Source of the DNA: an uncultured Clostridia bacterium
GTDB lineage: Bacteria; Bacillota; Clostridia; Christensenellales; Aristaeellaceae
DNA length: 64,000 nt
Assembly: GCA_947166705.1 (NCBI GenBank)
Contig: CAMVFE010000007.1
Span: 1-64,000 of the forward strand
Reading direction: 5' to 3'
The stretch's first letter is position 1; the number at the start of each line of letters is the position of its first letter. Made by a program: the position numbers and the translations under genes. Of this stretch, positions 1-64,000 are shown one piece after another. The notes under the pieces are model-generated. The model had not been told where the DNA came from. It ran no database searches and saw only the letters and a list, made by a program, of their open reading frames with translations.

Positions 1-60
1 TGTCAGTTGTCAAATTTCTGAAATTTCGTGTCCAGTTTTTGTTGACTACTGCAAATGCCC

Positions 61-105
61 AAAACGAAAAAAAACTGAGCGCCGTGAGTTTTCGTCACGA
101 CGCTC
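61..105 (-). terminator. intrinsic terminator downstream of serine recombinase genes
   Basis: Imperfect inverted repeat gagcgCcgtga / tcacgAcgctc (77-87 / 95-105). Read on the minus strand it is followed by a long T tract (complement of 61-74). Confidence 0.75.
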
Positions 106-123
106 AAATTCTTTTTGTCCTTT

Positions 124-1695
124 TCAGGCCCGTACCTCCGCTCCGCTGGTCAGCGTGAAACGAATGTCGTCCTTGCCGTAGATGGTCACCCGATCAACTA
201 AAGTGGCCCATTGACTGTCATTGAACTCTGTAACCTCTGAGGGCATCCGCTCAAATTCGTCAATGAACTCCTTGATCCGGCGACCGTTGCTTTCCTTCTT
301 CCGGATTTCCTCGTTGATTGCTTTCAGCTTCTTATCTGACCGCTTGTAGGCGTCTGCAAGCTCATCGTACTGCTGCAGGTAGGCTGTCTGATCCTGTGCC
401 ACCCGGGCATTCTGGTCAATCAGCTGCTGGAGCTTTTCCGCGATCGAAGTACATTCATCCGTTAATCGGTCGGCTCTCCGCTTCAGATCCGCAGTGTCCT
501 CCAGCAATTTCTGGTCTTCGCGCATGCAGGCAATGGTCTCATCCTTTGTTTCACTGAGCTTGACGCATGCCCGGAGAAAAGCTTCTTTGATCTCATCTTC
601 TGTCAGATGCGGTGTCCGGCAATGCAGCTTCTTCTTGTACTTGGCGTTGCACTGCCAGACTGTCCGGCGGTACTCGTCTTTGCTGTGCCAGAGCTTAGGG
701 CCATACGGGTTCCCACAGGAGCCGCAGTAAAGCTTCCCGGAAAAAATGGAAATGCCGTGAGGTGCTCCACCTTCACGGCGTTTAATCTCATCCTGGACTC
801 TCTGGAAGGTTGCCCCAGGGATGATGGCTTCATGATCGTTTTCCACGTAGTACTGAGGAACCTGGCCCTCATTTTTGATCGGAGTCTTGTGGAGAAAGTC
901 CAGCGTGAACGTCTTCTGCAGGAGCTTGTCGCCCATGTAAACCTCATTAGTCAGAACCCGTTTGATGGTTCCATCGTTCCACTGCTTTTTACCTGCTGGA
1001 GAGGGAATCCCCTCTTCGGTGAAGATCCCGGCGATCCTGTTGAAGGAGTAGCCTTGCAGAAACAGACTGAAGATCCGGCGGACAATGAGCGCCTGCTCTT
1101 GATTGATCACCGGCCTCCCGTCCGGGCCTTTGTCGTAGCCGAGCATGATGGCGTAAGGCAGGCTGTACTTTCCATCAGCGCATTTCTTCCGTTGACCCCA
1201 GCGCACATTTTCGGAGATGCTCCGGCTCTCTTCCTGCGCCAGGGAGGACATAATGGTCAACAAAAGCTCTCCCTTCGAGTCGAAAGTCCAGATGTTTTCC
1301 TTCTCAAAATAAACCTCTGTTCCATGCTCCTTCAACTCCCGTATGGTCGTTAAGCTGTCCACCGTGTTCCGGGCAAACCGGCTTACTGACTTTGTCACGA
1401 TCAGGTCGATCCTCCCGGACAGCGCATCCTCCACCATTTCCTGAAAGCCCTCTCGGTGCTTGGTAGATGTTCCGGTAACGCCTTCATCGGTGTAGACCTT
1501 GACGAAGTCCCAATCCTCACGGTTCTGGATGTACTCGGTGTAGTAGCTGACCTGAGCTTCATAACTGGTCTGCTGCTCATCCAGATCTGTTGAGACGCGG
1601 GCATAGGCCGCAACTTTGCGTTTAGCCGTGGAGGTGATCGGCTCAGACGTTTTTCGGTTGATCGTAGCGGGTATGACCCTTACTCTTTGTGCCAT
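124..1695 (-). CDS. large serine recombinase (resolvase + recombinase domain + zinc ribbon + coiled coil)
   Basis: N-terminal VAAYARVSTDLDEQQTSYEAQ, TKSVSRFARNT; zinc ribbon LYCGSCGNPYG...CNAKYKKKLHC. Confidence 0.93.
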   Translation of the reverse strand: MAQRVRVIPATINRKTSEPITSTAKRKVAAYARVSTDLDEQQTSYEAQVSYYTEYIQNREDWDFVKVYTDEGVTGTSTKHREGFQEMVEDALSGRIDLIVTKSVSRFARNTVDSLTTIRELKEHGTEVYFEKENIWTFDSKGELLLTIMSSLAQEESRSISENVRWGQRKKCADGKYSLPYAIMLGYDKGPDGRPVINQEQALIVRRIFSLFLQGYSFNRIAGIFTEEGIPSPAGKKQWNDGTIKRVLTNEVYMGDKLLQKTFTLDFLHKTPIKNEGQVPQYYVENDHEAIIPGATFQRVQDEIKRREGGAPHGISIFSGKLYCGSCGNPYGPKLWHSKDEYRRTVWQCNAKYKKKLHCRTPHLTEDEIKEAFLRACVKLSETKDETIACMREDQKLLEDTADLKRRADRLTDECTSIAEKLQQLIDQNARVAQDQTAYLQQYDELADAYKRSDKKLKAINEEIRKKESNGRRIKEFIDEFERMPSEVTEFNDSQWATLVDRVTIYGKDDIRFTLTSGAEVRA

Positions 1696-2887
1696 TCCAT
1701 TTCCTCCCGTTTGTCATTTCGATTTCCAAGTGATCGTCAAAGAGAACGATCCGTTTTACGCGCCGCTTCAGCTTCCTCTCCAGATCATCTTCACCCAGCG
1801 CAGCTTGAACAGCGTTCAGCAGGTCAGCGTCACGCCAATTCTCTGCATCGCATCCAGAATTGCCTTTCTTTTGATTGCAAACCCAATATCGGAACTGTCC
1901 TTTTTGAGTGCTGTGCAGGCCTGCTTTTCCACCGCATTTTCCGCACCACACCATGCCAGTGTAGGCGCTGGGGTTCCAGCGTGAGTGTAGATTCAATTTT
2001 CCGCGCTCCGTCCTCATTGCCTGAGCTGCTGCAAAAATCTCCGGGTCGATGATGGCTTCATGGTGAGCGTCCACTCGGTATTGCGGCAGTTCTCCCTGAT
2101 TCCGTTTTTGCTTGTGTGGGCTGATTGCATAAGCCTGCTGGTAGATCTGGCAGCCAGTGTACTCTTCGTTACTGATGATCCCACGTACGCTCATCGGATG
2201 AAACTTCTCCTTGCCAGTAACCGGCCTCACACCCATTTCATCCAGTTCCGATGCAATCGCGGCGAATGTTTTTCCAGCCAGGTACTCTGAAAAGATGAAC
2301 CGGACAATTTCAGCTTCCTCTGGAACGATGATACGATCATTACCCACCCAGCGGTATCCGAAAAGCTTTAGATGCGCATGGGGCTTTCCCTGCTCATATC
2401 CTTTCCGGACAGCCCACTTGAGGTTTTGCGAAAGACTCAGGCTTTCCTGTTCCGCGAAGCTGGCCAGGATCGAAAGCATCACCTCACCGTCGGCAGTGAA
2501 GGTGTTGATGTGTTCCCGTTCGAAACGAACCTCCACCCCAATCTCACGCAAGTGCCTTACTGTCGCCAACAGGTCAACGGTATTTCTGGCAAAGCGGGAG
2601 ATCGACTTCGTCAAAACAATATCAATCTTTCCGCTTTCGCAGTCCGCAACCATCTGCTGGAACCTCGGCCTGATCTGCGCGGAGGTTCCTGTGATTCCTT
2701 CATCTGCGTAGACCCCTGCGTACTCCCATTCCGGGTTGCTCTGAATCAGGTTGCTGTAGTGGCTGATCTGCGCCGAAAGAGAGTGCTTCAGGCTTTCCGT
2801 GTCGACGGAAACGCGTGCATAAGCCGCAACCTTTTTCCGTACAGGAAGCGCAGGCATCACGACTTCCAGCCTTGTCACCTTGGGCAT
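1643..2887 (-). CDS. large serine recombinase (second copy, divergent)
   Basis: VAAYARVSVDTESLKHSLSAQ, LTKSISRFARNTVDLLATVRHL, zinc ribbon VWCGKCGGKAG...CNQKKGNSGC; overlaps the start of the next recombinase by 53 bp. Confidence 0.93.
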   Translation of the reverse strand: MPKVTRLEVVMPALPVRKKVAAYARVSVDTESLKHSLSAQISHYSNLIQSNPEWEYAGVYADEGITGTSAQIRPRFQQMVADCESGKIDIVLTKSISRFARNTVDLLATVRHLREIGVEVRFEREHINTFTADGEVMLSILASFAEQESLSLSQNLKWAVRKGYEQGKPHAHLKLFGYRWVGNDRIIVPEEAEIVRFIFSEYLAGKTFAAIASELDEMGVRPVTGKEKFHPMSVRGIISNEEYTGCQIYQQAYAISPHKQKRNQGELPQYRVDAHHEAIIDPEIFAAAQAMRTERGKLNLHSRWNPSAYTGMVWCGKCGGKAGLHSTQKGQFRYWVCNQKKGNSGCDAENWRDADLLNAVQAALGEDDLERKLKRRVKRIVLFDDHLEIEMTNGRKWNGTKSKGHTRYDQPKNV

Positions 2888-3069
2888 TAAACCGCCTCCT
2901 TTCCAGACAGCATTAACGCTCTACTTTGCTGACAAAGCAAGTCGTATTCCGCGATTAATCCGTCTGTCACAGGGTGGTATTTTTGCTTGTACTTCCTATT
3001 AAACGCCTGATAATCTTGCTCCGTGATCATCCCTCGATCAAGCATACGCTTGTACTGCGCTATGATCAC
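2887..3069 (-). CDS. small SHOCT-like protein, possibly a 5'-truncated remnant
   Basis: YKRMLDRGMITEQDYQAFNRKY resembles the SHOCT-type motif. The GTG start has no evident RBS; the frame stays open upstream without an ATG. Its stop overlaps the ATG of the 414-aa recombinase (TAATG). Confidence 0.5.
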   Translation of the reverse strand: MIIAQYKRMLDRGMITEQDYQAFNRKYKQKYHPVTDGLIAEYDLLCQQSRALMLSGKEAV

Positions 3070-3292
3070 AGAATAGCGATAGCCCGTGGGCAGATCCCCT
3101 GGCAGAGCTCGATAGAGTTCGTTCTCTGCCGTTATCCCAGGTTGAAATCGACGCTATTTGTTGTAATAATGCTTTACGCTTACTTAATCTCAAGTAGGCG
3201 ATTTATCAAACTCCCCTCCTCTCTGAGTAATTCTTGCAGTATGAATACCAAACTTTATGCTATCAGCCCCTTTCGAAATGTTAATTTCCGCA

Positions 3293-4681
3293 TCATCCTA
3301 ACTGCAGGAATGATACGATAGCAGGAATAGCTAAGGCGGTCACAAAAGATAGTACTATGCACGGTATAAAACCTGCCTTAACCAGATCTTTTCCCTTATA
3401 ATAATGATTCCCATATGTTATTAGGAATATGGGTTCTGTGTAAACGATCAATAATGCTGACGCGGTCCAAAAAGCAAGGATCAAAAGGAGCGCTAAACTG
3501 TTTGTATTTAAACCGTATGAAGCTTCTATTAGCATAGGAGCCAGTAATGCAACAACTGCTGTGGTAGTTGGAATAAAGGAACGGATTATACAGATCATTA
3601 ACGAAAGAGCAACAATGGATAATAGCATGGGCAGTTGAGAAATTTGATTAATAACTGCTGTGGATACTATTTTCATTAAGCCAGTCTTTGCTATACCAGT
3701 CATAAGCACGCTCACAGTTCCCATTGTGATTACAAGATCCCAATTGACTCCGTTGGAAAACTTCTTCCAGTCAAGGAGATTAATACCTGGCATAAACATA
3801 ACAGCTAGTCCAATGACTGCAATTAGCGTAGTATTAAGTGAAGAAACCCATCCGCTTGCAAACCAAAGAATTATAATACAACCAACTATAATAATTGTCT
3901 TTTTATCATTAACATTCAATTTAGGAGAAATGTCTGAATTATTTGAATCAAAACTCACAAATGGCTCAGGTGGGAACATGATAACAAGGGAAAGAAGGAA
4001 TATTCCAACCGCGATCAGCCCTATCGGAAACCCAACAAAACACCATTGGATAAAAGACAAATTCACATTATTATGAGCTAAAAGATCAAGCAGCAAAATA
4101 TTAGCCGGAGTTCCTGCTGGTGACATAAACCCACCGATTCCAGCGCATGCAGGAATTGCTATCATTAAACATTTTCCTAGGTTGCTATTTCCAGGTTTAT
4201 ATTTGTTTTTAAACATCGGAAGAAGGATACTGTTAAACAGAGCACATGTAGCTAAGCTGGACATAAAAGCTGAACAAATTGATATTATGAAGCCGATATA
4301 TAATACAAAGCGCCTTGGATTGCCCGATGAACTAGTAATGATATATTTTGTTAATGACTGAGGTATTACCGAACTCCCAACGGCGATCGTGATTCCTGAT
4401 GACGCCATTATAAACAATGAAGTATTCACACCAATATTTTCGACAGATTCAGTAAACGTCATTATATTGGCAAATTCAAGGATACAGATCATTAACATGG
4501 TTGTAATAGCCATCGGTAATGCTTCCGTAGACCATAAGATTAGCGAAGAAACAAGGATGCCCATTCCCATTATAATTTGCTTTTCAGCGTGAAAAACAAT
4601 ATCGAGCATGATGCAAGAGAACAACGTGACTGCAGCCGAGAGCAATCCGATTGTCTTCTTCCGACTAATACTCAATAGCAT
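3293..4681 (-). CDS. SLC13/DASS-family anion (carboxylate/sulfate) transporter
   Basis: Multi-TM protein; SPAGTPANILLLD and SFIPTTTAVVALLAPM resemble the repeated SNxxT-type regions of DASS permeases. Confidence 0.8.
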   Translation of the reverse strand: MLLSISRKKTIGLLSAAVTLFSCIMLDIVFHAEKQIIMGMGILVSSLILWSTEALPMAITTMLMICILEFANIMTFTESVENIGVNTSLFIMASSGITIAVGSSVIPQSLTKYIITSSSGNPRRFVLYIGFIISICSAFMSSLATCALFNSILLPMFKNKYKPGNSNLGKCLMIAIPACAGIGGFMSPAGTPANILLLDLLAHNNVNLSFIQWCFVGFPIGLIAVGIFLLSLVIMFPPEPFVSFDSNNSDISPKLNVNDKKTIIIVGCIIILWFASGWVSSLNTTLIAVIGLAVMFMPGINLLDWKKFSNGVNWDLVITMGTVSVLMTGIAKTGLMKIVSTAVINQISQLPMLLSIVALSLMICIIRSFIPTTTAVVALLAPMLIEASYGLNTNSLALLLILAFWTASALLIVYTEPIFLITYGNHYYKGKDLVKAGFIPCIVLSFVTALAIPAIVSFLQLG

Positions 4682-4716
4682 CCCCTCCCTCGAAGCAGTA
4701 TTTGATCTCGACTTTT

Positions 4717-5655
4717 TTAATTAATCCTGATGTATTGCTTTAAAAATGGCAAAATACGAGCCAGAAATGCAGGCGTAACATTGTGATCACCATTTTCATC
4801 ATAAATGAAGAGGCAATTCTGTCTGCCTGTTGACATAAGCATATGCTCCAACTGTTGAGTGATCTCAGGAACAATTGTATTATCATTCATGCCCTGATAA
4901 ACCATAGTAGGGATTTGGGAAAGTTTATCAATCTGACTTATCGGATTATGCTCTATGCAGTAGCTATGGAAACGATTCTCATCCCATGCTGGAGACTGCC
5001 CTTTTCCATCCTTCACAGCCCCTAAATCCGATAATGCTTCAAAGTTAGCGGCAGCACTACATGTGACAATTGCTGATGGAGTTTTTTGGGCGAAGGCAGC
5101 ATAATGCCACGCAGCACTTCCACCCATAGATTGTCCATAGAGAACAAAATGATCGGTATCAGCGTGTGGATTTAGACGATAATATTCAAGGAGCAATTCA
5201 ATATCAGACGTTGCTTGAACAGCAGATTCTATTGACTCAATAACTTCTTGAGATGTTCTTGCTCCGTAGCCATTCAAATCAAACATTATGCAGAAAAAAC
5301 CTGCTTGAGCATAAACGGATGCTTCATCAAGAAATTGCTCTTTATTTCCTTTGTGCTCATGCAGAAAAAACATGATTGGTGCAAGATGTGACTGAATGTT
5401 ATGTAATTCAATAACTGGTATGTCGTCTATTAATCGACTGTTTACAGCAAGAGAATTCTCCGCATATTCACGGCCTTTATTAGCATCTTTTAGTGGAATA
5501 ATTACCGCTGTGTGCAATGATTTGTCAGAGGCAGCCCATGCCTTTGGGGTCTCATCCATAATATCATCAGTGTCGTTGTTTCCTCCAGTTGAACAGGAAG
5601 ATGTGAGCATCGCGAAAACGATTAATAAAGCACATAAGATAATTCGCTTTTTCAT
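4717..5655 (-). CDS. alpha/beta hydrolase lipoprotein
   Basis: Lipobox-like signal MLTSSCSTGG; nucleophile elbow YGQSMGGSAAW; downstream D and H (GMNDNTIVPE, GDHNVTP). Confidence 0.8.
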   Translation of the reverse strand: MKKRIILCALLIVFAMLTSSCSTGGNNDTDDIMDETPKAWAASDKSLHTAVIIPLKDANKGREYAENSLAVNSRLIDDIPVIELHNIQSHLAPIMFFLHEHKGNKEQFLDEASVYAQAGFFCIMFDLNGYGARTSQEVIESIESAVQATSDIELLLEYYRLNPHADTDHFVLYGQSMGGSAAWHYAAFAQKTPSAIVTCSAAANFEALSDLGAVKDGKGQSPAWDENRFHSYCIEHNPISQIDKLSQIPTMVYQGMNDNTIVPEITQQLEHMLMSTGRQNCLFIYDENGDHNVTPAFLARILPFLKQYIRIN

Positions 5656-5658
5656 AAA

Positions 5659-7857
5659 TCATTCATCCCCCGACAAGGTAGAATTCTGTACACTAAATAC
5701 AGCCATCAATGTTCTTTTGCTGGGAATTCCATCCTCATTTAGTCCCTGATCTTTTTGAAACACACGAACAGCATCAGCTGTTTGCTCATCGTAAATCATG
5801 GTGATATTTTCTTTCGGTAAATAACCAAGGTGATTCAACCTTACTTGCAAACGTTTTACCGCTTGTCTATCAGTATGATTGACCGCAAATGATTTTGTCA
5901 GCCATTTTCGGAGAATTTTCAATTCCTTGTCTGTTATCACTTGACCAGATGTAGATGAGGATGCATCTATTAATTCTTCAGGACGCATTTCGTCCGGACA
6001 AGGAACAGCTGAGTCGGAGAAAACGGACTCTTGAAGTTGTACAGAAATAACATCCTCAAACGGAACATGATTCGTTTCAGAAAACAATTTAAGCGCATCT
6101 ATACAGTTTCTATCTATATACGGGCGAGCAGAATAGGGAGAGTATCCGAGCGATTTGAGCCTTGCGTTTAAGATGGTAGAGGATTCACTAACATCATTTT
6201 CTTTCAAGGCCAGAAAACCATCATATGGAGCAGCATCCTTCGCAAGAATATTTCTTTGTAGTTCCTCTGAAATACTTGAATCATAATTTATTCCATTTTG
6301 AATACTATATTTTTCTATCGCTTCTAACATGCGGCTGTCACACGTATTATCTGGAGCAACAACCATATATCCAAGTGTTATTAGACGCGACTTAACGTCA
6401 CTAACTCTTGTACCTGCATCTCCTAATGAGAGAGACAAGAATTGGAAACCTTCACTTGCTGTATTGAGCATTGATTGGAAAAAACGATTTGCATTTCCGT
6501 TTTCAACCAGGCTCATTTCACTCTGAGCTAAAGAAACAGCATGCATTGTTTCAACACCATAGAATCCGGTGGGTTCAAAAGGCAGGTAACCAAGCTGGCA
6601 AAGCTGGTTTTGAAGCAAGGTTACCGGTTCACCCAGCGACCCCATTGACAAATAAGAGTATTCAGGAAATTGCTGCTGGTCAGAAGCATCTGCACTTAAT
6701 TCTGCTGCGCGCTCCATGTTTTGTTCAATATCATCTTGAGTTAAGATGGAGTCACCTGGTATCGAGTAGCAGAAAGAAGCATCTGGCTCCTTGAATAGAT
6801 CGTATACCATCAGTCGATAATCAAAAATCGAAATCATCGGTGCTTTTACTGTCTCCATATCAATAAAGGTATATGGAATTAGATCACCATTCTGAATATC
6901 ATATCTATAAACTACACCCTGTTCATTCAACATGAAAGCATAATCAGCATCTGAAGTGAGTTGAGGCAAAATTGTATTATCTAGCAAGTGTAATGTGTTA
7001 TGCTGCTCTTCTGATACAATAAAAGACATTAAGCTAGTTTCTTCGCCTGTTTGACAAATATAGAAGATTTCATTATCCTGATGACTAATGCCGATCAAAG
7101 CATTTCCCGAAATGGGAACCAACTCACCAGCTCCTTGCCAGTGATAAAAAAGTTCCCCGCCCTGCGTTAAAAACAAATCATATTGTTCACAAACTGTAAT
7201 CTGACTACCTTTTGTTGAAATCCCCGGATCTACAAGTTGCTTCGATAGCGGAACATATAGCATTTCGTTTCCATCAGATAGTGTTACCAGCAAACCATCG
7301 CTGGAGATGCGCAGCCCACTGACATCCGATTCAAATGTTGCCGCTATTTCTGTTGTTGAAGTCAGTGGTTCAAATGTACGGAGCTGATTTAAGGCCGCAT
7401 CTTCGACAAAATAAATTACCTCATCATTTGATGACCAGCATGGATCAATTGTGACACGCGCAATTGTGTTCAGCCTGTTTTCCTGTTCACCGATTTGCAG
7501 CTCCTGAATAATACTTTCACGGCCAGGATGTGAATAATCAAGTTCACAGGAAGCAGTATAGAGCACGCTATCATCAGACGCATACAATAATTCTTTTACC
7601 GGCTGCTGGATCAAGGGATGGGTTTCATCATCCAAGTTGTAAAGATAATTATTGGGCCCAACATAGGCAAACATAAGCTCACCATAGCTTCCATAGTTTT
7701 TAGGCCTGATCAGACTGGCGTTGGCAAAGGGTAAAGACAATCCCTCGCCAGCATCCACAGAGCGGTCTGATGCTAGTACAATAAAGAGTGCAAGCGAAAT
7801 TGAAGCAAGCAGGCAACCAAGCGTTGCAATGATTCTTGTCAAAGACCATTTCTTCAT
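5659..7857 (-). CDS. membrane-anchored protein with C-terminal tandem peptidoglycan-binding (PG_binding_1-like) repeats
   Basis: N-terminal TM; at least three to four repeats of the type LQxxLxxLGYLP...D..T..AVxxFQ (e.g. VKRLQVRLNHLGYLPKENITMIYDEQTADAVRVFQKDQGLNEDGIPSKRTL). Confidence 0.75.
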   Translation of the reverse strand: MKKWSLTRIIATLGCLLASISLALFIVLASDRSVDAGEGLSLPFANASLIRPKNYGSYGELMFAYVGPNNYLYNLDDETHPLIQQPVKELLYASDDSVLYTASCELDYSHPGRESIIQELQIGEQENRLNTIARVTIDPCWSSNDEVIYFVEDAALNQLRTFEPLTSTTEIAATFESDVSGLRISSDGLLVTLSDGNEMLYVPLSKQLVDPGISTKGSQITVCEQYDLFLTQGGELFYHWQGAGELVPISGNALIGISHQDNEIFYICQTGEETSLMSFIVSEEQHNTLHLLDNTILPQLTSDADYAFMLNEQGVVYRYDIQNGDLIPYTFIDMETVKAPMISIFDYRLMVYDLFKEPDASFCYSIPGDSILTQDDIEQNMERAAELSADASDQQQFPEYSYLSMGSLGEPVTLLQNQLCQLGYLPFEPTGFYGVETMHAVSLAQSEMSLVENGNANRFFQSMLNTASEGFQFLSLSLGDAGTRVSDVKSRLITLGYMVVAPDNTCDSRMLEAIEKYSIQNGINYDSSISEELQRNILAKDAAPYDGFLALKENDVSESSTILNARLKSLGYSPYSARPYIDRNCIDALKLFSETNHVPFEDVISVQLQESVFSDSAVPCPDEMRPEELIDASSSTSGQVITDKELKILRKWLTKSFAVNHTDRQAVKRLQVRLNHLGYLPKENITMIYDEQTADAVRVFQKDQGLNEDGIPSKRTLMAVFSVQNSTLSGDE

Positions 7858-8918
7858 GACATTTTCCCTCCGCTTCTACGGTTGTAATCTCCTACCAGTA
7901 TTCTGAAACCAGGCAATTGCCCAAGTGCAAGAACAAGAAAGATTCCGAGGATAATGTTTATCAAGGCACCAAAGAATGTGGCGGTCAGGGTAGAACCATT
8001 CATTTCAGAGATAATGCGTTCAGTAAAAAGTTTTGAAACGTATAAAACAGGAACACAATGCCAGAAGTTTTTACTAAGGCGAGAGAAAAGTGGAGCACTT
8101 CTATTTCCGAGTAATCTCTTAAAAAATACAACGATGGCTACAGTTTGCATAGCGGTTAAGGGCGAAGTATAACCGATGTATTCGTTCGCATACCCAGGGT
8201 GAAAGTTTGTTTTTATTGAAGTCAGCGAAATTATTAATGAAGTAGCGAGAATGCCAAGCACATAAATTACGAGAGCTCTTTTCCAATTAAACTCATTTTT
8301 TGCAACCCACGCACCGAAAATGATGTAGAATGCCCATGCTCGGTAATAACCCCAATTTAACTGATCAGCAAACAGTGTAACAGCAGAAAGATATGGAACA
8401 TCTCGAATAGTTGTATCTACCATGCTCATCGCAAAGATCAAAAGCATCGTGTATAATGCGAGCTTTTCGTTGGTGATAATACGATAGAGCAGAGGATATA
8501 GAATAAAGAAGGAAACCAGCATATGACAAAACCCTATATAAGCAGGAGCCTCTAAAGCTTCAGCCATGCATTCACGGAAAGTAAGGAAATCTAGATCCTG
8601 AGGATGATTGTTGTGCATAATAACAACAGATGATGCAAGCCACCAGATTATACAACTAAGAAAGGACGATGGAATAAACCTGCGCCATAATGTAGAGAGC
8701 CTTATTGGATTAGGTGATGTGAGAAAAATGCTGCCCATTATACAGACAAATGTGGGCATGGCCCACTGTGTTAAACCGGAAACACAGTTGCATAAGCTCC
8801 ATGCATTATTTCCAATGGATAATTCTGACCATATCGTGCCGAAAGATATTCCGAAAGAAAGAGCAATCGCCGCAGCTAAAGAAGCCGAGCCTTGCCATGC
8901 TTTTCGTTCTCCTATCAT
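7854..8918 (-). CDS. acyltransferase-3-like integral membrane protein (divergent)
   Basis: About 10 hydrophobic segments; aligns by eye with the 17991 acyltransferase at AWSL..VSGLTQWAMPTFVCIMGSIFL versus GSLVAWMVPVYLMLSGASFL; operon context. Confidence 0.6.
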   Translation of the reverse strand: MIGERKAWQGSASLAAAIALSFGISFGTIWSELSIGNNAWSLCNCVSGLTQWAMPTFVCIMGSIFLTSPNPIRLSTLWRRFIPSSFLSCIIWWLASSVVIMHNNHPQDLDFLTFRECMAEALEAPAYIGFCHMLVSFFILYPLLYRIITNEKLALYTMLLIFAMSMVDTTIRDVPYLSAVTLFADQLNWGYYRAWAFYIIFGAWVAKNEFNWKRALVIYVLGILATSLIISLTSIKTNFHPGYANEYIGYTSPLTAMQTVAIVVFFKRLLGNRSAPLFSRLSKNFWHCVPVLYVSKLFTERIISEMNGSTLTATFFGALINIILGIFLVLALGQLPGFRILVGDYNRRSGGKMS

Positions 8919-8934
8919 TACAATCCCTCACCCC

Positions 8935-11775
8935 TTACCTAATTTTGAACTGTCCGAGGACATATTCATTAGGTGACTTTTCCTCGCTCAAGGCCATCGG
9001 AACAATGGCTTCACTATGCTCGTCAACAATCGATGCAGTTAGAGTATAAAGAACGTCGTCATCCAATTCGTCGCGACTAATGGCTGCATCATCTGATTGT
9101 GTTTCTCCAGGAAGCAATGAACTAAATTGAATGTTTTGAAGTTCGCTGCTCCAAACAATGTTCTCCTCGTCATCCCAAAGGGTAAGTCGAAGAGAATAAT
9201 TGCCGTATGTAGGGGCTATACCTTGATTTATAACTTCCGGCGTAACAAGAATGGATTCTTCTGATGTAGCGTCAACCCGAACGCTGCTGATAGAATAACG
9301 ATATCCAATTGTCGTTAAGATTGCCCTCGATGCAGAAGAATAATCAATTGATGTCTCATTGACAATGATTTTGGGGCCAATAAATGTTTGATGACTTGCA
9401 CGAAGAAGTTCCAACGTCTCAGTTAAATTATCATGAAGATAATAACTGTCACTGTTGGTCGAGGCAAATTCGCCTCCAACCGGCTCCGTCTTCCAAGCGT
9501 CTGAAACATCTGCCTGTTCTGGGAGCCCAGTCTGTTCCCAAATAGTACCATCCCTCATCTGGGCCAGCCAGTATTCTGTTTCATCAGGTTCACCTGTCAT
9601 ATCATTATATATGCCAAACCCATATTTTTTCGTCTCAACAAGAGGATATCTTGTCATAAAATGGGCATGGGGGAAAGCCGTCAAATATGGTTTGATGTAT
9701 TCGTTCCGAATATCGTAATGCGGGAGTGGTGGTACACCTTTAGCGGTATTTACATGATACTCACCCCAATGGCCTAACGATCCTATCTCGACGTAACAGA
9801 AAAAATCATCCTCACCAAATGCATTTCCGAGGGCTTCAATTGCCTTTTTGTGAGCAGCTATAAAAGTTTCATTCTCATAATTCGGAGAATATCCGCTTCC
9901 ATAATCATTTGCATAGTGAACGCCATCATGATTTGTAGAAGTATATAACCAATCTGGGATGTCAATATGGTCTTCATCTCCAGGATTATCGCATATAAAT
10001 CGGAAAACTACCTGACGATTCTGCTCACGGTATGTTTCGAGTCTGTATTCTTCATTAACATAATCTACATCATATTGACCTTCTTCAGGTTCCCAGTCTG
10101 CCCATCGGAGCTCCACGTACACCAACGAAGTTAAGAATTCTTCTCCTTCATCGGAATTTGCCCAAGGAGCATATCCCATACCTGGGGACAAGAGCACGTT
10201 GTCAGACTGTACTGGAGAGAAGTGAAAAACATAAGCTGACTGGCGGGACTGATTTATTAGAATAACACTAGGGACAACAATCATTATCAAGCTCAAAATA
10301 AGAGAACACACAACTGCAAAGTGCTGTTTTTCCGACGAGAAAACCGACAGGAGCACTAAATCTGCTCGCTCTTTTGTTCTCTCTTTTATTATTGGAACGC
10401 TATCACATAGAATATGATATTCGAGCTTTTCAAGGCATCGTACCAACTGAATCGCGGAAATGATCAGAAAGACCAAAGAACTGATGCCCAGGCCAATCCC
10501 AGATGGGTGGATATTAACTTGTCCATCAATATATGTCGCAAATAGAGTAATTACAGAAAAGAGAATTGCTGCAAATACTGCTCTTGTTTCATTTACAAAA
10601 TACATTTGCAAGAGCATTAGCACGCTGCCGATTGAGTAGAATGAGTATCCTACACAAAACATTCTGTAGGTTTGAAGCATTCTTTCTGTCATACCGATAT
10701 TCACAACATTAAGCAATTTGCTTCCTGCTGTCATAAATAGCAGACAGCTGATAATTTGGATAGAAGAGTAGTTTCGGAGTCCCTGCCTTATAGAGCTCAC
10801 CATATGATCACGCGCTGTAAGTACAGAGGTGGTGTTGCCACCGTTTCCCAGTTTTTCAATATAAGTGTGATAATCTTCATAGAAATCCGGCTCAAACAAT
10901 GAGATGAAATATATCATTGCTGGTACAGTACAAAAGTAAGCCACAATAGCTGGAAAATCATATGCTGGGCAACTGGCGAATAGCCCCTTATGAATTACAC
11001 TTTCGGATGAAGTGAACCATGTAATCCAAAAGTGACCCAGGAGTCCTATTTGAGTAGAAAGCCCAACTACAATGAGTGACGGAAAAGCTTTCATCCATGC
11101 TAGAAACTGAAACATTGAACCGGATATATTTGGGAAGCCTCGGTAAAGTGACTTGAAAAGAAAAATATCAACACAAGAATATGCAACAATCAACAGCAAA
11201 ATCATAGTTATCAATGACATCGAGTGAGTTAATCCAACGATCAGAATAAGCAGTCCAGCGATTATTAATGCTGCAAAGAATGCTTTTGTGATCTGAATAT
11301 AGTCTCTCAATAAGCCGATATAGTTCATCATTACCCAGCAAAGGCTTAGAGATTCATATAAAACAAACAATAGGAATGATTCCTGAAGCGGAAGCTCTGA
11401 AAGTGTGAGAAACATGATGAATAGTAATCCACCGCCTACCATCGTGCAAAGAGAGCCACCAATTGCCGATGGCATAACTTCGTCATACTGTTCCATGTAT
11501 ATTTTGTCTGACACAAATCTTGACAGAGGAGTTGAAAAAATCGAGGCAATAATCATGGAGAAGAACATGGTAGTTGTAACATACGTCATGAATAGATCCG
11601 TTGTCTCTCGGGAAATGCCACTTGCAGTACCGGCGATCTGGATCAGAGTAAGCAAAATAATCCCGATAAGCATTCCTCCGAAGCAGGAAAATGCAGCACT
11701 GAACAATCCACCAGTGCGTTTAATAGTATTTCCATTTCGAATTGCCTTTCGTAATTCAAAACCAATTCCAGCCAA
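8935..11775 (-). CDS. pelG: PelG-like exopolysaccharide membrane protein fused to C-terminal DUF4832/DUF4874-like domain
   Basis: MAGIGFELRK N-terminus and multi-TM half as in PelG; C-terminal SPGMGYAPWANS...YVELRWADWEPEEGQYD...FCYVEIGSLGHWGEYH...IIVNETSIDY typical of DUF4832/4874-type proteins. Confidence 0.82.
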   Translation of the reverse strand: MAGIGFELRKAIRNGNTIKRTGGLFSAAFSCFGGMLIGIILLTLIQIAGTASGISRETTDLFMTYVTTTMFFSMIIASIFSTPLSRFVSDKIYMEQYDEVMPSAIGGSLCTMVGGGLLFIMFLTLSELPLQESFLLFVLYESLSLCWVMMNYIGLLRDYIQITKAFFAALIIAGLLILIVGLTHSMSLITMILLLIVAYSCVDIFLFKSLYRGFPNISGSMFQFLAWMKAFPSLIVVGLSTQIGLLGHFWITWFTSSESVIHKGLFASCPAYDFPAIVAYFCTVPAMIYFISLFEPDFYEDYHTYIEKLGNGGNTTSVLTARDHMVSSIRQGLRNYSSIQIISCLLFMTAGSKLLNVVNIGMTERMLQTYRMFCVGYSFYSIGSVLMLLQMYFVNETRAVFAAILFSVITLFATYIDGQVNIHPSGIGLGISSLVFLIISAIQLVRCLEKLEYHILCDSVPIIKERTKERADLVLLSVFSSEKQHFAVVCSLILSLIMIVVPSVILINQSRQSAYVFHFSPVQSDNVLLSPGMGYAPWANSDEGEEFLTSLVYVELRWADWEPEEGQYDVDYVNEEYRLETYREQNRQVVFRFICDNPGDEDHIDIPDWLYTSTNHDGVHYANDYGSGYSPNYENETFIAAHKKAIEALGNAFGEDDFFCYVEIGSLGHWGEYHVNTAKGVPPLPHYDIRNEYIKPYLTAFPHAHFMTRYPLVETKKYGFGIYNDMTGEPDETEYWLAQMRDGTIWEQTGLPEQADVSDAWKTEPVGGEFASTNSDSYYLHDNLTETLELLRASHQTFIGPKIIVNETSIDYSSASRAILTTIGYRYSISSVRVDATSEESILVTPEVINQGIAPTYGNYSLRLTLWDDEENIVWSSELQNIQFSSLLPGETQSDDAAISRDELDDDVLYTLTASIVDEHSEAIVPMALSEEKSPNEYVLGQFKIR

Positions 11776-11776
11776 C

Positions 11777-13177
11777 TCAAATCACCTCCTGATAGACAGT
11801 GTGATAAGACTGGATCATGCTATCAAGCAGATACTTGCTTCGTACCCTTCGTTTTCCATTTTCACCCATTTTCTTTCTCATTTCAGGATTATTACACAGC
11901 TTCGTGATTGCTGAGGCAATTTCCTCGGGAATCATAGGTGTACAGCATATTCCCGCCGGATTGCTTTTATCCATTTCACCCTCGATTAAGCCAGGACAAT
12001 TACCTACTCGGGTAGCAACGCATGCTCGACCTGCAGCCATTGATTCAAGTATGGTTAATGGTTGCCCTTCAGAAATGCTTGTTAGAAGAGTAAAATCCAT
12101 TTTACTCATATATTCGATCGTGTTTACATGGCCATCAATGATAATAGAGCCGCGCATTCCCAATCTATCGATCAATGCCATGCATGAGTTTCTGTAAGAA
12201 GGATCGTCTGTACCACCCATAATATGCAAATAGACATCTTTACGATATTGACGAACAATATAGAAGGCACGTATCATAGTTTTCAGGTCTTTGATGGCCG
12301 CGAATCTGACAAACGCGCCAATATGGATCTCATTTCTGTTATCCGGCAGACTAATATTGTTAAAAGGTTCAACAAGAATGCCATTAGGTATCACTGAACA
12401 TTTCTTTGGATCACAGCCAATAATTACTTGTCGCTCCAATGCGTTCTGAAACAAAGAAGTTACTCGAATTGCATGCGTGTATGCAAACACTGACATCTTA
12501 TAAAAAAGTTTTATCCAAATGGGACGCATGGCTGGGATTGACCAATCGGAGGAAATGAGCTCTTCCTCTCGTTCTCTGGGATAAATCCCATGCTCTGTTA
12601 AAACAAAAGGCCTACCTGTTTCAATTGCTGCGATTGCACCTAAAAGCCCACCATATCCCGTAACAGCTGCATGATATACATCCGCCTGGGGAACTTTTGC
12701 AGTGAGAACCTTGCATAAAGGTATAACCATAGATTGGAGACTATAGAAAGCATCTGCCATTCCGAGACCGGAAAGGTTATCCGACATTTTCTGAGCCATA
12801 GACAAGAAAGGCTCAGAATACACAAGACTAATTGGCACCGCCTCTTTCCTCAATCTACGAGCTATCTCCTCCAATTTGTTTGCGCTTTCCTCCTCGATGA
12901 GAAGCTGATAGATCAGAGAAGAAATCTCTTCGGCTCTGTTTTCATCCATCCGTCTGCAATTTCTTTCATCTATATGATTGCTTAAATAAACCTTATGGTG
13001 CTCAACTACGTTCTTGGGGAGTGTATAAAGAGCATCCTGCGCATCTTCAATTGAGGCGTGTACAGTCCATAACACAAATTCAATTTCCGAACTATGCTCA
13101 ATATATTGGTGTACCCATGTAGATACACCACCTCGAACATACGGGTAGCACCCTTCCAGAATCATGCATACTCTCAT
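11777..13177 (-). CDS. pelF: PelF-like glycosyltransferase (GT4)
   Basis: MRVCMILEGCYPYVRGGVSTWVHQYI, VLTEHGIYPRERE, SISEGQPLTILESMAAGRACVATRVGNCPGLIEG. Start moved to 13177 (MRVCMIL) inside the 484-aa ORF. Confidence 0.9.
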   Translation of the reverse strand: MRVCMILEGCYPYVRGGVSTWVHQYIEHSSEIEFVLWTVHASIEDAQDALYTLPKNVVEHHKVYLSNHIDERNCRRMDENRAEEISSLIYQLLIEEESANKLEEIARRLRKEAVPISLVYSEPFLSMAQKMSDNLSGLGMADAFYSLQSMVIPLCKVLTAKVPQADVYHAAVTGYGGLLGAIAAIETGRPFVLTEHGIYPREREEELISSDWSIPAMRPIWIKLFYKMSVFAYTHAIRVTSLFQNALERQVIIGCDPKKCSVIPNGILVEPFNNISLPDNRNEIHIGAFVRFAAIKDLKTMIRAFYIVRQYRKDVYLHIMGGTDDPSYRNSCMALIDRLGMRGSIIIDGHVNTIEYMSKMDFTLLTSISEGQPLTILESMAAGRACVATRVGNCPGLIEGEMDKSNPAGICCTPMIPEEIASAITKLCNNPEMRKKMGENGKRRVRSKYLLDSMIQSYHTVYQEVI

Positions 13178-15078
13178 TGCTTGTTCCACTCCACTCTTAT
13201 ATCCTGATCCTGTGTTCTGATGATGTAGCATCCATCATCAATCTCAACAAGTTCACCAGAACTGATGAATTCAGGTATTTTTTCGGTGCGCAGCATTAAA
13301 AACGCCTCATCGATTAGCCCCTCCAAATGAATGCTTATACCATTTTCGTCCATTTCTTGTTCAACGAATAAGTTGCAATATCTTTGAACAGCACCAGCAG
13401 CTTCTGTAATAGTCGTGGTGTTGAGGCCGTATTTACGATTCCATTTGACCATGTTTTCGTACGCAGAAAGCATAGCAGAAAAATCGCCGCCATCGCTTCG
13501 TTCTTCATCTAGGATATCATCCGGGTGGATATAATTTGATTCGTAGTAATGGTAATTGAGCTCATTTACTTGTAGCCACCATTCGCTACTCTCCATTTGC
13601 ATATCTGCAGTTAGTCTAGGTACTTGGACAACATCTTCGTCAAGCACAGAGAATTCTTGTACAAGCTGATCTGGCGTCCCAATATAAACACCGGCGTATA
13701 TTCGCAAATCTTCAAATTGGCGCACCATAGCGTTCATGGCTTCTCTACTCAAGACATTACTTGGAGCGACGTAAGACTGAATTTCGATTCCCGGCGTAAG
13801 CGTTTTAGCATAGGTTAATGCAGCTCTGACTGAAGACAGCATGTTTTCAACCGTTACCCAATTTGTGTATCCATCATTCTTTTCATCAAAAACGTATCCC
13901 TCCAATACAAGCGGTTGATGATTATATCCATGTAGGCCAATTTCACCGCCCATTTCTAAAATTTGCTTTGCATAGTATGAGGCCGAGGGCTGATTGTTTG
14001 TATTGGTAAAGGGACCGTCCACATCATCGTCATAGCATTGAATCAAAAATGTTGAGTATTTTATATCGTTTTCCTCGGCTATTTTTTGTAATGAAGGCCA
14101 CCATACATTGGCATAGAAGTCACCAACGGTGTATCCATATTGGCTTAGTACATTCTGATCAAAGCCTGCTGGCGCAGCAGACGGAAAATCATCAATACAA
14201 TAGACAGCTGCATTGATGACAGGATATACCAGTGCAGAGTTCATATGCGCAAAACACGATGCAATCATACCTCTATTTGTTTTTCCATCCATCAAATCGG
14301 CGTTGCAAACAAGGACATGCCCTGACTGTTGATATCTTTCCCATAAAAGAGGCCTATGAAATTCATCGGCAGTAACGATATGAACTTCGCATTCAGGTGT
14401 TAGTTCCGCTGCTACAGCATCACAGAAAATTACGTCATCCGAAAACTCCATGCCTTTGCCACCTGCCAAAAGTGAAGTCAGAAGGATCATGGAATCAACA
14501 TGTATATTCTCCGAAGCTGTCATAGAGCTTATTCCTAGTAAGGGCATCCAATTTTTCTCTTCAGCGGTAGGATCGAACAACTCTTCTGCTTCCAATCCTG
14601 ATGCGAAAATGATGTTTCCACCAGCATTAATCCAAGGTAATAAATCATTGAGATCAATTCCAGAAGAGATAAGGGAAGAGAAACAAACAATAAGGTCTGA
14701 ACACTCATCGACCATATATGTCGTAACAGGTATTGTCTTTATAAAAGTACGTTCCGTTGGAATATAAATACTTTTCTTAGTCAATTCTACGCCAAAGGAA
14801 TTAAGGACAAAGCCAATCTGTTCTGAAGTTTGAACGCTTTCAACATCATTGCTATCATATAGTAGAAGCGCTTTTCTTTTACACGTACTCCGTTTCGACT
14901 CTCGATCCTCCTGCAAAGCCTCCCAAGCGTCCTGGCTTATGAACGTATCCTCAAATCCGCCTTCTTCATGGCTTTGATATCCCATTTGTTGGATAAAAGC
15001 GAGGATGGCTACTAATAGCAGAACAACTACGGGAGTAGTCAAATCTAAAAGTATCCCTCTTATCTGACGCTTATTCAT
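13174..15078 (-). CDS. DUF2194-like / polysaccharide-deacetylase-like protein, PelA-deacetylase analogue
   Basis: N-terminal TM, Rossmann-like region, then YCIDDFPSAAP and GGEIGLHGYNHQPLV (deacetylase-like D and HxxxH motifs); position next to pelF. Confidence 0.7.
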   Translation of the reverse strand: MNKRQIRGILLDLTTPVVVLLLVAILAFIQQMGYQSHEEGGFEDTFISQDAWEALQEDRESKRSTCKRKALLLYDSNDVESVQTSEQIGFVLNSFGVELTKKSIYIPTERTFIKTIPVTTYMVDECSDLIVCFSSLISSGIDLNDLLPWINAGGNIIFASGLEAEELFDPTAEEKNWMPLLGISSMTASENIHVDSMILLTSLLAGGKGMEFSDDVIFCDAVAAELTPECEVHIVTADEFHRPLLWERYQQSGHVLVCNADLMDGKTNRGMIASCFAHMNSALVYPVINAAVYCIDDFPSAAPAGFDQNVLSQYGYTVGDFYANVWWPSLQKIAEENDIKYSTFLIQCYDDDVDGPFTNTNNQPSASYYAKQILEMGGEIGLHGYNHQPLVLEGYVFDEKNDGYTNWVTVENMLSSVRAALTYAKTLTPGIEIQSYVAPSNVLSREAMNAMVRQFEDLRIYAGVYIGTPDQLVQEFSVLDEDVVQVPRLTADMQMESSEWWLQVNELNYHYYESNYIHPDDILDEERSDGGDFSAMLSAYENMVKWNRKYGLNTTTITEAAGAVQRYCNLFVEQEMDENGISIHLEGLIDEAFLMLRTEKIPEFISSGELVEIDDGCYIIRTQDQDIRVEWNKQ

Positions 15079-15742
15079 TTGACATTGCCTCCGCATCAGA
15101 TAGATTTAGTAAACGCTCATGATAAATTGTATCATCCGGCATACAATCTAAATACTTAACGAGAAGAGATTTCTCCAGGTTAACCAATTCCATTAATGAA
15201 GCTTTGTCTGGCAATTGTGATATAATATAAGAATGCACTGCGTCAATATAGGAAACTAAGAACTGTGAATTATTGGGCATGCAGTCGCTGTTGCTTTTTG
15301 CTACCGATATGGCATCTTCATGCTTTTGATTCATGCGCATCAAGGCAGATGCAGCGATATGACTCACCTCACTACTCTGTGAGTAAAGAGCTTTCTTCAA
15401 AATCATTGAAAGTTGTTGTTCATCAGCGTTATCTATAGCATCCATTAAAAAGTTGCGAGCTTGATTTTCTTCTCCTGTAACAATTTCTTCGTAGTCATCA
15501 GGGATTATCCACTCACCTTTCATGATAGGAGTCTGGTGATGAGAATCCGGAACTTTAATATACTTAGATTTTGCTGGAACTGCACCGATTTCAGCTGCCA
15601 GAAGACACAATTCGCCGACAAATGGAATACATAAGGCAAGGGTTAAATAGGTATAATTCAATCTAGATTTATTTGTCTGTATGAATAGTGCAAATAAAGT
15701 AATAAGCAGAATGTGAATACCAAGCAAAAGAATTACGACCAT
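15071..15742 (-). CDS. PelE-like small membrane protein with cytoplasmic helical-repeat region
   Basis: Two N-terminal TM segments followed by an alpha-helical region; position between SDR-PelD-like and deacetylase genes. Assignment rests mainly on synteny. Confidence 0.5.
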   Translation of the reverse strand: MVVILLLGIHILLITLFALFIQTNKSRLNYTYLTLALCIPFVGELCLLAAEIGAVPAKSKYIKVPDSHHQTPIMKGEWIIPDDYEEIVTGEENQARNFLMDAIDNADEQQLSMILKKALYSQSSEVSHIAASALMRMNQKHEDAISVAKSNSDCMPNNSQFLVSYIDAVHSYIISQLPDKASLMELVNLEKSLLVKYLDCMPDDTIYHERLLNLSDAEAMSNE

Positions 15743-15776
15743 TTGCCTTTTCCCCTCCCGTATAGCATACTTCCTT

Positions 15777-16931
15777 TTACTCCTTTACCTTGTTCTCACG
15801 ATACATTCCGAACAAAACAGCAGATGCTAGGTAAGTAGCAACGGGAATCCAGTTGTCGATGTGAAAGAATAGTATATGCCATTTTGTCCCACCTAAAACA
15901 CTTTGGATGATGCTCGCCATCGAACACAACACTGCCGCAGCAAGACCATAGCGGCGGCCCCAAATCAAGCATGAACCAATAACAAATAGAAGACGAAAAT
16001 CCACAAACTGTAGCTCGGAACCAACTTTCATAAACCCAGTGTACAGGCATACTAAAGAAAAGATGACCAAGAAAAGGCAAATATGAATTAAAGCTTTAGA
16101 TCCGCCTGCAAACAGTGAAGATTTTGAATCGGCAATCTCTTGTTCAATATTATTGATAATATGAGGGAACTCTTCATAGAAATTATGGGAAGGCATCCAT
16201 TGATCTATGGAATCATAGTCTTCTGGAGTTTGAAAGGCAGACATTGTAGGCATAATAGAGGCGGAGGTATGATTTTGCTGATAAACGATTTTTGACTGAG
16301 AAAAAACACTTTTGAATAATGTCTCTAATGATTTTAAGGATGCCTCCTGATGGGAAGTTAAGAAGATATTTGAATAATTCTCGGATTTGCCTATATATGT
16401 CTTAATTGCAGCTCCAATGTCAGAGATATGAATAGCTTCAAAAGAGTCGATCTCATTTCCAGGCAAAACTATGGTATTTGTCCTCTTATAGTTGTTGTAG
16501 ATTCCCGTCAGCTCGGGCGGAAGGAAATCATCTCCATATATTGGAGCCGTTTTCCAAAATGAAATACGATCAGTAAGTTCTCTGCAGCCATTGCATATGT
16601 ATCGGTCTGTGTCCGCAGATGACTGTTGAGAAAGATTGATATTGGACTCTGAGATACATATTAGACGCGTCGAAGAGACCACATTCATACTCTGAAGCAC
16701 TATCGGCAAATAATTACAGGGCAATTCTTCAGATGAAAGATAAATGATGTAATCACACTCGGGCGCTAAATAATTTCTTAAGGCATTTTCATCAGTAATG
16801 ATATATTCAGAAAACGGAAACTCAAAGTCGACCTGAAGAGTATGAAGGACTGTGATGTCAAAGTAATTTGAAAGGTATTCTCCAAGCGCAATGCCTTTGC
16901 TATCTGTAGCGGTAACTAACAACAGCTTCAT
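15777..16931 (-). CDS. degenerate SDR/epimerase-like domain fused to PelD-like 4-TM segment (no GAF/GGDEF)
   Basis: N-terminal MKLLLVTATDSKGIALGEYL... SDR-like; C-terminal VDFRLLFVIGSCLIWGRRYGLAAAVLCSMASIIQSVL resembles the PelD/DUF4118-type membrane region; ORF stops right after the last TM. Confidence 0.65.
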   Translation of the reverse strand: MKLLLVTATDSKGIALGEYLSNYFDITVLHTLQVDFEFPFSEYIITDENALRNYLAPECDYIIYLSSEELPCNYLPIVLQSMNVVSSTRLICISESNINLSQQSSADTDRYICNGCRELTDRISFWKTAPIYGDDFLPPELTGIYNNYKRTNTIVLPGNEIDSFEAIHISDIGAAIKTYIGKSENYSNIFLTSHQEASLKSLETLFKSVFSQSKIVYQQNHTSASIMPTMSAFQTPEDYDSIDQWMPSHNFYEEFPHIINNIEQEIADSKSSLFAGGSKALIHICLFLVIFSLVCLYTGFMKVGSELQFVDFRLLFVIGSCLIWGRRYGLAAAVLCSMASIIQSVLGGTKWHILFFHIDNWIPVATYLASAVLFGMYRENKVKE

Positions 16932-16950
16932 TGTTTCTCGTCCTCCATTA

Positions 16951-17991
16951 TTAGGTGATAAACTTGCCAACGAGTGGAATCTTTCTTAGTGCCCAGGTGA
17001 TCAAAAAACTTAAAGGTGTTACGAAACAGAAGGATAAAGGAATCATCCAGCAAGCATTGTAAGTAATTGGCGAAAATCCAAAACGATCAAGCAGAGCGAT
17101 CAGCATAACGTGTACAAGATAAACACCAAATGTCAACGACGAGTAAAATCTCAATGCATTCTGTGTTTGAATAGAGAACTCTTTTTCCCTACATAATTCT
17201 TTTATTAAAACAAACAGTGCAATTCCCTGTATGCCTGTCAAAAGATTAGAATCTGACTGCATATCTTCATTGTGAGCACCATCACGTATTGTCAGTTGCC
17301 AAGTGCCCATAAATACTGCGACAGTTGCTAATATGGCAAGGGAATAAAGCAAATATCTTTGCTTTTTGTTTAGATCCATTTTGTGAAAGAGCCATCCTGC
17401 AAAGAAAAAGCACACGTGCGATGAGATAAATCCGACATTATTCATGCCTGTAATCAGTTCGGCATCTGGCATCCATCCCAAATCTTGTAGCATTGGAAAA
17501 GTAACGCTCAGGACTAAAGAAGCAAAAAAAACATATGCTGTTCCCTTTATAGTTTTTGATGCCAACCGAAAGACGGGAAGCAGCATATAGATGCCCATGA
17601 TCATTGGTAGAAACCATAAATGAAAATGCCCTGTGAATAGCATTTCGACGATGGAAGTATGAGTATCTTGACCGGATAAATGATTGTACAATGCATATAA
17701 TATAGACCATGCTGCAAAAGCAACAAACATGTGCCATATGTTTCTTGCCCAGATAGTTTTTATCGTTACTTTCTTATTAGGGTCAAGGAAACTTGCTCCG
17801 CTTAACATGAGGTAAACGGGAACCATCCATGCGACCAGCGAGCCATAGGCATTAAAAACCCACCATTTTGCACCGAGTGGTTCTACAAAATCAAATGATG
17901 CGGTGGAGATATGCCTTAACACAAGACATAATACGGCAGAGATGCGAAGGATATCCCAATACCAGATTCTTTTCCTAGCTGCTGTACTCAT
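16951..17991 (-). CDS. acyltransferase family 3 membrane protein
   Basis: WDILRISAVLCLVLRHIS (catalytic R..H region), about 10 TM, WFLPMIMGIYMLLPVFR. Confidence 0.88.
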   Translation of the reverse strand: MSTAARKRIWYWDILRISAVLCLVLRHISTASFDFVEPLGAKWWVFNAYGSLVAWMVPVYLMLSGASFLDPNKKVTIKTIWARNIWHMFVAFAAWSILYALYNHLSGQDTHTSIVEMLFTGHFHLWFLPMIMGIYMLLPVFRLASKTIKGTAYVFFASLVLSVTFPMLQDLGWMPDAELITGMNNVGFISSHVCFFFAGWLFHKMDLNKKQRYLLYSLAILATVAVFMGTWQLTIRDGAHNEDMQSDSNLLTGIQGIALFVLIKELCREKEFSIQTQNALRFYSSLTFGVYLVHVMLIALLDRFGFSPITYNACWMIPLSFCFVTPLSFLITWALRKIPLVGKFIT

Positions 17992-17994
17992 TTC

Positions 17995-19317
17995 TCATTG
18001 TCCTGTGCTTTCTTGAGAATATCGCAAGTCTTCAACGCGTTTGGCCTTCCCCGTGAAGCGTTGAAGTGTTCCGGGGTTAACAAGTTTTGTTTTCATCTTC
18101 ACAATAATGATTTCACTAAGACGTTTTTGCAGTTGCTCATTGATTGCATGGATTTTATTTTCCGCGTAGAGTTCTAAAGGGTCTACTAATTCGACAAATA
18201 ATGTTGCAGTATCCTGATACCCATCTCTTTCCAGTTTGAGATGATAGTGAGGGCTTAGTCCATCTATCCCATCTATAGCGCATTCTATCTGAGATGGGAA
18301 TACATTTACCCCTTTAAATACGATCATATCATCTGTACGAGCATATGGCGCTTTCATACGAACAGAAGTCCGTCCGCAAGCACAGGTTTCGTAATTCAAA
18401 GAAGTAATATCCCTCGTTCTATATCTCAACAATGGCATTGCTTCGCGGTACAAAGAAGTGAAAACGAGTTCTCCTTCTTCGCCTTCAGGTAATGTCTTTC
18501 CAGACGTAGGATTAATAATCTCTGGGTAAAACAAATCTTCGGATATATGCATTCCACAATGGGCATCGCATTCTCCTGCGACTCCTGGTCCAAAGCATTC
18601 GGTTAATCCGTAGTTATCAAATGTCGGCACACCTAGTTTCTTTTCTATGGTATTCCGCATCCCATTCGTGCATCTTTCAGCTCCTAATAATACTTTTGTG
18701 ATTTTATACTCGTCGCCAGGAATTTTTGTTTGGCTAATTAAATCCGCAAGGTATGTTGCGTACGAAGGAGTAGCCATAAGAGCAGTTACGCCTACATCGT
18801 GCAGCATAACGAGCTGTTTTTGAGTATTTCCAGTTGAAGCTGGTACAATTGTACAACCTATAAGCTCTGCGCCTTGATGAAATCCAAGGGCCCCGGTAAA
18901 CAAACCATATCCAACCGATATTTGCAGAACATCTTCTGCTTCAATACTGTTTAGACACAAAACACGAGCAGATGCCTCTGCCCATGTTTTCATATCCCTT
19001 TTCGTATAATAACCTAGAGTTGGTTTCCCGGTAGTTCCAGAAGAAGCGTGGATTCTAGCAATTTTATCCCTTGGTACAGCCAGAAACCCGTTCGGATAAT
19101 TATTTTTCAAATCATCTTTGGTAGTAAAAGGTATTCTTTCAATATCCTTGAGGTCTTTTATATCACGTCCTGAAAGAATGCCCGCTCGGGAAAGCTGCTC
19201 TGTATAAAATGGAATTTTCTCAATGCAATAATCAACCATCTGGCGTAAACGATTGAGTTGCAGCCTTCTCATCTGGTCTCGTGGCATCATTTCTATCTGA
19301 CGATTAAAAATGCTCAT
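17995..19317 (-). CDS. phenylacetate-CoA ligase (PaaK)-family adenylate-forming enzyme
   Basis: IHASSGTTGKPTLGYYTKRD, DNYGLTECFGPGVAGEC, YARTDDMIVFKGVNVFPSQIE. Confidence 0.93.
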   Translation of the reverse strand: MSIFNRQIEMMPRDQMRRLQLNRLRQMVDYCIEKIPFYTEQLSRAGILSGRDIKDLKDIERIPFTTKDDLKNNYPNGFLAVPRDKIARIHASSGTTGKPTLGYYTKRDMKTWAEASARVLCLNSIEAEDVLQISVGYGLFTGALGFHQGAELIGCTIVPASTGNTQKQLVMLHDVGVTALMATPSYATYLADLISQTKIPGDEYKITKVLLGAERCTNGMRNTIEKKLGVPTFDNYGLTECFGPGVAGECDAHCGMHISEDLFYPEIINPTSGKTLPEGEEGELVFTSLYREAMPLLRYRTRDITSLNYETCACGRTSVRMKAPYARTDDMIVFKGVNVFPSQIECAIDGIDGLSPHYHLKLERDGYQDTATLFVELVDPLELYAENKIHAINEQLQKRLSEIIIVKMKTKLVNPGTLQRFTGKAKRVEDLRYSQESTGQ

Positions 19318-19348
19318 GCTAACACAGCCTTTCGGGGTAAAATAATAA

Positions 19349-19690
19349 TCAGATGTACTCTCTAACTAATCCCCTACTTTTATTAAACATGTATATCGTT
19401 GCCTGAATATGTTCCATTTCGGGTTCAGAAAGATTTTCAGTTCCATTAAAAACACGTTGATATTGTTCCAAATCTTCATTTCGCAAAAAGCCAGCTGCAA
19501 CATAAAGATCAATAATGGGGCAGGCAAAAACATCGGATATTTTACGCAACTCATCAAACGTGCACTGCTCAGTTCCTGACAGAATGCGTTCCAGCCTACA
19601 CTCCGGTATTGATAGAGCTTCACTTAGCTGATGATTATCAAGCCCGTTTACATCTGCTTTATCCCTTAACAGTTCATTTAATGATCGCAT
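19349..19690 (-). CDS. XRE-type HTH regulator (small)
   Basis: MRSLNELLRDKADVNGLDNHQLSEALSIPECRLERILSGTEQCTFDELRKISDVFACPIIDLY. Start moved to 19690, where an RBS-like ggagaaa precedes the ATG. Confidence 0.7.
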   Translation of the reverse strand: MRSLNELLRDKADVNGLDNHQLSEALSIPECRLERILSGTEQCTFDELRKISDVFACPIIDLYVAAGFLRNEDLEQYQRVFNGTENLSEPEMEHIQATIYMFNKSRGLVREYI

Positions 19691-19766
19691 TGCTACTTTC
19701 TCCTTTTCTGCGTTAGTAGTCATCAATAACCCGACGAAATCGGTAAACAACCTGAACAATGCCTGT

Positions 19767-20741
19767 TTATTTGATGATTTTGATGATGCTGTAGCTATTA
19801 TTCTTTAGAAGCGTTTGGACACGTTCAATGTTCAGCGATCCTACTGGCTCTTTTTTCATTGCACTTTGAATAGAAAGAAGCACTAGATAGTCATACCAGT
19901 AATCGTCACTTTTTGAATTTAAATCGTCTTCATCCAGTGAATTTACAGCGCCAAGAAGAGAATATTCTTCTCCGCCCCAAGTAAAATACGCATAACTCGT
20001 AGTATTACCGCCGAATCCATTCTGAGCCCCATAATGCATCACACAAGAAGGCTCTGTTTCAACATACACCGGATTATCATCAGTGCTTGCTTCAGTATCT
20101 TTTACTGTATCAGGATAGAAAGTAATTTCATATATTGACAGAGAATCAGGGTTCTTTAACACTTTTTTGATGGCTTTAATACAGGAGAAAGCGCGAGATT
20201 CATATGATAATTCTTCACGAAGCTTGATAACGTCCTCGGTCTGTTCGATACTATCGAGCATAGCATCAGCTTCTTCGTACTTCCCTTGAATCATATATGC
20301 TTCAGCTTGCTTTGATGCTAATTCTGCTTTCAGTTCCGGAGAAACACTTCCTTCAGGGACCGTGCTAATCTTTCTTTCTGCGCCAGAATAATCCCCAGAC
20401 TTTATACACTCCTCAATTTCAGCGACTGTAATCTGAACAAGCAGATCGTTCTTTTTTTCCGAATTGCCAAGCTGAGACAGAATAACTTCAGCCTCACTAA
20501 ACTTTCCTCTAGCGATTAACGTTTCAGCTTGAGAAAGTTTTTGCTGTGGTTGGATAACAAATAAATAGCACGCAGCAGTACATGCAGCTAAAAGAACAGC
20601 GATAAGAATAATGAGCCCTGTTTTTGACTTCTTTTTTTGTGCTTGTGCAGGTTGCCCGTTGATTGAGTAACCACAGTGTGGACACTGCTGAACCGTATTG
20701 CTGACTTCGTGTCCGCATTCAGGACAATTGATGAGTGCCAT
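19767..20741 (-). CDS. zinc-ribbon, single-TM, TPR-like repeat protein
   Basis: MALINCPECGHEVSNTVQQCPHCGYSING, TM, then helical repeats (LIARGKFSEAEVILSQLGN...). Start moved to 20741 (strong RBS agaggggga). Confidence 0.8.
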   Translation of the reverse strand: MALINCPECGHEVSNTVQQCPHCGYSINGQPAQAQKKKSKTGLIILIAVLLAACTAACYLFVIQPQQKLSQAETLIARGKFSEAEVILSQLGNSEKKNDLLVQITVAEIEECIKSGDYSGAERKISTVPEGSVSPELKAELASKQAEAYMIQGKYEEADAMLDSIEQTEDVIKLREELSYESRAFSCIKAIKKVLKNPDSLSIYEITFYPDTVKDTEASTDDNPVYVETEPSCVMHYGAQNGFGGNTTSYAYFTWGGEEYSLLGAVNSLDEDDLNSKSDDYWYDYLVLLSIQSAMKKEPVGSLNIERVQTLLKNNSYSIIKIIK

Positions 20742-20784
20742 AGTGTATCCCCCTCTTTGAGCATTACTTTGCTTGGGTTGATTA

Positions 20785-20830
20785 TCAAAAGGTGTACCTT
20801 TTGAAACCATGTCCTCCGTAGGGTCCTACG
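20785..20830. promoter_or_regulatory. paired palindromes upstream of the minus-strand operon
   Basis: tcaaaaggt-gt-acct tttga (20785-20804, 9-bp arms) and cgtagg-gt-cctacg (20817-20830, 6-bp arms), just upstream of the start at 20741. Confidence 0.5.
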
Positions 20831-20940
20831 TCCCATAAGAATATGTAAAACCAGTGTTGCCTGCATGCATCTCTGTTTATAATTACATCCTTCTTTTTCG
20901 AGTTGCTCGGTTTTTCTCCAAAGACTCCTGCGATTAGTCT

Positions 20941-23406
20941 TCAGAGTGTCTTTTTTGATGGATATTTATCGGTGAAATACTTGTTGCCGTCCATGAGTTC
21001 ATAAAGATCGATGTAAGTATCAATTCTGATTTTGGCATTGTCAACAAGCTTTTTTTTGTTGGAGTCTTTTACTGTTAAATTAAACCTGAAGTTATCAATC
21101 ACGTCAGACTGATACTCGTCAATAAGAACACTTGAAGGGATCAGCCATTTGAAGAAAATGTTTGTATAATACTTTGCTCCTGCTGGTATCGTAACGCTAG
21201 AACTGTTTATGACTTTCATCACATACCCGTTGACTTTTATATTTCCAAGATCAAAATTCAAAGCCTGATCAGACTTATTAATAATCAATATTGCAGGATG
21301 GAAGTACATGTCTGAATCATGAGTATCTTTCAGTCCGATCCAATAAAGTGAGATGTAACTATCATCGTACAACACCTGCAGTTTGCCTGGATCCAAAGCT
21401 TCGCCGGTAAATCCATTGGGATATTTCTTTGCAAATTCCGAATCACCTTTCATAATGTCACAAACAGATAATTCAGTATTAATAATGAATGATCTGTCTT
21501 TAAAAAACGTTTTTTGATCACTTTTTAGAGTAAACACCAATTCAATCTTTGTTATTTTGTCAAAACCATAGCCATCCAAAATATCATCACTTGAAACAAG
21601 CCATGTAAAGAGTGTAGACATAAGCACTCTTGATTCTTCGTCAATAATGATTTCTGAAGCGTTTTTTATCGGGACGCAGCAATCATTAAAGAGAACCTGA
21701 TTTATGTCTAACTTAACGGTATCAGAACTGTCGTTGGAGATGTCAATTCTGAAATTGAAATCCATTCCGGATGATTGTGTATCACTCAGGCCTCCGAATT
21801 TGATTGCTATATTGTGCTCCTGATATAATGTGATTGGCTTATCATCAGGATACCATTTAAAAGAATCCAATGCAGAATCTGCCTCTGGGGCAGGGGTTGC
21901 CGTCGGAGCCGAATGTCTTATTTCAAATACTTTTTCTTCTGTTGCTAACCCACGATTTTCCTCATCATAATAGAAAAGCTCATTGCTGCTGGCAGAGTAA
22001 TAATCCTTTGGATTCACTGTAACATTGTAGTCTTTTCCTTTTCGCTCCATCTGAAGCGTTAATGTGCGATCCTCCTTGAACAGTTCATTACGAAATACAT
22101 CTTCAAGATACGGCTCATCCATATAGGTTATGCTATCTATACCCCAGAGCAAATCCCCTGATTCGATTTTGTAAAGTTTGGCCCAGCTTTCATTAACTTC
22201 GGTTATCCATAATCCCGGATGATGGAAACCATATGCTTTTGCGTAGTTCGTATTAAGATAGTATCCTTCTATGCCTCTGAAAAAATTTATTGTGTTGAGT
22301 TCAGAAATAATGGAAGAAACACTATTGTCGTATTTGGGAGTGCGATAATTATTATAAGCAGATGAAGCGTTGATATATCCCTTTGTTTTCGAAGAGAACC
22401 ACGCCCACTGGCTTTCAGGAATGCTGACAGGATCAGCATCGGTAAAATCCGTCACCGTTGCCGGCTGATAACCAATTACAGCAACCTCAATGCGGGAGAA
22501 TTTTTGCGATCGTAGCGTTTCGTTCAAATACAATGTAACAATGCCTTTTACGGAGTTACCGTTTTTCAAAGCTCCTGTAGGATAGCCGGTATCAAATACC
22601 TGCGCCTTATATAAAAAATCATGCCACTTCGACGGACTTTTATCGGAAGGCATAAGTAATCTGCCAGTATCATCATAGAGGCATACAGAGAAATAAATAT
22701 GTTTTAATCCGTTGCCAGTCTGATTTGTTACATTCACCGAAATATATCTCCGACTCTGTTTTACATCATTGATTATAATCTTTCTGGCATTCGGAATGGC
22801 GTTTGATCCGACTGTAATATCAAAAGTTTGCGTTGCTTTCATGTCATTTTTATCTTTGACAGTAATACGGGTTTTCCCTGGTTTCAACGCACTGACTTTC
22901 AAAGTCAAATCTGTCCCTTTTAGCAATGGCGTTACAACAATAATATCTTTAACGGATGACATGATTGTAACATCGCTGTAATTCTTCCCAAAAAAGGACA
23001 AATGAATTTCCAGATCTTTTAGTGAATTAATACTATATGCTTTTTGAGTCCCCCCTGTCAGACTGGGAACATAGACAGTAAATTTGGTTTTGGCCTTTCC
23101 TCCGTCTTTAGATGATATCTCAATTGTCGCATGACCGCCGCCAACTGCTTTGATGCTATAGCCATCTACTCTTACAACAGAACTGTCACTGGACCTTAAT
23201 GTATATTCCCGATTAGTGGCGTCAGATGGAGAAATTGTTACTTCAGGCATAAATGATTGTCCAACATTTATCGTAACATTATTTTGAGATACTTTGATAC
23301 CTTTAACGAATTTCTGATTATCCGCACCATAAGCAACCGCCTGGATAAGCACCACCATGATCAGAATGCCTATTGTCAAGAGATGCCGTCTTATCTTGTT
23401 CATCAT
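20941..23406 (-). CDS. secreted multidomain protein: BIG2-like Ig domain, PDZ-like domain, C-terminal beta-rich domains
   Basis: Signal peptide; VKGIKVSQNNVTINVGQSFMPEVTISPSDATNREYTLRSSDSSVVRVDGYSIKAVGGGHATIEI (BIG2-like); GLWITEVNESWAKLYKIESGDLLWGIDSITYMD (PDZ-like). Confidence 0.7.
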   Translation of the reverse strand: MMNKIRRHLLTIGILIMVVLIQAVAYGADNQKFVKGIKVSQNNVTINVGQSFMPEVTISPSDATNREYTLRSSDSSVVRVDGYSIKAVGGGHATIEISSKDGGKAKTKFTVYVPSLTGGTQKAYSINSLKDLEIHLSFFGKNYSDVTIMSSVKDIIVVTPLLKGTDLTLKVSALKPGKTRITVKDKNDMKATQTFDITVGSNAIPNARKIIINDVKQSRRYISVNVTNQTGNGLKHIYFSVCLYDDTGRLLMPSDKSPSKWHDFLYKAQVFDTGYPTGALKNGNSVKGIVTLYLNETLRSQKFSRIEVAVIGYQPATVTDFTDADPVSIPESQWAWFSSKTKGYINASSAYNNYRTPKYDNSVSSIISELNTINFFRGIEGYYLNTNYAKAYGFHHPGLWITEVNESWAKLYKIESGDLLWGIDSITYMDEPYLEDVFRNELFKEDRTLTLQMERKGKDYNVTVNPKDYYSASSNELFYYDEENRGLATEEKVFEIRHSAPTATPAPEADSALDSFKWYPDDKPITLYQEHNIAIKFGGLSDTQSSGMDFNFRIDISNDSSDTVKLDINQVLFNDCCVPIKNASEIIIDEESRVLMSTLFTWLVSSDDILDGYGFDKITKIELVFTLKSDQKTFFKDRSFIINTELSVCDIMKGDSEFAKKYPNGFTGEALDPGKLQVLYDDSYISLYWIGLKDTHDSDMYFHPAILIINKSDQALNFDLGNIKVNGYVMKVINSSSVTIPAGAKYYTNIFFKWLIPSSVLIDEYQSDVIDNFRFNLTVKDSNKKKLVDNAKIRIDTYIDLYELMDGNKYFTDKYPSKKTL

Positions 23407-23538
23407 CTTTTTTCTCTTCCTTCTAAAACTTTGAGGTACTGGTTTTTGTAAGGTTTATATTCACGGAAAAACAATATGCTTTGATCTCATCTCCCTTCAT
23501 TCTGGTGTCTGAGCAAGTAAGTGTATTAAACCTCTCTT

Positions 23539-24054
23539 TCATGTTTGATTTGTCGCGTTCTGCTGCTCTGTTATTTCATTGCTTGAGGAATTATCTGGTT
23601 CGTTATCAGAAGAATCCGGTTTTTCCGGAATGATTTCGTTTTTCAAGGGCTGAATTACATTTTCCGTCTGAGTTTGTATACCATTGTTAATCGATTTTTC
23701 TATCCCGGCCTGCAAAGCATGAATGTTTTCATTTGAAGCGGAAAGTTTTTTCTCCAGGGCAGACAGAGCTTTTCGAATCATTTCGGTCTGGTCTGGTTCC
23801 AGTAAAGAAAGAGAAACGATCCCTAATAATGCGGCCGTGGCAAAGTAAACAGCTTTAGCGGTCAGCGCTCCGGAAATCTCGCCGCCGCGCAGGGAAGCCT
23901 CGATTATAAAGTTATAGGCGTCGCCGCCGACGTATTCCGTCATCTTCCCGGTGCCGTAGGATTTGATGTATTTATCCGGTGCGGCGGTTGTAAAGCCAAG
24001 GATCATAAACACGACGGCGAGAACCAGACCTGAAATACCTGCTGCTTTTTTCAT
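23539..24054 (-). CDS. membrane protein of unknown function with charged/Asn-rich C-terminus
   Basis: MKKAAGISGLVLAVVFMILGF, second TM, coiled-coil-like tail. Start moved to 24054. Confidence 0.65.
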   Translation of the reverse strand: MKKAAGISGLVLAVVFMILGFTTAAPDKYIKSYGTGKMTEYVGGDAYNFIIEASLRGGEISGALTAKAVYFATAALLGIVSLSLLEPDQTEMIRKALSALEKKLSASNENIHALQAGIEKSINNGIQTQTENVIQPLKNEIIPEKPDSSDNEPDNSSSNEITEQQNATNQT

Positions 24055-24303
24055 AAGCCGCTGCCCCTCCCTTTTCCGGCTGATGCAATGAAAATAACCT
24101 GACAATGGGAACGTATGTAAGGAATCCGACAGGAACTGATAAGAAAAGATATATCTGTTTGCCTGCATGTTATAAACCGCGGCAGAAAAAGTCACGACAC
24201 GAAACGTGTCATTTGTGAGTCACTGCCGTGGCGGGTGTCTCAAAAAGCAGGAAAAGGCGACACAAAGGCTGCGAACACAAGGAAAATGCACGATCCAGTC
24301 AGC

Positions 24304-24332
24304 TTGAAAAAAAGAGAAAAATGTTGTAAAGT
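24304..24332 (+). promoter_or_regulatory. candidate housekeeping-sigma promoter for XRE gene
   Basis: TTGAAA-N17-TAAAGT. Confidence 0.45.
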
Positions 24333-24367
24333 TTCTGTTATCCGATACGAAAGGAATAGGGACAGAC

Positions 24368-25291
24368 GTGGAAAGCTTGGGAGAACAGATCCGGAAGGCC
24401 CGGAGAGAAAAACGAATTACGCAGGACGAGCTGGCGGCGCAGATCAATGTGTCGCGCTCGGCGGTAGCGAACTGGGAGCAGGACCGCCGCATGCCGGACT
24501 GGGAGATGGTTCAGCGGCTGTCCGAAATCCTGGGTACGGAGTTCAGGAACGCCTCCGAAACAGGGACGGCGGAAACAGCCGATTCGGAAGAGGGCAGCCT
24601 CAGCGGAAAAGACGCGCTTTCAGGAACCGGCGCGGAGCCGGAAACGGAGGCTTCCGGGGCGGAGAATGCTGACTCAGGCATCGGCTCGGCGGACGGGACT
24701 CCCTATACCGCCGCGGAGCCCGGGACGGAAAAGGCCGAAGAAGGCGCTTCCGCAAAGGCGGGCCGCAGGAAATGGCGCTGGGCCGCGCTGGCCGGCGGAC
24801 TCGCGGCGGTGGCGCTGCTGGTCTGGTTCGTGCTGGTTCCGGCGCTGAAGCCGAAGGAGCTGCCGCTGACCTTTATGGCGAAGGACGGGACCGTCTATAC
24901 CCGGGAGGAGTTCGCGGAGGCTGAGCAGAACCAGGAGGGGAAGGCTTATCTGACGGTGACGCCGAAGCTGAGCATCATGACCGGGGAGTCCACGGATTAT
25001 TATATTTACGACTTTGATTATTTTGAGAAGAACGGAATCGCCCTGAAGGTGGACAGCGTGGAGGCTGTTTATTTCTCGAAGAAGGGCGAGAACATCAGCA
25101 TGCGGGTGACGGCGGAGGACATTCAGGCGAACGGACTCCCGGTGGACATTCCGGCTTACGGAAAGTGGACGTATCAGGGCGGCCTGCCGGTTCAGAAAAC
25201 CCTGTACGGAGTCGGCGAGAAGCTGTACTGCACGGACGAAAACGGCAGCAAGCTCGTATTCCACGGCTATCTTCCCTTCCCGGAAACCTGA
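24368..25291 (+). CDS. XRE-family HTH regulator with TM and extracytoplasmic domain
   Basis: GTG start; LGEQIRKARREKRITQDELAAQINVSRSAVANWEQDRRMPDWEMVQRLSEILG; TM AALAGGLAAVALLVWFVLVPAL. Confidence 0.88.
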   Translation: MESLGEQIRKARREKRITQDELAAQINVSRSAVANWEQDRRMPDWEMVQRLSEILGTEFRNASETGTAETADSEEGSLSGKDALSGTGAEPETEASGAENADSGIGSADGTPYTAAEPGTEKAEEGASAKAGRRKWRWAALAGGLAAVALLVWFVLVPALKPKELPLTFMAKDGTVYTREEFAEAEQNQEGKAYLTVTPKLSIMTGESTDYYIYDFDYFEKNGIALKVDSVEAVYFSKKGENISMRVTAEDIQANGLPVDIPAYGKWTYQGGLPVQKTLYGVGEKLYCTDENGSKLVFHGYLPFPET

Positions 25292-25348
25292 GGCGCGGGG
25301 AAGGCTCCGGAAGGATGCCGGAGGGAAGCGTAAAAGGAAGGCATCATT

Positions 25349-25376
25349 GCCCGGTTCGGAAGAACCGGGCTTTTAT
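25349..25376 (+). terminator. intrinsic terminator
   Basis: gcccggttc-ggaa-gaaccgggc followed by TTTTAT. Confidence 0.8.
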
Positions 25377-25549
25377 ATGGAAGAAAAGGGTGCGCCGCGG
25401 GCGGTGGGAACGGGCGGAAGAAAGACGCCGGGCCGGCGGGCCGGCAGGGCGCAGCGGGAGGCCGGAAAGATGCCGGGGCGCACAAAAGAGAAAGCCGTGA
25501 GAAGGGCGTCAGGACGGACGGACCGCCGCGCCGCGGGCGGCGGGAAGGC

Positions 25550-25578
25550 TTGAAATAGCAGGTGGATTATTGTATAGT
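25550..25578 (+). promoter_or_regulatory. candidate promoter for phosphodiester glycosidase gene
   Basis: TTGAAA-N17-TATAGT. Confidence 0.6.
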
Positions 25579-25628
25579 TTGTGGACAGGCTTCCCAGAAG
25601 GCCTGGAACAAGAAGGAGCGGATGTCGG

Positions 25629-26489
25629 ATGAAGAAGCGCGCGATGCGGGCGCTGATGATCCTGATGGCGGTTCTGACCGCCGCTGCGGCCGCGGAATCC
25701 CTGCCGCCGGAAGGGCCCGCGCCCTATCCCCCGGTTTCCTCCGCGGTGTCGGAGGACGGGCTGGGGTATGACGACGGCTCGGTTTCGGTCCGCATTGTTC
25801 CGGGGACGGCGATGGATACGAAGATTTATTACGTCTACGTGAAAATATCGGATCCGAGCCAGCTGCGCACCGCCACCGCCGGAGCGCCCCGCAGCCTCGT
25901 GCAGACGAAGGCGGACGCGATGGCCCGGCGCAGCAACGCCGTACTGGCCGTGAACGGGGATTTTTACTGCGGACACAACAGCGGCATCGTGTACCGGCAG
26001 GGGCAGATGGTGCGGAACGTGCCGGCCTACACGCGGGACGGGCTGATTATCGACGAGAACGGGGACCTGCACATCCTGCCCGGCATCGGCGCGAAGGACC
26101 TGGAGGCCTTCCAGTCGGAGCATGAGGTGCGGGAGGCCTTCTGTTTCGGCCCGGGGCTGATCATCGACGGGAAGCGAGCGGAGTTTGATTACAAGGCGAA
26201 GACCAGCTGCGGCTACCCGACCCGGGCGCAGCGGATGATCTTCTGCCAGACGGGGCCGCTGGAATACCTCTTCCTGGCGACGGAGGGCCCGGAGCAGGAT
26301 CAGCCTGGGCTGACGGTTCCGGAATGCGTGGACCTGCTGGAGGCGCTGGGCACGGTCCGGCAGGCGTACAACCTGGACGGCGGCAACTCCACCTGCATCG
26401 TGCTGGCGGGAGAGAAGGTCAACGCCCGGGAATTCAAGACCCGGGACATCGGGGATATCATCTATTTCGCGACGCTGGTGAAACCCTGA
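25629..26489 (+). CDS. phosphodiester glycosidase (NAGPA-like) family secreted protein
   Basis: Signal peptide MKKRAMRALMILMAVLTAAAAAE; VLAVNGDFYCGHNSG, AYNLDGGNSTCIVLAGEKVN. Confidence 0.88.
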   Translation: MKKRAMRALMILMAVLTAAAAAESLPPEGPAPYPPVSSAVSEDGLGYDDGSVSVRIVPGTAMDTKIYYVYVKISDPSQLRTATAGAPRSLVQTKADAMARRSNAVLAVNGDFYCGHNSGIVYRQGQMVRNVPAYTRDGLIIDENGDLHILPGIGAKDLEAFQSEHEVREAFCFGPGLIIDGKRAEFDYKAKTSCGYPTRAQRMIFCQTGPLEYLFLATEGPEQDQPGLTVPECVDLLEALGTVRQAYNLDGGNSTCIVLAGEKVNAREFKTRDIGDIIYFATLVKP

Positions 26490-26526
26490 CCGGCGGACGC
26501 GCGTGAGAAAAGAGGCCTGATTCGGA

Positions 26527-28380
26527 ATGAAACGAGCGCTGGCATTGCTGACGGCTTTGCTGATGCTGCCCCTGTGCGCCGCCGGCCGGGCGGAGGAGCC
26601 CGCCCGGGAGATCGCGGTGGAAATCCGTAACGGCAGCGACCGGGAAACCGACGGCGAACCCCTGCGGGACGGCAGCGACGAGACCGGGCTTGCCCTGAAG
26701 AAGGACCGGCAGACGGGGTTTTTCCTGGTGCTGCCGGAGGACGGAAGCTGCGCCGCGGTGTACCTGCGGCTGACGGCGGAGCCCGCGAAGGCGGAGCTGC
26801 AGATCCTGAACGAAAAGAAAAAATGGCAGACCGCCGTCGGCGAGGAGCGGCCCGGGGTGCAGATCCTGTTTGACACCCGCGGAATCACCGGGAAGGCCAG
26901 GATGCTGCTGACCTTTCCGGCGGCGGAGGCCTGCACCGTGCTGGAGGCGCGGTGCTTCACCGCCGGCGCCCTGCCGGAATACGTTCACCGCTGGGAAAAG
27001 GGCGGACGGACGGATGTCCTGATGGCGGCGCGGACGCTGGAGGAGATCGACACGCGGACGCTGGGCGCGCTGCTTTCCGCCGGGAGGAAGACGGCCGTGG
27101 CCGCGATGGGCACGGAGGCGGCGCTGCCCGCCGCCTGGGACCGGCTGTGGGACGCGGGATTGCGGACCGCGCCGGTGGTATACGCGCCGGACGGCCGGAG
27201 CGCGGACGCGATGGCCGTGCTGGCCGGATGGTGCCGGAGCATGCAGCCCCTGCTGCTGGCGACGGACGCGGAGCTGGAGGCCGTCGCCCCGGAGGCCGTG
27301 AGGAACGCGGCGGATCCCGCCTGGAACCGCGAGAGCGCGGCGGAGAGCGGCATCTGGGCGGTGCCGGACAGCTGCGGCTTCGACCGGGCGGAGGAGGCAG
27401 CCGGGCATCTGGCGGAGCGGAGCGGCGAGGCGATCCGCGCCTGGTGCGAGGACCGTTTCGCTTCGGCGGAGCACGCGGACCCGGCGGAGATCCCCTACCC
27501 CGCGGACCGGGACGCGGACGGCTACCTGCCCGAGGGGGCGGAGGAGTTCGTCTACGAGGATGAGGAGAAGGGCCTGTGGGCCTACCTGAGCCGGACGCTG
27601 CAGGTGGAGATCGTGCGGTACGCCATGCCGGAGGTTCCCCACCGGTGGTTCGAGGCCAGCGTCATCTTCCGGCCGGAGGCGGAGAGCTTCGGCCAGCACA
27701 CCTACGTGAACGCCGCCTTCCGGGACCAGCAGATCTACCCGGAAACCCTGGCGCAGACCTCGCGGCTGGTTTTCGCGGTGAACGGGGATTACTATCCGAA
27801 CCGCGCGGAGAAGAAGTGGCCGACCGGTGACATCATCCGGCAGCGGCAGGTTCTCCACGAATACGAGGAGCGGCATTCGATGAAATTCCCGAACCTGGAC
27901 ACGCTGGCCGTCCGGGACGACGGCAGCTTCAGCGTGTACGCCGCGGGCGAGATTTCCGCGGCGAAGCTGCTGGCCCAGGGGGACGTGCACGACGCGCTGA
28001 GCTTCGGGCCGTACCTGGTGAGGGACGGGGAGATGCGCATCTACAACGGATACAGCGCGGAGGTGCCGGAGCCCCGCAGCGCCTACGGGATGATCGCGCC
28101 GGGGCACCTGTTCTTCGTCATGGCGGAGGGCAAGATGCCCGGGAAGGGCGAGAAGGGCTTCGACCTCTGGACCCTCGCGGAGCTGATGTACGCGCGGGGC
28201 TGCACCCAGGCGATGAACGTGGACGGCGGCAGCACGGCGGTCATGGTCTTCATGGGGCACCGGCTGAACCGGACCGGCAAGGGGACCGCGCTGGGAAGCC
28301 CGCGGAACCAGCACGAGCTCTTCGGCATCGGCACGAGCGACAGGGTCTACACGGACATGGCGGACGGAAAGAAAAAATAA
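26527..28380 (+). CDS. phosphodiester glycosidase (NAGPA-like) domain protein with extra N-terminal domain
   Basis: Signal peptide; VFAVNGDYYPNRAEKKWPTGDIIRQ, CTQAMNVDGGSTAVMVFMGHRLN. Confidence 0.88.
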   Translation: MKRALALLTALLMLPLCAAGRAEEPAREIAVEIRNGSDRETDGEPLRDGSDETGLALKKDRQTGFFLVLPEDGSCAAVYLRLTAEPAKAELQILNEKKKWQTAVGEERPGVQILFDTRGITGKARMLLTFPAAEACTVLEARCFTAGALPEYVHRWEKGGRTDVLMAARTLEEIDTRTLGALLSAGRKTAVAAMGTEAALPAAWDRLWDAGLRTAPVVYAPDGRSADAMAVLAGWCRSMQPLLLATDAELEAVAPEAVRNAADPAWNRESAAESGIWAVPDSCGFDRAEEAAGHLAERSGEAIRAWCEDRFASAEHADPAEIPYPADRDADGYLPEGAEEFVYEDEEKGLWAYLSRTLQVEIVRYAMPEVPHRWFEASVIFRPEAESFGQHTYVNAAFRDQQIYPETLAQTSRLVFAVNGDYYPNRAEKKWPTGDIIRQRQVLHEYEERHSMKFPNLDTLAVRDDGSFSVYAAGEISAAKLLAQGDVHDALSFGPYLVRDGEMRIYNGYSAEVPEPRSAYGMIAPGHLFFVMAEGKMPGKGEKGFDLWTLAELMYARGCTQAMNVDGGSTAVMVFMGHRLNRTGKGTALGSPRNQHELFGIGTSDRVYTDMADGKKK

Positions 28381-28395
28381 GGAGACGAAAGCTCC

Positions 28396-30732
28396 ATGAA
28401 AAAATGGGCGGCGCTGATACTTCTGCTGGCGGCGGTCTGGGGATCGGCGGCGGCGCTGACAGTTCCGGAGATCCCGGAGGATGCCGCGGAGGCCGCGCTT
28501 GAGTTCAGAAGCCTGAACGCGAAGGAGGCGCAGGAGCTGGCGGAGATCCTCGCCGCGCATCCCGCCCTGCGGGCGTGCGACCTGTCGGCGACGCCCGTCC
28601 GCCTGGACGCGGCCAGGGCGCTGAAGGCCAGATGCCCGGAGATCCGGTTTCATCTGACGCTGGACCTGAACGGCGGCATCCGGCTGGACAGCGGGCTGAC
28701 GCGGCTGGACATGGACGCGGTCCGGGCGGACAACGGGACGACGCTGAGCCGGCGGCTGAAGATGGAGGACCTGCGGACGCTGCTGGATTGCATGCCGGAC
28801 CTGAAGGAGGTCCGCATGACGGAAGCGCGGCACCCGCTGGCGGAGATGGAGGCGCTGGTTTCCGACTATCCGGCGATCGCCTTCGACTGGACGGTCCGGG
28901 TGAACGGCATGGCGTTCCGGAAGGGCGCGACGGCCTACTCCACCCTGAAGGGCCGGCAGGATCCCCGGTACACCGCGGAGGATCTGGCGCCGGTGCTGAA
29001 ATACTGCCCGGACCTGCTGGCGCTGGACGTGGGGCACAACAACGTGAGCGACCTGTCCTTCCTGAAGGCGTGGCCGAAGCTGCGGCGGCTGATCGTCGTC
29101 GACAGCCGGGTTCCGGTCACGGACATCAGCCCGCTGGCGGAGCTGGAGGATCTGGAATACGTGGAGCTGTTCATGCAGCAGATCACGGACCTGAGCCCGC
29201 TGGCCGGGAAGACGCGGCTGCTGGACCTGAACCTCTGCCACAACGACATCACGGACCTGACGCCGCTGTACAGCTGCGTGAACCTGGAGCGGCTGTGGAT
29301 CTCGTCGAACCCGCGCCTGACCCAGGAGGAGATTGACCGCTTCCGGGCGGCGGTGCCCGGCTGCCTGGTGGAATACAAGGACTGGCAGAGCACCGGCTCC
29401 GGATGGCGGACGCATCCGCGGTACACGGTGATGTACGACAGCTTCGTCAGCGGGGTTTACCAGCCCTTCGGGGAAAAGGCCGGGCAGGAGGCGCCCGCCG
29501 CCGGGACGGAAGCGGAGGGCGCGCCGGCCCCGACCTGCACGCCGGAAGTGACCGCGGAACCCACCGCAGAACCCACCCCGGCCCCGACGCTGCTGCCGCC
29601 CGCGCCGGCGGATCCGGAGGCGGGACCCGCCCGGGATATCGGCCGGGAATGCACCTTCAACGGGCACCCCGGGGAGAAGCACTATTTGACGGACGGAAGC
29701 TATACCCGGGACTTCACGACCGGCTTCTGGGAAGGAACCCGGGGGCTGGAGATCCGGGCGCCGGAGGGGGAAACCATCGGGGCGCTGTACATCCAGTGGC
29801 ACTATCAGCCGGGGCCGCTGGATATCCGGGCGCGGAACGCGGAAGGCGCGTGGGTGACGGTCGCGCAGTGCGACAACGATTTTTATGCCCAGTACATCCG
29901 GACGCCGGCGCTGGACGACCTGCTCATCGTCTGCCGGGAGGATCCGATGAAGGCGCTGGTGATCTGCGACATGAAGGTGCTGACCCCCGGCGCGCCGCCG
30001 GAGGACGTGCAGCTCTGGGAAGCGCCCGGGGACAAGGTGGACATGATGCTGCTGGCCGGGCATCCGGACGACGAGATGCTCTGGTTCGGCGGCACGCTGC
30101 CCTACTACGCGGGGGAGCTGGGCAAAAAGGTGCTGGTGGTCTGCGGGGCGATGAACCGCTCCATCCGCCGGCTGGAGCTGCTGGACTGCCTGTGGGCCTG
30201 CGGGGTGCGGACGCACCCGATCCACTGCCAGTTCGTCGACTTTACCACGAAGGATATGGACCGGGTCCTGCAGGAGTGGGGCGGAAAGGAAAAGCTGCTG
30301 GAGCGGTTTACGGAGCTGTACCGCCGATACCGGCCGGACGTGGTGCTTCTGCACGACGTGAACGGGGAATACGGCCACGGCATGCACAAGGCCATGAGCT
30401 GGCTCGGGCGGGAGTGCGCGGAGCTGGCCCCGTACGCCTCCGTGTATCCGGAGCAGGCGGAAAAGTACGGCACCTGGGACGTGCCGAAGATCTATATCCA
30501 TCTCTATCCGGAGAATCAGATCCGTATGGACTGGCACCGGCGGCTGAGCGCCTTCGAGGGGCGGACGGCGATCGAGGCCGCCATGGACGCCATGAGCTGG
30601 CACAGGACCCAGACCCAGCACGGGTGGATGGTGGAGGACGGCGGGGAGATGGACAACGCCCTCTTTGGCCTTTACCGGACGCGGGTCGGCGCGGACGTGA
30701 AGAAGGACGATTTTTTTGAGCATATTCCCTGA
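28396..30732 (+). CDS. secreted leucine-rich-repeat protein fused to PIG-L/LmbE-type deacetylase
   Basis: LRRs (LLALDVGHNNVSDLSFLKAWPKLRRL...ITDLSPLAGKTRLLDLNLCHNDITDLTPLYSC), PT-rich linker, then MLLAGHPDDEMLWFGG...HDVNGEYGHGMHKA typical of PIG-L. Confidence 0.88.
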   Translation: MKKWAALILLLAAVWGSAAALTVPEIPEDAAEAALEFRSLNAKEAQELAEILAAHPALRACDLSATPVRLDAARALKARCPEIRFHLTLDLNGGIRLDSGLTRLDMDAVRADNGTTLSRRLKMEDLRTLLDCMPDLKEVRMTEARHPLAEMEALVSDYPAIAFDWTVRVNGMAFRKGATAYSTLKGRQDPRYTAEDLAPVLKYCPDLLALDVGHNNVSDLSFLKAWPKLRRLIVVDSRVPVTDISPLAELEDLEYVELFMQQITDLSPLAGKTRLLDLNLCHNDITDLTPLYSCVNLERLWISSNPRLTQEEIDRFRAAVPGCLVEYKDWQSTGSGWRTHPRYTVMYDSFVSGVYQPFGEKAGQEAPAAGTEAEGAPAPTCTPEVTAEPTAEPTPAPTLLPPAPADPEAGPARDIGRECTFNGHPGEKHYLTDGSYTRDFTTGFWEGTRGLEIRAPEGETIGALYIQWHYQPGPLDIRARNAEGAWVTVAQCDNDFYAQYIRTPALDDLLIVCREDPMKALVICDMKVLTPGAPPEDVQLWEAPGDKVDMMLLAGHPDDEMLWFGGTLPYYAGELGKKVLVVCGAMNRSIRRLELLDCLWACGVRTHPIHCQFVDFTTKDMDRVLQEWGGKEKLLERFTELYRRYRPDVVLLHDVNGEYGHGMHKAMSWLGRECAELAPYASVYPEQAEKYGTWDVPKIYIHLYPENQIRMDWHRRLSAFEGRTAIEAAMDAMSWHRTQTQHGWMVEDGGEMDNALFGLYRTRVGADVKKDDFFEHIP

Positions 30733-30737
30733 CTGGA

Positions 30738-30769
30738 CCGGGGCGCACAGCCGCCCCGGATTTTTTTCT
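30738..30769 (+). terminator. intrinsic terminator after LRR-PIG-L gene
   Basis: ccggggcg-cacagc-cgccccgg followed by aTTTTTTT. Confidence 0.85.
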
Positions 30770-30887
30770 CTTCCCTTCTTTCGGGAAAAAGAGTACAATC
30801 AGACCCAGAACAGATGAATTACAGCCCAGCGAAAGCGCCGGACGCATGCGCCCGGCGCGGAGCTGTATTCCCGAAAGGAGGGCCGGC

Positions 30888-32818
30888 ATGGAGCGGAAAA
30901 CCATCGCGGTGTTTGTTTCCGCGCTTTACGAGGACATGGTCCGCCAGACCGTGGACGGAATGCTGAAGGCCGCGCGGGACGGGAACGCGAAGGTACTTTT
31001 TTCACGAGCTTTGCGGACAATCACACCAGCAGGGGCTACGAGCGCTACCGGGACTACGACACCGGCGACTACGCCGTGTACCTCCTGCCGGACCTGCGGG
31101 AGTACGACGCGCTGATCTCCATGGACACCTATATGACCGAGACGCTGATCGAGCCGATCGACGAGCTGAAGCGGAAGGCGCCCTGCCCCGTGGTGACGCT
31201 GGGCACCCGCAGGGAGGGGACCTGGAGCATTTTCAACGACCAGAACCGGTCCTTCGGCGAGGTGATCGACCACGCGGCGGAGGTTCACGGATGCCGGGAT
31301 TTCGTCTACGTGTCCGGGCCGACGGAGCGGTCCTTCTGCCGGGAGCGGGCCGCCATCTGGCGGGAGCGGATGCGGGCGCACGGCCTGCCCTGCGGGGAGG
31401 AGCGGATCTTTTACGGCACCCTGCTGCCGGAATGCGGGGAGGACATCGTGGACCGGATGCTGGAACGCCGCCGGGCGGAGGGAAAGCCGGAGCTGCCGCA
31501 GGCCGTCGCCTGCGTGAACGACTATACGGCGATCGGCGTCATTTCCGCGCTGGAGAAGCGGGGATTCCGCGTGCCGGAGGACGTGATCGTGACGGGGTAC
31601 GACGACATTCAGCGCGCCGCGTTCAGCGAGCCCTCCCTGACCACCTCGGCGCAGCCCTTCTTCCGGGTCGGGGAGCTGGGCATGGAAACCGCGCTGAGGC
31701 TCGCCGCCGGGGAGGAGGCGCCCCGGACGACGGCGGTGCCGGGTGACCTGAAGCTGCGCCGGTCCTGCGGGTGCGGCCGGGAAACGGCAGGCCGCGGGGA
31801 CGCGGTCCGGGACCGGTACATCCGGACGGTTTCCAACCTGGAGGCGCTGGCGCTGGCGAACACCAACATGGTACTCGGCGGCGCCATGGACAGCACGGTG
31901 GAGGAGATCTACAACGAGATCGAGGAAGCCTGCCTGCGGAATACGGGCTTCCGGGACGCGGCGCTCTGCCTCGTGGACGGATGGGACCGCCTGAAGCAGA
32001 TCGGGGACCGGAAGGACCTGGAAAACGAAACCTTCAGCGTGGTCTGCGGACGCCTGCGCGGCGAAAGGGTCCGCCGGCAGCGCCTGCCGAAGGGGCAGCT
32101 GCTGCCCCGGGAGATGATGGAGGACGATACGCCGTACTACATTTTCCCGATTCACCACCTGCAGTATTTCCTGGGCTACATGATCGTCAACCCCGACCTG
32201 GCGGCCAGCGAGCAGCTGCACATCAAAAGCTGGCTGGTGTCGGTGAGCGCCATCATGACCGGATGGCTGTCGCGCAACCGCCTGGCGGAGACGGTGAAGG
32301 AGCTCGAGGTGCTGTACCAGACGGATACGCTGACGGGGCTGTACAACCGGCGCGGGTATTACCGGTTCTTCGAAAGCTACTATGAGGAATGCCGCTCGGC
32401 GCGGACGGAGCTTGCCGTGTTTCTGATCGACATGAACCACATGAAGCAGGTGAACGACCGCTACGGCCACGCGGAGGGGGATTTCTGCCTGCGGGCCATC
32501 GCGGACGCGATGAGGGCCAGCGCCGGAGCGGATGAGATCTGCGTCCGGACCGGCGGGGACGAGTTCGTCGTGCTGGCGAAGAACTACGACGCGCGGCGGG
32601 AGCAGGCCTTTATCCGCGGCGTGCGGGAGCGCCTCGGCGAACGGGTGAGGCAGGAGCGGAAAAGCTACCGGGTCACGGTCAGCATCGGCTGCTGCAGGAG
32701 TGTTCCGCCGGAGGAGGACGGCCTTTCCGTCCAGAGCGAAGCGGAGCAGTACCTGCGAGAGGCGGACCGGGCGATGTACCTGGAGAAGCGGGCGGCCGCC
32801 CCGCGGGACGCGGAATGA
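30888..32818 (+). pseudogene. periplasmic-binding-protein-like sensor + GGDEF diguanylate cyclase, interrupted by an apparent frameshift at a T6 tract
   Basis: MERKTIAVFVSALYEDMVRQTVDGMLKAARDGNAKV (frame 1) continues as FTSFADNHTSRGYERYRDYDTGDYAVYLLPDLREYDALIS only after a -1 shift at 30997-31002; C-terminal DTLTGLYNRRGYYRFF...CVRTGGDEFVVLAK. Could be a sequencing artefact. Confidence 0.8.
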
Positions 32819-32913
32819 CCGGCGCGGGCCGCCGGAAGGGGCTGCGTACGCGGAGAAGCGGAGAAGCGACGGACGCGGGGCCGCGCAAAATACGACATGT
32901 CAGGAGAGAACGG

Positions 32914-35811
32914 ATGAAACGGTTGAAGCTGACCGCGCTGTGGGTTTGCCTGATCCTGCTGGCCGCCGCGCTGCCGGGCGGCCGGGCGGAGCAGGCCGGG
33001 AAGACGGTGCGCGTGGGCTGGTACGATTCGACATTCAACCGGATGGACGCGTCCGGCCGCAGGTCCGGGTATGCCTACGATTACCAGCAGAAGATCGCGG
33101 CCTATTCCGGCTGGCGGTATGAGTACGTCACCGGCAGCTGGCCGGATCTGATGGAGATGCTGGAGGCCGGGGAAATCGACCTGATGAGCGACGTGTCCAG
33201 GGTGGCCGGGCGCGAGGAGCGGATGCTGTTTTCCGACCTGCCCATGGGCACGGAGGAATACTACATTTATATCGCCGCCGACAACCGGGAGATTCAGCCC
33301 GGGGACGCGGCGACGCTGAACGGGAAAACCGTCGGCGTCAACCGCGGCAGCATCCAGAAGGCACTCTTCGAAAAATGGGCGGAGGAGAACGGGGTGACGG
33401 CGGACCTCGTGGAGGTGTCCGGATCGGAAAAGGAATCCCTCGCCATGCTGGAGACCGGGAAGCTGGACGCGTACGTGGAGCTGGACGCTTTTTCCCGGCC
33501 GAAGCGGACCAGGCCGGTGTGCAAGATCGGCTCCTCCGATTTCTATTTCGCGGTCAGCCTGGCGCGGCCCGACCTGCTGAAAGAGCTGAACGACGCCATG
33601 AGCCGGATTCAGGATGAAAACCGGTTTTACAATCAGCAGCTGAACGCGCGGTATGTCAGCGCGGAGGGGACCTACGGCTACCTTTCCCGGGAGGAAAGGG
33701 AGTGGCTCGCGGCACACGGCGCTATCCGCGTCGGATACCAGGACCATTACATGGCCTTCTGCGCCCGGGATGAGGAGACGGGGGAACTGACCGGCGCCCT
33801 GCGGGACTATCTGGAGGCCGCGGAGAGCTGCCTGACCAACGCGTCCCTCAGCTTTGAGCCGGCGGCCTACCAGACCGCCGCGGACGCCCTGGAAGCGCTG
33901 CGGCGGGGCGAAACGGACGTCGTTTTTCCCGCCAACCTGAGCAGCTACGAGGGCGAAAGGGAGGGCGTCCTCCTGACGGCCCCCGTCACGCGGACGGACA
34001 TCTATGCCGTCGTGCGCGAGACGGACCAGGACCTGCTTTCCCGGGAAGGCCGGATCATCGCCGCCGTCAACGAGGGGAACCCGAATTACGAGGCTTTCCT
34101 GAAGGACCATTTTCCGGCCTGGCAGATGCTGTGGTACAGGGACACGGACGCCTGCCTGGAGGCCGTAGCCAGCGGCATGGCGGACTGCGTGCTGATCAGC
34201 TACAACCGCTACAGCAACATCGCCCGCCGGTGCGGCAGCCTGAAGCTGACGGCTGTGCCGGCCGGCGTCGGCCTGGATTACAGCTTCGCGGTCCGGGAGG
34301 GAAACAGGGAGCTGTATTCCATCCTGTCCCGGGCGATCGGGATGATTCCCGCGTCCACGCTGAACGCGGCGATATCAAACTACACGGCGGCGGATTCCCA
34401 GCTGACCTTTGCCGAATACCTGTCGGAGCACCTGACCGCGGTGATCGCCGGGGTCGGCGTGCTGCTGGGCGCCGTGCTGGCGCTGCTGCTGATCACCATG
34501 CGCGCGGAGCGCCGGTCCCGGCGCCTGATCGTCCATACGGAGAAGGATGAGCTGACCGGCCTGTACAACCGGGGGTTCTTCCTCCAGTACGCGGAGCGGA
34601 TGTACCGCGCGCATCCGGAGACGCCGATGGACGCGGTCGTCCTCGATATCGACCAGTTCCATTCCCTGAACGCGATGCAGGGCCGCGAGCTGGGCGACCG
34701 GGTGCTGAGCGCGCTGGGGCGCGGAACCTGCCAGGCTGCCGCGGAACGGGAGGGGATCGCCGGCCGGTTCGAGGCGGACCGGTTCGGCATCTACTGCCGC
34801 GGCGGGGCGGATTACCAGGAGCTGCGCGATGTGCTCCAGAACCGGGTGAACGAGGCGGTGCCGGGGGCGGGAATACGGCTGCGGATGGGCGTCATGCCCT
34901 GGGAGGCCGGGATGGATCCGGAGCAGCTCTTCGACCGGGCGCGCACGGCCTGCAACATGGCCAGGGGCAGCTTCCGGAAACATCTGGTCTACTACGACGG
35001 GGAGGTCAGCCGCCGGGAGCAGCTGGAGCAGCGGCTGCAGAGCGACCTGACCCGGGCCCTGGAGGAATATGAGCTGGAGGTCTATTACCAGCCCGTCTTC
35101 GATATCCGGTGCGATCCGCCGAGGCTGGTCAGCGCGGAGGCGCTGGCCCGGTGGAACCATCCGGAGCTGGGGATGATCTCCCCGGGAACCTTCGTGCCCC
35201 TCTTTGAGCGAAACGGGCGCATTTCCGAAATCGACCGGTACGTCTGGAACCATGCGGCGCGGAAGGTGATGGCCTGGCGCGAGGAGAGCGGGATCACGCT
35301 TCCCGTCTCGGTCAACCTGTCCCGGGTGGATGTGTCCGATCCGGGGCTGGAGGAGACGCTGGACCAGCTGCTGGACGCCTGCGGCCTGACGCCGGCGGAC
35401 CTGAGGCTGGAGATCACCGAAACCGTCTACACGGAGAACGCGGAGCAGCTGATCCGGGTGGTTGCGGAGCTGCGGAAGAAGGGCTTCCTGGTGGAGATGG
35501 ACGATTTCGGGTCCGGCTATTCCTCCCTGAACATGCTGTCCAGGATGCCGGTCGATATCCTGAAGATGGACCAGGCCTTCATCCGGAACATGGGAAGGGA
35601 CAGCAGGGACGAGGGCATGGTTGAGATGATCCTGGGCATCGGAAGGACGATGAATATCCCGGTGATCGCCGAGGGCGTGGAGACGGAGGCGCAGCTGAAG
35701 CGGCTGCGGGAGCTCGGGTGCGCCATGGTGCAGGGCTTCTATTTCTCCGGACCCCTGCATTCCCTGGATTTTGAGGACGAGTTCGGGCCGGAACCGGAGA
35801 CCCGGGAATAG
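32914..35811 (+). CDS. tandem SBP_bac_3-like sensor domains + TM + degenerate GGDEF + EAL phosphodiesterase
   Basis: Signal peptide; two amino-acid-binding-like domains (KTVRVGWYDSTFNRMD; GAIRVGYQDHYMAFCARD); GRFEADRFGIYC in place of GGDEF; EAL motifs SAEALARWNHPELG, LEITETVY, EMDDFGSGYSSLNML, VIAEGVETEAQL. Confidence 0.92.
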   Translation: MKRLKLTALWVCLILLAAALPGGRAEQAGKTVRVGWYDSTFNRMDASGRRSGYAYDYQQKIAAYSGWRYEYVTGSWPDLMEMLEAGEIDLMSDVSRVAGREERMLFSDLPMGTEEYYIYIAADNREIQPGDAATLNGKTVGVNRGSIQKALFEKWAEENGVTADLVEVSGSEKESLAMLETGKLDAYVELDAFSRPKRTRPVCKIGSSDFYFAVSLARPDLLKELNDAMSRIQDENRFYNQQLNARYVSAEGTYGYLSREEREWLAAHGAIRVGYQDHYMAFCARDEETGELTGALRDYLEAAESCLTNASLSFEPAAYQTAADALEALRRGETDVVFPANLSSYEGEREGVLLTAPVTRTDIYAVVRETDQDLLSREGRIIAAVNEGNPNYEAFLKDHFPAWQMLWYRDTDACLEAVASGMADCVLISYNRYSNIARRCGSLKLTAVPAGVGLDYSFAVREGNRELYSILSRAIGMIPASTLNAAISNYTAADSQLTFAEYLSEHLTAVIAGVGVLLGAVLALLLITMRAERRSRRLIVHTEKDELTGLYNRGFFLQYAERMYRAHPETPMDAVVLDIDQFHSLNAMQGRELGDRVLSALGRGTCQAAAEREGIAGRFEADRFGIYCRGGADYQELRDVLQNRVNEAVPGAGIRLRMGVMPWEAGMDPEQLFDRARTACNMARGSFRKHLVYYDGEVSRREQLEQRLQSDLTRALEEYELEVYYQPVFDIRCDPPRLVSAEALARWNHPELGMISPGTFVPLFERNGRISEIDRYVWNHAARKVMAWREESGITLPVSVNLSRVDVSDPGLEETLDQLLDACGLTPADLRLEITETVYTENAEQLIRVVAELRKKGFLVEMDDFGSGYSSLNMLSRMPVDILKMDQAFIRNMGRDSRDEGMVEMILGIGRTMNIPVIAEGVETEAQLKRLRELGCAMVQGFYFSGPLHSLDFEDEFGPEPETRE

Positions 35812-35862
35812 GGAAAGCGGTTTTTGCGCAGGAAAAACCGGCATGGGAAGGTGTGTAGCAGG

Positions 35863-37512
35863 ATGCATTCAATCAAGACCAGGATCACGGCGATGACGGT
35901 GTGCCTGATTGTCGCGGCCGTCCTTACGGTGACGATCCTCTGCGTCGTTTTTATCCGGAACAACGAAAAGCAGGAGTCGGACCAGCTGATGCTCCAGCTT
36001 TGCGAGATCGGACAGCGGAACCTGAACTATTACTTTACGGAAACGCAGAAGGCGGTTTCCGGCGTGACGGCGTTCATCGGCCAGGATCTCGACGGGCTGG
36101 AGGACGCGCGCCTGGCCGCGCATGTTTCCCGGGTCCGGAGCTTTTTTGAGGAGATGGCGCGCCGGACGAACGGGATCCTGACCTATTATTACCGGATCGA
36201 TCCCGAGGTTTCCGAACGGGTGAAGGGCTTCTGGTACACCAATCTTTACGGCGAGGGCTTCACCGAGCACAGGCCGACGGATATTACGGAATACGATACC
36301 TCCGACGAGTCCGTCCTGCGCTGGTTCACCGTGCCGAAGGCGCGGGGGGAGAGCGTGTGGCTTCCGCCCTACATGACGGAGGGCCTGGATGAGGTAAGGG
36401 TTTTTTCCTATAACGAGCCGGTCTTTTACCGGGGACGGTTTATCGGCGTCGCGGGGATCGAAATCGACTACGCCACCGTGGCGGAGGAGATTGACAGCCT
36501 GCGCCTGTACAGGAGCGGCCAGTCCTTCCTGATCAACGGGGAGGGTGAAATCTGCTGCCATCCGCGCATGGACGCGATGGCGGAGAAATCCCATCCGGAG
36601 CTTCTGCCGGAGGACCTGAGCGACAGCACCTTTTTCGGCTACAGCGCGGACGGCGTCCGGAAGAAGGCGGTCTGGCTGCCGCTGGAAAACGGGATGAGGC
36701 TGGTGGTTGCGGTGCCGGTGTCCGAAACGGACGGGGAATGGCGGCGGCTGGTGAACGAGATCGTCATCGCGTCGCTGGCGGTGCTGGCGGTCATGATCCT
36801 GGTCTCGTGGTACTACGCCGGGCGGATTACCCGGCCGCTGAAGGAGCTGACGCAGGCCGCGGAGGAGATAGAGCGGGGCAACTACGACGTGGCGCCGGAA
36901 TACAGCGGAAACGACGAGCTGGGCGTGCTGACGGGCACCTTCCGGAAAATGGCGGAGAACATGGGCAGCCATATCGCGGACCTGAGCCGGAGGGCCAACA
37001 CGGACGCCCTGACCGCCGTCAGGAACAAGGGGGCCTACACGGCGGCCGTGGAGGCGCTGCAGGAGACGATTGCCGACGACCCCGGGGGCGCGGCGTTTGC
37101 CATCGCGGCTTTCGACTGCAACGAGCTGAAGCGTGTCAACGACCGCTTCGGCCACGCAAAGGGCGACGTGTACCTGAAGACCGCCTGCAGGCTGGTCTGC
37201 CGCGTGTTCAAGCACAGCCCCGTCTTCCGCACCGGCGGGGATGAATTCGCCGCCATCCTGCAGGGGCAGGATTTTGAAAACCGCCGGGACCTGATCCGCC
37301 GGTTCCACGAGGAGACGCTGAAGATCAACGCCGCCGCCGCGCACCGGTGGGAGGAGGTGCATCTGGCCATGGGCGTCGCGGAATATGATTCGCTGCTGGA
37401 CCGCTCCGCGCAGGATACGGCCCAGCGCGCCGACCGGATCATGTATCAGGACAAGCGCCGGCAGAAGATGAAGGCCCAGCGCCCCCGCGAAGCGGTAAAA
37501 ACCCCCGGATAA
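35863..37512 (+). CDS. Cache-like sensor + HAMP + GGDEF diguanylate cyclase
   Basis: Extracellular sensor between TMs, HAMP region SWYYAGRITRPLKELTQAAEEIERGNYDV, VFRTGGDEFAAILQG. Confidence 0.92.
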   Translation: MHSIKTRITAMTVCLIVAAVLTVTILCVVFIRNNEKQESDQLMLQLCEIGQRNLNYYFTETQKAVSGVTAFIGQDLDGLEDARLAAHVSRVRSFFEEMARRTNGILTYYYRIDPEVSERVKGFWYTNLYGEGFTEHRPTDITEYDTSDESVLRWFTVPKARGESVWLPPYMTEGLDEVRVFSYNEPVFYRGRFIGVAGIEIDYATVAEEIDSLRLYRSGQSFLINGEGEICCHPRMDAMAEKSHPELLPEDLSDSTFFGYSADGVRKKAVWLPLENGMRLVVAVPVSETDGEWRRLVNEIVIASLAVLAVMILVSWYYAGRITRPLKELTQAAEEIERGNYDVAPEYSGNDELGVLTGTFRKMAENMGSHIADLSRRANTDALTAVRNKGAYTAAVEALQETIADDPGGAAFAIAAFDCNELKRVNDRFGHAKGDVYLKTACRLVCRVFKHSPVFRTGGDEFAAILQGQDFENRRDLIRRFHEETLKINAAAAHRWEEVHLAMGVAEYDSLLDRSAQDTAQRADRIMYQDKRRQKMKAQRPREAVKTPG

Positions 37513-37530
37513 AGCATCCGGGGGTTTTTT
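37501..37530 (+). terminator. intrinsic terminator overlapping the stop of the GGDEF gene
   Basis: acccccggat-aaagc-atccgggggt TTTTT. Confidence 0.85.
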
Positions 37531-37574
37531 GACGGGGCTTTTCAGACTGCGCCCGCGCCGCGCGGGCGGAGGCG

Positions 37575-39047
37575 TCAGAGCGCCTTCAGCTCCTGATAGA
37601 GCGCCAGGTACTGGCTTGCGGAATGGGTCCAGGAGACGTCCTTCTCCATATCCCGGAGGATGATGCCGTTCCACTGGTCGCGCCGGTTATAGTAGACGTC
37701 CCGCGCCCGGCAGACCGCGTCCAGCAGAAGGTCCGCGCGGTAGTGGTCGAAGGTGAAGCCGTTGCCGTCCCCGCTTTCCGGCCGGAAAGGAGCGACGGTA
37801 TCCTTCAGCCCGCCGGTTTCCCGGACGATGGGCACCGTGCCGTAGCGCATGGCGATCAGCTGGGTCAGGCCGCAGGGCTCGAACAGGCTGGGCACCAGCA
37901 GGGCGTCGGCGCCGGCATAGATGAGGTGGGACAGGCTTTCGTCGTACATGATGCACGCGGACACCTGGCCGCGGTAGGCCTCCTCGCAGCGGCGGAAGGC
38001 GCCTTCATACCGGGGATCGCCGGTGCCGAGCACCACGGCCTGCGTTCCGTCCTCCACGATCCGGTCGAACACGGCGTTCACCAGATCCAGCCCCTTCTGG
38101 TCCGTCAGGCGGGAAATCAGCCCCACCATGAACCGGCCGGGATCCTCCTGCAGGCCGAGGCGGCGCTGCAGGGCGAGCTTGTTCTCCGCTTTCCGGGCCA
38201 GGACGTCCTCCCGGCCGTAGGGGGCGGGCAGCATGGAATCGGCGCTGCTGTTCCACTGCTCCACGTCGATGCCGTTCACGATGCCGCTCAGCTTCGCCCG
38301 GTGATAGGACAGATGGCTGTTCAGCCCTTCCCCGTAGAAATCCGTCTGGATTTCCCCGGCGTAGGTCTCGCTGACGGTGGTCACCCGGTCCGCGTAGGTC
38401 AGGCCGCCCTTGAACATGTTGGCCTCGTGGTCCCCGTTCAGGAACACGTCGTAGTTGAAAAGCTCCGCGGGCAGGCCGCTCCAGTGCTTCAGGTGCTCGA
38501 TGCCGCAGATGCCCTGGAACCGGAGGTTATGGATGGTCAGCACGCTGCGGGCGGAGCCGACCGGGGTCGGCGCGAACTGGGTCCGCAGGTAGACGGGGGT
38601 GAGGGCGGCCTGCCAGTCGTGGCAGTGGACGATGTCCGGAACCCAGTCCAGATAGTTCAGCGCCGCCAGCGCCGCCTTGGAGAAGAAGCAGTACTTCGGG
38701 ATATCCTCCCACAGCCCGGTGTAGGGATTGCCCCAGTCGAAGAACTCCCGGTTTTCGATAAAGTCGTAGATCACGCCGTTCATGGTCAGCTCCATGATGC
38801 CCACGAAGAAGCGGCCGCCGTCCCGGGTCAGGTCCATCATGAAGGAACCCTTCCAGGTCATCTGATCCTTGTATTTCTGGGAGATGCAGGCATACAGCGG
38901 CAGGATGACCCGCACCTCGCTCCCCTCCCGTACCAGCGCGCGGGGAAGGGCGTACATGACGTCGCCCAGCCCTCCGGTCTTGACGAAGGGATAGCATTCC
39001 GATCCGACAAAAGCCACCCGGGTTCCGTTTCCGCCGTTCATCTCCAT
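37575..39047 (-). CDS. glgA: glycogen synthase (ADP-glucose, GT5)
   Basis: VGSECYPFVKTGGLGDVMYALPRAL, LTIHNLRFQG, LVPSLFEPCGLTQLIAMRYGTVPIVRETGGLKDTV. Confidence 0.95.
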   Translation of the reverse strand: MEMNGGNGTRVAFVGSECYPFVKTGGLGDVMYALPRALVREGSEVRVILPLYACISQKYKDQMTWKGSFMMDLTRDGGRFFVGIMELTMNGVIYDFIENREFFDWGNPYTGLWEDIPKYCFFSKAALAALNYLDWVPDIVHCHDWQAALTPVYLRTQFAPTPVGSARSVLTIHNLRFQGICGIEHLKHWSGLPAELFNYDVFLNGDHEANMFKGGLTYADRVTTVSETYAGEIQTDFYGEGLNSHLSYHRAKLSGIVNGIDVEQWNSSADSMLPAPYGREDVLARKAENKLALQRRLGLQEDPGRFMVGLISRLTDQKGLDLVNAVFDRIVEDGTQAVVLGTGDPRYEGAFRRCEEAYRGQVSACIMYDESLSHLIYAGADALLVPSLFEPCGLTQLIAMRYGTVPIVRETGGLKDTVAPFRPESGDGNGFTFDHYRADLLLDAVCRARDVYYNRRDQWNGIILRDMEKDVSWTHSASQYLALYQELKAL

Positions 39048-39224
39048 CTGATATGCCCTCTTTTTTTCAACGATTTGCCGTTTCTCCGGCTGCCTTTAAT
39101 ATATCACAGACCCCGGGCTTTCCACAAGGAGCACTTTTCCGCGTCCGCGGGGCGAAAAAAGCTTCCTGCAAACACCGCACGGCGGCGGCAGCTGCGAAGC
39201 AGAACCTTCCAGCGGTTCGCCGGC

Positions 39225-40145
39225 TCAGGGGGCGGAGCTCAGGTATTTCTTCATCTCTTCGATATACTGCTCTCCCAGGGGGGAGTGCACGCTGTTCTTC
39301 CGGTCGATCCAGCCGATCTCCATGGCCGCGTCCCGGTCGGGATCCTCGGCGGCGAAGGGCACCGTCACGTAGTCGACGCCGCTGAGCTCCTCGCAGATGA
39401 TGCCGGAGCAAAGTGTGTAGCCCTTCAGGCCGACCATCAGGTTCAGCACCGTCGCCCGGTCGCAGCAGCGGATCAGGCGCGCGTATTTTTCCGTGGACAT
39501 GAGCTCCTCTGAGAAATAGAAGGGCGCGTCCCCCTGCTCGAAGGAGATGCAGGGATAGGGGCCGAGATCCTCCAGGGTGATGGAGGCGCGGTCCGCCAGC
39601 GGGTGCCCCTTCCAAAGGTAGACGTAGGCGCCGCAGCTGATCAGGTGATGAAAGCTCAGGCCCTCCTGGTCGAGCAGCTTCATCAGGGGCTTGCGGTTGC
39701 TGTCGTTGAGGTAGATGACGCCGATTTCGCTGCGCATGCGGCTGACGTCCAGAATGACCTCCTGGGTCCGGGTCTCCCGAATGGCCAGCTCATACTCCGC
39801 CACGTCGACCTGCCGCGCCATTTCCACGAAGGCCTTGACCGCGAAGGAGTAGTGCTGGGTCGAGACGGCGAAGCTGGTTCGCCGCTTCTCCATCTTCCCG
39901 AAGGTTTCCATCAGGTTCAGGTACTGGTCCTCCACCTGGCGGGCATAGGGCAGGAAGCGAAGCCCCTCCGTCGTCAGGGTCACCCCCTTGCTGGTGCGGA
40001 CGAAGAGGGTGAGGCCCAGCTCCTTTTCCAGTTCCTTGACCGCGCTGGTCAGGGAGGGCTGGGAGACGAAGAGCTTCTCCGCCGCCCGGCCGAGGGAGCC
40101 CGTTTCCGCGATGGTGATGACGTATCGCAATTGTTGCAGTGTCAT
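39225..40145 (-). CDS. LysR-family transcriptional regulator
   Basis: MTLQQLRYVITIAETGSLGRAAEKLFVSQPSLTSAVKELEKELGLTLFVRTSKGVTLTTEG. Confidence 0.95.
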   Translation of the reverse strand: MTLQQLRYVITIAETGSLGRAAEKLFVSQPSLTSAVKELEKELGLTLFVRTSKGVTLTTEGLRFLPYARQVEDQYLNLMETFGKMEKRRTSFAVSTQHYSFAVKAFVEMARQVDVAEYELAIRETRTQEVILDVSRMRSEIGVIYLNDSNRKPLMKLLDQEGLSFHHLISCGAYVYLWKGHPLADRASITLEDLGPYPCISFEQGDAPFYFSEELMSTEKYARLIRCCDRATVLNLMVGLKGYTLCSGIICEELSGVDYVTVPFAAEDPDRDAAMEIGWIDRKNSVHSPLGEQYIEEMKKYLSSAP

Positions 40146-40396
40146 GGGCGTTCCTCCGTTTTGTATTTTTTGCGTTCTGATTTATTGCGCTGAGTGCCGC
40201 GGGAGTGATACGCTGTTTTTGCGGCGCCTGAGCGGCGGAGCATCCCGCCCGGCCCGGCCGGAGGGGAGCGCCGCCTGTGCCGCCGGGAAGCCTTGTGTTT
40301 GCGGCATTATAAGCCTTTTCCGGCCCGCGCGTCAAGATCCGGAAGCGGGGTTTTTTCGCCCCGGGCATGCTGATTTTGCGGAAAGGCTGTTTGTTT

Positions 40397-40417
40397 TTTG
40401 CGCAGGGACTGCGCAAA
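40397..40417. promoter_or_regulatory. candidate operator palindrome in LysR/SBP divergent region
   Basis: TTTGCGCAG-GGA-CTGCGCAAA, perfect 9-bp arms. Confidence 0.55.
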
Positions 40418-40573
40418 GAGTGGCAAAGCATTATCGCAAAACCTGACCAAAAAAATCGCAAATAATGAGCAAAATTCGCCGGACAGTCTATTTATTCAGG
40501 GCTTGCATTAGGGCATAATATGAGCAGAAGGAGCGAAGTGCCGCTCCAAAAAAGAAGAATGGAGGAACAAATC

Positions 40574-42244
40574 ATGAAACGTTTTCTGGCAGTCCTGCTG
40601 GCGGCGATGATGGTGCTGGGCCTGATCCCGGCCGTCATGGCGGAAGGCGCGGCGGAGCCCATCACCCTGACCGTTTTCCGCGGCGATCCCGGAGATCAGC
40701 CGGCGGATGACAACAAGATCTACAAGCTGATCGAGGAAGAGTTCGGCGTCAAGTTCGAATTCGAGTTCCTGGCCGGCGACCTGGACGAGACCCTGGGCCT
40801 CAAGATCGCCAACGAGGATTATCCGGATCTGTTCGACGGCGGCAACAGCGCTGACCTGATCATCTCCAACGGCGCGCTGATCAACCTGCTGGACTACATC
40901 AGCCCGGAAAAGACCCCCCGCCTGTGGGCGCACATCGAGCCCCAGAAGGCCCGCCTGATTGAGAAGGATGCCGAGGGCAACGACGTGCTCTACATCATCC
41001 CCAACTACGGCCTGCCGGACGGCCCGCAGATTGCCCTGACGGTCGGCGGCCCCGCCTTCTTCATCCAGAAGCAGGTTCTGGAGTGGGCCGGCTATCCCAC
41101 CATCAAGACCATCGATGAGTACTTCAAGGTTCTGGAAGACTTCATCACCGCGAATCCCACCGACGAGAACGGCAACCCCTACACCGGTTTCGCCATCCTG
41201 TGCGAAGACTGGCGTCACTTCTGCCTGATCAACCCCGTTCAGCACCTGATGGGCCGCCCGAACGACGGCGAAGTGCTGGTCGATGTGAGCAACACCGATT
41301 TCCACACCGAAACCTTCATCGACAAGCCCTATGCGAAGCCCTACTACAAGAAGCTGAACGACCTGTTCCAGAAGGGCCTGATCAACAAGGACACCTTCGT
41401 CATGAACTATGACCAGTACATCGCGGCGCTGTCCAGCGGCACCATCCTGGGCATGTTCGACCAGGCCTGGGACTTCGGCAACGCCACCAGCGCGCTGAAC
41501 GCTGCCGGAATGTACAAGAACACCTTCGTCGCCCTCGGCCCGGTGTATGATCCCGCCGACGTGGACGGCAAGGTCATCGAAGAGCACTACCTGAACGGCT
41601 CCCTGCCGAACGTCCGCCGCGGCTTCGGTATCTCCGTCACCAGCCCCTATGCCGAGCGCATCGTCAACATGTGGGAAGAAATGCTGAGCGACAAGTGGCA
41701 GCTGATCTTCAACTGGGGCATTGAAGGCGAAGACTACTACGTGGAGAACGGCCGCCTGCTGATGACCCCCGAGCAGTACGCCAACACCCAGGACAACACC
41801 TGGATCATGCACAACAAGGCCCGCGCCTTCTTCGAGAGCAGCCCCAAGAAGCAGGGCTGGATCATGGACGGCGAGTTCAAGGGCAACTGCTGGGAGCCCG
41901 GCAACCAGGATGAGATCGTGTTCGGCCTGATGAACGAATATGACAAGAAGTTCCTGGAAGCGTACGGTTTCTCCAAGTTCGCGGACTTCGTGAATCCGCC
42001 CATCGAGCTGGCGCCCTACGGCGAAGCCTGGCAGATTGACTACACGCCCGTGGAAATCGAGCATCAGGACTTCCTGAACATTCAGGACAAGCGCCTGCCC
42101 GAGATCATCATGTGCGACCCGTCCGAGTTCGACGCCAAGTGGGATGCCTTCGTGGAGGAAATCACCCCCAGCGCCACCGCGTTCGGCAACTACATGCAGG
42201 AAGCGGTTCTGAAGGAAGCCCAGAAGGTGCTCGGAAACGAGTAA
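40574..42244 (+). CDS. extracellular solute-binding protein of a carbohydrate ABC importer
   Basis: Signal peptide MKRFLAVLLAAMMVLGLIPAVMA; family-1-like SBP; followed by two permeases. Start moved to 40574. Confidence 0.85.
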   Translation: MKRFLAVLLAAMMVLGLIPAVMAEGAAEPITLTVFRGDPGDQPADDNKIYKLIEEEFGVKFEFEFLAGDLDETLGLKIANEDYPDLFDGGNSADLIISNGALINLLDYISPEKTPRLWAHIEPQKARLIEKDAEGNDVLYIIPNYGLPDGPQIALTVGGPAFFIQKQVLEWAGYPTIKTIDEYFKVLEDFITANPTDENGNPYTGFAILCEDWRHFCLINPVQHLMGRPNDGEVLVDVSNTDFHTETFIDKPYAKPYYKKLNDLFQKGLINKDTFVMNYDQYIAALSSGTILGMFDQAWDFGNATSALNAAGMYKNTFVALGPVYDPADVDGKVIEEHYLNGSLPNVRRGFGISVTSPYAERIVNMWEEMLSDKWQLIFNWGIEGEDYYVENGRLLMTPEQYANTQDNTWIMHNKARAFFESSPKKQGWIMDGEFKGNCWEPGNQDEIVFGLMNEYDKKFLEAYGFSKFADFVNPPIELAPYGEAWQIDYTPVEIEHQDFLNIQDKRLPEIIMCDPSEFDAKWDAFVEEITPSATAFGNYMQEAVLKEAQKVLGNE

Positions 42245-42331
42245 TTCCTATCAGTAAACTCAGGGGGAGAGAACCGGTTCTCTCCCCCTTCCCTGTTTCA
42301 AGTCATCGCTCAACCGAAGGAGGAAACAAGT

Positions 42332-43291
42332 ATGTCGACCATCGGTAAAAGAAGCGCGGGAAACGCTGTGATTCCTGTCAGAAAGAAAAGCTTCTTCCGC
42401 ACGCTGGGAAGCCAGTGGCAGCTGATGCTGATGTCGGTGCCTATGTTCCTGTATGTGCTGCTGTTTAACTACGGCCCCATGTGGGGATGGATCACGGCCT
42501 TCCAGGATTATAAGCCCAAGCTGGGCCTGTTCAACAGCCCCTGGGTCGGGTGGAAGAATTTTGAATGGCTTTTCAGCCGGGAAGATTTTCTGAACAGCAT
42601 CCGGAACACCCTGGCCATGAGCGTCATCAACCTGGTGTTCGGCACCGTTTCCTCCATCCTGCTGGCGATTCTGCTGAACGAAGTCCGCATGAGGGCCTTC
42701 AAGCGCACCGTGCAGACCGTGACCTACCTGCCCCACTTCCTGAGCATGGTTATCGTGGTGGGCATGGCGCAGAATATCTTTGCCAGCAATGGCGCAATCA
42801 ACCACCTGATCCTTTCCCTCGGGCTGTCGAAGCAGCCGGTTTTCTTCCTGGGCGAGGGGCGGTACTTCTGGTGGCTGGTTGGCGTGATCAACGTATGGAA
42901 GGAAGTTGGATGGAACACCATCATCTACATTTCCGCCATGACGTCCATCGATCCCAGCCTGTATGAGGCCGCGTCCATCGACGGAGCCGGCCGCTTGCAG
43001 CGGATTCTGCATGTGACGCTGCCGGGCATCAAGTCCACCTTCGTCATCCTGCTGATCATGAACATTGGCCACCTGATGGAGGCCGGGTTCGAGATTCAGT
43101 ACCTGCTGGGCTCTTCCGTTGTCATGGACTGGAGCCAGACCATTGATGTCTTCGTCCTGCAGTATGGTATTTCCAAACAGCAGTACGGCGTGGCCACGGC
43201 CGCCGGCCTCTTCAAGAGCGTCGTCGCCATCGTGCTGCTGCTCGGCGCCAATACCATCGCCAAGAGGCTGGACGAAGCGACTTTGATCTGA
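42332..43291 (+). CDS. ABC transporter permease (LplB-like)
   Basis: YVLLFNYGPMWGWITAFQDYKP, EAASIDGAGRLQRILHVTLPGIKST (EAA loop). Confidence 0.92.
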   Translation: MSTIGKRSAGNAVIPVRKKSFFRTLGSQWQLMLMSVPMFLYVLLFNYGPMWGWITAFQDYKPKLGLFNSPWVGWKNFEWLFSREDFLNSIRNTLAMSVINLVFGTVSSILLAILLNEVRMRAFKRTVQTVTYLPHFLSMVIVVGMAQNIFASNGAINHLILSLGLSKQPVFFLGEGRYFWWLVGVINVWKEVGWNTIIYISAMTSIDPSLYEAASIDGAGRLQRILHVTLPGIKSTFVILLIMNIGHLMEAGFEIQYLLGSSVVMDWSQTIDVFVLQYGISKQQYGVATAAGLFKSVVAIVLLLGANTIAKRLDEATLI

Positions 43292-43306
43292 GAGGAGGGA
43301 ATACAG

Positions 43307-44221
43307 ATGACAGCCATTCCTGTACAGAAGAGAAAGGCCCGCCGGCATGACGTGGTTTTCCCCGTCGTCAACGCGATCATTCTCATTCTCCTGATGTTTA
43401 TCACCCTCTACCCGGTTCTGAATACGGTGGCGTATTCCTTCAACGACGGCACGGACGCCCTGCGGGGTGGAATCGGGCTGTTCCCGAGGGTATTCAGCAC
43501 GAAGAGCTATGCGGCCATCCTGGAGGACCCGGCGGTCTACCAGGCGGCCTGGATTTCAGCCTCCAAGACCGTGCTGATCACGCTGCTGAACCTTTTCTGG
43601 ACCGGCATGCTGGCCTACACGCTGAGCCGGCGGGAATATGTGCTGCGCAGGGTGATCACCACCGTTCTGGTGCTGACCATGTATATCAACGCGGGGCTGA
43701 TTCCCAACTACCTGCTGATCACCCGGACGCTGAGCCTGGGGAAGAGCTACTGGGTCTATATCATTCCCACCATGTTCTCCTGCTTCAACATGATCGTGAT
43801 CCGGACCTACATCCAGGGGCTTCCGGACGCGCTGGTCGAATCCGCGCGGATCGACGGCGCCGGGGATATCCGGGTTTACTGGCAGATCATCTTCCCCCTG
43901 TGCACGCCGGTCATGGCGACCGTCGCCCTGTTCGTGGCCGTGGGCAGCTGGAACAGCTGGTTTGACACCTATCTGTACTGCGGCGGACAGAAGCAGCTGC
44001 ACAGCCTGCAGTACCTGCTGAAGATGAAGCTGGCGACGACCCAGGCCAGCGCCAACGCGGCCAAGACGTCCGTGGACGCCATCAAGAGCACGACGCAGAC
44101 GACGCCGATCACGATCCGCTGCGCGATTACCGTCGTTTCCACCGTGCCGATCCTGGTGGTCTATCCCTTCCTGCAGAAGTACTTCGTTACCGGCATGGCG
44201 CTGGGCGCGGTCAAGGGATAA
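43307..44221 (+). CDS. ABC transporter permease (YtcP/AraQ-like)
   Basis: LYPVLNTVAYSFND, LPDALVESARIDGAGDIRVYWQIIFPLCTPV (EAA-like loop). Confidence 0.92.
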   Translation: MTAIPVQKRKARRHDVVFPVVNAIILILLMFITLYPVLNTVAYSFNDGTDALRGGIGLFPRVFSTKSYAAILEDPAVYQAAWISASKTVLITLLNLFWTGMLAYTLSRREYVLRRVITTVLVLTMYINAGLIPNYLLITRTLSLGKSYWVYIIPTMFSCFNMIVIRTYIQGLPDALVESARIDGAGDIRVYWQIIFPLCTPVMATVALFVAVGSWNSWFDTYLYCGGQKQLHSLQYLLKMKLATTQASANAAKTSVDAIKSTTQTTPITIRCAITVVSTVPILVVYPFLQKYFVTGMALGAVKG

Positions 44222-44256
44222 TCGGCGGGAAGAGCATCCCGAAAGGAGGGATTCCA

Positions 44257-45132
44257 TTGGAAAGCAAACGCCTGGAGGACGGATTCCGCGTGCTGCAGGG
44301 CCAGCGGGAGTTTGTCACCTACCCGGAGGATTCGTCCTTCCGCCTCTGGTTCTCCGATATCCCCTGGCGGTATGATTTTCACCTGCATACCGCGGTGGAG
44401 ATCGTGCTGACGCTGGAGGGATGGGTGGATTATGCCGTGGATTCCCAGATCTACCGGGTGGAGAAGGACCAGATCCTGATCATTCCCCCGGATACGACCC
44501 ATTCGCTGAACATGGGCGAGAATTCCAGCCGGCTGCTGTTTCTCTTCGAGCCGGAGGCGCTGATGACCATGCCGGATTACAAGCGGCTTTCGGCCCATTT
44601 CAACCGGGTGTTCTACCTGCGGGATGAGTCGGAAGCGCACCAGCAGATCCGGGAGCTGCTGCTGAAGGCCTCGGAGTACTACAACGAGCAGCCCCTGCTG
44701 TGGAACACGGCCAGCTTCAGCTGCCTGCTGGAGATCTACGCCATCCTGGGAAACCGGTTCCTGCGGGTGAACCGCCCCTCCTTCGCGCGGAAGGAGCTGA
44801 ACACGGACACGGAGGCCATGACCACCGCGATCGCGTACATCAACAGCCACTTCCGGGAGGATCTTTCCCTGGACCAGGTGGCGGATTTCGTCGGCTTCAG
44901 CCGGTACTACTTCTCCCGTTCCTTCAAGAAGAGAATGGGCTATTCCTACAGCGAGTATCTGGTGCAGAAGCGCCTGCAGTCGGCCGTGGATCTTCTGATC
45001 CGCACCGACCTTCCCATCCGGGAGGTGGCCGAGCAGAGCGGCTTCGGCAGCGTCGCGTCGTTCAACCGGGTTTTCCGGGAGAGCAAAAACTGTACCCCGA
45101 CCCAGTACCGGGCCCTGTACGGGTCCTACTGA
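44257..45132 (+). CDS. AraC-family transcriptional regulator (cupin + HTH_18)
   Basis: TTG start; DFHLHTAVEIVLTLEG; LSLDQVADFVGFSRYYFSRSFKKRMGYSYSEYLVQKRLQSAVDLL...VAEQSGFGSVASFNRVFRESKNCTPTQYR. Confidence 0.93.
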   Translation: MESKRLEDGFRVLQGQREFVTYPEDSSFRLWFSDIPWRYDFHLHTAVEIVLTLEGWVDYAVDSQIYRVEKDQILIIPPDTTHSLNMGENSSRLLFLFEPEALMTMPDYKRLSAHFNRVFYLRDESEAHQQIRELLLKASEYYNEQPLLWNTASFSCLLEIYAILGNRFLRVNRPSFARKELNTDTEAMTTAIAYINSHFREDLSLDQVADFVGFSRYYFSRSFKKRMGYSYSEYLVQKRLQSAVDLLIRTDLPIREVAEQSGFGSVASFNRVFRESKNCTPTQYRALYGSY

Positions 45133-45184
45133 GTCCGGCGCGCGGATCCTGCTTGCGGAAGGATCCCGGGCCGAATGGAAAAAA

Positions 45185-45218
45185 CACGGCTCCCTGCCAG
45201 GAGGAGCCGCGTTTTTTT
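45185..45218 (+). terminator. intrinsic terminator after AraC gene
   Basis: cacggctcc-ctgccagga-ggagccgcg TTTTTTT. Confidence 0.75.
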
Positions 45219-45298
45219 GTGGTACGCCAGGCGGATATCCGGGTTTCGGGAGAGCTGCGCTTATCTGCGTTCGGGGTTTCCCGCGCGGGAAGGCGGGG

Positions 45299-46675
45299 TC
45301 AGAAAAGCACGCTCAGCGCCTGCATCACCGTATCCACGCCGATGATGCGGACCCCCTCCGGGGATTTGCCGATCCGCCGGGCGTTTTCCCGGGGAACGAT
45401 CAGGGTCGTAAAGCCCAGCCGCGCGCATTCCGCGACCCGGCGCTCGCACTGGGGCACCGGCCGGATTTCTCCCGCCAGGCCGACCTCGCCCATGACGGCG
45501 ATGTCCGCCCCGACGGCCTGATCTTTCAGGCTCGAGACCACCGCGGAGCAGAGGGCCAGGTCCGCGGCGGGCTCGCTGAGCTCCAGGCCGCCGGCCACGT
45601 TGATATAGACATCCTGGTTGTAGGTCCGCTGCCCTGCCCGCTTCTCCAGCACGGCCAGCAGCATGGCGATCCGGCCGGCGTCCGCGCCGTTCACCGTCCG
45701 GCGGGGGGAATTCAGATAGCTCTGGCTGGTCAGCGCCTGCACGTCGCACAGCAGGGGCCGGCTTCCCTCCAGCCCGCAGAAGACGGCGCTGCCGCTGGCG
45801 CCCTGGGCCCGGTGGCTCAGCAGCTCCTCGCTGGGGTTCGGCACGACCTGCATGCCCTTTCCGGTCATGCGGAAGACGCCCAGCTCGTTGACGGAGCCGA
45901 AGCGGTTCTTGACCGCGCGCAGCAGCCGGTAGTCCTGCTGGCGGTCCCCCTCAAAGTACAGCACCACGTCCACCATGTGCTCCAGCATCCGGGGCCCGGC
46001 GATGGCGCCGTCCTTGGTCACGTGGCCGACGACGAACATCGAGGTGCCGGTTTCCTTGCAGATGCGCATCAGCAGGCTCGTGCATTCCCGGATCTGCGAA
46101 ACCGAGCCCGGGGCGGAGGCCATCTCCGGCCGGTACATGGTCTGGATCGAGTCCACCACCGCCGCGTCGGGCTGCAGCTCCCGGATCCGGGCTTCCACCG
46201 CGTCCAGCGCGTTTTCCGCCAGCACCCAGAGCCCGGGGGTGCTGATCTCCAGCCGGCGGGCGCGCAGCCGGATCTGCCGGGCGCTTTCCTCGCCGGAGAT
46301 GTAGAGCACCCGCTTCCCTTCCTCCGCCAGATGGGCGCAGACCTGCAGAAGCAGCGTGCTCTTGCCGATGCCGGGATCCCCGCCGATCAGCATCAGCCCG
46401 CCCTCCACGACGCCGCCGCCCAGCACCCGGTCCAGCTCGCTGATGCCGGTGGAGGAGCGCAGGGTGGAATCCTCCGGGATATCCTTCAGCAGCAGCGGCG
46501 CCGCGCCCGTGCCGGGCCGCTGGTTGGACGCCATCTTCGGAGCGCCTTTTTCCGGCGCGGCGGAGACGCTTTCCTCCAGCGTGTTCCAGGCCCCGCATCC
46601 GGGGCATCTTCCGACCCAGCGCGGCGTTTCATAGCCGCAGGCCGTGCACGCGTAGACCGATTTTACCTTTGCCAT
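45299..46675 (-). CDS. radA: DNA repair protein RadA/Sms
   Basis: Zinc finger YACTACGYETPRWVGRCPGCGAWNT, Walker A GGDPGIGKSTLLLQ, KNRFGSVNELGVF. Confidence 0.96.
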   Translation of the reverse strand: MAKVKSVYACTACGYETPRWVGRCPGCGAWNTLEESVSAAPEKGAPKMASNQRPGTGAAPLLLKDIPEDSTLRSSTGISELDRVLGGGVVEGGLMLIGGDPGIGKSTLLLQVCAHLAEEGKRVLYISGEESARQIRLRARRLEISTPGLWVLAENALDAVEARIRELQPDAAVVDSIQTMYRPEMASAPGSVSQIRECTSLLMRICKETGTSMFVVGHVTKDGAIAGPRMLEHMVDVVLYFEGDRQQDYRLLRAVKNRFGSVNELGVFRMTGKGMQVVPNPSEELLSHRAQGASGSAVFCGLEGSRPLLCDVQALTSQSYLNSPRRTVNGADAGRIAMLLAVLEKRAGQRTYNQDVYINVAGGLELSEPAADLALCSAVVSSLKDQAVGADIAVMGEVGLAGEIRPVPQCERRVAECARLGFTTLIVPRENARRIGKSPEGVRIIGVDTVMQALSVLF

Positions 46676-46798
46676 CCGTTTTTCCCGCTTTCCTCCGGCG
46701 GCAGGGCCGCCTTCCTGTTCGGCAATAATATGTGCTCCGCGCTTCCCCGCCCGCAGCCGGAGCGCGGAGGAGCGGAAAAGAAGCCCCTTCCGCCTCTT

Positions 46799-47914
46799 TC
46801 AGGGGGCGGCGGGCAGCGTAAAGCCCGTCCAGACCGCGCCTTCCCTTTCGTCCCAGGCGCCGGGATCCGTCCCCGTGGACTTCCGCATCTTTTCCAGTAC
46901 CCGTTCCGCGCCGTCCCCCGTCAGGAAACGGGGGGAATAGTTATTGTACCGGCTGTCGCCGGTGATGGAGATGGGATGGAAATGCAGCGCGAGATCCGTC
47001 AGCTCGCCCTCCCGGAAGGTCAGCACCGCCTGCGCCAGCAGGGCGTCGGAGTCCTTCGCGCGGGTCGTGCCGCCGAAAACGCAGTTGCCCAGGCTGTAGA
47101 CCGCGGGAACGCCGTCCACGGTTTCCACGCCCTGCACCACGTGCGGATGGTGGCCGATGATCAGGCAGGAGCCGCAGGCGGCCGCCCGGCGGACGATCTG
47201 CCGCTGATAGCTGTCCGGCGCGGCGTATTCATACTCTGTTCCCGCGTGCATCACCGTGATGACGGCGGCGCAGCCGATGTCCCGCAGCATCCGCGCCTGG
47301 GCGGCGTACTGCCTGTAGCGGTTCCCCGTCAGGGACCAGGAGACGCCCAGGAAGCCGATCTTCAGCCCTTCCTCATTCTGCCAGACCGCCGGCGCGTCCG
47401 TCCCGAACCAGGCGATCCCCGCCCCCTCCAGCGCGGCCTTCGTGTCCGCGTAGCCCGCAGGGCCGTAGTCGTGGGAATGGTTGTTGGCCAGGGTGACGCA
47501 GTCGATGCCGCCGGAGGCCAGGATTTCCGTATAGGCGGAGGGGCCGATGAAATTGTATTCCTTCGGGACCTTCTCCAGCGCCCGGTCGGAGAGCACGCCC
47601 TCCAGGTTGGCGATGGTCAGGTCGTCCTCCCCGGTCAGACGGCGCAGCTCACGGAAGGGGAAATCCGGACCGTTCTCCGCGACGCGGCGGGCGAAGCCCA
47701 GGGCGCTGTTTTTCCGGTTCTCCGGGCCGCCCAGGGTGCAGTCCCCCAGGAAGGTGATGCGCACCTCGCCGGTGTATTCCGAGATCAGGAAATAGGAATC
47801 CGTGTCCGCGCCCTCGGCCAGCGTCCGCCAGGAGCCCGCGCCCCGCGCCGCGGCGGGCAGGCAAAGCAGCGCCGCCAGCGCGGCGGACAGCATCCTTTTC
47901 ACGGCCTTTTCCAT
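46799..47914 (-). CDS. CapA-family (PGA_cap) metallophosphatase-like protein
   Basis: VRITFLGDCTLGG, CVTLANNHSHDYGPAGYADTKAAL, CLIIGHHPHVVQGVE. Start moved to 47914 (MEKAVKRM with signal peptide). Confidence 0.88.
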   Translation of the reverse strand: MEKAVKRMLSAALAALLCLPAAARGAGSWRTLAEGADTDSYFLISEYTGEVRITFLGDCTLGGPENRKNSALGFARRVAENGPDFPFRELRRLTGEDDLTIANLEGVLSDRALEKVPKEYNFIGPSAYTEILASGGIDCVTLANNHSHDYGPAGYADTKAALEGAGIAWFGTDAPAVWQNEEGLKIGFLGVSWSLTGNRYRQYAAQARMLRDIGCAAVITVMHAGTEYEYAAPDSYQRQIVRRAAACGSCLIIGHHPHVVQGVETVDGVPAVYSLGNCVFGGTTRAKDSDALLAQAVLTFREGELTDLALHFHPISITGDSRYNNYSPRFLTGDGAERVLEKMRKSTGTDPGAWDEREGAVWTGFTLPAAP

Positions 47915-48227
47915 ACGCTTCCCTCCCGGTTCTTCCTCCGGATGCCAGTATACCATAAATCCGGGAAGCCCGGGAGGGGACGGCGGAAAAAAGGAGCGGC
48001 AGGACAACGGGCCCCGGGGATGGCGGGAACGGCAGAAAAACAGCGCCGCGGTTGAGAAAATCCCCGGGATGCGGTAAACTGGAGGCGGAGAAAAAGTCCG
48101 GGGCCGGGGCCCGGCCCGGACGGGAAAAACGGGACGGCGAAGGGGCGGCGCTTCGGGGAAGCGCGGGCCGGGACGCGGAAGGCTGTCTGCCGGAAGGGGC
48201 GCCGCCCGGAAAAAGGAGAGAGGGAAT

Positions 48228-49853
48228 ATGGCGGAATCGGGCGCCGCTGCGCGGCGGTTCGGGTGCCCGGCCTGCGGCGGCGGGCTGCGGTACGACATTG
48301 CCTCCGGCGGCATGATCTGCGACCGGTGCGGAACCCGCACCGGGATGGACAGGCTGCCCGCGGAGCCGGAGGAGGATACGCTGGAGGTGACGGAATACCA
48401 CTGCCCCCAGTGCGGAGCCGCGGTCTATTCGACGGACACGGGGGCGACCAGCTTCTGCACTTTCTGCGGGAGCGACGTGGTGCTGACGGGAAAGCTGGCC
48501 CGGACAAAGCGGCCGGCGATGATCGTCCCCTTCTCCGTCACCTGGGAGGCGTGCGAGGCGGCCTACCGGACACATCTGAAGAAATACCTGCTGGCACCGG
48601 CGGCGCTGAAGAAGGCGGAGACCGTCTCCCACTTCCGGCCGGTGTACGTTCCCTTCTGGTCCTACACGGTGGAAGCCCGGGGGCCGGCCCGCCTGAAGGG
48701 GAAAAAGAGCTATACCAAGGGCAATTACCGCTATGACGAGACCTACGACCTGTCCATGGACGCGGTGCTCTCCCAGAAGGGCATCCTGTACGACGCGTCC
48801 ACGGCCTTCGAGGATGAGACGGCGGCGCTGCTGCGGCATACGTCCGAGCAGGCCGTCCCCTTCCATCCGGCCTATCTGAGCGGGTTCTACGCCCAGGCGG
48901 CGGACGTGCCGGCGGAGACCTACCACGCCGAGGCGGGGGCTTCCGCGGTCCGGCACTTCATGGAGCGCGTGAAGGAAAAGAAGGAAATGGATTCCGTCGA
49001 GATGGAGGGCGACATTTCGGAGAACTTCGGCCTGCCGAACGCCCGGTTCGGGGAGCAGCTGGTCATGCTGCCTGTGTGGCTGCTGGCGCACCGCCAGGGG
49101 GACCGGGTGGTGTATACGGCGGTGAACGGCTGCAGTGGCGAGGTGGTCTGCGACGTTCCCGTCAGCGGCTCCCGGATCGCGGGGGCGGAACTGCTGCTGG
49201 CCGCGGCGCTCTTTTTCCTGCTCCAGATGACGATGACCCTCAAGCCGGAGCTGCTGCTGGCGCTGTGCGCCGTGCTGGCGGTGGCGGCGCAGTACCTCTT
49301 CAGCGGCGCGCAGAAGCGGCTTTTCAACCGGCGGACCCGGGCGTTTGAGCCCAGCTTCGGGGAGGAGAAGGCGGAGTTCGCCGGGCCGGCCCAGTCCCGC
49401 CTGGAGCAGCACGACGGCCGGCTGGCCGTCCGGACAAGCGCCCTGGAGAACCTGAAGGGCACGGCCGGGACCATGATGGGCATTCTCGGCGCCATCCTCT
49501 GCGCGGCGATCCTGATCCTGCCGGATTCGGGAATATCCCTGACCTCCGCGAGCCTCCGGACGGTCGCGGCGCTGATCCTGCTGGCGGCGGTGGCGGTGAT
49601 GGCGGTGCATACCTTCCGGCGCCTGCGGAAGCGGGACTCCGGGCCGTCCTGGCCGCGGATCCTGTCCCTGCTGGCCTGCGCGGCGGGGCTGTTCAGCCTG
49701 GCGGCCGGGCAGGCGGAGGACCTGATTTACTACGCCTGCGCCGCGGCGATGCTCGCGGCGTCCGCGGCGGAGCTGGTGATCATCAACCGGGCGCATAACG
49801 AGTACGCGTCCCGCCCGGTGCCCTTCTTCGGGGAAAAGGAGGCGGAGACATGA
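48228..49853 (+). CDS. zinc-ribbon membrane protein
   Basis: Two zinc ribbons (CPACGGGLRYD...CDRCG; CPQCGAAVYSTD...CTFCG), soluble region, several TMs. Confidence 0.8.
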   Translation: MAESGAAARRFGCPACGGGLRYDIASGGMICDRCGTRTGMDRLPAEPEEDTLEVTEYHCPQCGAAVYSTDTGATSFCTFCGSDVVLTGKLARTKRPAMIVPFSVTWEACEAAYRTHLKKYLLAPAALKKAETVSHFRPVYVPFWSYTVEARGPARLKGKKSYTKGNYRYDETYDLSMDAVLSQKGILYDASTAFEDETAALLRHTSEQAVPFHPAYLSGFYAQAADVPAETYHAEAGASAVRHFMERVKEKKEMDSVEMEGDISENFGLPNARFGEQLVMLPVWLLAHRQGDRVVYTAVNGCSGEVVCDVPVSGSRIAGAELLLAAALFFLLQMTMTLKPELLLALCAVLAVAAQYLFSGAQKRLFNRRTRAFEPSFGEEKAEFAGPAQSRLEQHDGRLAVRTSALENLKGTAGTMMGILGAILCAAILILPDSGISLTSASLRTVAALILLAAVAVMAVHTFRRLRKRDSGPSWPRILSLLACAAGLFSLAAGQAEDLIYYACAAAMLAASAAELVIINRAHNEYASRPVPFFGEKEAET

Positions 49854-50629
49854 GAAAAGCGATTCTTCCGGCGCTGCTGTGCCTGCTGCTGATCTGTACG
49901 GCGGGCATCGCGGGAGCGGAAAACCCTCCGGGAAACCTTCCTATCATCCAGGACGACGCGGATCTGCTGACGGCGGAGGAGGAGGCGGCCCTGTACGAAA
50001 GGATGCTGCCCGTCTGCGACTACGGCACGCCCATGTTCTGGACGACCCTCGAGGCCGGGGACTATGAAACCCTGGCGAAAAACTTCTACGTCCGGAAGCT
50101 GGGGGGCGGGGTCAGCGGCACCGTCTTCGTGATCAACATGCGCAGCCGCCAGCTGACCGTGATGTCCGACGGGGCGATCTTCCGCACCGTCACGCGCGCG
50201 GACGCGGAATCCATTACGGACAACGTTTTCCGCCTGGCGGGGCGCGGGGAATACTACGAATGCGCCGCCCGGGTGTTTGACCAGATCGCCGGCATGCTGG
50301 CCGGGGAGAAGATCGCCCGGCCCATGAAGACGGCGAGCAACGCGCTGCTGGCGCTGGTGCTCGCGCTGCTGGGCGTCTACCTGTACATCAGCCGGCGGTA
50401 CGAAACCCGCGCGAAGAACGGCGCGGGGAGCGCGGCGGTGCCCCTCACGGCGGCGGCGGCCGCGGCGGTGACGCTGGTGACCGCGAACAACAAGACCCGG
50501 CTGGTCCAGCGGAAAAGAACCGAAATCAGCTCCGGCTCCGGGTCCGGCGGCAGCCACGGAGGCGGTTTCTCCGGCGGCGGAGGCGGCGGGGGCGGCTTCT
50601 CCGGCGGGGGCGGCAGCCACGGCTTCTGA
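49850..50629 (+). CDS. TPM-domain protein with Gly-rich C-terminus
   Basis: Signal peptide; VQDDADLLTAEEEAALYERM-type TPM region (IIQDDADLLTAEEEAAL), TM, C-terminal GSGGSHGGGFSGGGGGGGGFSGGGGSHGF; ATGA-type overlap with upstream gene. Confidence 0.78.
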   Translation: MRKAILPALLCLLLICTAGIAGAENPPGNLPIIQDDADLLTAEEEAALYERMLPVCDYGTPMFWTTLEAGDYETLAKNFYVRKLGGGVSGTVFVINMRSRQLTVMSDGAIFRTVTRADAESITDNVFRLAGRGEYYECAARVFDQIAGMLAGEKIARPMKTASNALLALVLALLGVYLYISRRYETRAKNGAGSAAVPLTAAAAAAVTLVTANNKTRLVQRKRTEISSGSGSGGSHGGGFSGGGGGGGGFSGGGGSHGF

Positions 50630-50652
50630 GCCCTTCCGGCGGAAAAAGGAAA

Positions 50653-50684
50653 ACGCGCCCGCGGGCATCTGCCCGCGGGCGCGT
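50653..50684. terminator. bidirectional terminator hairpin between convergent genes
   Basis: acgcgcccgcgggc-atct-gcccgcgggcgcgt with A/T-rich flanks. Confidence 0.75.
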
Positions 50685-50702
50685 CGTTTGCGCTCCGGAG
50701 GA

Positions 50703-51695
50703 TTAATCCTCGTGGCTGTTTCCGAACTGCATGATCTCCATGATGTTGTAGCGGTCCATCTGCAGGTGCTTCTCCATGGTCATCGCTTCCTCAATCGGGA
50801 TTTCGACGATGCTGCCCTCCTGCGTGCCGATGATGGTGTTCCCGCGGCCTTCCACGAAAGCCATGACGGCATGGTAGCCCATGCGGGTGGCGGTTTCACG
50901 GTCGCGCCCGGTGGGAGTGCCGCCGCGCTGAATGTGGCCGATGACGGTGATGGTCGGCTTGATGCCCAGCGCTTCCTGGATCTTCGCGCCGACTTCCTGG
51001 GCGTTGCCCGCGCCCTCGGCGACGACGACCATGAAATGGGTGTAGCCGGCCAGCTTGGCGCCGCGGATGCGCTCGATCACGTTCTCCTCAAAGCTTTCCA
51101 CATGCTCGGGAACCAACACGGCGGTCGCGCCGACGGCGGTGCCGACGTACAGGGCGAGGAAGCCGGCGTTGCGGCCCATGACCTCGACCACGGAGCAGCG
51201 CTCATGGGACTGCATGGTGTCGCGCAGCTTGTCGATGCACTCGATGGCGGTGTTGCAGGCGGAGTCGAAGCCGATGGTGTAGTTGGTGCAGCCGACGTCG
51301 TTGTCGATGGTGGCGGGAATGCCGACCACCGGGACGCCCAGGCGGCTCAGCTCCAGCGCGCCGCGGAAGGTACCGTCTCCGCCGATGGCGACGATGCCGT
51401 CCAGGCCGAGCATCTTGCAGGTCGCGACCGCCTTCTGCCGGCCTTCCGGCGTCATGAATTCCATGCTGCGGGCGGTGTAGAGGATCGTGCCGCCGCGGGA
51501 AAGAAGATGGCCCACGCTCGCCCGGGAGAGGGGCAGGAAGTCGCAGTTGATCAGCCCCTGCCATCCCCGGCGGATGCCGATGCACTCGATTCCGTTCGCC
51601 AGCGCGGTGCGCGCCACGGCCCGGACCGCCGCGTTCATGCCAGGCGCGTCGCCGCCGCTGGTCAGAACGCCGATTCTTCTAAACTTTTTTTCCAT
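50703..51695 (-). CDS. pfkA: 6-phosphofructokinase
   Basis: RIGVLTSGGDAPGMNAAVRAV, AIGGDGTFRGALEL, PATIDNDVGCTNYTIGFDSA. Confidence 0.94.
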   Translation of the reverse strand: MEKKFRRIGVLTSGGDAPGMNAAVRAVARTALANGIECIGIRRGWQGLINCDFLPLSRASVGHLLSRGGTILYTARSMEFMTPEGRQKAVATCKMLGLDGIVAIGGDGTFRGALELSRLGVPVVGIPATIDNDVGCTNYTIGFDSACNTAIECIDKLRDTMQSHERCSVVEVMGRNAGFLALYVGTAVGATAVLVPEHVESFEENVIERIRGAKLAGYTHFMVVVAEGAGNAQEVGAKIQEALGIKPTITVIGHIQRGGTPTGRDRETATRMGYHAVMAFVEGRGNTIIGTQEGSIVEIPIEEAMTMEKHLQMDRYNIMEIMQFGNSHED

Positions 51696-51763
51696 TGTTC
51701 ATCCACTCCTTTTCCGTCCTCGTATAGTATGGGAAGGGGCTGTATATCCTTTTTCGGACAAGA

Positions 51764-51793
51764 ATTATAGCACAGGTATTTCCGGGGGATCAA
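51764..51793 (-). promoter_or_regulatory. candidate pfkA promoter
   Basis: Minus strand TTGATC-N18-TATAAT. Confidence 0.5.
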
Positions 51794-51914
51794 GAAAAAG
51801 TTCGCGGGTTTCCGGCGGTTTCCGGCGAGGAGCCGCCGGCTCCGGAAGCGGAGCTCCACGGCCTCCGGGCCGGCGCCCTCAAGGGGTTTTGCGCGTGAGA
51901 CCGCGGCCGGGCGG

Positions 51915-53306
51915 TCAGATGTCCGAAACCACGTTCTGCGCCCAGAAATTGCTGCGCAGCATGAGCAGGCCGATGACCAGCTTCAGCACGTCGATGAACT
52001 GCACACAGAAGTAGATCTGCACGATGTTCAGGTCCGTGAAGCGGGTCAGCAGGAAGGCCAGCAGCACGGTGACCGCCCAGGTATAGACCGCGTCGAACAG
52101 GAAGGTGATGACCGTCTTTCCGCCGGAGCGGATCGTGAAATAGCAGACGTGGGCGAAGGAATGGATGGGCAGGGACAGGCCGGCGATGACCAGCATCCGC
52201 CGGGTCAGGTCCCGGACCTCCGGACCCACGTTGTAGAGCAGCGGGATATAGGGGGAGGCGACGATCATCAGCCCGCCGATGAGGATGTGAAGGACCTCCG
52301 TCAGGAAGATCAGCTTCCGGTCCACGTCCCGGGCCTCCTCCAGCTCGCCCGCGCCCAGCCGCTGGCCGACCATGATGGAGACGGCGCTGCCCATGGCAAA
52401 CATGATGACGCAGAAGAGGTTCCAGGCGGTGCCGGTGATGTTCAGCGCCGCCACGGCGTTCAGCCCCCGGCTGGAGTACAGCTGGTTGATGAAGGTCATG
52501 CCCAGGGACCACAGGATTTCATTGACCAGCAGGGGGATGGCGGTGGGCAGCACGCGGCGGATCAGGGCCATGGGAACGCGGAGGCTGCGGTATACGCCCG
52601 CGACAAAGGGATATCGCGCCGTGTGCCGGTGGGCATGGAGGATGACGATGATCATTTCCACATACCGGGAGATCACCGTGGCGATGGCCGCGCCCTGCAC
52701 GCCCATGGCCGGCGCGCCCAGGTGGCCGAAGATCAGCACCCAGTTCAGGAACAGGTTGGTGGCGATGGCACAGATGCCCGCCACCATGGGGGCCACCGTC
52801 TCCCCGCTTTCCCGCAGGGTGCTGGCGTAGGCCTGCACCAGGACGAAGGGCACCTGGCCCCACAGCATGATCCGGAGATAGGCGTTCCCCTCCCGCAGGG
52901 TCAGGGCCATGTCTCCCCCGTTGCTTTCGCCCTGGAGGAAGCTGCGGATGAAGGCCTCCCCCATCAGGTAGTAGATCAGAATGCCGGCCGCTGCGCAGAG
53001 CAGGGAGAAATGCAGCTTCAGCCGGAAGGAATTGCGCATGCCCGCCATGTCGCCCTTGCCGAAGAACTGGGCGCCGTAGATGCTGATGCCGCTGAGGCCG
53101 CCGAAGATGGCCAGCATCAGGACCGACAGCACGGTGTTGGCGATGGAGGCGGCGGAGATGGCCTCCGTGCCGAGGCTGCCGACCATGACGTTGTCCAGCA
53201 GGGAAACGAAGCTGGAGATAAACTGCTGAACGATGATGGGAATCAGCAGGGTGAGCACGGACCGGTAAAAGGCCCGGGTGCCGATCATACGCTTGAACAC
53301 GGACAT
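51915..53306 (-). CDS. MATE-family efflux transporter
   Basis: 12-TM protein; VLTLLIPIIVQQFISSFVSLLDNVMVGSLGTEAISAASIANTV. Start moved to MSVFKRM at 53306. Confidence 0.92.
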   Translation of the reverse strand: MSVFKRMIGTRAFYRSVLTLLIPIIVQQFISSFVSLLDNVMVGSLGTEAISAASIANTVLSVLMLAIFGGLSGISIYGAQFFGKGDMAGMRNSFRLKLHFSLLCAAAGILIYYLMGEAFIRSFLQGESNGGDMALTLREGNAYLRIMLWGQVPFVLVQAYASTLRESGETVAPMVAGICAIATNLFLNWVLIFGHLGAPAMGVQGAAIATVISRYVEMIIVILHAHRHTARYPFVAGVYRSLRVPMALIRRVLPTAIPLLVNEILWSLGMTFINQLYSSRGLNAVAALNITGTAWNLFCVIMFAMGSAVSIMVGQRLGAGELEEARDVDRKLIFLTEVLHILIGGLMIVASPYIPLLYNVGPEVRDLTRRMLVIAGLSLPIHSFAHVCYFTIRSGGKTVITFLFDAVYTWAVTVLLAFLLTRFTDLNIVQIYFCVQFIDVLKLVIGLLMLRSNFWAQNVVSDI

Positions 53307-53333
53307 TTCCTCCCAGAGGCAGAGTATGCGCCT

Positions 53334-53361
53334 ATTATACCGGAAAGGCACCGAAAATCAA
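53334..53361 (-). promoter_or_regulatory. candidate promoter for MATE gene
   Basis: Minus strand TTGATT-N16-TATAAT. Confidence 0.5.
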
Positions 53362-53450
53362 GGGATAGCGGGAGGAAGAGGCGGCGGCTGCGTTAAAAAG
53401 CGGGGCCAGTCGGGGCGCCTGAGGGCAGCCATGAGGGACAAATACCCGCA

Positions 53451-53480
53451 GGCGGGCAGATGAAAAATGCCCGCCTTTTC
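53451..53480 (+). terminator. terminator-like hairpin upstream of ppk promoter
   Basis: ggcgggca-N9-tgcccgcc followed by TTTTCTT. Confidence 0.6.
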
Positions 53481-53509
53481 TTGTCCGCGGCGTGCGGGTG
53501 TGATATCAT
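53481..53509 (+). promoter_or_regulatory. candidate ppk promoter
   Basis: TTGTCC-N17-TATCAT. Confidence 0.5.
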
Positions 53510-53561
53510 AGGAAAAAGAGGCCACGCGCGGGACGCGGGGATAAAAAGGAAGGAATAACAG

Positions 53562-55703
53562 ATGCCGGAAAAGGAGAAAAAGGCCGGAGAGCAGCTGTCG
53601 GAAAGCCTGTATATCAACCGGGAGCTGAGCTGGATGGCGTTCAACCGCCGGGTGCTGCTGGAGGCGGCGGATCCGAGCGTGCCGCTGCTGGAGCGGCTGA
53701 AGTTTCTGATGATCTACCAGTCCAACCTGGAGGAATTTTACCGGGTGCGCATCGGCATCCTGACGCATCGGGATCTCGTGACGCCGGAGGAGGCGGACTG
53801 GCTTTCCAACATGCGGCCGGCGGAGCAGATTGAGGAGGTTCTGCGGGTCACGCGGGACCAGCAGGCCCTGATGGAGAACATCTGGAAGGAGATCCGGGAC
53901 GAGCTGCGCGCCCGCCAGGCGGACGTGCTGGACTTCCGGAAGATCAGCAAGGTGGACGAGCTGATGAGCAAAAAGCTCTTCGGCGACATCCGCGACCTGC
54001 TGTTTCCGAAGATCATCGCGGCGGATCAGCCCCTTCCCTTCCTGTGGAACGGGGAGACGAACATCATCGCCTTCCTGGGGCGGGGCATGGAGCAGCTCTG
54101 CATCATTCCGCTGCACCGCGTGCCGGCGTACCAGAGCTTCGAGATCGACGGATGCCAGAAGATCGTGCTGACGGATCAGCTGGTCCGGCATTTCCTGCCC
54201 CTGCTGCTGAAAAAAGAGGTGATCAACCAGTCCGCCATCGTCGAGGTGACGCGGAACGCGGACGTGCTGCTGTCCGGCGGGGAGGAACGCGACCTGCCCC
54301 AGAAGATTTCCGGCATGCTCAGCAAGCGGCAGCGGGAAATGCCGGTGCGGGTCCGGATCTACGGCAAGCTGACGGAGCCCGCCCGGGCGATGCTGATCCG
54401 GAAGCTGCGGGTGCCGGAGAACCGCGTGTTTTCGCAGCGGGTGCCCTTCGACCTGTCCTTCCGGTCCGCCATCGGCGGCGGGGCGGACATGCGGTATCCG
54501 GAGCGGCGGCCCGCCCGGGATATCGGCCTGAAGAAGGGAGAGTTCTTCCCGTATATCCGGGAGCACGACCTGCTGATGAGCTTCCCCTTCCAGAGCATGC
54601 TTTCCTTTGTGGACCTGATTTACGAGGCGGCGGACCGGCCGGAGGTGCGGTCCATTAAGATCACGCTGTACCGCATGTCCGCCTCCAGCAAGATCGCCGC
54701 GGCGCTGGCCTACGCGGCCGACCGGGGGAAGGATGTTTTCTGCCTGCTGGAGCTGCGCGCGCGGTTTGATGAGCAGAACAACATCGACTATTCCGAGATG
54801 CTGCGGGAGGCCGGGTGCCGGGTGGCCTACGGCCTGCCGGATCAGAAGGTGCACTCCAAGCTGTGCCTGATCACCCTGGAGGAGAACGGGGAGATCCGCC
54901 GGATCACGCAGGTGGGCACCGGCAATTACAACGAGACGACAGCGGAGCAGTACACCGACCTGTCCCTGATCACCGCCCGGGAGGACGTGGGGCTGGACGC
55001 GGAAGCGACCTTTGAGGCGCTCGAAAAGGGAGAGGTTCCCCCGGAGACGCGGGCGCTGTGGGTGGCTCCCCTGACCTTCAAGCCCCGGGTCATGGAGATG
55101 CTGGACCGGGAGATCGCAAAGGGTGAGCGGGGCCGCGTGGCGATGAAGCTGAACGCGCTGAACAGCCAGGACGTGATGGAAAAGCTGATCGAGTGCTCCC
55201 GGGCGGGCGTCCGGGTGGAGCTCTTCATCCGCGGCATCTGCGCCCTGCGCCCCGGGCTGCCGGATCTGACGGAGAACGTGACCGTTGTCAGCGTCGTGGG
55301 GCGCTGGCTGGAGCATTCCCGGATCTACAGCTTCGGTGAGGGCGGGGACCAGCGGCTTTTCATCGGCTCCGGCGATCTGCTGAACCGAAACCTGGAGCGG
55401 CGCGTGGAGGCGCTGGTCGAGGCGGTGACGCCGGATACCCGGGAGCAGCTGAACGAGATTCTCGACGCACTGCGCGCCGACCGGGAGAAGGGCTGGCGCA
55501 TGGCGGCGGACGGAACCTACGCGCGGGAGGAGGGCGGCGCGGGCACCTCGTCCCAGGAGGCGCTGTACCGCTATTTCAGCGAGAAGAAGGTTTCCCCGGC
55601 CGGCCCGGAACAGCAGGAAACCCGCCCCGGGCAGGCTCCGGAAGCGGAAGCGCCTGCCCGGAACGGGTTCCGGAGCTGGCTGAAAAAACATTTCGGGAAA
55701 TGA
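53562..55703 (+). CDS. ppk: polyphosphate kinase 1
   Basis: YINRELSWMAFNRRVLLEA, ITLYRMSASSKIAAALAYAADRGKDVFCLLELRARFDEQNNI, KVHSKLCLI, QVGTGNYNETTAEQYTDLSLIT. Confidence 0.95.
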   Translation: MPEKEKKAGEQLSESLYINRELSWMAFNRRVLLEAADPSVPLLERLKFLMIYQSNLEEFYRVRIGILTHRDLVTPEEADWLSNMRPAEQIEEVLRVTRDQQALMENIWKEIRDELRARQADVLDFRKISKVDELMSKKLFGDIRDLLFPKIIAADQPLPFLWNGETNIIAFLGRGMEQLCIIPLHRVPAYQSFEIDGCQKIVLTDQLVRHFLPLLLKKEVINQSAIVEVTRNADVLLSGGEERDLPQKISGMLSKRQREMPVRVRIYGKLTEPARAMLIRKLRVPENRVFSQRVPFDLSFRSAIGGGADMRYPERRPARDIGLKKGEFFPYIREHDLLMSFPFQSMLSFVDLIYEAADRPEVRSIKITLYRMSASSKIAAALAYAADRGKDVFCLLELRARFDEQNNIDYSEMLREAGCRVAYGLPDQKVHSKLCLITLEENGEIRRITQVGTGNYNETTAEQYTDLSLITAREDVGLDAEATFEALEKGEVPPETRALWVAPLTFKPRVMEMLDREIAKGERGRVAMKLNALNSQDVMEKLIECSRAGVRVELFIRGICALRPGLPDLTENVTVVSVVGRWLEHSRIYSFGEGGDQRLFIGSGDLLNRNLERRVEALVEAVTPDTREQLNEILDALRADREKGWRMAADGTYAREEGGAGTSSQEALYRYFSEKKVSPAGPEQQETRPGQAPEAEAPARNGFRSWLKKHFGK

Positions 55704-55726
55704 TCGCGGCGCCCGCGGGCGCCGGA

Positions 55727-55752
55727 GCCTCCCGGGCGGACGCCCGGGAGGC
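55727..55752. terminator. hairpin between convergent ppk and zinc-ribbon genes
   Basis: gcctcccgggcg-ga-cgcccgggaggc, 12-bp arms; no strong T tract. Confidence 0.45.
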
Positions 55753-56451
55753 TTATTCCTTCCGGGCGCGCAGATGCTCCGGAAGGTCCACCGCCTTCTT
55801 TTTGCCCAGCTTATCCCGGACGAAGACCAGCGCGTCCTCCCAGGAGAAAGGGGTGCAGCGGACCGGGATCCGCAGCCACCAGGCGGGGGCGTAGAAGAGC
55901 AGATAGCATTTTTCCGGCCAGAGCTGGACGCGGGTCACCTCCCGCCAGGGCAGGTCCCGCTCATCCAGCCGGAGCACCGGGTTTGGGGATTCGGGATCCG
56001 CCTGCGCCATCAGGGCCGGGGATTTTCCCCGGGCGATCAGCTTCAGGGGCGTGGGCCGGGGAAGGTAGCGGGTGGCGTGCACGCCCCGGCTGTCCACGAC
56101 GTAGTCCATGAGCTCCGGGCCCTGCAGCAGCAGGAGGCCGAAAACCAGCGCGGTCAGGGCGCCCATCAGCAGGAGGACGGTCAGCGGGAAGCCGCTGCGG
56201 AAGAGCTTTTCCACGGCAGCCGCGCCGCCGGACACCGCCTCCAGAGCCAGCGCAAGGAGCAGCACCGCCAGCCCGGCGGGCAGCAGCCAGCGCATGACGG
56301 CGTTCCAGCACATCCAGTCCGCCGCCGGGCGGCGCTCGACGACCCAGGCGGCATGGACGGCCGTCTTCGGCAGCTTCGTGCCGCACAGGGGACAGACCTC
56401 CCCCGGCTCCACCTCCCGATTGCATTTTTTACAGGTTGCGGTCAGCGCCAT
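55753..56451 (-). CDS. zinc-ribbon membrane protein of unknown function
   Basis: MALTATCKKCNREVEPGEVCPLCGTKLPKTAVHAAWVVE, two TM pairs, PH-like soluble tail. Start moved to 56451 (upstream part of the 508-aa ORF looks spurious). Confidence 0.75.
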   Translation of the reverse strand: MALTATCKKCNREVEPGEVCPLCGTKLPKTAVHAAWVVERRPAADWMCWNAVMRWLLPAGLAVLLLALALEAVSGGAAAVEKLFRSGFPLTVLLLMGALTALVFGLLLLQGPELMDYVVDSRGVHATRYLPRPTPLKLIARGKSPALMAQADPESPNPVLRLDERDLPWREVTRVQLWPEKCYLLFYAPAWWLRIPVRCTPFSWEDALVFVRDKLGKKKAVDLPEHLRARKE

Positions 56452-56576
56452 GGCAGTTTCCTTTCCTTCAGACACACGGACCCGGGATGAAAGGCGCCCG
56501 AGGGGCGCGCCCGGATCCTTTTCTTCAATCCGAATTCTTTTTTTCAGTCCGGGGCCATTGCCTCCGGCGGCCGGGG

Positions 56577-58310
56577 TTATTTTTTCTCCAGGAAGGAAAC
56601 CATGACGTAGCCTTCCGCGCTGTCCGTCCGGACATGCACCCAGGCGGGATCCTCGCAGGTCTCCAGCACCACCAGCAGCTGATGGCGGTAAAGCCGCATG
56701 AGGATTTCCCCTGAGGAGGCGGGCTCCGCCCGCAGGTTCAGGGTGCTGTCGTCCGCGATGCCCTCCACGGCGGCCAGCCAGGCGCCCTCCGGCAGGGCGT
56801 CGGTGGAAACGGGCATCAGCGTCGGCCGCGGGGTGGGCGTCGCGGCGGGGCCGGGCGTTTCCGCCAGGACCGCGTCGGGAGTGGGCAGCGCCGCCATGCC
56901 GGCGGCGGCCTTTTTCAGCTGCATGCCGGGGTAGTAGAATTCCAGGATTTCCCGGAAGCTCTTTCCGTACTTCGCGGCCATCCACTGGGCGCCGCGCTGG
57001 CTCATGCCCACGCCGTGGCCGTAGCGCCCGGCGGTGAGCACGAAGGCGTTCTCCCCGGCCTCGGCGGTGATGATTTCGTTGTCCGCGCCGTAGATGCTCA
57101 GCCCCAGCGCCCGGACGGCGGCCGGGAAGAGGGGCAGGGACAGGGTGAAGGATCCCGCGGGCATGAAATCGCTGAGCTTCCGCTCCGGCACGGGCGTGGC
57201 GGTGGGCTCGGGGGTGGGCGTGGCGTCGTCGTCCGGCTCGAAGGTCAGGGGCGGCTCCGGCGTGGCCGGGGTCACCCACTGCTTTCCGGAGACGGAAAGG
57301 GTGATCTCCATCCGGGTCATCAGCCGGCTCGGCGGGTCAAAGCGGGGCGTGGTCAGGGTGAGGGCGGAGATGCCGTCCACCCGGAAGGCGTCCGCCTCCG
57401 GCACGAAATCCTTCATTTCCGGCTGGGCGAAGACCGCCTCCCGGATCAGGGCGAGGAAATCCGCCGGAAGGTCCCTCCCGTCCCTGCGCAGGACCGCCCG
57501 CCGCAGGGGGGATTCCGGGTTTTCCAGGTCGTAGGGATCGTCGGCGATGGCATAGCAGCGGGAGGCTTCCGCGCCGCTCCAGACATGGGCGGGCAGCTCC
57601 GTCTGGCCGCCGTTGGAGGCGCCGTAATAGCAGTTGGCCAGCGCGCCGCCGGAGGTGACCACCAGGCCCGCGGTTTCCGCGACGGCCTGGGCTGTGCGGG
57701 TGCGGGTGTTGTGCACCGGGCGGAAGACCTGGTCGTTCGTGGTGTCGACCACGTCGTAATCCCGGGCGGGATTCACCCGGGCAAGGGCGTAGGTCCGGGC
57801 GCAGACGGCCTGGGCCTTCAGGGCTTCGAGCGGGAAATCCTCGCTCATTTCATAGGGCACGACCCCCGGCAGATAGTCCTCGACGCTGAGGGTCAGCACC
57901 GGCTGCAGCTGGCCGCCGGAGACGGTGAGGCGCAGGTCGCCGGGGTACAGGCCGTCCCAGGGGGCGATGGTCACGCCGGAGGCCGAGGCGGGGCGGATTC
58001 CGGCCTCCCGGGCCAGATTCAGCGAAGCGCCGCAGTCCAGCGACGCGCCGGCGTAGAACAGGATGAGCCGGCCGTCCCGCACCTGCACGGTGATCCGGCT
58101 CCCGTCCGGAAGCCGCATGCGCCCCTCCTTCCCCCACGCGGCGGTAAACGCCCCGGAGAGGGTCAGGTCGATCCGGTCCGTCAGCGCCAGCCGGCGCAGC
58201 AGGACCCGGATGTTCGGCGCGGGCTGCTCCGCCTGTTCCCCGGGGGCGAGCCCGGGCAGCATCAGCAGGCAGAGCAGCAGGCAGAGCGCGCGGCGCAGAT
58301 TCCTCATCAC
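56577..58310 (-). CDS. SpoIID/LytB-domain secreted protein with C-terminal SH3-like region
   Basis: EDYLPGVVPYEMSEDFPLEALKAQAVCARTYAL, GRYGHGVGMSQRGAQWMAAKYGKSFREILEFYYPGMQL. Confidence 0.92.
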   Translation of the reverse strand: MMRNLRRALCLLLCLLMLPGLAPGEQAEQPAPNIRVLLRRLALTDRIDLTLSGAFTAAWGKEGRMRLPDGSRITVQVRDGRLILFYAGASLDCGASLNLAREAGIRPASASGVTIAPWDGLYPGDLRLTVSGGQLQPVLTLSVEDYLPGVVPYEMSEDFPLEALKAQAVCARTYALARVNPARDYDVVDTTNDQVFRPVHNTRTRTAQAVAETAGLVVTSGGALANCYYGASNGGQTELPAHVWSGAEASRCYAIADDPYDLENPESPLRRAVLRRDGRDLPADFLALIREAVFAQPEMKDFVPEADAFRVDGISALTLTTPRFDPPSRLMTRMEITLSVSGKQWVTPATPEPPLTFEPDDDATPTPEPTATPVPERKLSDFMPAGSFTLSLPLFPAAVRALGLSIYGADNEIITAEAGENAFVLTAGRYGHGVGMSQRGAQWMAAKYGKSFREILEFYYPGMQLKKAAAGMAALPTPDAVLAETPGPAATPTPRPTLMPVSTDALPEGAWLAAVEGIADDSTLNLRAEPASSGEILMRLYRHQLLVVLETCEDPAWVHVRTDSAEGYVMVSFLEKK

Positions 58311-58340
58311 GAAACACCTCCTGGTTGATCGGGGGACGGG

Positions 58341-59687
58341 TCAGGGCTTCTTCCCGGAGGCCCGGGACTCCTTCCAGGCCAGGATCTGCTCCAGGCGCTC
58401 CCGGTAGCGGGCTTCCTGCCCCTGATCGGTCGGGTGGTAGAAGCGGCGCCCCTTCAGATTGTCGGGCAGGCAGGGCATGGCGGTCATCTTTTCCGCGTAA
58501 TCGTGGGCGTACTGGTATCCCTTTCCGTAGTCCAGGCTCTTCATGAGCGAGGTGGGCGCGTTGCGGATATGCAGGGGCACGGGGGCGTCCGGCTCCTTCC
58601 GGATGGCCTCGGCTGCCTCCTGGGTTGCCATCTCCATGGCGTTGGATTTGCTGGCCAGGGACATGTAGACCACCGCCTCGGCAAGGTGGACGTTGCATTC
58701 CGGCACCCCGATAAAATGACAGGCCTGGTACGCCGCCACGCCGACCTCCATGGCCCGGGGGTCCGCCAGCCCGACGTCCTCCGCCGCGAAGCGGAGCACC
58801 CGCCGGGCGATGTAGAGCGGATCCTCCCCGCCTTCGAGCATCCGCATCATCCAGTACACGGCGGCGTCGGGGTCGGAATTGCGCATGGATTTGTGCAGGG
58901 CGGAGATCAGGTTGTAGTGCTCATCGCCGTCCCGGTCGTACATCAGGCTCTTGCGGGACAGGCACTGGGCGAGGACGTCGTCGGTGACGGTGATGCCGTG
59001 CTCGCCGGCGTCCCCGTTGAGCACGACCATCTCCAGCGTGCTCAGGGCGCTGCGGGCGTCCCCGTTGCAGAAGTCCGCGATGGCGCCGAGGGCGCGGTCG
59101 GAGATCTCCACATGCTCGCGCCCGAAGCCCCGCTCGTCCTTCAGCGCCCGGGTCAGCAGGCCCAGGATGTCCTCCCGGGTCAGGGCCTGCAGCACGAAAA
59201 CCTTGCAGCGGGACAGGAGCGCGCTGTTGATCTCGAAGGAGGGATTCTCCGTCGTGGCGCCGATCAGGACGATGCTGCCCTTTTCCACATAGGGCAGGAA
59301 GGCGTCCTGCTGCGCTTTGTTGAAGCGGTGGATTTCATCCACGAAGACGATCGTGCGCACGCCGTAGATGCGGTTCTCCTCCGCCTGGTTCATGACCTGG
59401 CGGATTTCCCGGATGCCGCTGGTGACGGCGGAGAAGTTGATGAAGGTGGCGCGGGTCTGCCGGGCGATGATCTGGGCCAGCGTGGTTTTCCCCACCCCGG
59501 GCGGGCCCCAGAAGATCATGGAGGAGATCGCGTCCGATTCGATGAGCCTGCGCAGCACCCGGCCCTCGCCGATCAGGTGCTTCTGGCCGGCGAAATCCTC
59601 CAGCGTCTCCGGCCGCATCCGTGCGGCCAGCGGCTGGCTTTCAAAGGCGCTGCTGTCCTGGGGAATCAGGGGGGTCATTTCAGGCAT
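58341..59687 (-). CDS. rarA: replication-associated recombination protein A (AAA+)
   Basis: PLAARMRPETLEDFAGQKHLIGEG, IFWGPPGVGKTTLAQIIA, FVDEIHRFNKAQQDAFLPYVEKG. Confidence 0.95.
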   Translation of the reverse strand: MPEMTPLIPQDSSAFESQPLAARMRPETLEDFAGQKHLIGEGRVLRRLIESDAISSMIFWGPPGVGKTTLAQIIARQTRATFINFSAVTSGIREIRQVMNQAEENRIYGVRTIVFVDEIHRFNKAQQDAFLPYVEKGSIVLIGATTENPSFEINSALLSRCKVFVLQALTREDILGLLTRALKDERGFGREHVEISDRALGAIADFCNGDARSALSTLEMVVLNGDAGEHGITVTDDVLAQCLSRKSLMYDRDGDEHYNLISALHKSMRNSDPDAAVYWMMRMLEGGEDPLYIARRVLRFAAEDVGLADPRAMEVGVAAYQACHFIGVPECNVHLAEAVVYMSLASKSNAMEMATQEAAEAIRKEPDAPVPLHIRNAPTSLMKSLDYGKGYQYAHDYAEKMTAMPCLPDNLKGRRFYHPTDQGQEARYRERLEQILAWKESRASGKKP

Positions 59688-59841
59688 GGGGAATCCTCCT
59701 CCGGGTTTGTGTTTCCCGCTGACAATCATAAAATATTATAACGCAGGCGGCGCGTTTTGACAAAGGCCGGCGGGATCCTTCCGGGAGGACCGCGGGGAAT
59801 CCGTCCGGGCAGGCAGGAATTGTTTTTTCCGTGTTTTATGC

Positions 59842-59871
59842 TTTACAAAGGGAAAGCACTTTTCTTATAAT
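59842..59871 (+). promoter_or_regulatory. candidate promoter for peptide SBP gene
   Basis: TTTACA-N18-TATAAT. Confidence 0.6.
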
Positions 59872-59946
59872 TTCGGGGCATGGACCGGGAAGCACCGGTT
59901 ATGCGGCAACAATTCCATATTCTAAGACAGGAAAGGACGATCTTGC

Positions 59947-61593
59947 ATGAAAAAGTATCTTTCTCTGCTTCTGGCAGCGGTGATGCTGCTGAGCGTCGTT
60001 TCCTTCGCTTCCGCGGAGGACGCGCGCTACCTGGGCGTGATGCTGTACACCAACGTCATGAGCCTGGATACGAACCTGGCGACGGACGGCGACTCCTTTG
60101 AAGTGATCGCCGACTGCATCGACGGCCTGACCCAGATGGACGCCGACGGCGCCGCGATTCCCGCGCTGGCCGAAAGCTACGATCTGTCCGACGACGGCCT
60201 GACCTACACCTTCCATCTGCGGGATGCCAGCTGGACCAACGGCACGCCCGTGACCGCGAACGATTTCGTGTTCGCGTGGCGGCGCATCGCGAAGGAAGCC
60301 GGCGAATATGCCTACATGCTGGACGAGATCGGCAACATCAAGGGCGCGGCCGCGATCATCCACGACGGCGCGGATCCCGCCACCCTGGGCGTCAGGGCCG
60401 AGGACGACAAGACCTTCGTGGTCGAGCTGGACGTTCCGGTGTCCTTCTTCCCCAGCCTGATGTATTTCCCCACCTTCTATCCGATCAACGAGGAGTTCTA
60501 CAACAGCGTGGGCGAGAGCTACGGCACCAGCCCCGAGACCTTCCTGAGCAACGGCGCCTTCCTGCTGGAGAGCTACACGCCCGGCGCGGCCAGCTTCAGC
60601 GTGAAGAAGAATCCGGACTACTGGGACGCGGCGCGCGTGCAGCTGGCCGGAATCAACTACCAGGTCGTGGGCTCCTCCGATAACGCCCTGACCGCCTTCC
60701 GGACCGGCGCGCTGGACATCGCGATGGTGAACGGCAGCCAGGTGGACGCGGTGAAGAAGGACGCGCAGCTGGCGGACCGGCTGACGGTGACCGGCGCCGG
60801 ATACATGTGGTACCTGTCCTTCAGCCAGACCGAAAAGAATGCCCAGGGCGGCAAGCTGGCCAACAAGAACCTGCGCCTGGCCATCACCAACGCCATCGAC
60901 CGGGACAACCTGGTTGACAACTACGTGATGGACGGCAGCCTGGCGACCTTCACCGCGGTGCCCCCGCAGTTTGCCGCCAGCGCCACCACCGGCGACGATT
61001 TCTCCGCGGACCAGGGCCTGTTTGCGGACTATGTCGGCTTCAATCCCGACAAGGCCGCGGAATTCCTGGCGAAGGCCAAGGAAGAGCTGGGCACGGAAGA
61101 ATTCGAATTCACCATGATCTACGGCTCCAACGAGGGCGACGAGGTGGCGAAGGTGGCCCAGGCCATCAAGGAAGACGTGGAAGACCTGCTGCCCGGCGTG
61201 ACCATCAACCTGCAGAGCATGACCAAGGCCGAGCGCCTGGACAAGATGCAGAATGACAACTACGACATCGCGCTGACCCGCTGGGGTCCCGACTATGCCG
61301 ATCCGATGACCTACCTGGGCATGTGGATCACCAACAACTCCAACAACTACGGCTTCTGGTCCAACGCAGAATATGACCAGCTGATCGCCGACTGCACCAC
61401 CGGCGCCTACATCACCGATTACGACGCGCGCTGGGATGCCATGCTGAAGGCGGAGACCCTGGTCATGCAGGAAGCGGTTATCGCGCCCCTGTACACCAAG
61501 GCGAACGCCAACCTGATCACCGAGGGCGTGAGCGGCGTGGACTTCCACCCCGTGGCGCTGAACCGCGTGTACAAGACGGCCGTGATCAAATAA
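59947..61593 (+). CDS. peptide/nickel-type ABC transporter substrate-binding protein (OppA-like, SBP_bac_5)
   Basis: Signal peptide; LAESYDLSDDGLTYTFHLRDASWTNGTPVTANDFVFAWRRI. Confidence 0.94.
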   Translation: MKKYLSLLLAAVMLLSVVSFASAEDARYLGVMLYTNVMSLDTNLATDGDSFEVIADCIDGLTQMDADGAAIPALAESYDLSDDGLTYTFHLRDASWTNGTPVTANDFVFAWRRIAKEAGEYAYMLDEIGNIKGAAAIIHDGADPATLGVRAEDDKTFVVELDVPVSFFPSLMYFPTFYPINEEFYNSVGESYGTSPETFLSNGAFLLESYTPGAASFSVKKNPDYWDAARVQLAGINYQVVGSSDNALTAFRTGALDIAMVNGSQVDAVKKDAQLADRLTVTGAGYMWYLSFSQTEKNAQGGKLANKNLRLAITNAIDRDNLVDNYVMDGSLATFTAVPPQFAASATTGDDFSADQGLFADYVGFNPDKAAEFLAKAKEELGTEEFEFTMIYGSNEGDEVAKVAQAIKEDVEDLLPGVTINLQSMTKAERLDKMQNDNYDIALTRWGPDYADPMTYLGMWITNNSNNYGFWSNAEYDQLIADCTTGAYITDYDARWDAMLKAETLVMQEAVIAPLYTKANANLITEGVSGVDFHPVALNRVYKTAVIK

Positions 61594-61617
61594 CCCCAAC
61601 AATTCCGGTTATCCATC

Positions 61618-61656
61618 AGTCAGGGCGGCCCTCGCGGCCGCTCTGGCTGGTTTTTC
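61618..61656 (+). terminator. terminator/attenuator-like hairpin between SBP and permease genes
   Basis: agtcagggcggcc-ctc-gcggccgctctggct followed by ggTTTTTC. Confidence 0.6.
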
Positions 61657-61687
61657 ATCTCAATGACGGAAAGAAAGCGGAATCGAT

Positions 61688-62638
61688 ATGACAAAATACG
61701 TCCTGAAACGGATCGGCACGGCGCTGCTGACGCTGCTGATCATCACCTTCCTGCTGTTCCTGCTGGTCCGCATCATGCCGGGGAATCCCTTCCCTTCGGA
61801 GCGCATGAGCGCGGACATGATCGCGAACAAGCGGGCGGAAATGGGCCTGGACGATCCGATCCCGGTGCAGTTTTTCAACTACCTGCGGAAGCTGCTGCTG
61901 GAGGGGGATTTCGGAAACGGAACCTCGCTGTACTACGGTGTGCCGATCAACTCGGTGCTGGCGACCTGCATGTCCAATTCCTTCCGCATCGGGGGAATGG
62001 CGATCCTGATCGGCACGGCGCTGGGGCTGCTGCTGGGCATTACCGCCGCGCTGAACAGGGGAAAGTTCCTGGACGGGTTCTGCACGGTGCTGTCCATCAT
62101 CGGCGTGTGCGTTCCGTCCTATGTTTTCCTGATTTTCCTGCAGTACTATTTCTCCTTCCGGATTCCCTTCTTTCCCTATTTCTTTGACGCGAAGAGGTTC
62201 CTGTTCTCCTCCGTCATTCCCTCCCTGTCCCTCAGCCTGTTCACCCTGTCCACCATCGCCCGGTTCACCCGGAACGAAATGGTGGAGGTGATGGACAGCG
62301 ACTATGTGCACCTGGCGGAGGCCAAGGGGCTGCACGGGGGAAGCCTCGTGCGCAGGCATGTGCTCCGCAACGCGCTGATTCCCATCGTGACGGTGCTTGC
62401 GCCGCTGATCGTGGACCTGCTGACCGGCGCGCTGGTGGTGGAGAAGATCTACGGCATCAACGGCATCGGCAAGCTGATGGTGGACGCCATTACCGGCGAG
62501 GGAATCGATTACAACTACGTGCTGGCGCTGGGGATTCTGTATTCCGCGCTGTATATCGGAATCATGCTCCTGGTGGATATTCTCTACGGCGTCCTGGATC
62601 CCCGGATCCGGGTTCAGGGAAAGGCGGGTGACGCGTAA
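61688..62638 (+). CDS. peptide ABC transporter permease (OppB-like)
   Basis: MTKYVLKRIGTALLTLLIITFLLFLLVRIMPGNPF, EAKGLHGGSLVRRHVLRNALIPIVT. Confidence 0.94.
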   Translation: MTKYVLKRIGTALLTLLIITFLLFLLVRIMPGNPFPSERMSADMIANKRAEMGLDDPIPVQFFNYLRKLLLEGDFGNGTSLYYGVPINSVLATCMSNSFRIGGMAILIGTALGLLLGITAALNRGKFLDGFCTVLSIIGVCVPSYVFLIFLQYYFSFRIPFFPYFFDAKRFLFSSVIPSLSLSLFTLSTIARFTRNEMVEVMDSDYVHLAEAKGLHGGSLVRRHVLRNALIPIVTVLAPLIVDLLTGALVVEKIYGINGIGKLMVDAITGEGIDYNYVLALGILYSALYIGIMLLVDILYGVLDPRIRVQGKAGDA

Positions 62639-63669
62639 TGTCGGAACAGGGCAGAAACGGTGCCGCGGCATATGTTCCGCAGCCGGGGGACTTTGAGTTC
62701 CTGACCGGCCGGGATATCGCCACGGATAAGAACTTCTCCTCCCTGAGCTACTGGAAGGGCGTGGCCATCCATTTCTTCAAGGACAAAAAGGCGGTGACCG
62801 GCCTGGTGATCATTCTGGCCATCATGCTGCTGAGCATTTTCGGGCCGATGATGAACAGCTACGGTTACCGGGATATCGTCTCCTTCCGGAACGAGAACAA
62901 CCGGAAGGTGGTGGCCAAGGGGATCGCGCCGCGGATTCCGGCGGTTCACGAGCTTTTCACGGGGGAGAAGTACGACGACGATTTCGCGGATCTCACCTTC
63001 TTCTTCGGCACGGACGACCTGGGGCGCGACCTGTGGACCCGCACCTGGTACGGGGCCCGGGTTTCCCTGATCATCGCCTTTGTCACCATCTTCATCGATA
63101 TGCTGATCGGGATGAGCTACGGGCTGATCTCCGGATATTTCGGGGGCCTGACGGACCAGGTCATGCAGCGGTTCGTGGAGATCGCCAACTCGGTTCCCCG
63201 GCTGGTGATCGTCTCGGTGCTGGCCATCTTCATGCCCAAGGGCATGGGGCTGGTGATCGTGGCGCTGCTGCTGACGGAATGGATCGGCATGAGCAAAATC
63301 GCCCGGGCGGAGATGCTGAAAACCAAGGAGCAGGAATACGTGCTGGCCAGCCGGACGCTGGGCGCCCGGAACGGGCATATCATCTTCAGCCAGATCCTGC
63401 CCAACACCATCGGGCCGATCATCACGCAGGTGATGTTCTCCATTCCGATCGCGATCTTCACGGAAGCCTTCCTGAGCTTCGTGGGCGTGGGAATCGCCCT
63501 GCCCCAGTGCTCCGTCGGCACCCTGATCGAGGACGGCTTCAACAATATCACCACCCTGCCCTACCAGATCCTGCCGCCGATCATCGTGCTGGCGCTGCTG
63601 ATGCTGGGCTTCAACTTCATCGGCGACGGCCTGCGGGAGGCGCTGGCGCCCAAGCTGGAAGACATGTGA
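62638..63669 (+). CDS. peptide ABC transporter permease (OppC-like)
   Basis: FGTDDLGRDLWTRTWYGARVSLIIA, ASRTLGARNGHIIFSQILPNTIGPIITQ. Confidence 0.94.
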   Translation: MSEQGRNGAAAYVPQPGDFEFLTGRDIATDKNFSSLSYWKGVAIHFFKDKKAVTGLVIILAIMLLSIFGPMMNSYGYRDIVSFRNENNRKVVAKGIAPRIPAVHELFTGEKYDDDFADLTFFFGTDDLGRDLWTRTWYGARVSLIIAFVTIFIDMLIGMSYGLISGYFGGLTDQVMQRFVEIANSVPRLVIVSVLAIFMPKGMGLVIVALLLTEWIGMSKIARAEMLKTKEQEYVLASRTLGARNGHIIFSQILPNTIGPIITQVMFSIPIAIFTEAFLSFVGVGIALPQCSVGTLIEDGFNNITTLPYQILPPIIVLALLMLGFNFIGDGLREALAPKLEDM

Positions 63670-63681
63670 GGAGGGGCGGAG

Positions 63682-64000
63682 ATGAGCGAAAAAAAGCCCG
63701 GACTGAACCAGAGCGCCGGCAAGACGATCCTGGAGATCAGGGACCTGGACATCAGCTTTAAAACCAACGCGGGGACGATCCACGCGATCCGCGGCGTCAA
63801 CCTGGACCTGTGCAAGGGTGAAACGGTGGCCATCGTGGGGGAGAGCGGCAGCGGAAAATCCGTGACCATGAAGGCGGTGATGGGCCTGCTGGACAGCAAC
63901 GCCTCCGTGAACAGCGGGGAGATCCTCTATACCTATCCGGACGCCTCGGGCCGGGAAGTCACGGTGGACCTGCTGAAAATGCCGAAAAAGCAGCTCCGGC
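63682..64000 (+). CDS. peptide ABC transporter ATP-binding protein (OppD-like), truncated by window end
   Basis: MSEKKPGLNQSAGKTILEIRDLDISFKTNAGTIHAIRGVNLDLCKGETVAIVGESGSGKSVTMKAVMGLL (Walker A). Confidence 0.92.
   Translation, partial: MSEKKPGLNQSAGKTILEIRDLDISFKTNAGTIHAIRGVNLDLCKGETVAIVGESGSGKSVTMKAVMGLLDSNASVNSGEILYTYPDASGREVTVDLLKMPKKQLR

Follow-up and report, generated by a model that had tools for sequence, protein, structure and literature searches.

A PelD variant without the c-di-GMP receptor in a Gram-positive pel operon of an uncultured Clostridia bacterium

PelD normally turns the Pel machine on by sensing c-di-GMP. The locus described here raises the question of how a pel operon might be run when its pelD gene stops at the end of the membrane domain. 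It lies in a stretch of 64,000 nucleotides, referred to as the window, from an uncultured Clostridia bacterium. The pel genes of the window are as follows.

15777..16931, minus strand: pelD variant; degenerate SDR/epimerase-fold domain (aa 1 to ~270) and four-helix PelD membrane domain (aa 277-383), without coiled coil, GAF, or GGDEF
15071..15742, minus strand: pelE; 223 aa, 2 TM helices and helical repeats, without the last ~80 residues of its relatives
13174..15096, minus strand: extracellular deacetylase of the pelA-DA type; DUF2194 at E=4.5e-108, with the IDDFP, HGYNH, and PSN motifs retained
11777..13231, minus strand: pelF glycosyltransferase; NF038011 PelF at 278 bits against a cut-off of 100, E-x7-E motif at 388
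8935..11775, minus strand: pelG exporter (aa 1-455), an extra TM helix (489-507), and an SIR_1591-type glycoside hydrolase with DUF4832, all in one frame

The pelD variant runs from an ATG at 16931 to a stop at 15777 and encodes 384 amino acids, beginning with a Rossmann-type domain and finishing in a hydrophobic region. The protein has no significant match in Pfam or NCBIfam, and its assignment to PelD is thus based on home-made profiles and structure. Single-sequence BLAST proved too insensitive, finding 0 relatives among the other 395 genomes of the order, so we used profiles instead, built from pel operons of the same family and of further families in its class and phylum. One profile, constructed from 13 PelD proteins with the window protein left out, detects the latter at E=8.5e-27; the best of 2000 shuffled controls reached E ~1. 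The match ends at profile position 416 of 713, just past TM4. The AlphaFold model (mean pLDDT 78, with most of the membrane part above 90) places helices at residues 277-301, 312-324, 326-346, and 358-383, which correspond to the four membrane helices of PelD with essentially no tail. The gene directly precedes pelE, pelA-DA, pelF, and pelG in the canonical order, which gives strong positional support for its identity. The spacer between its stop and the pelE start is 34 bp, and pelE is preceded by a GGGAGGGG ribosome-binding site. The initial annotation of this DNA had described an SDR-like domain, a PelD-like four-TM segment, and then a stop, with 34 bp to the next gene and no receptor encoded there, and it had suggested a PelD profile search. 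The end of the profile match at TM4, the model, and the start of pelE with its ribosome-binding site confirm this description, and the search with our own PelD profile was positive. The window protein is a PelD from which the receptor has been cleanly lost.

The nature of the lost part is indicated by the relatives of the protein, 18 of 21 of which continue for 291-308 further residues past the point where it stops. When the tail of one relative (L038) was modeled, its top five PDB fold matches were all P. aeruginosa PelD (4etz twice, 4dn0 with c-di-GMP, 4eu0, and 4etx); a sequence search of the PDB with a profile of the missing part (A1) returned nothing significant, whereas this fold search succeeded. 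The RxxD residues (R234 and D237) are invariant in nine complete relative tails. Since the L038 tail models as the P. aeruginosa receptor, the ~300 absent residues correspond to the c-di-GMP receptor, a coiled coil followed by GAF and a degenerate GGDEF domain with the RxxD site. The initial annotation had proposed checking for full-length SDR-PelD-GAF-GGDEF homologs, and these exist, for example, in L038, L041, and L075. A search of 308 genomes of the family produced twelve full SDR-TM matches, and only the window frame ends at TM4 without continuation. A frame near 400 aa with such a match occurs only in the window and in the genome of L034. The PelD frames of L034 and L082, which account for two of the remaining three relatives, are split, and we rejected them as further truncations: the remaining domain continues directly afterward in another frame. 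We found PelD of the window type in no other searched genome of the genus.

The third remaining relative, L079, has GAF only. Its PelD (8977-10995, plus strand) carries an epimerase domain that looks intact together with GAF, but lacks GGDEF, with pelE directly after it, and would represent a loss of GGDEF outside streptococci alongside a seemingly active SDR. Two other relatives (L074, 9603-12461, minus strand; L077, 7260-10049, plus strand) encode PelD proteins that begin with an HD domain of the HD_5 (HD-GYP-like) type, in the order HD-SDR-TM-GAF-GGDEF. These are likely c-di-GMP phosphodiesterases fused to a c-di-GMP receptor.

The missing coiled coil-GAF-GGDEF part has no match in the other open reading frames of the window. 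Profile A1 also has no match in the organism's own genome assembly (71% complete) and scores between E 1e-50 and 1e-128 in five control genomes. PF16963 (PelD_GGDEF) gave no match either, but its control was empty too, and A1, with its working controls, replaced it. The receptor loss that the initial annotation had read from the window is thereby supported, with no receptor remnant in the window or the 71%-complete genome; a separate GAF/GGDEF PelD elsewhere in that genome, which would have contradicted it, was looked for and not found.

Aside from the reductions in PelD and PelE and the PelG fusion, the locus looks like an intact Gram-positive pelDEADAFG operon, and its other catalytic parts look intact at the level of sequence motifs. 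Homologs of pelF and pelG are present, the order is D-E-A(DA)-F-G with a PelA deacetylase that has no hydrolase domain, and none of the pel genes contains an internal stop. PelG scores 314 bits against PF16933, and the WADWEPEEG and GSLGHWGE motifs of its hydrolase half are intact. None of the other complete PelG frames that we examined carries this fusion; in Oribacterium (L031) and in L041, the hydrolase/DUF4832 protein is encoded by a separate gene behind CotH, VTC, and DUF4956 genes. Searching genome contigs with PelG returned only hydrolase relatives of its C-terminal half, while viral contigs and phages gave no matches and plasmids only distant PelG or DUF4832 matches. The initial annotation had suggested that regulation moved to the PelE-like partner. 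We found no support for this and rejected PelE as a new sensor: no ligand domain is present in it, and ~80 residues are missing from its own C-terminus. This truncation, the PelG-hydrolase fusion, and the foreign composition of the surrounding block were all beyond that annotation. In a tree of PelF and PelG, the window groups with a clade of degenerate-SDR systems, so the loss of the receptor is most simply read as derived. The window branch is long (1.45), which could mean relaxed constraint.

The pel genes belong to a longer run of genes inside a block of unusual composition, with the following features.

3293..23700, no strand: AT-rich block; GC3 0.32-0.39 for its genes from 3.3 to 23.4 kb, compared with 0.77-0.92 for genes right of 24.4 kb
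19349..19759, minus strand: Cro/C1-type HTH protein, encoded close to where the tightly packed run begins; candidate transcriptional regulator
17995..19317, minus strand: PaaK/LuxE-like acyl-CoA ligase; a homolog (41% identity) lies just upstream of pelD in L041 too
16951..17991, minus strand: acyltransferase family 3 protein, immediately upstream of pelD with a 19-bp gap
7854..8918, minus strand: second acyltransferase 3, 16 bp downstream of pelG
4717..7857, minus strand: peptidoglycan-binding repeat protein (5659-7857) and lipoprotein-like alpha/beta hydrolase (4717-5655), at the end of the gene run
124..2887, minus strand: two large serine recombinases (phrog_95 integrase) whose genes overlap; located at the contig end, next to the AT-rich block

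The run starts near the HTH gene and includes, with the pel genes, the two acyltransferases, the acyl-CoA ligase, and the hydrolase. The acyltransferase-3 genes flank the pel genes, with the alpha/beta hydrolase nearby, and it is possible that they O-acylate the Pel polymer. The window is syntenic with genomes of the same genus from ~25.6 kb onward, and the AT-rich block is likely an integrated foreign element with pel as cargo. No left border is seen, and its linkage to the host is given by this one contig only. The CotH, VTC, and DUF4956 genes that adjoin pel in relatives are absent from the block. The literature has put CotH forward as another possible regulator, and CotH-family genes are present elsewhere in the organism's own genome.

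We consider it about an even chance that this pelDEADAFG operon functions with PelD reduced to a structural core, a noncatalytic SDR-fold domain on four membrane helices, in a complex that is active without c-di-GMP and controlled mainly at transcription. The membrane helices and the SDR domain would serve as a scaffold that still holds PelE, PelF, and PelG together, and the resulting PelDEFG complex would be active whenever it is expressed. Control would come mainly through transcription of the foreign gene run, for which its location makes the HTH gene at 19349-19759 a tentative candidate, and the exporter-tethered hydrolase of PelG would provide polymer release as a built-in function. In P. 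aeruginosa, PelD, PelE, and PelG recruit PelF, and c-di-GMP leaves the assembly of PelDEFG unaffected, acting only on its activation (PMC8461298). The title claim of the initial annotation, possible c-di-GMP-independent Pel assembly, is supported with respect to receptor loss but puts the emphasis wrongly on assembly, which is already c-di-GMP independent in P. aeruginosa. Pel of Streptococcus intermedius still needs pelD, even though that pelD has no GGDEF (PMC12345266). In S. intermedius AP2, however, a stop in TM3 of PelD, with loss of GAF and of the last part of the membrane domain, abolishes aggregation (PMC12345266); GAF or the last TM helix may thus be needed in this species, which counts against the proposed mechanism. 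The truncated PelD is a single sequence from a 71%-complete assembly. Its receptor and the C-terminal repeats of PelE have been lost in the same operon, and this one example suggests that the two parts may contact each other in ordinary Pel machines.

The SDR domain could instead be the present sensor, and a shift of regulation to another ligand, the other possibility raised in the initial annotation, could for example run through it. Its best solved-structure matches, taken from the model, are NDP-sugar epimerases, among them the UDP-glucose 4-epimerase 3ehe (E=4e-10) and UDP-GlcNAc 4-epimerases. An alignment indicates that it is no longer an active epimerase: it has VTATDSKGIA in place of the GGYGFIG of intact relatives, and YxxxK is also absent. 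The initial annotation had likewise seen no clear GxxGxxG or YxxxK, and the alignment bears this out; both motifs are intact in L079-L082 and L087. UDP-GalNAc is the Pel precursor, and a pseudoenzyme of this fold would bind a nucleotide sugar such as UDP-GalNAc, or a dinucleotide, and gate PelF in place of the GGDEF domain. We regard this as unlikely. The epimerase-like fold, the retention of the domain despite its lost cofactor and YxxxK motifs, and its position as the sole soluble cytoplasmic domain remaining in PelD are in keeping with such a role, but degenerate SDR domains also occur in relatives that retain GAF/GGDEF, and the domain therefore did not originate as a replacement. A bolder picture, which we hold to be rather unlikely, reduces PelD to a minimum: four membrane helices with a pseudo-epimerase domain would by themselves activate or gate Pel synthesis in a c-di-GMP-making cell, possibly by reading UDP-GalNAc, and the PelE repeats that disappeared together with the receptor would, in ordinary Pel machines, be what the receptor docks onto.

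It is quite improbable that the operon is decaying after transfer and that the truncated PelD is a dead remnant. Decay would account for the long PelF and PelG branch, for the shortening of PelE as well, and for the disappearance from the block of the CotH, VTC, and DUF4956 genes of related pel loci. Yet the genes across 16 kb are all open and tightly packed, catalytic motifs are retained, a good pelE ribosome-binding site lies directly past the deletion, and the PelG fusion is in frame and intact.

The reduced but working PelD that we favor would operate in a host apparently capable of c-di-GMP synthesis, unlike streptococci: its own genome contains nine GGDEF matches, at least six of them with an intact GGDEF motif. 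Three adjacent c-di-GMP genes (GGDEF, GGDEF-EAL, and Cache-HAMP-GGDEF), with extracellular solute-binding or Cache sensor domains, are located at 31076-37512 of the window. Another host protein might therefore couple c-di-GMP to the Pel complex in trans, a possibility encouraged by these proteins and by the proximity of the three genes, at 31-37.5 kb, to the block. We nonetheless judge it decidedly improbable, as the 71%-complete genome contains neither a match to the PelD receptor profile nor a PilZ domain, and no c-di-GMP domain was found inside the AT-rich block. An assembly artifact, in which the receptor part went missing or the contig is a chimera containing the AT-rich block, is very improbable: the assembly is a draft of 73 contigs, the block reaches the contig end, and no other searched genome of the genus has this PelD, but stop, spacer, ribosome-binding site, and start follow one another cleanly at the deletion site, the operon also carries two independent changes, the loss of the PelE end and the PelG fusion, and serine recombinases explain the jump in composition.

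A receptor-free Pel system has precedents. c-di-GMP-independent Pel with a degenerate-SDR PelD has already been proposed for streptococci, where class IV PelD is defined as SDR-TM-GAF (PMC7112168, PMC12345266). Like class IV PelD of S. intermedius, the window protein has a degenerate SDR followed by the PelD membrane domain, without GGDEF, in a pelDEADAFG operon (PMC7112168, PMC12345266). Class IV PelD retains GAF, however, whereas the window protein has neither coiled coil nor GAF and is thus not a plain class IV member. Compared with class IV loci, the window also has a shortened PelE and a PelG fused to a hydrolase. The clostridial SDR-TM-GAF-GGDEF proteins (L038, L041, L075, and others) share its first ~400 residues by profile and its operon order D-E-A-F-G, and differ by a tail of ~300 more residues, which models as the P. 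aeruginosa receptor with RxxD. PelD of S. thermophilus JIM8232, a pel-dependent biofilm former, is likewise naturally shortened and without GGDEF (TM-GAF; PMC7112168), but it has lost the SDR end and kept GAF, the reverse of the window protein. The hydrolase half of PelG resembles SIR_1591 of the S. intermedius pel locus, which combines a TM helix, a TIM-barrel-type hydrolase, and DUF4832 (PMC12345266); SIR_1591 is a separate gene for a TM-tethered glycoside hydrolase, and its counterpart in the window is the C-terminal half of PelG. The window protein fits best into the known Gram-positive pel operon as a PelD variant reduced still further.

A receptor-less PelD paired with a PelE without its C-terminal repeats bears on how c-di-GMP-bound PelD activates the Pel synthase: it suggests which parts interact and what the minimal synthase is. 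The PelG-hydrolase fusion would couple export of the polymer directly to its cutting. The locus extends receptor loss beyond streptococci, which typically lack genes for diguanylate cyclases, and into a host whose GGDEF proteins are intact.
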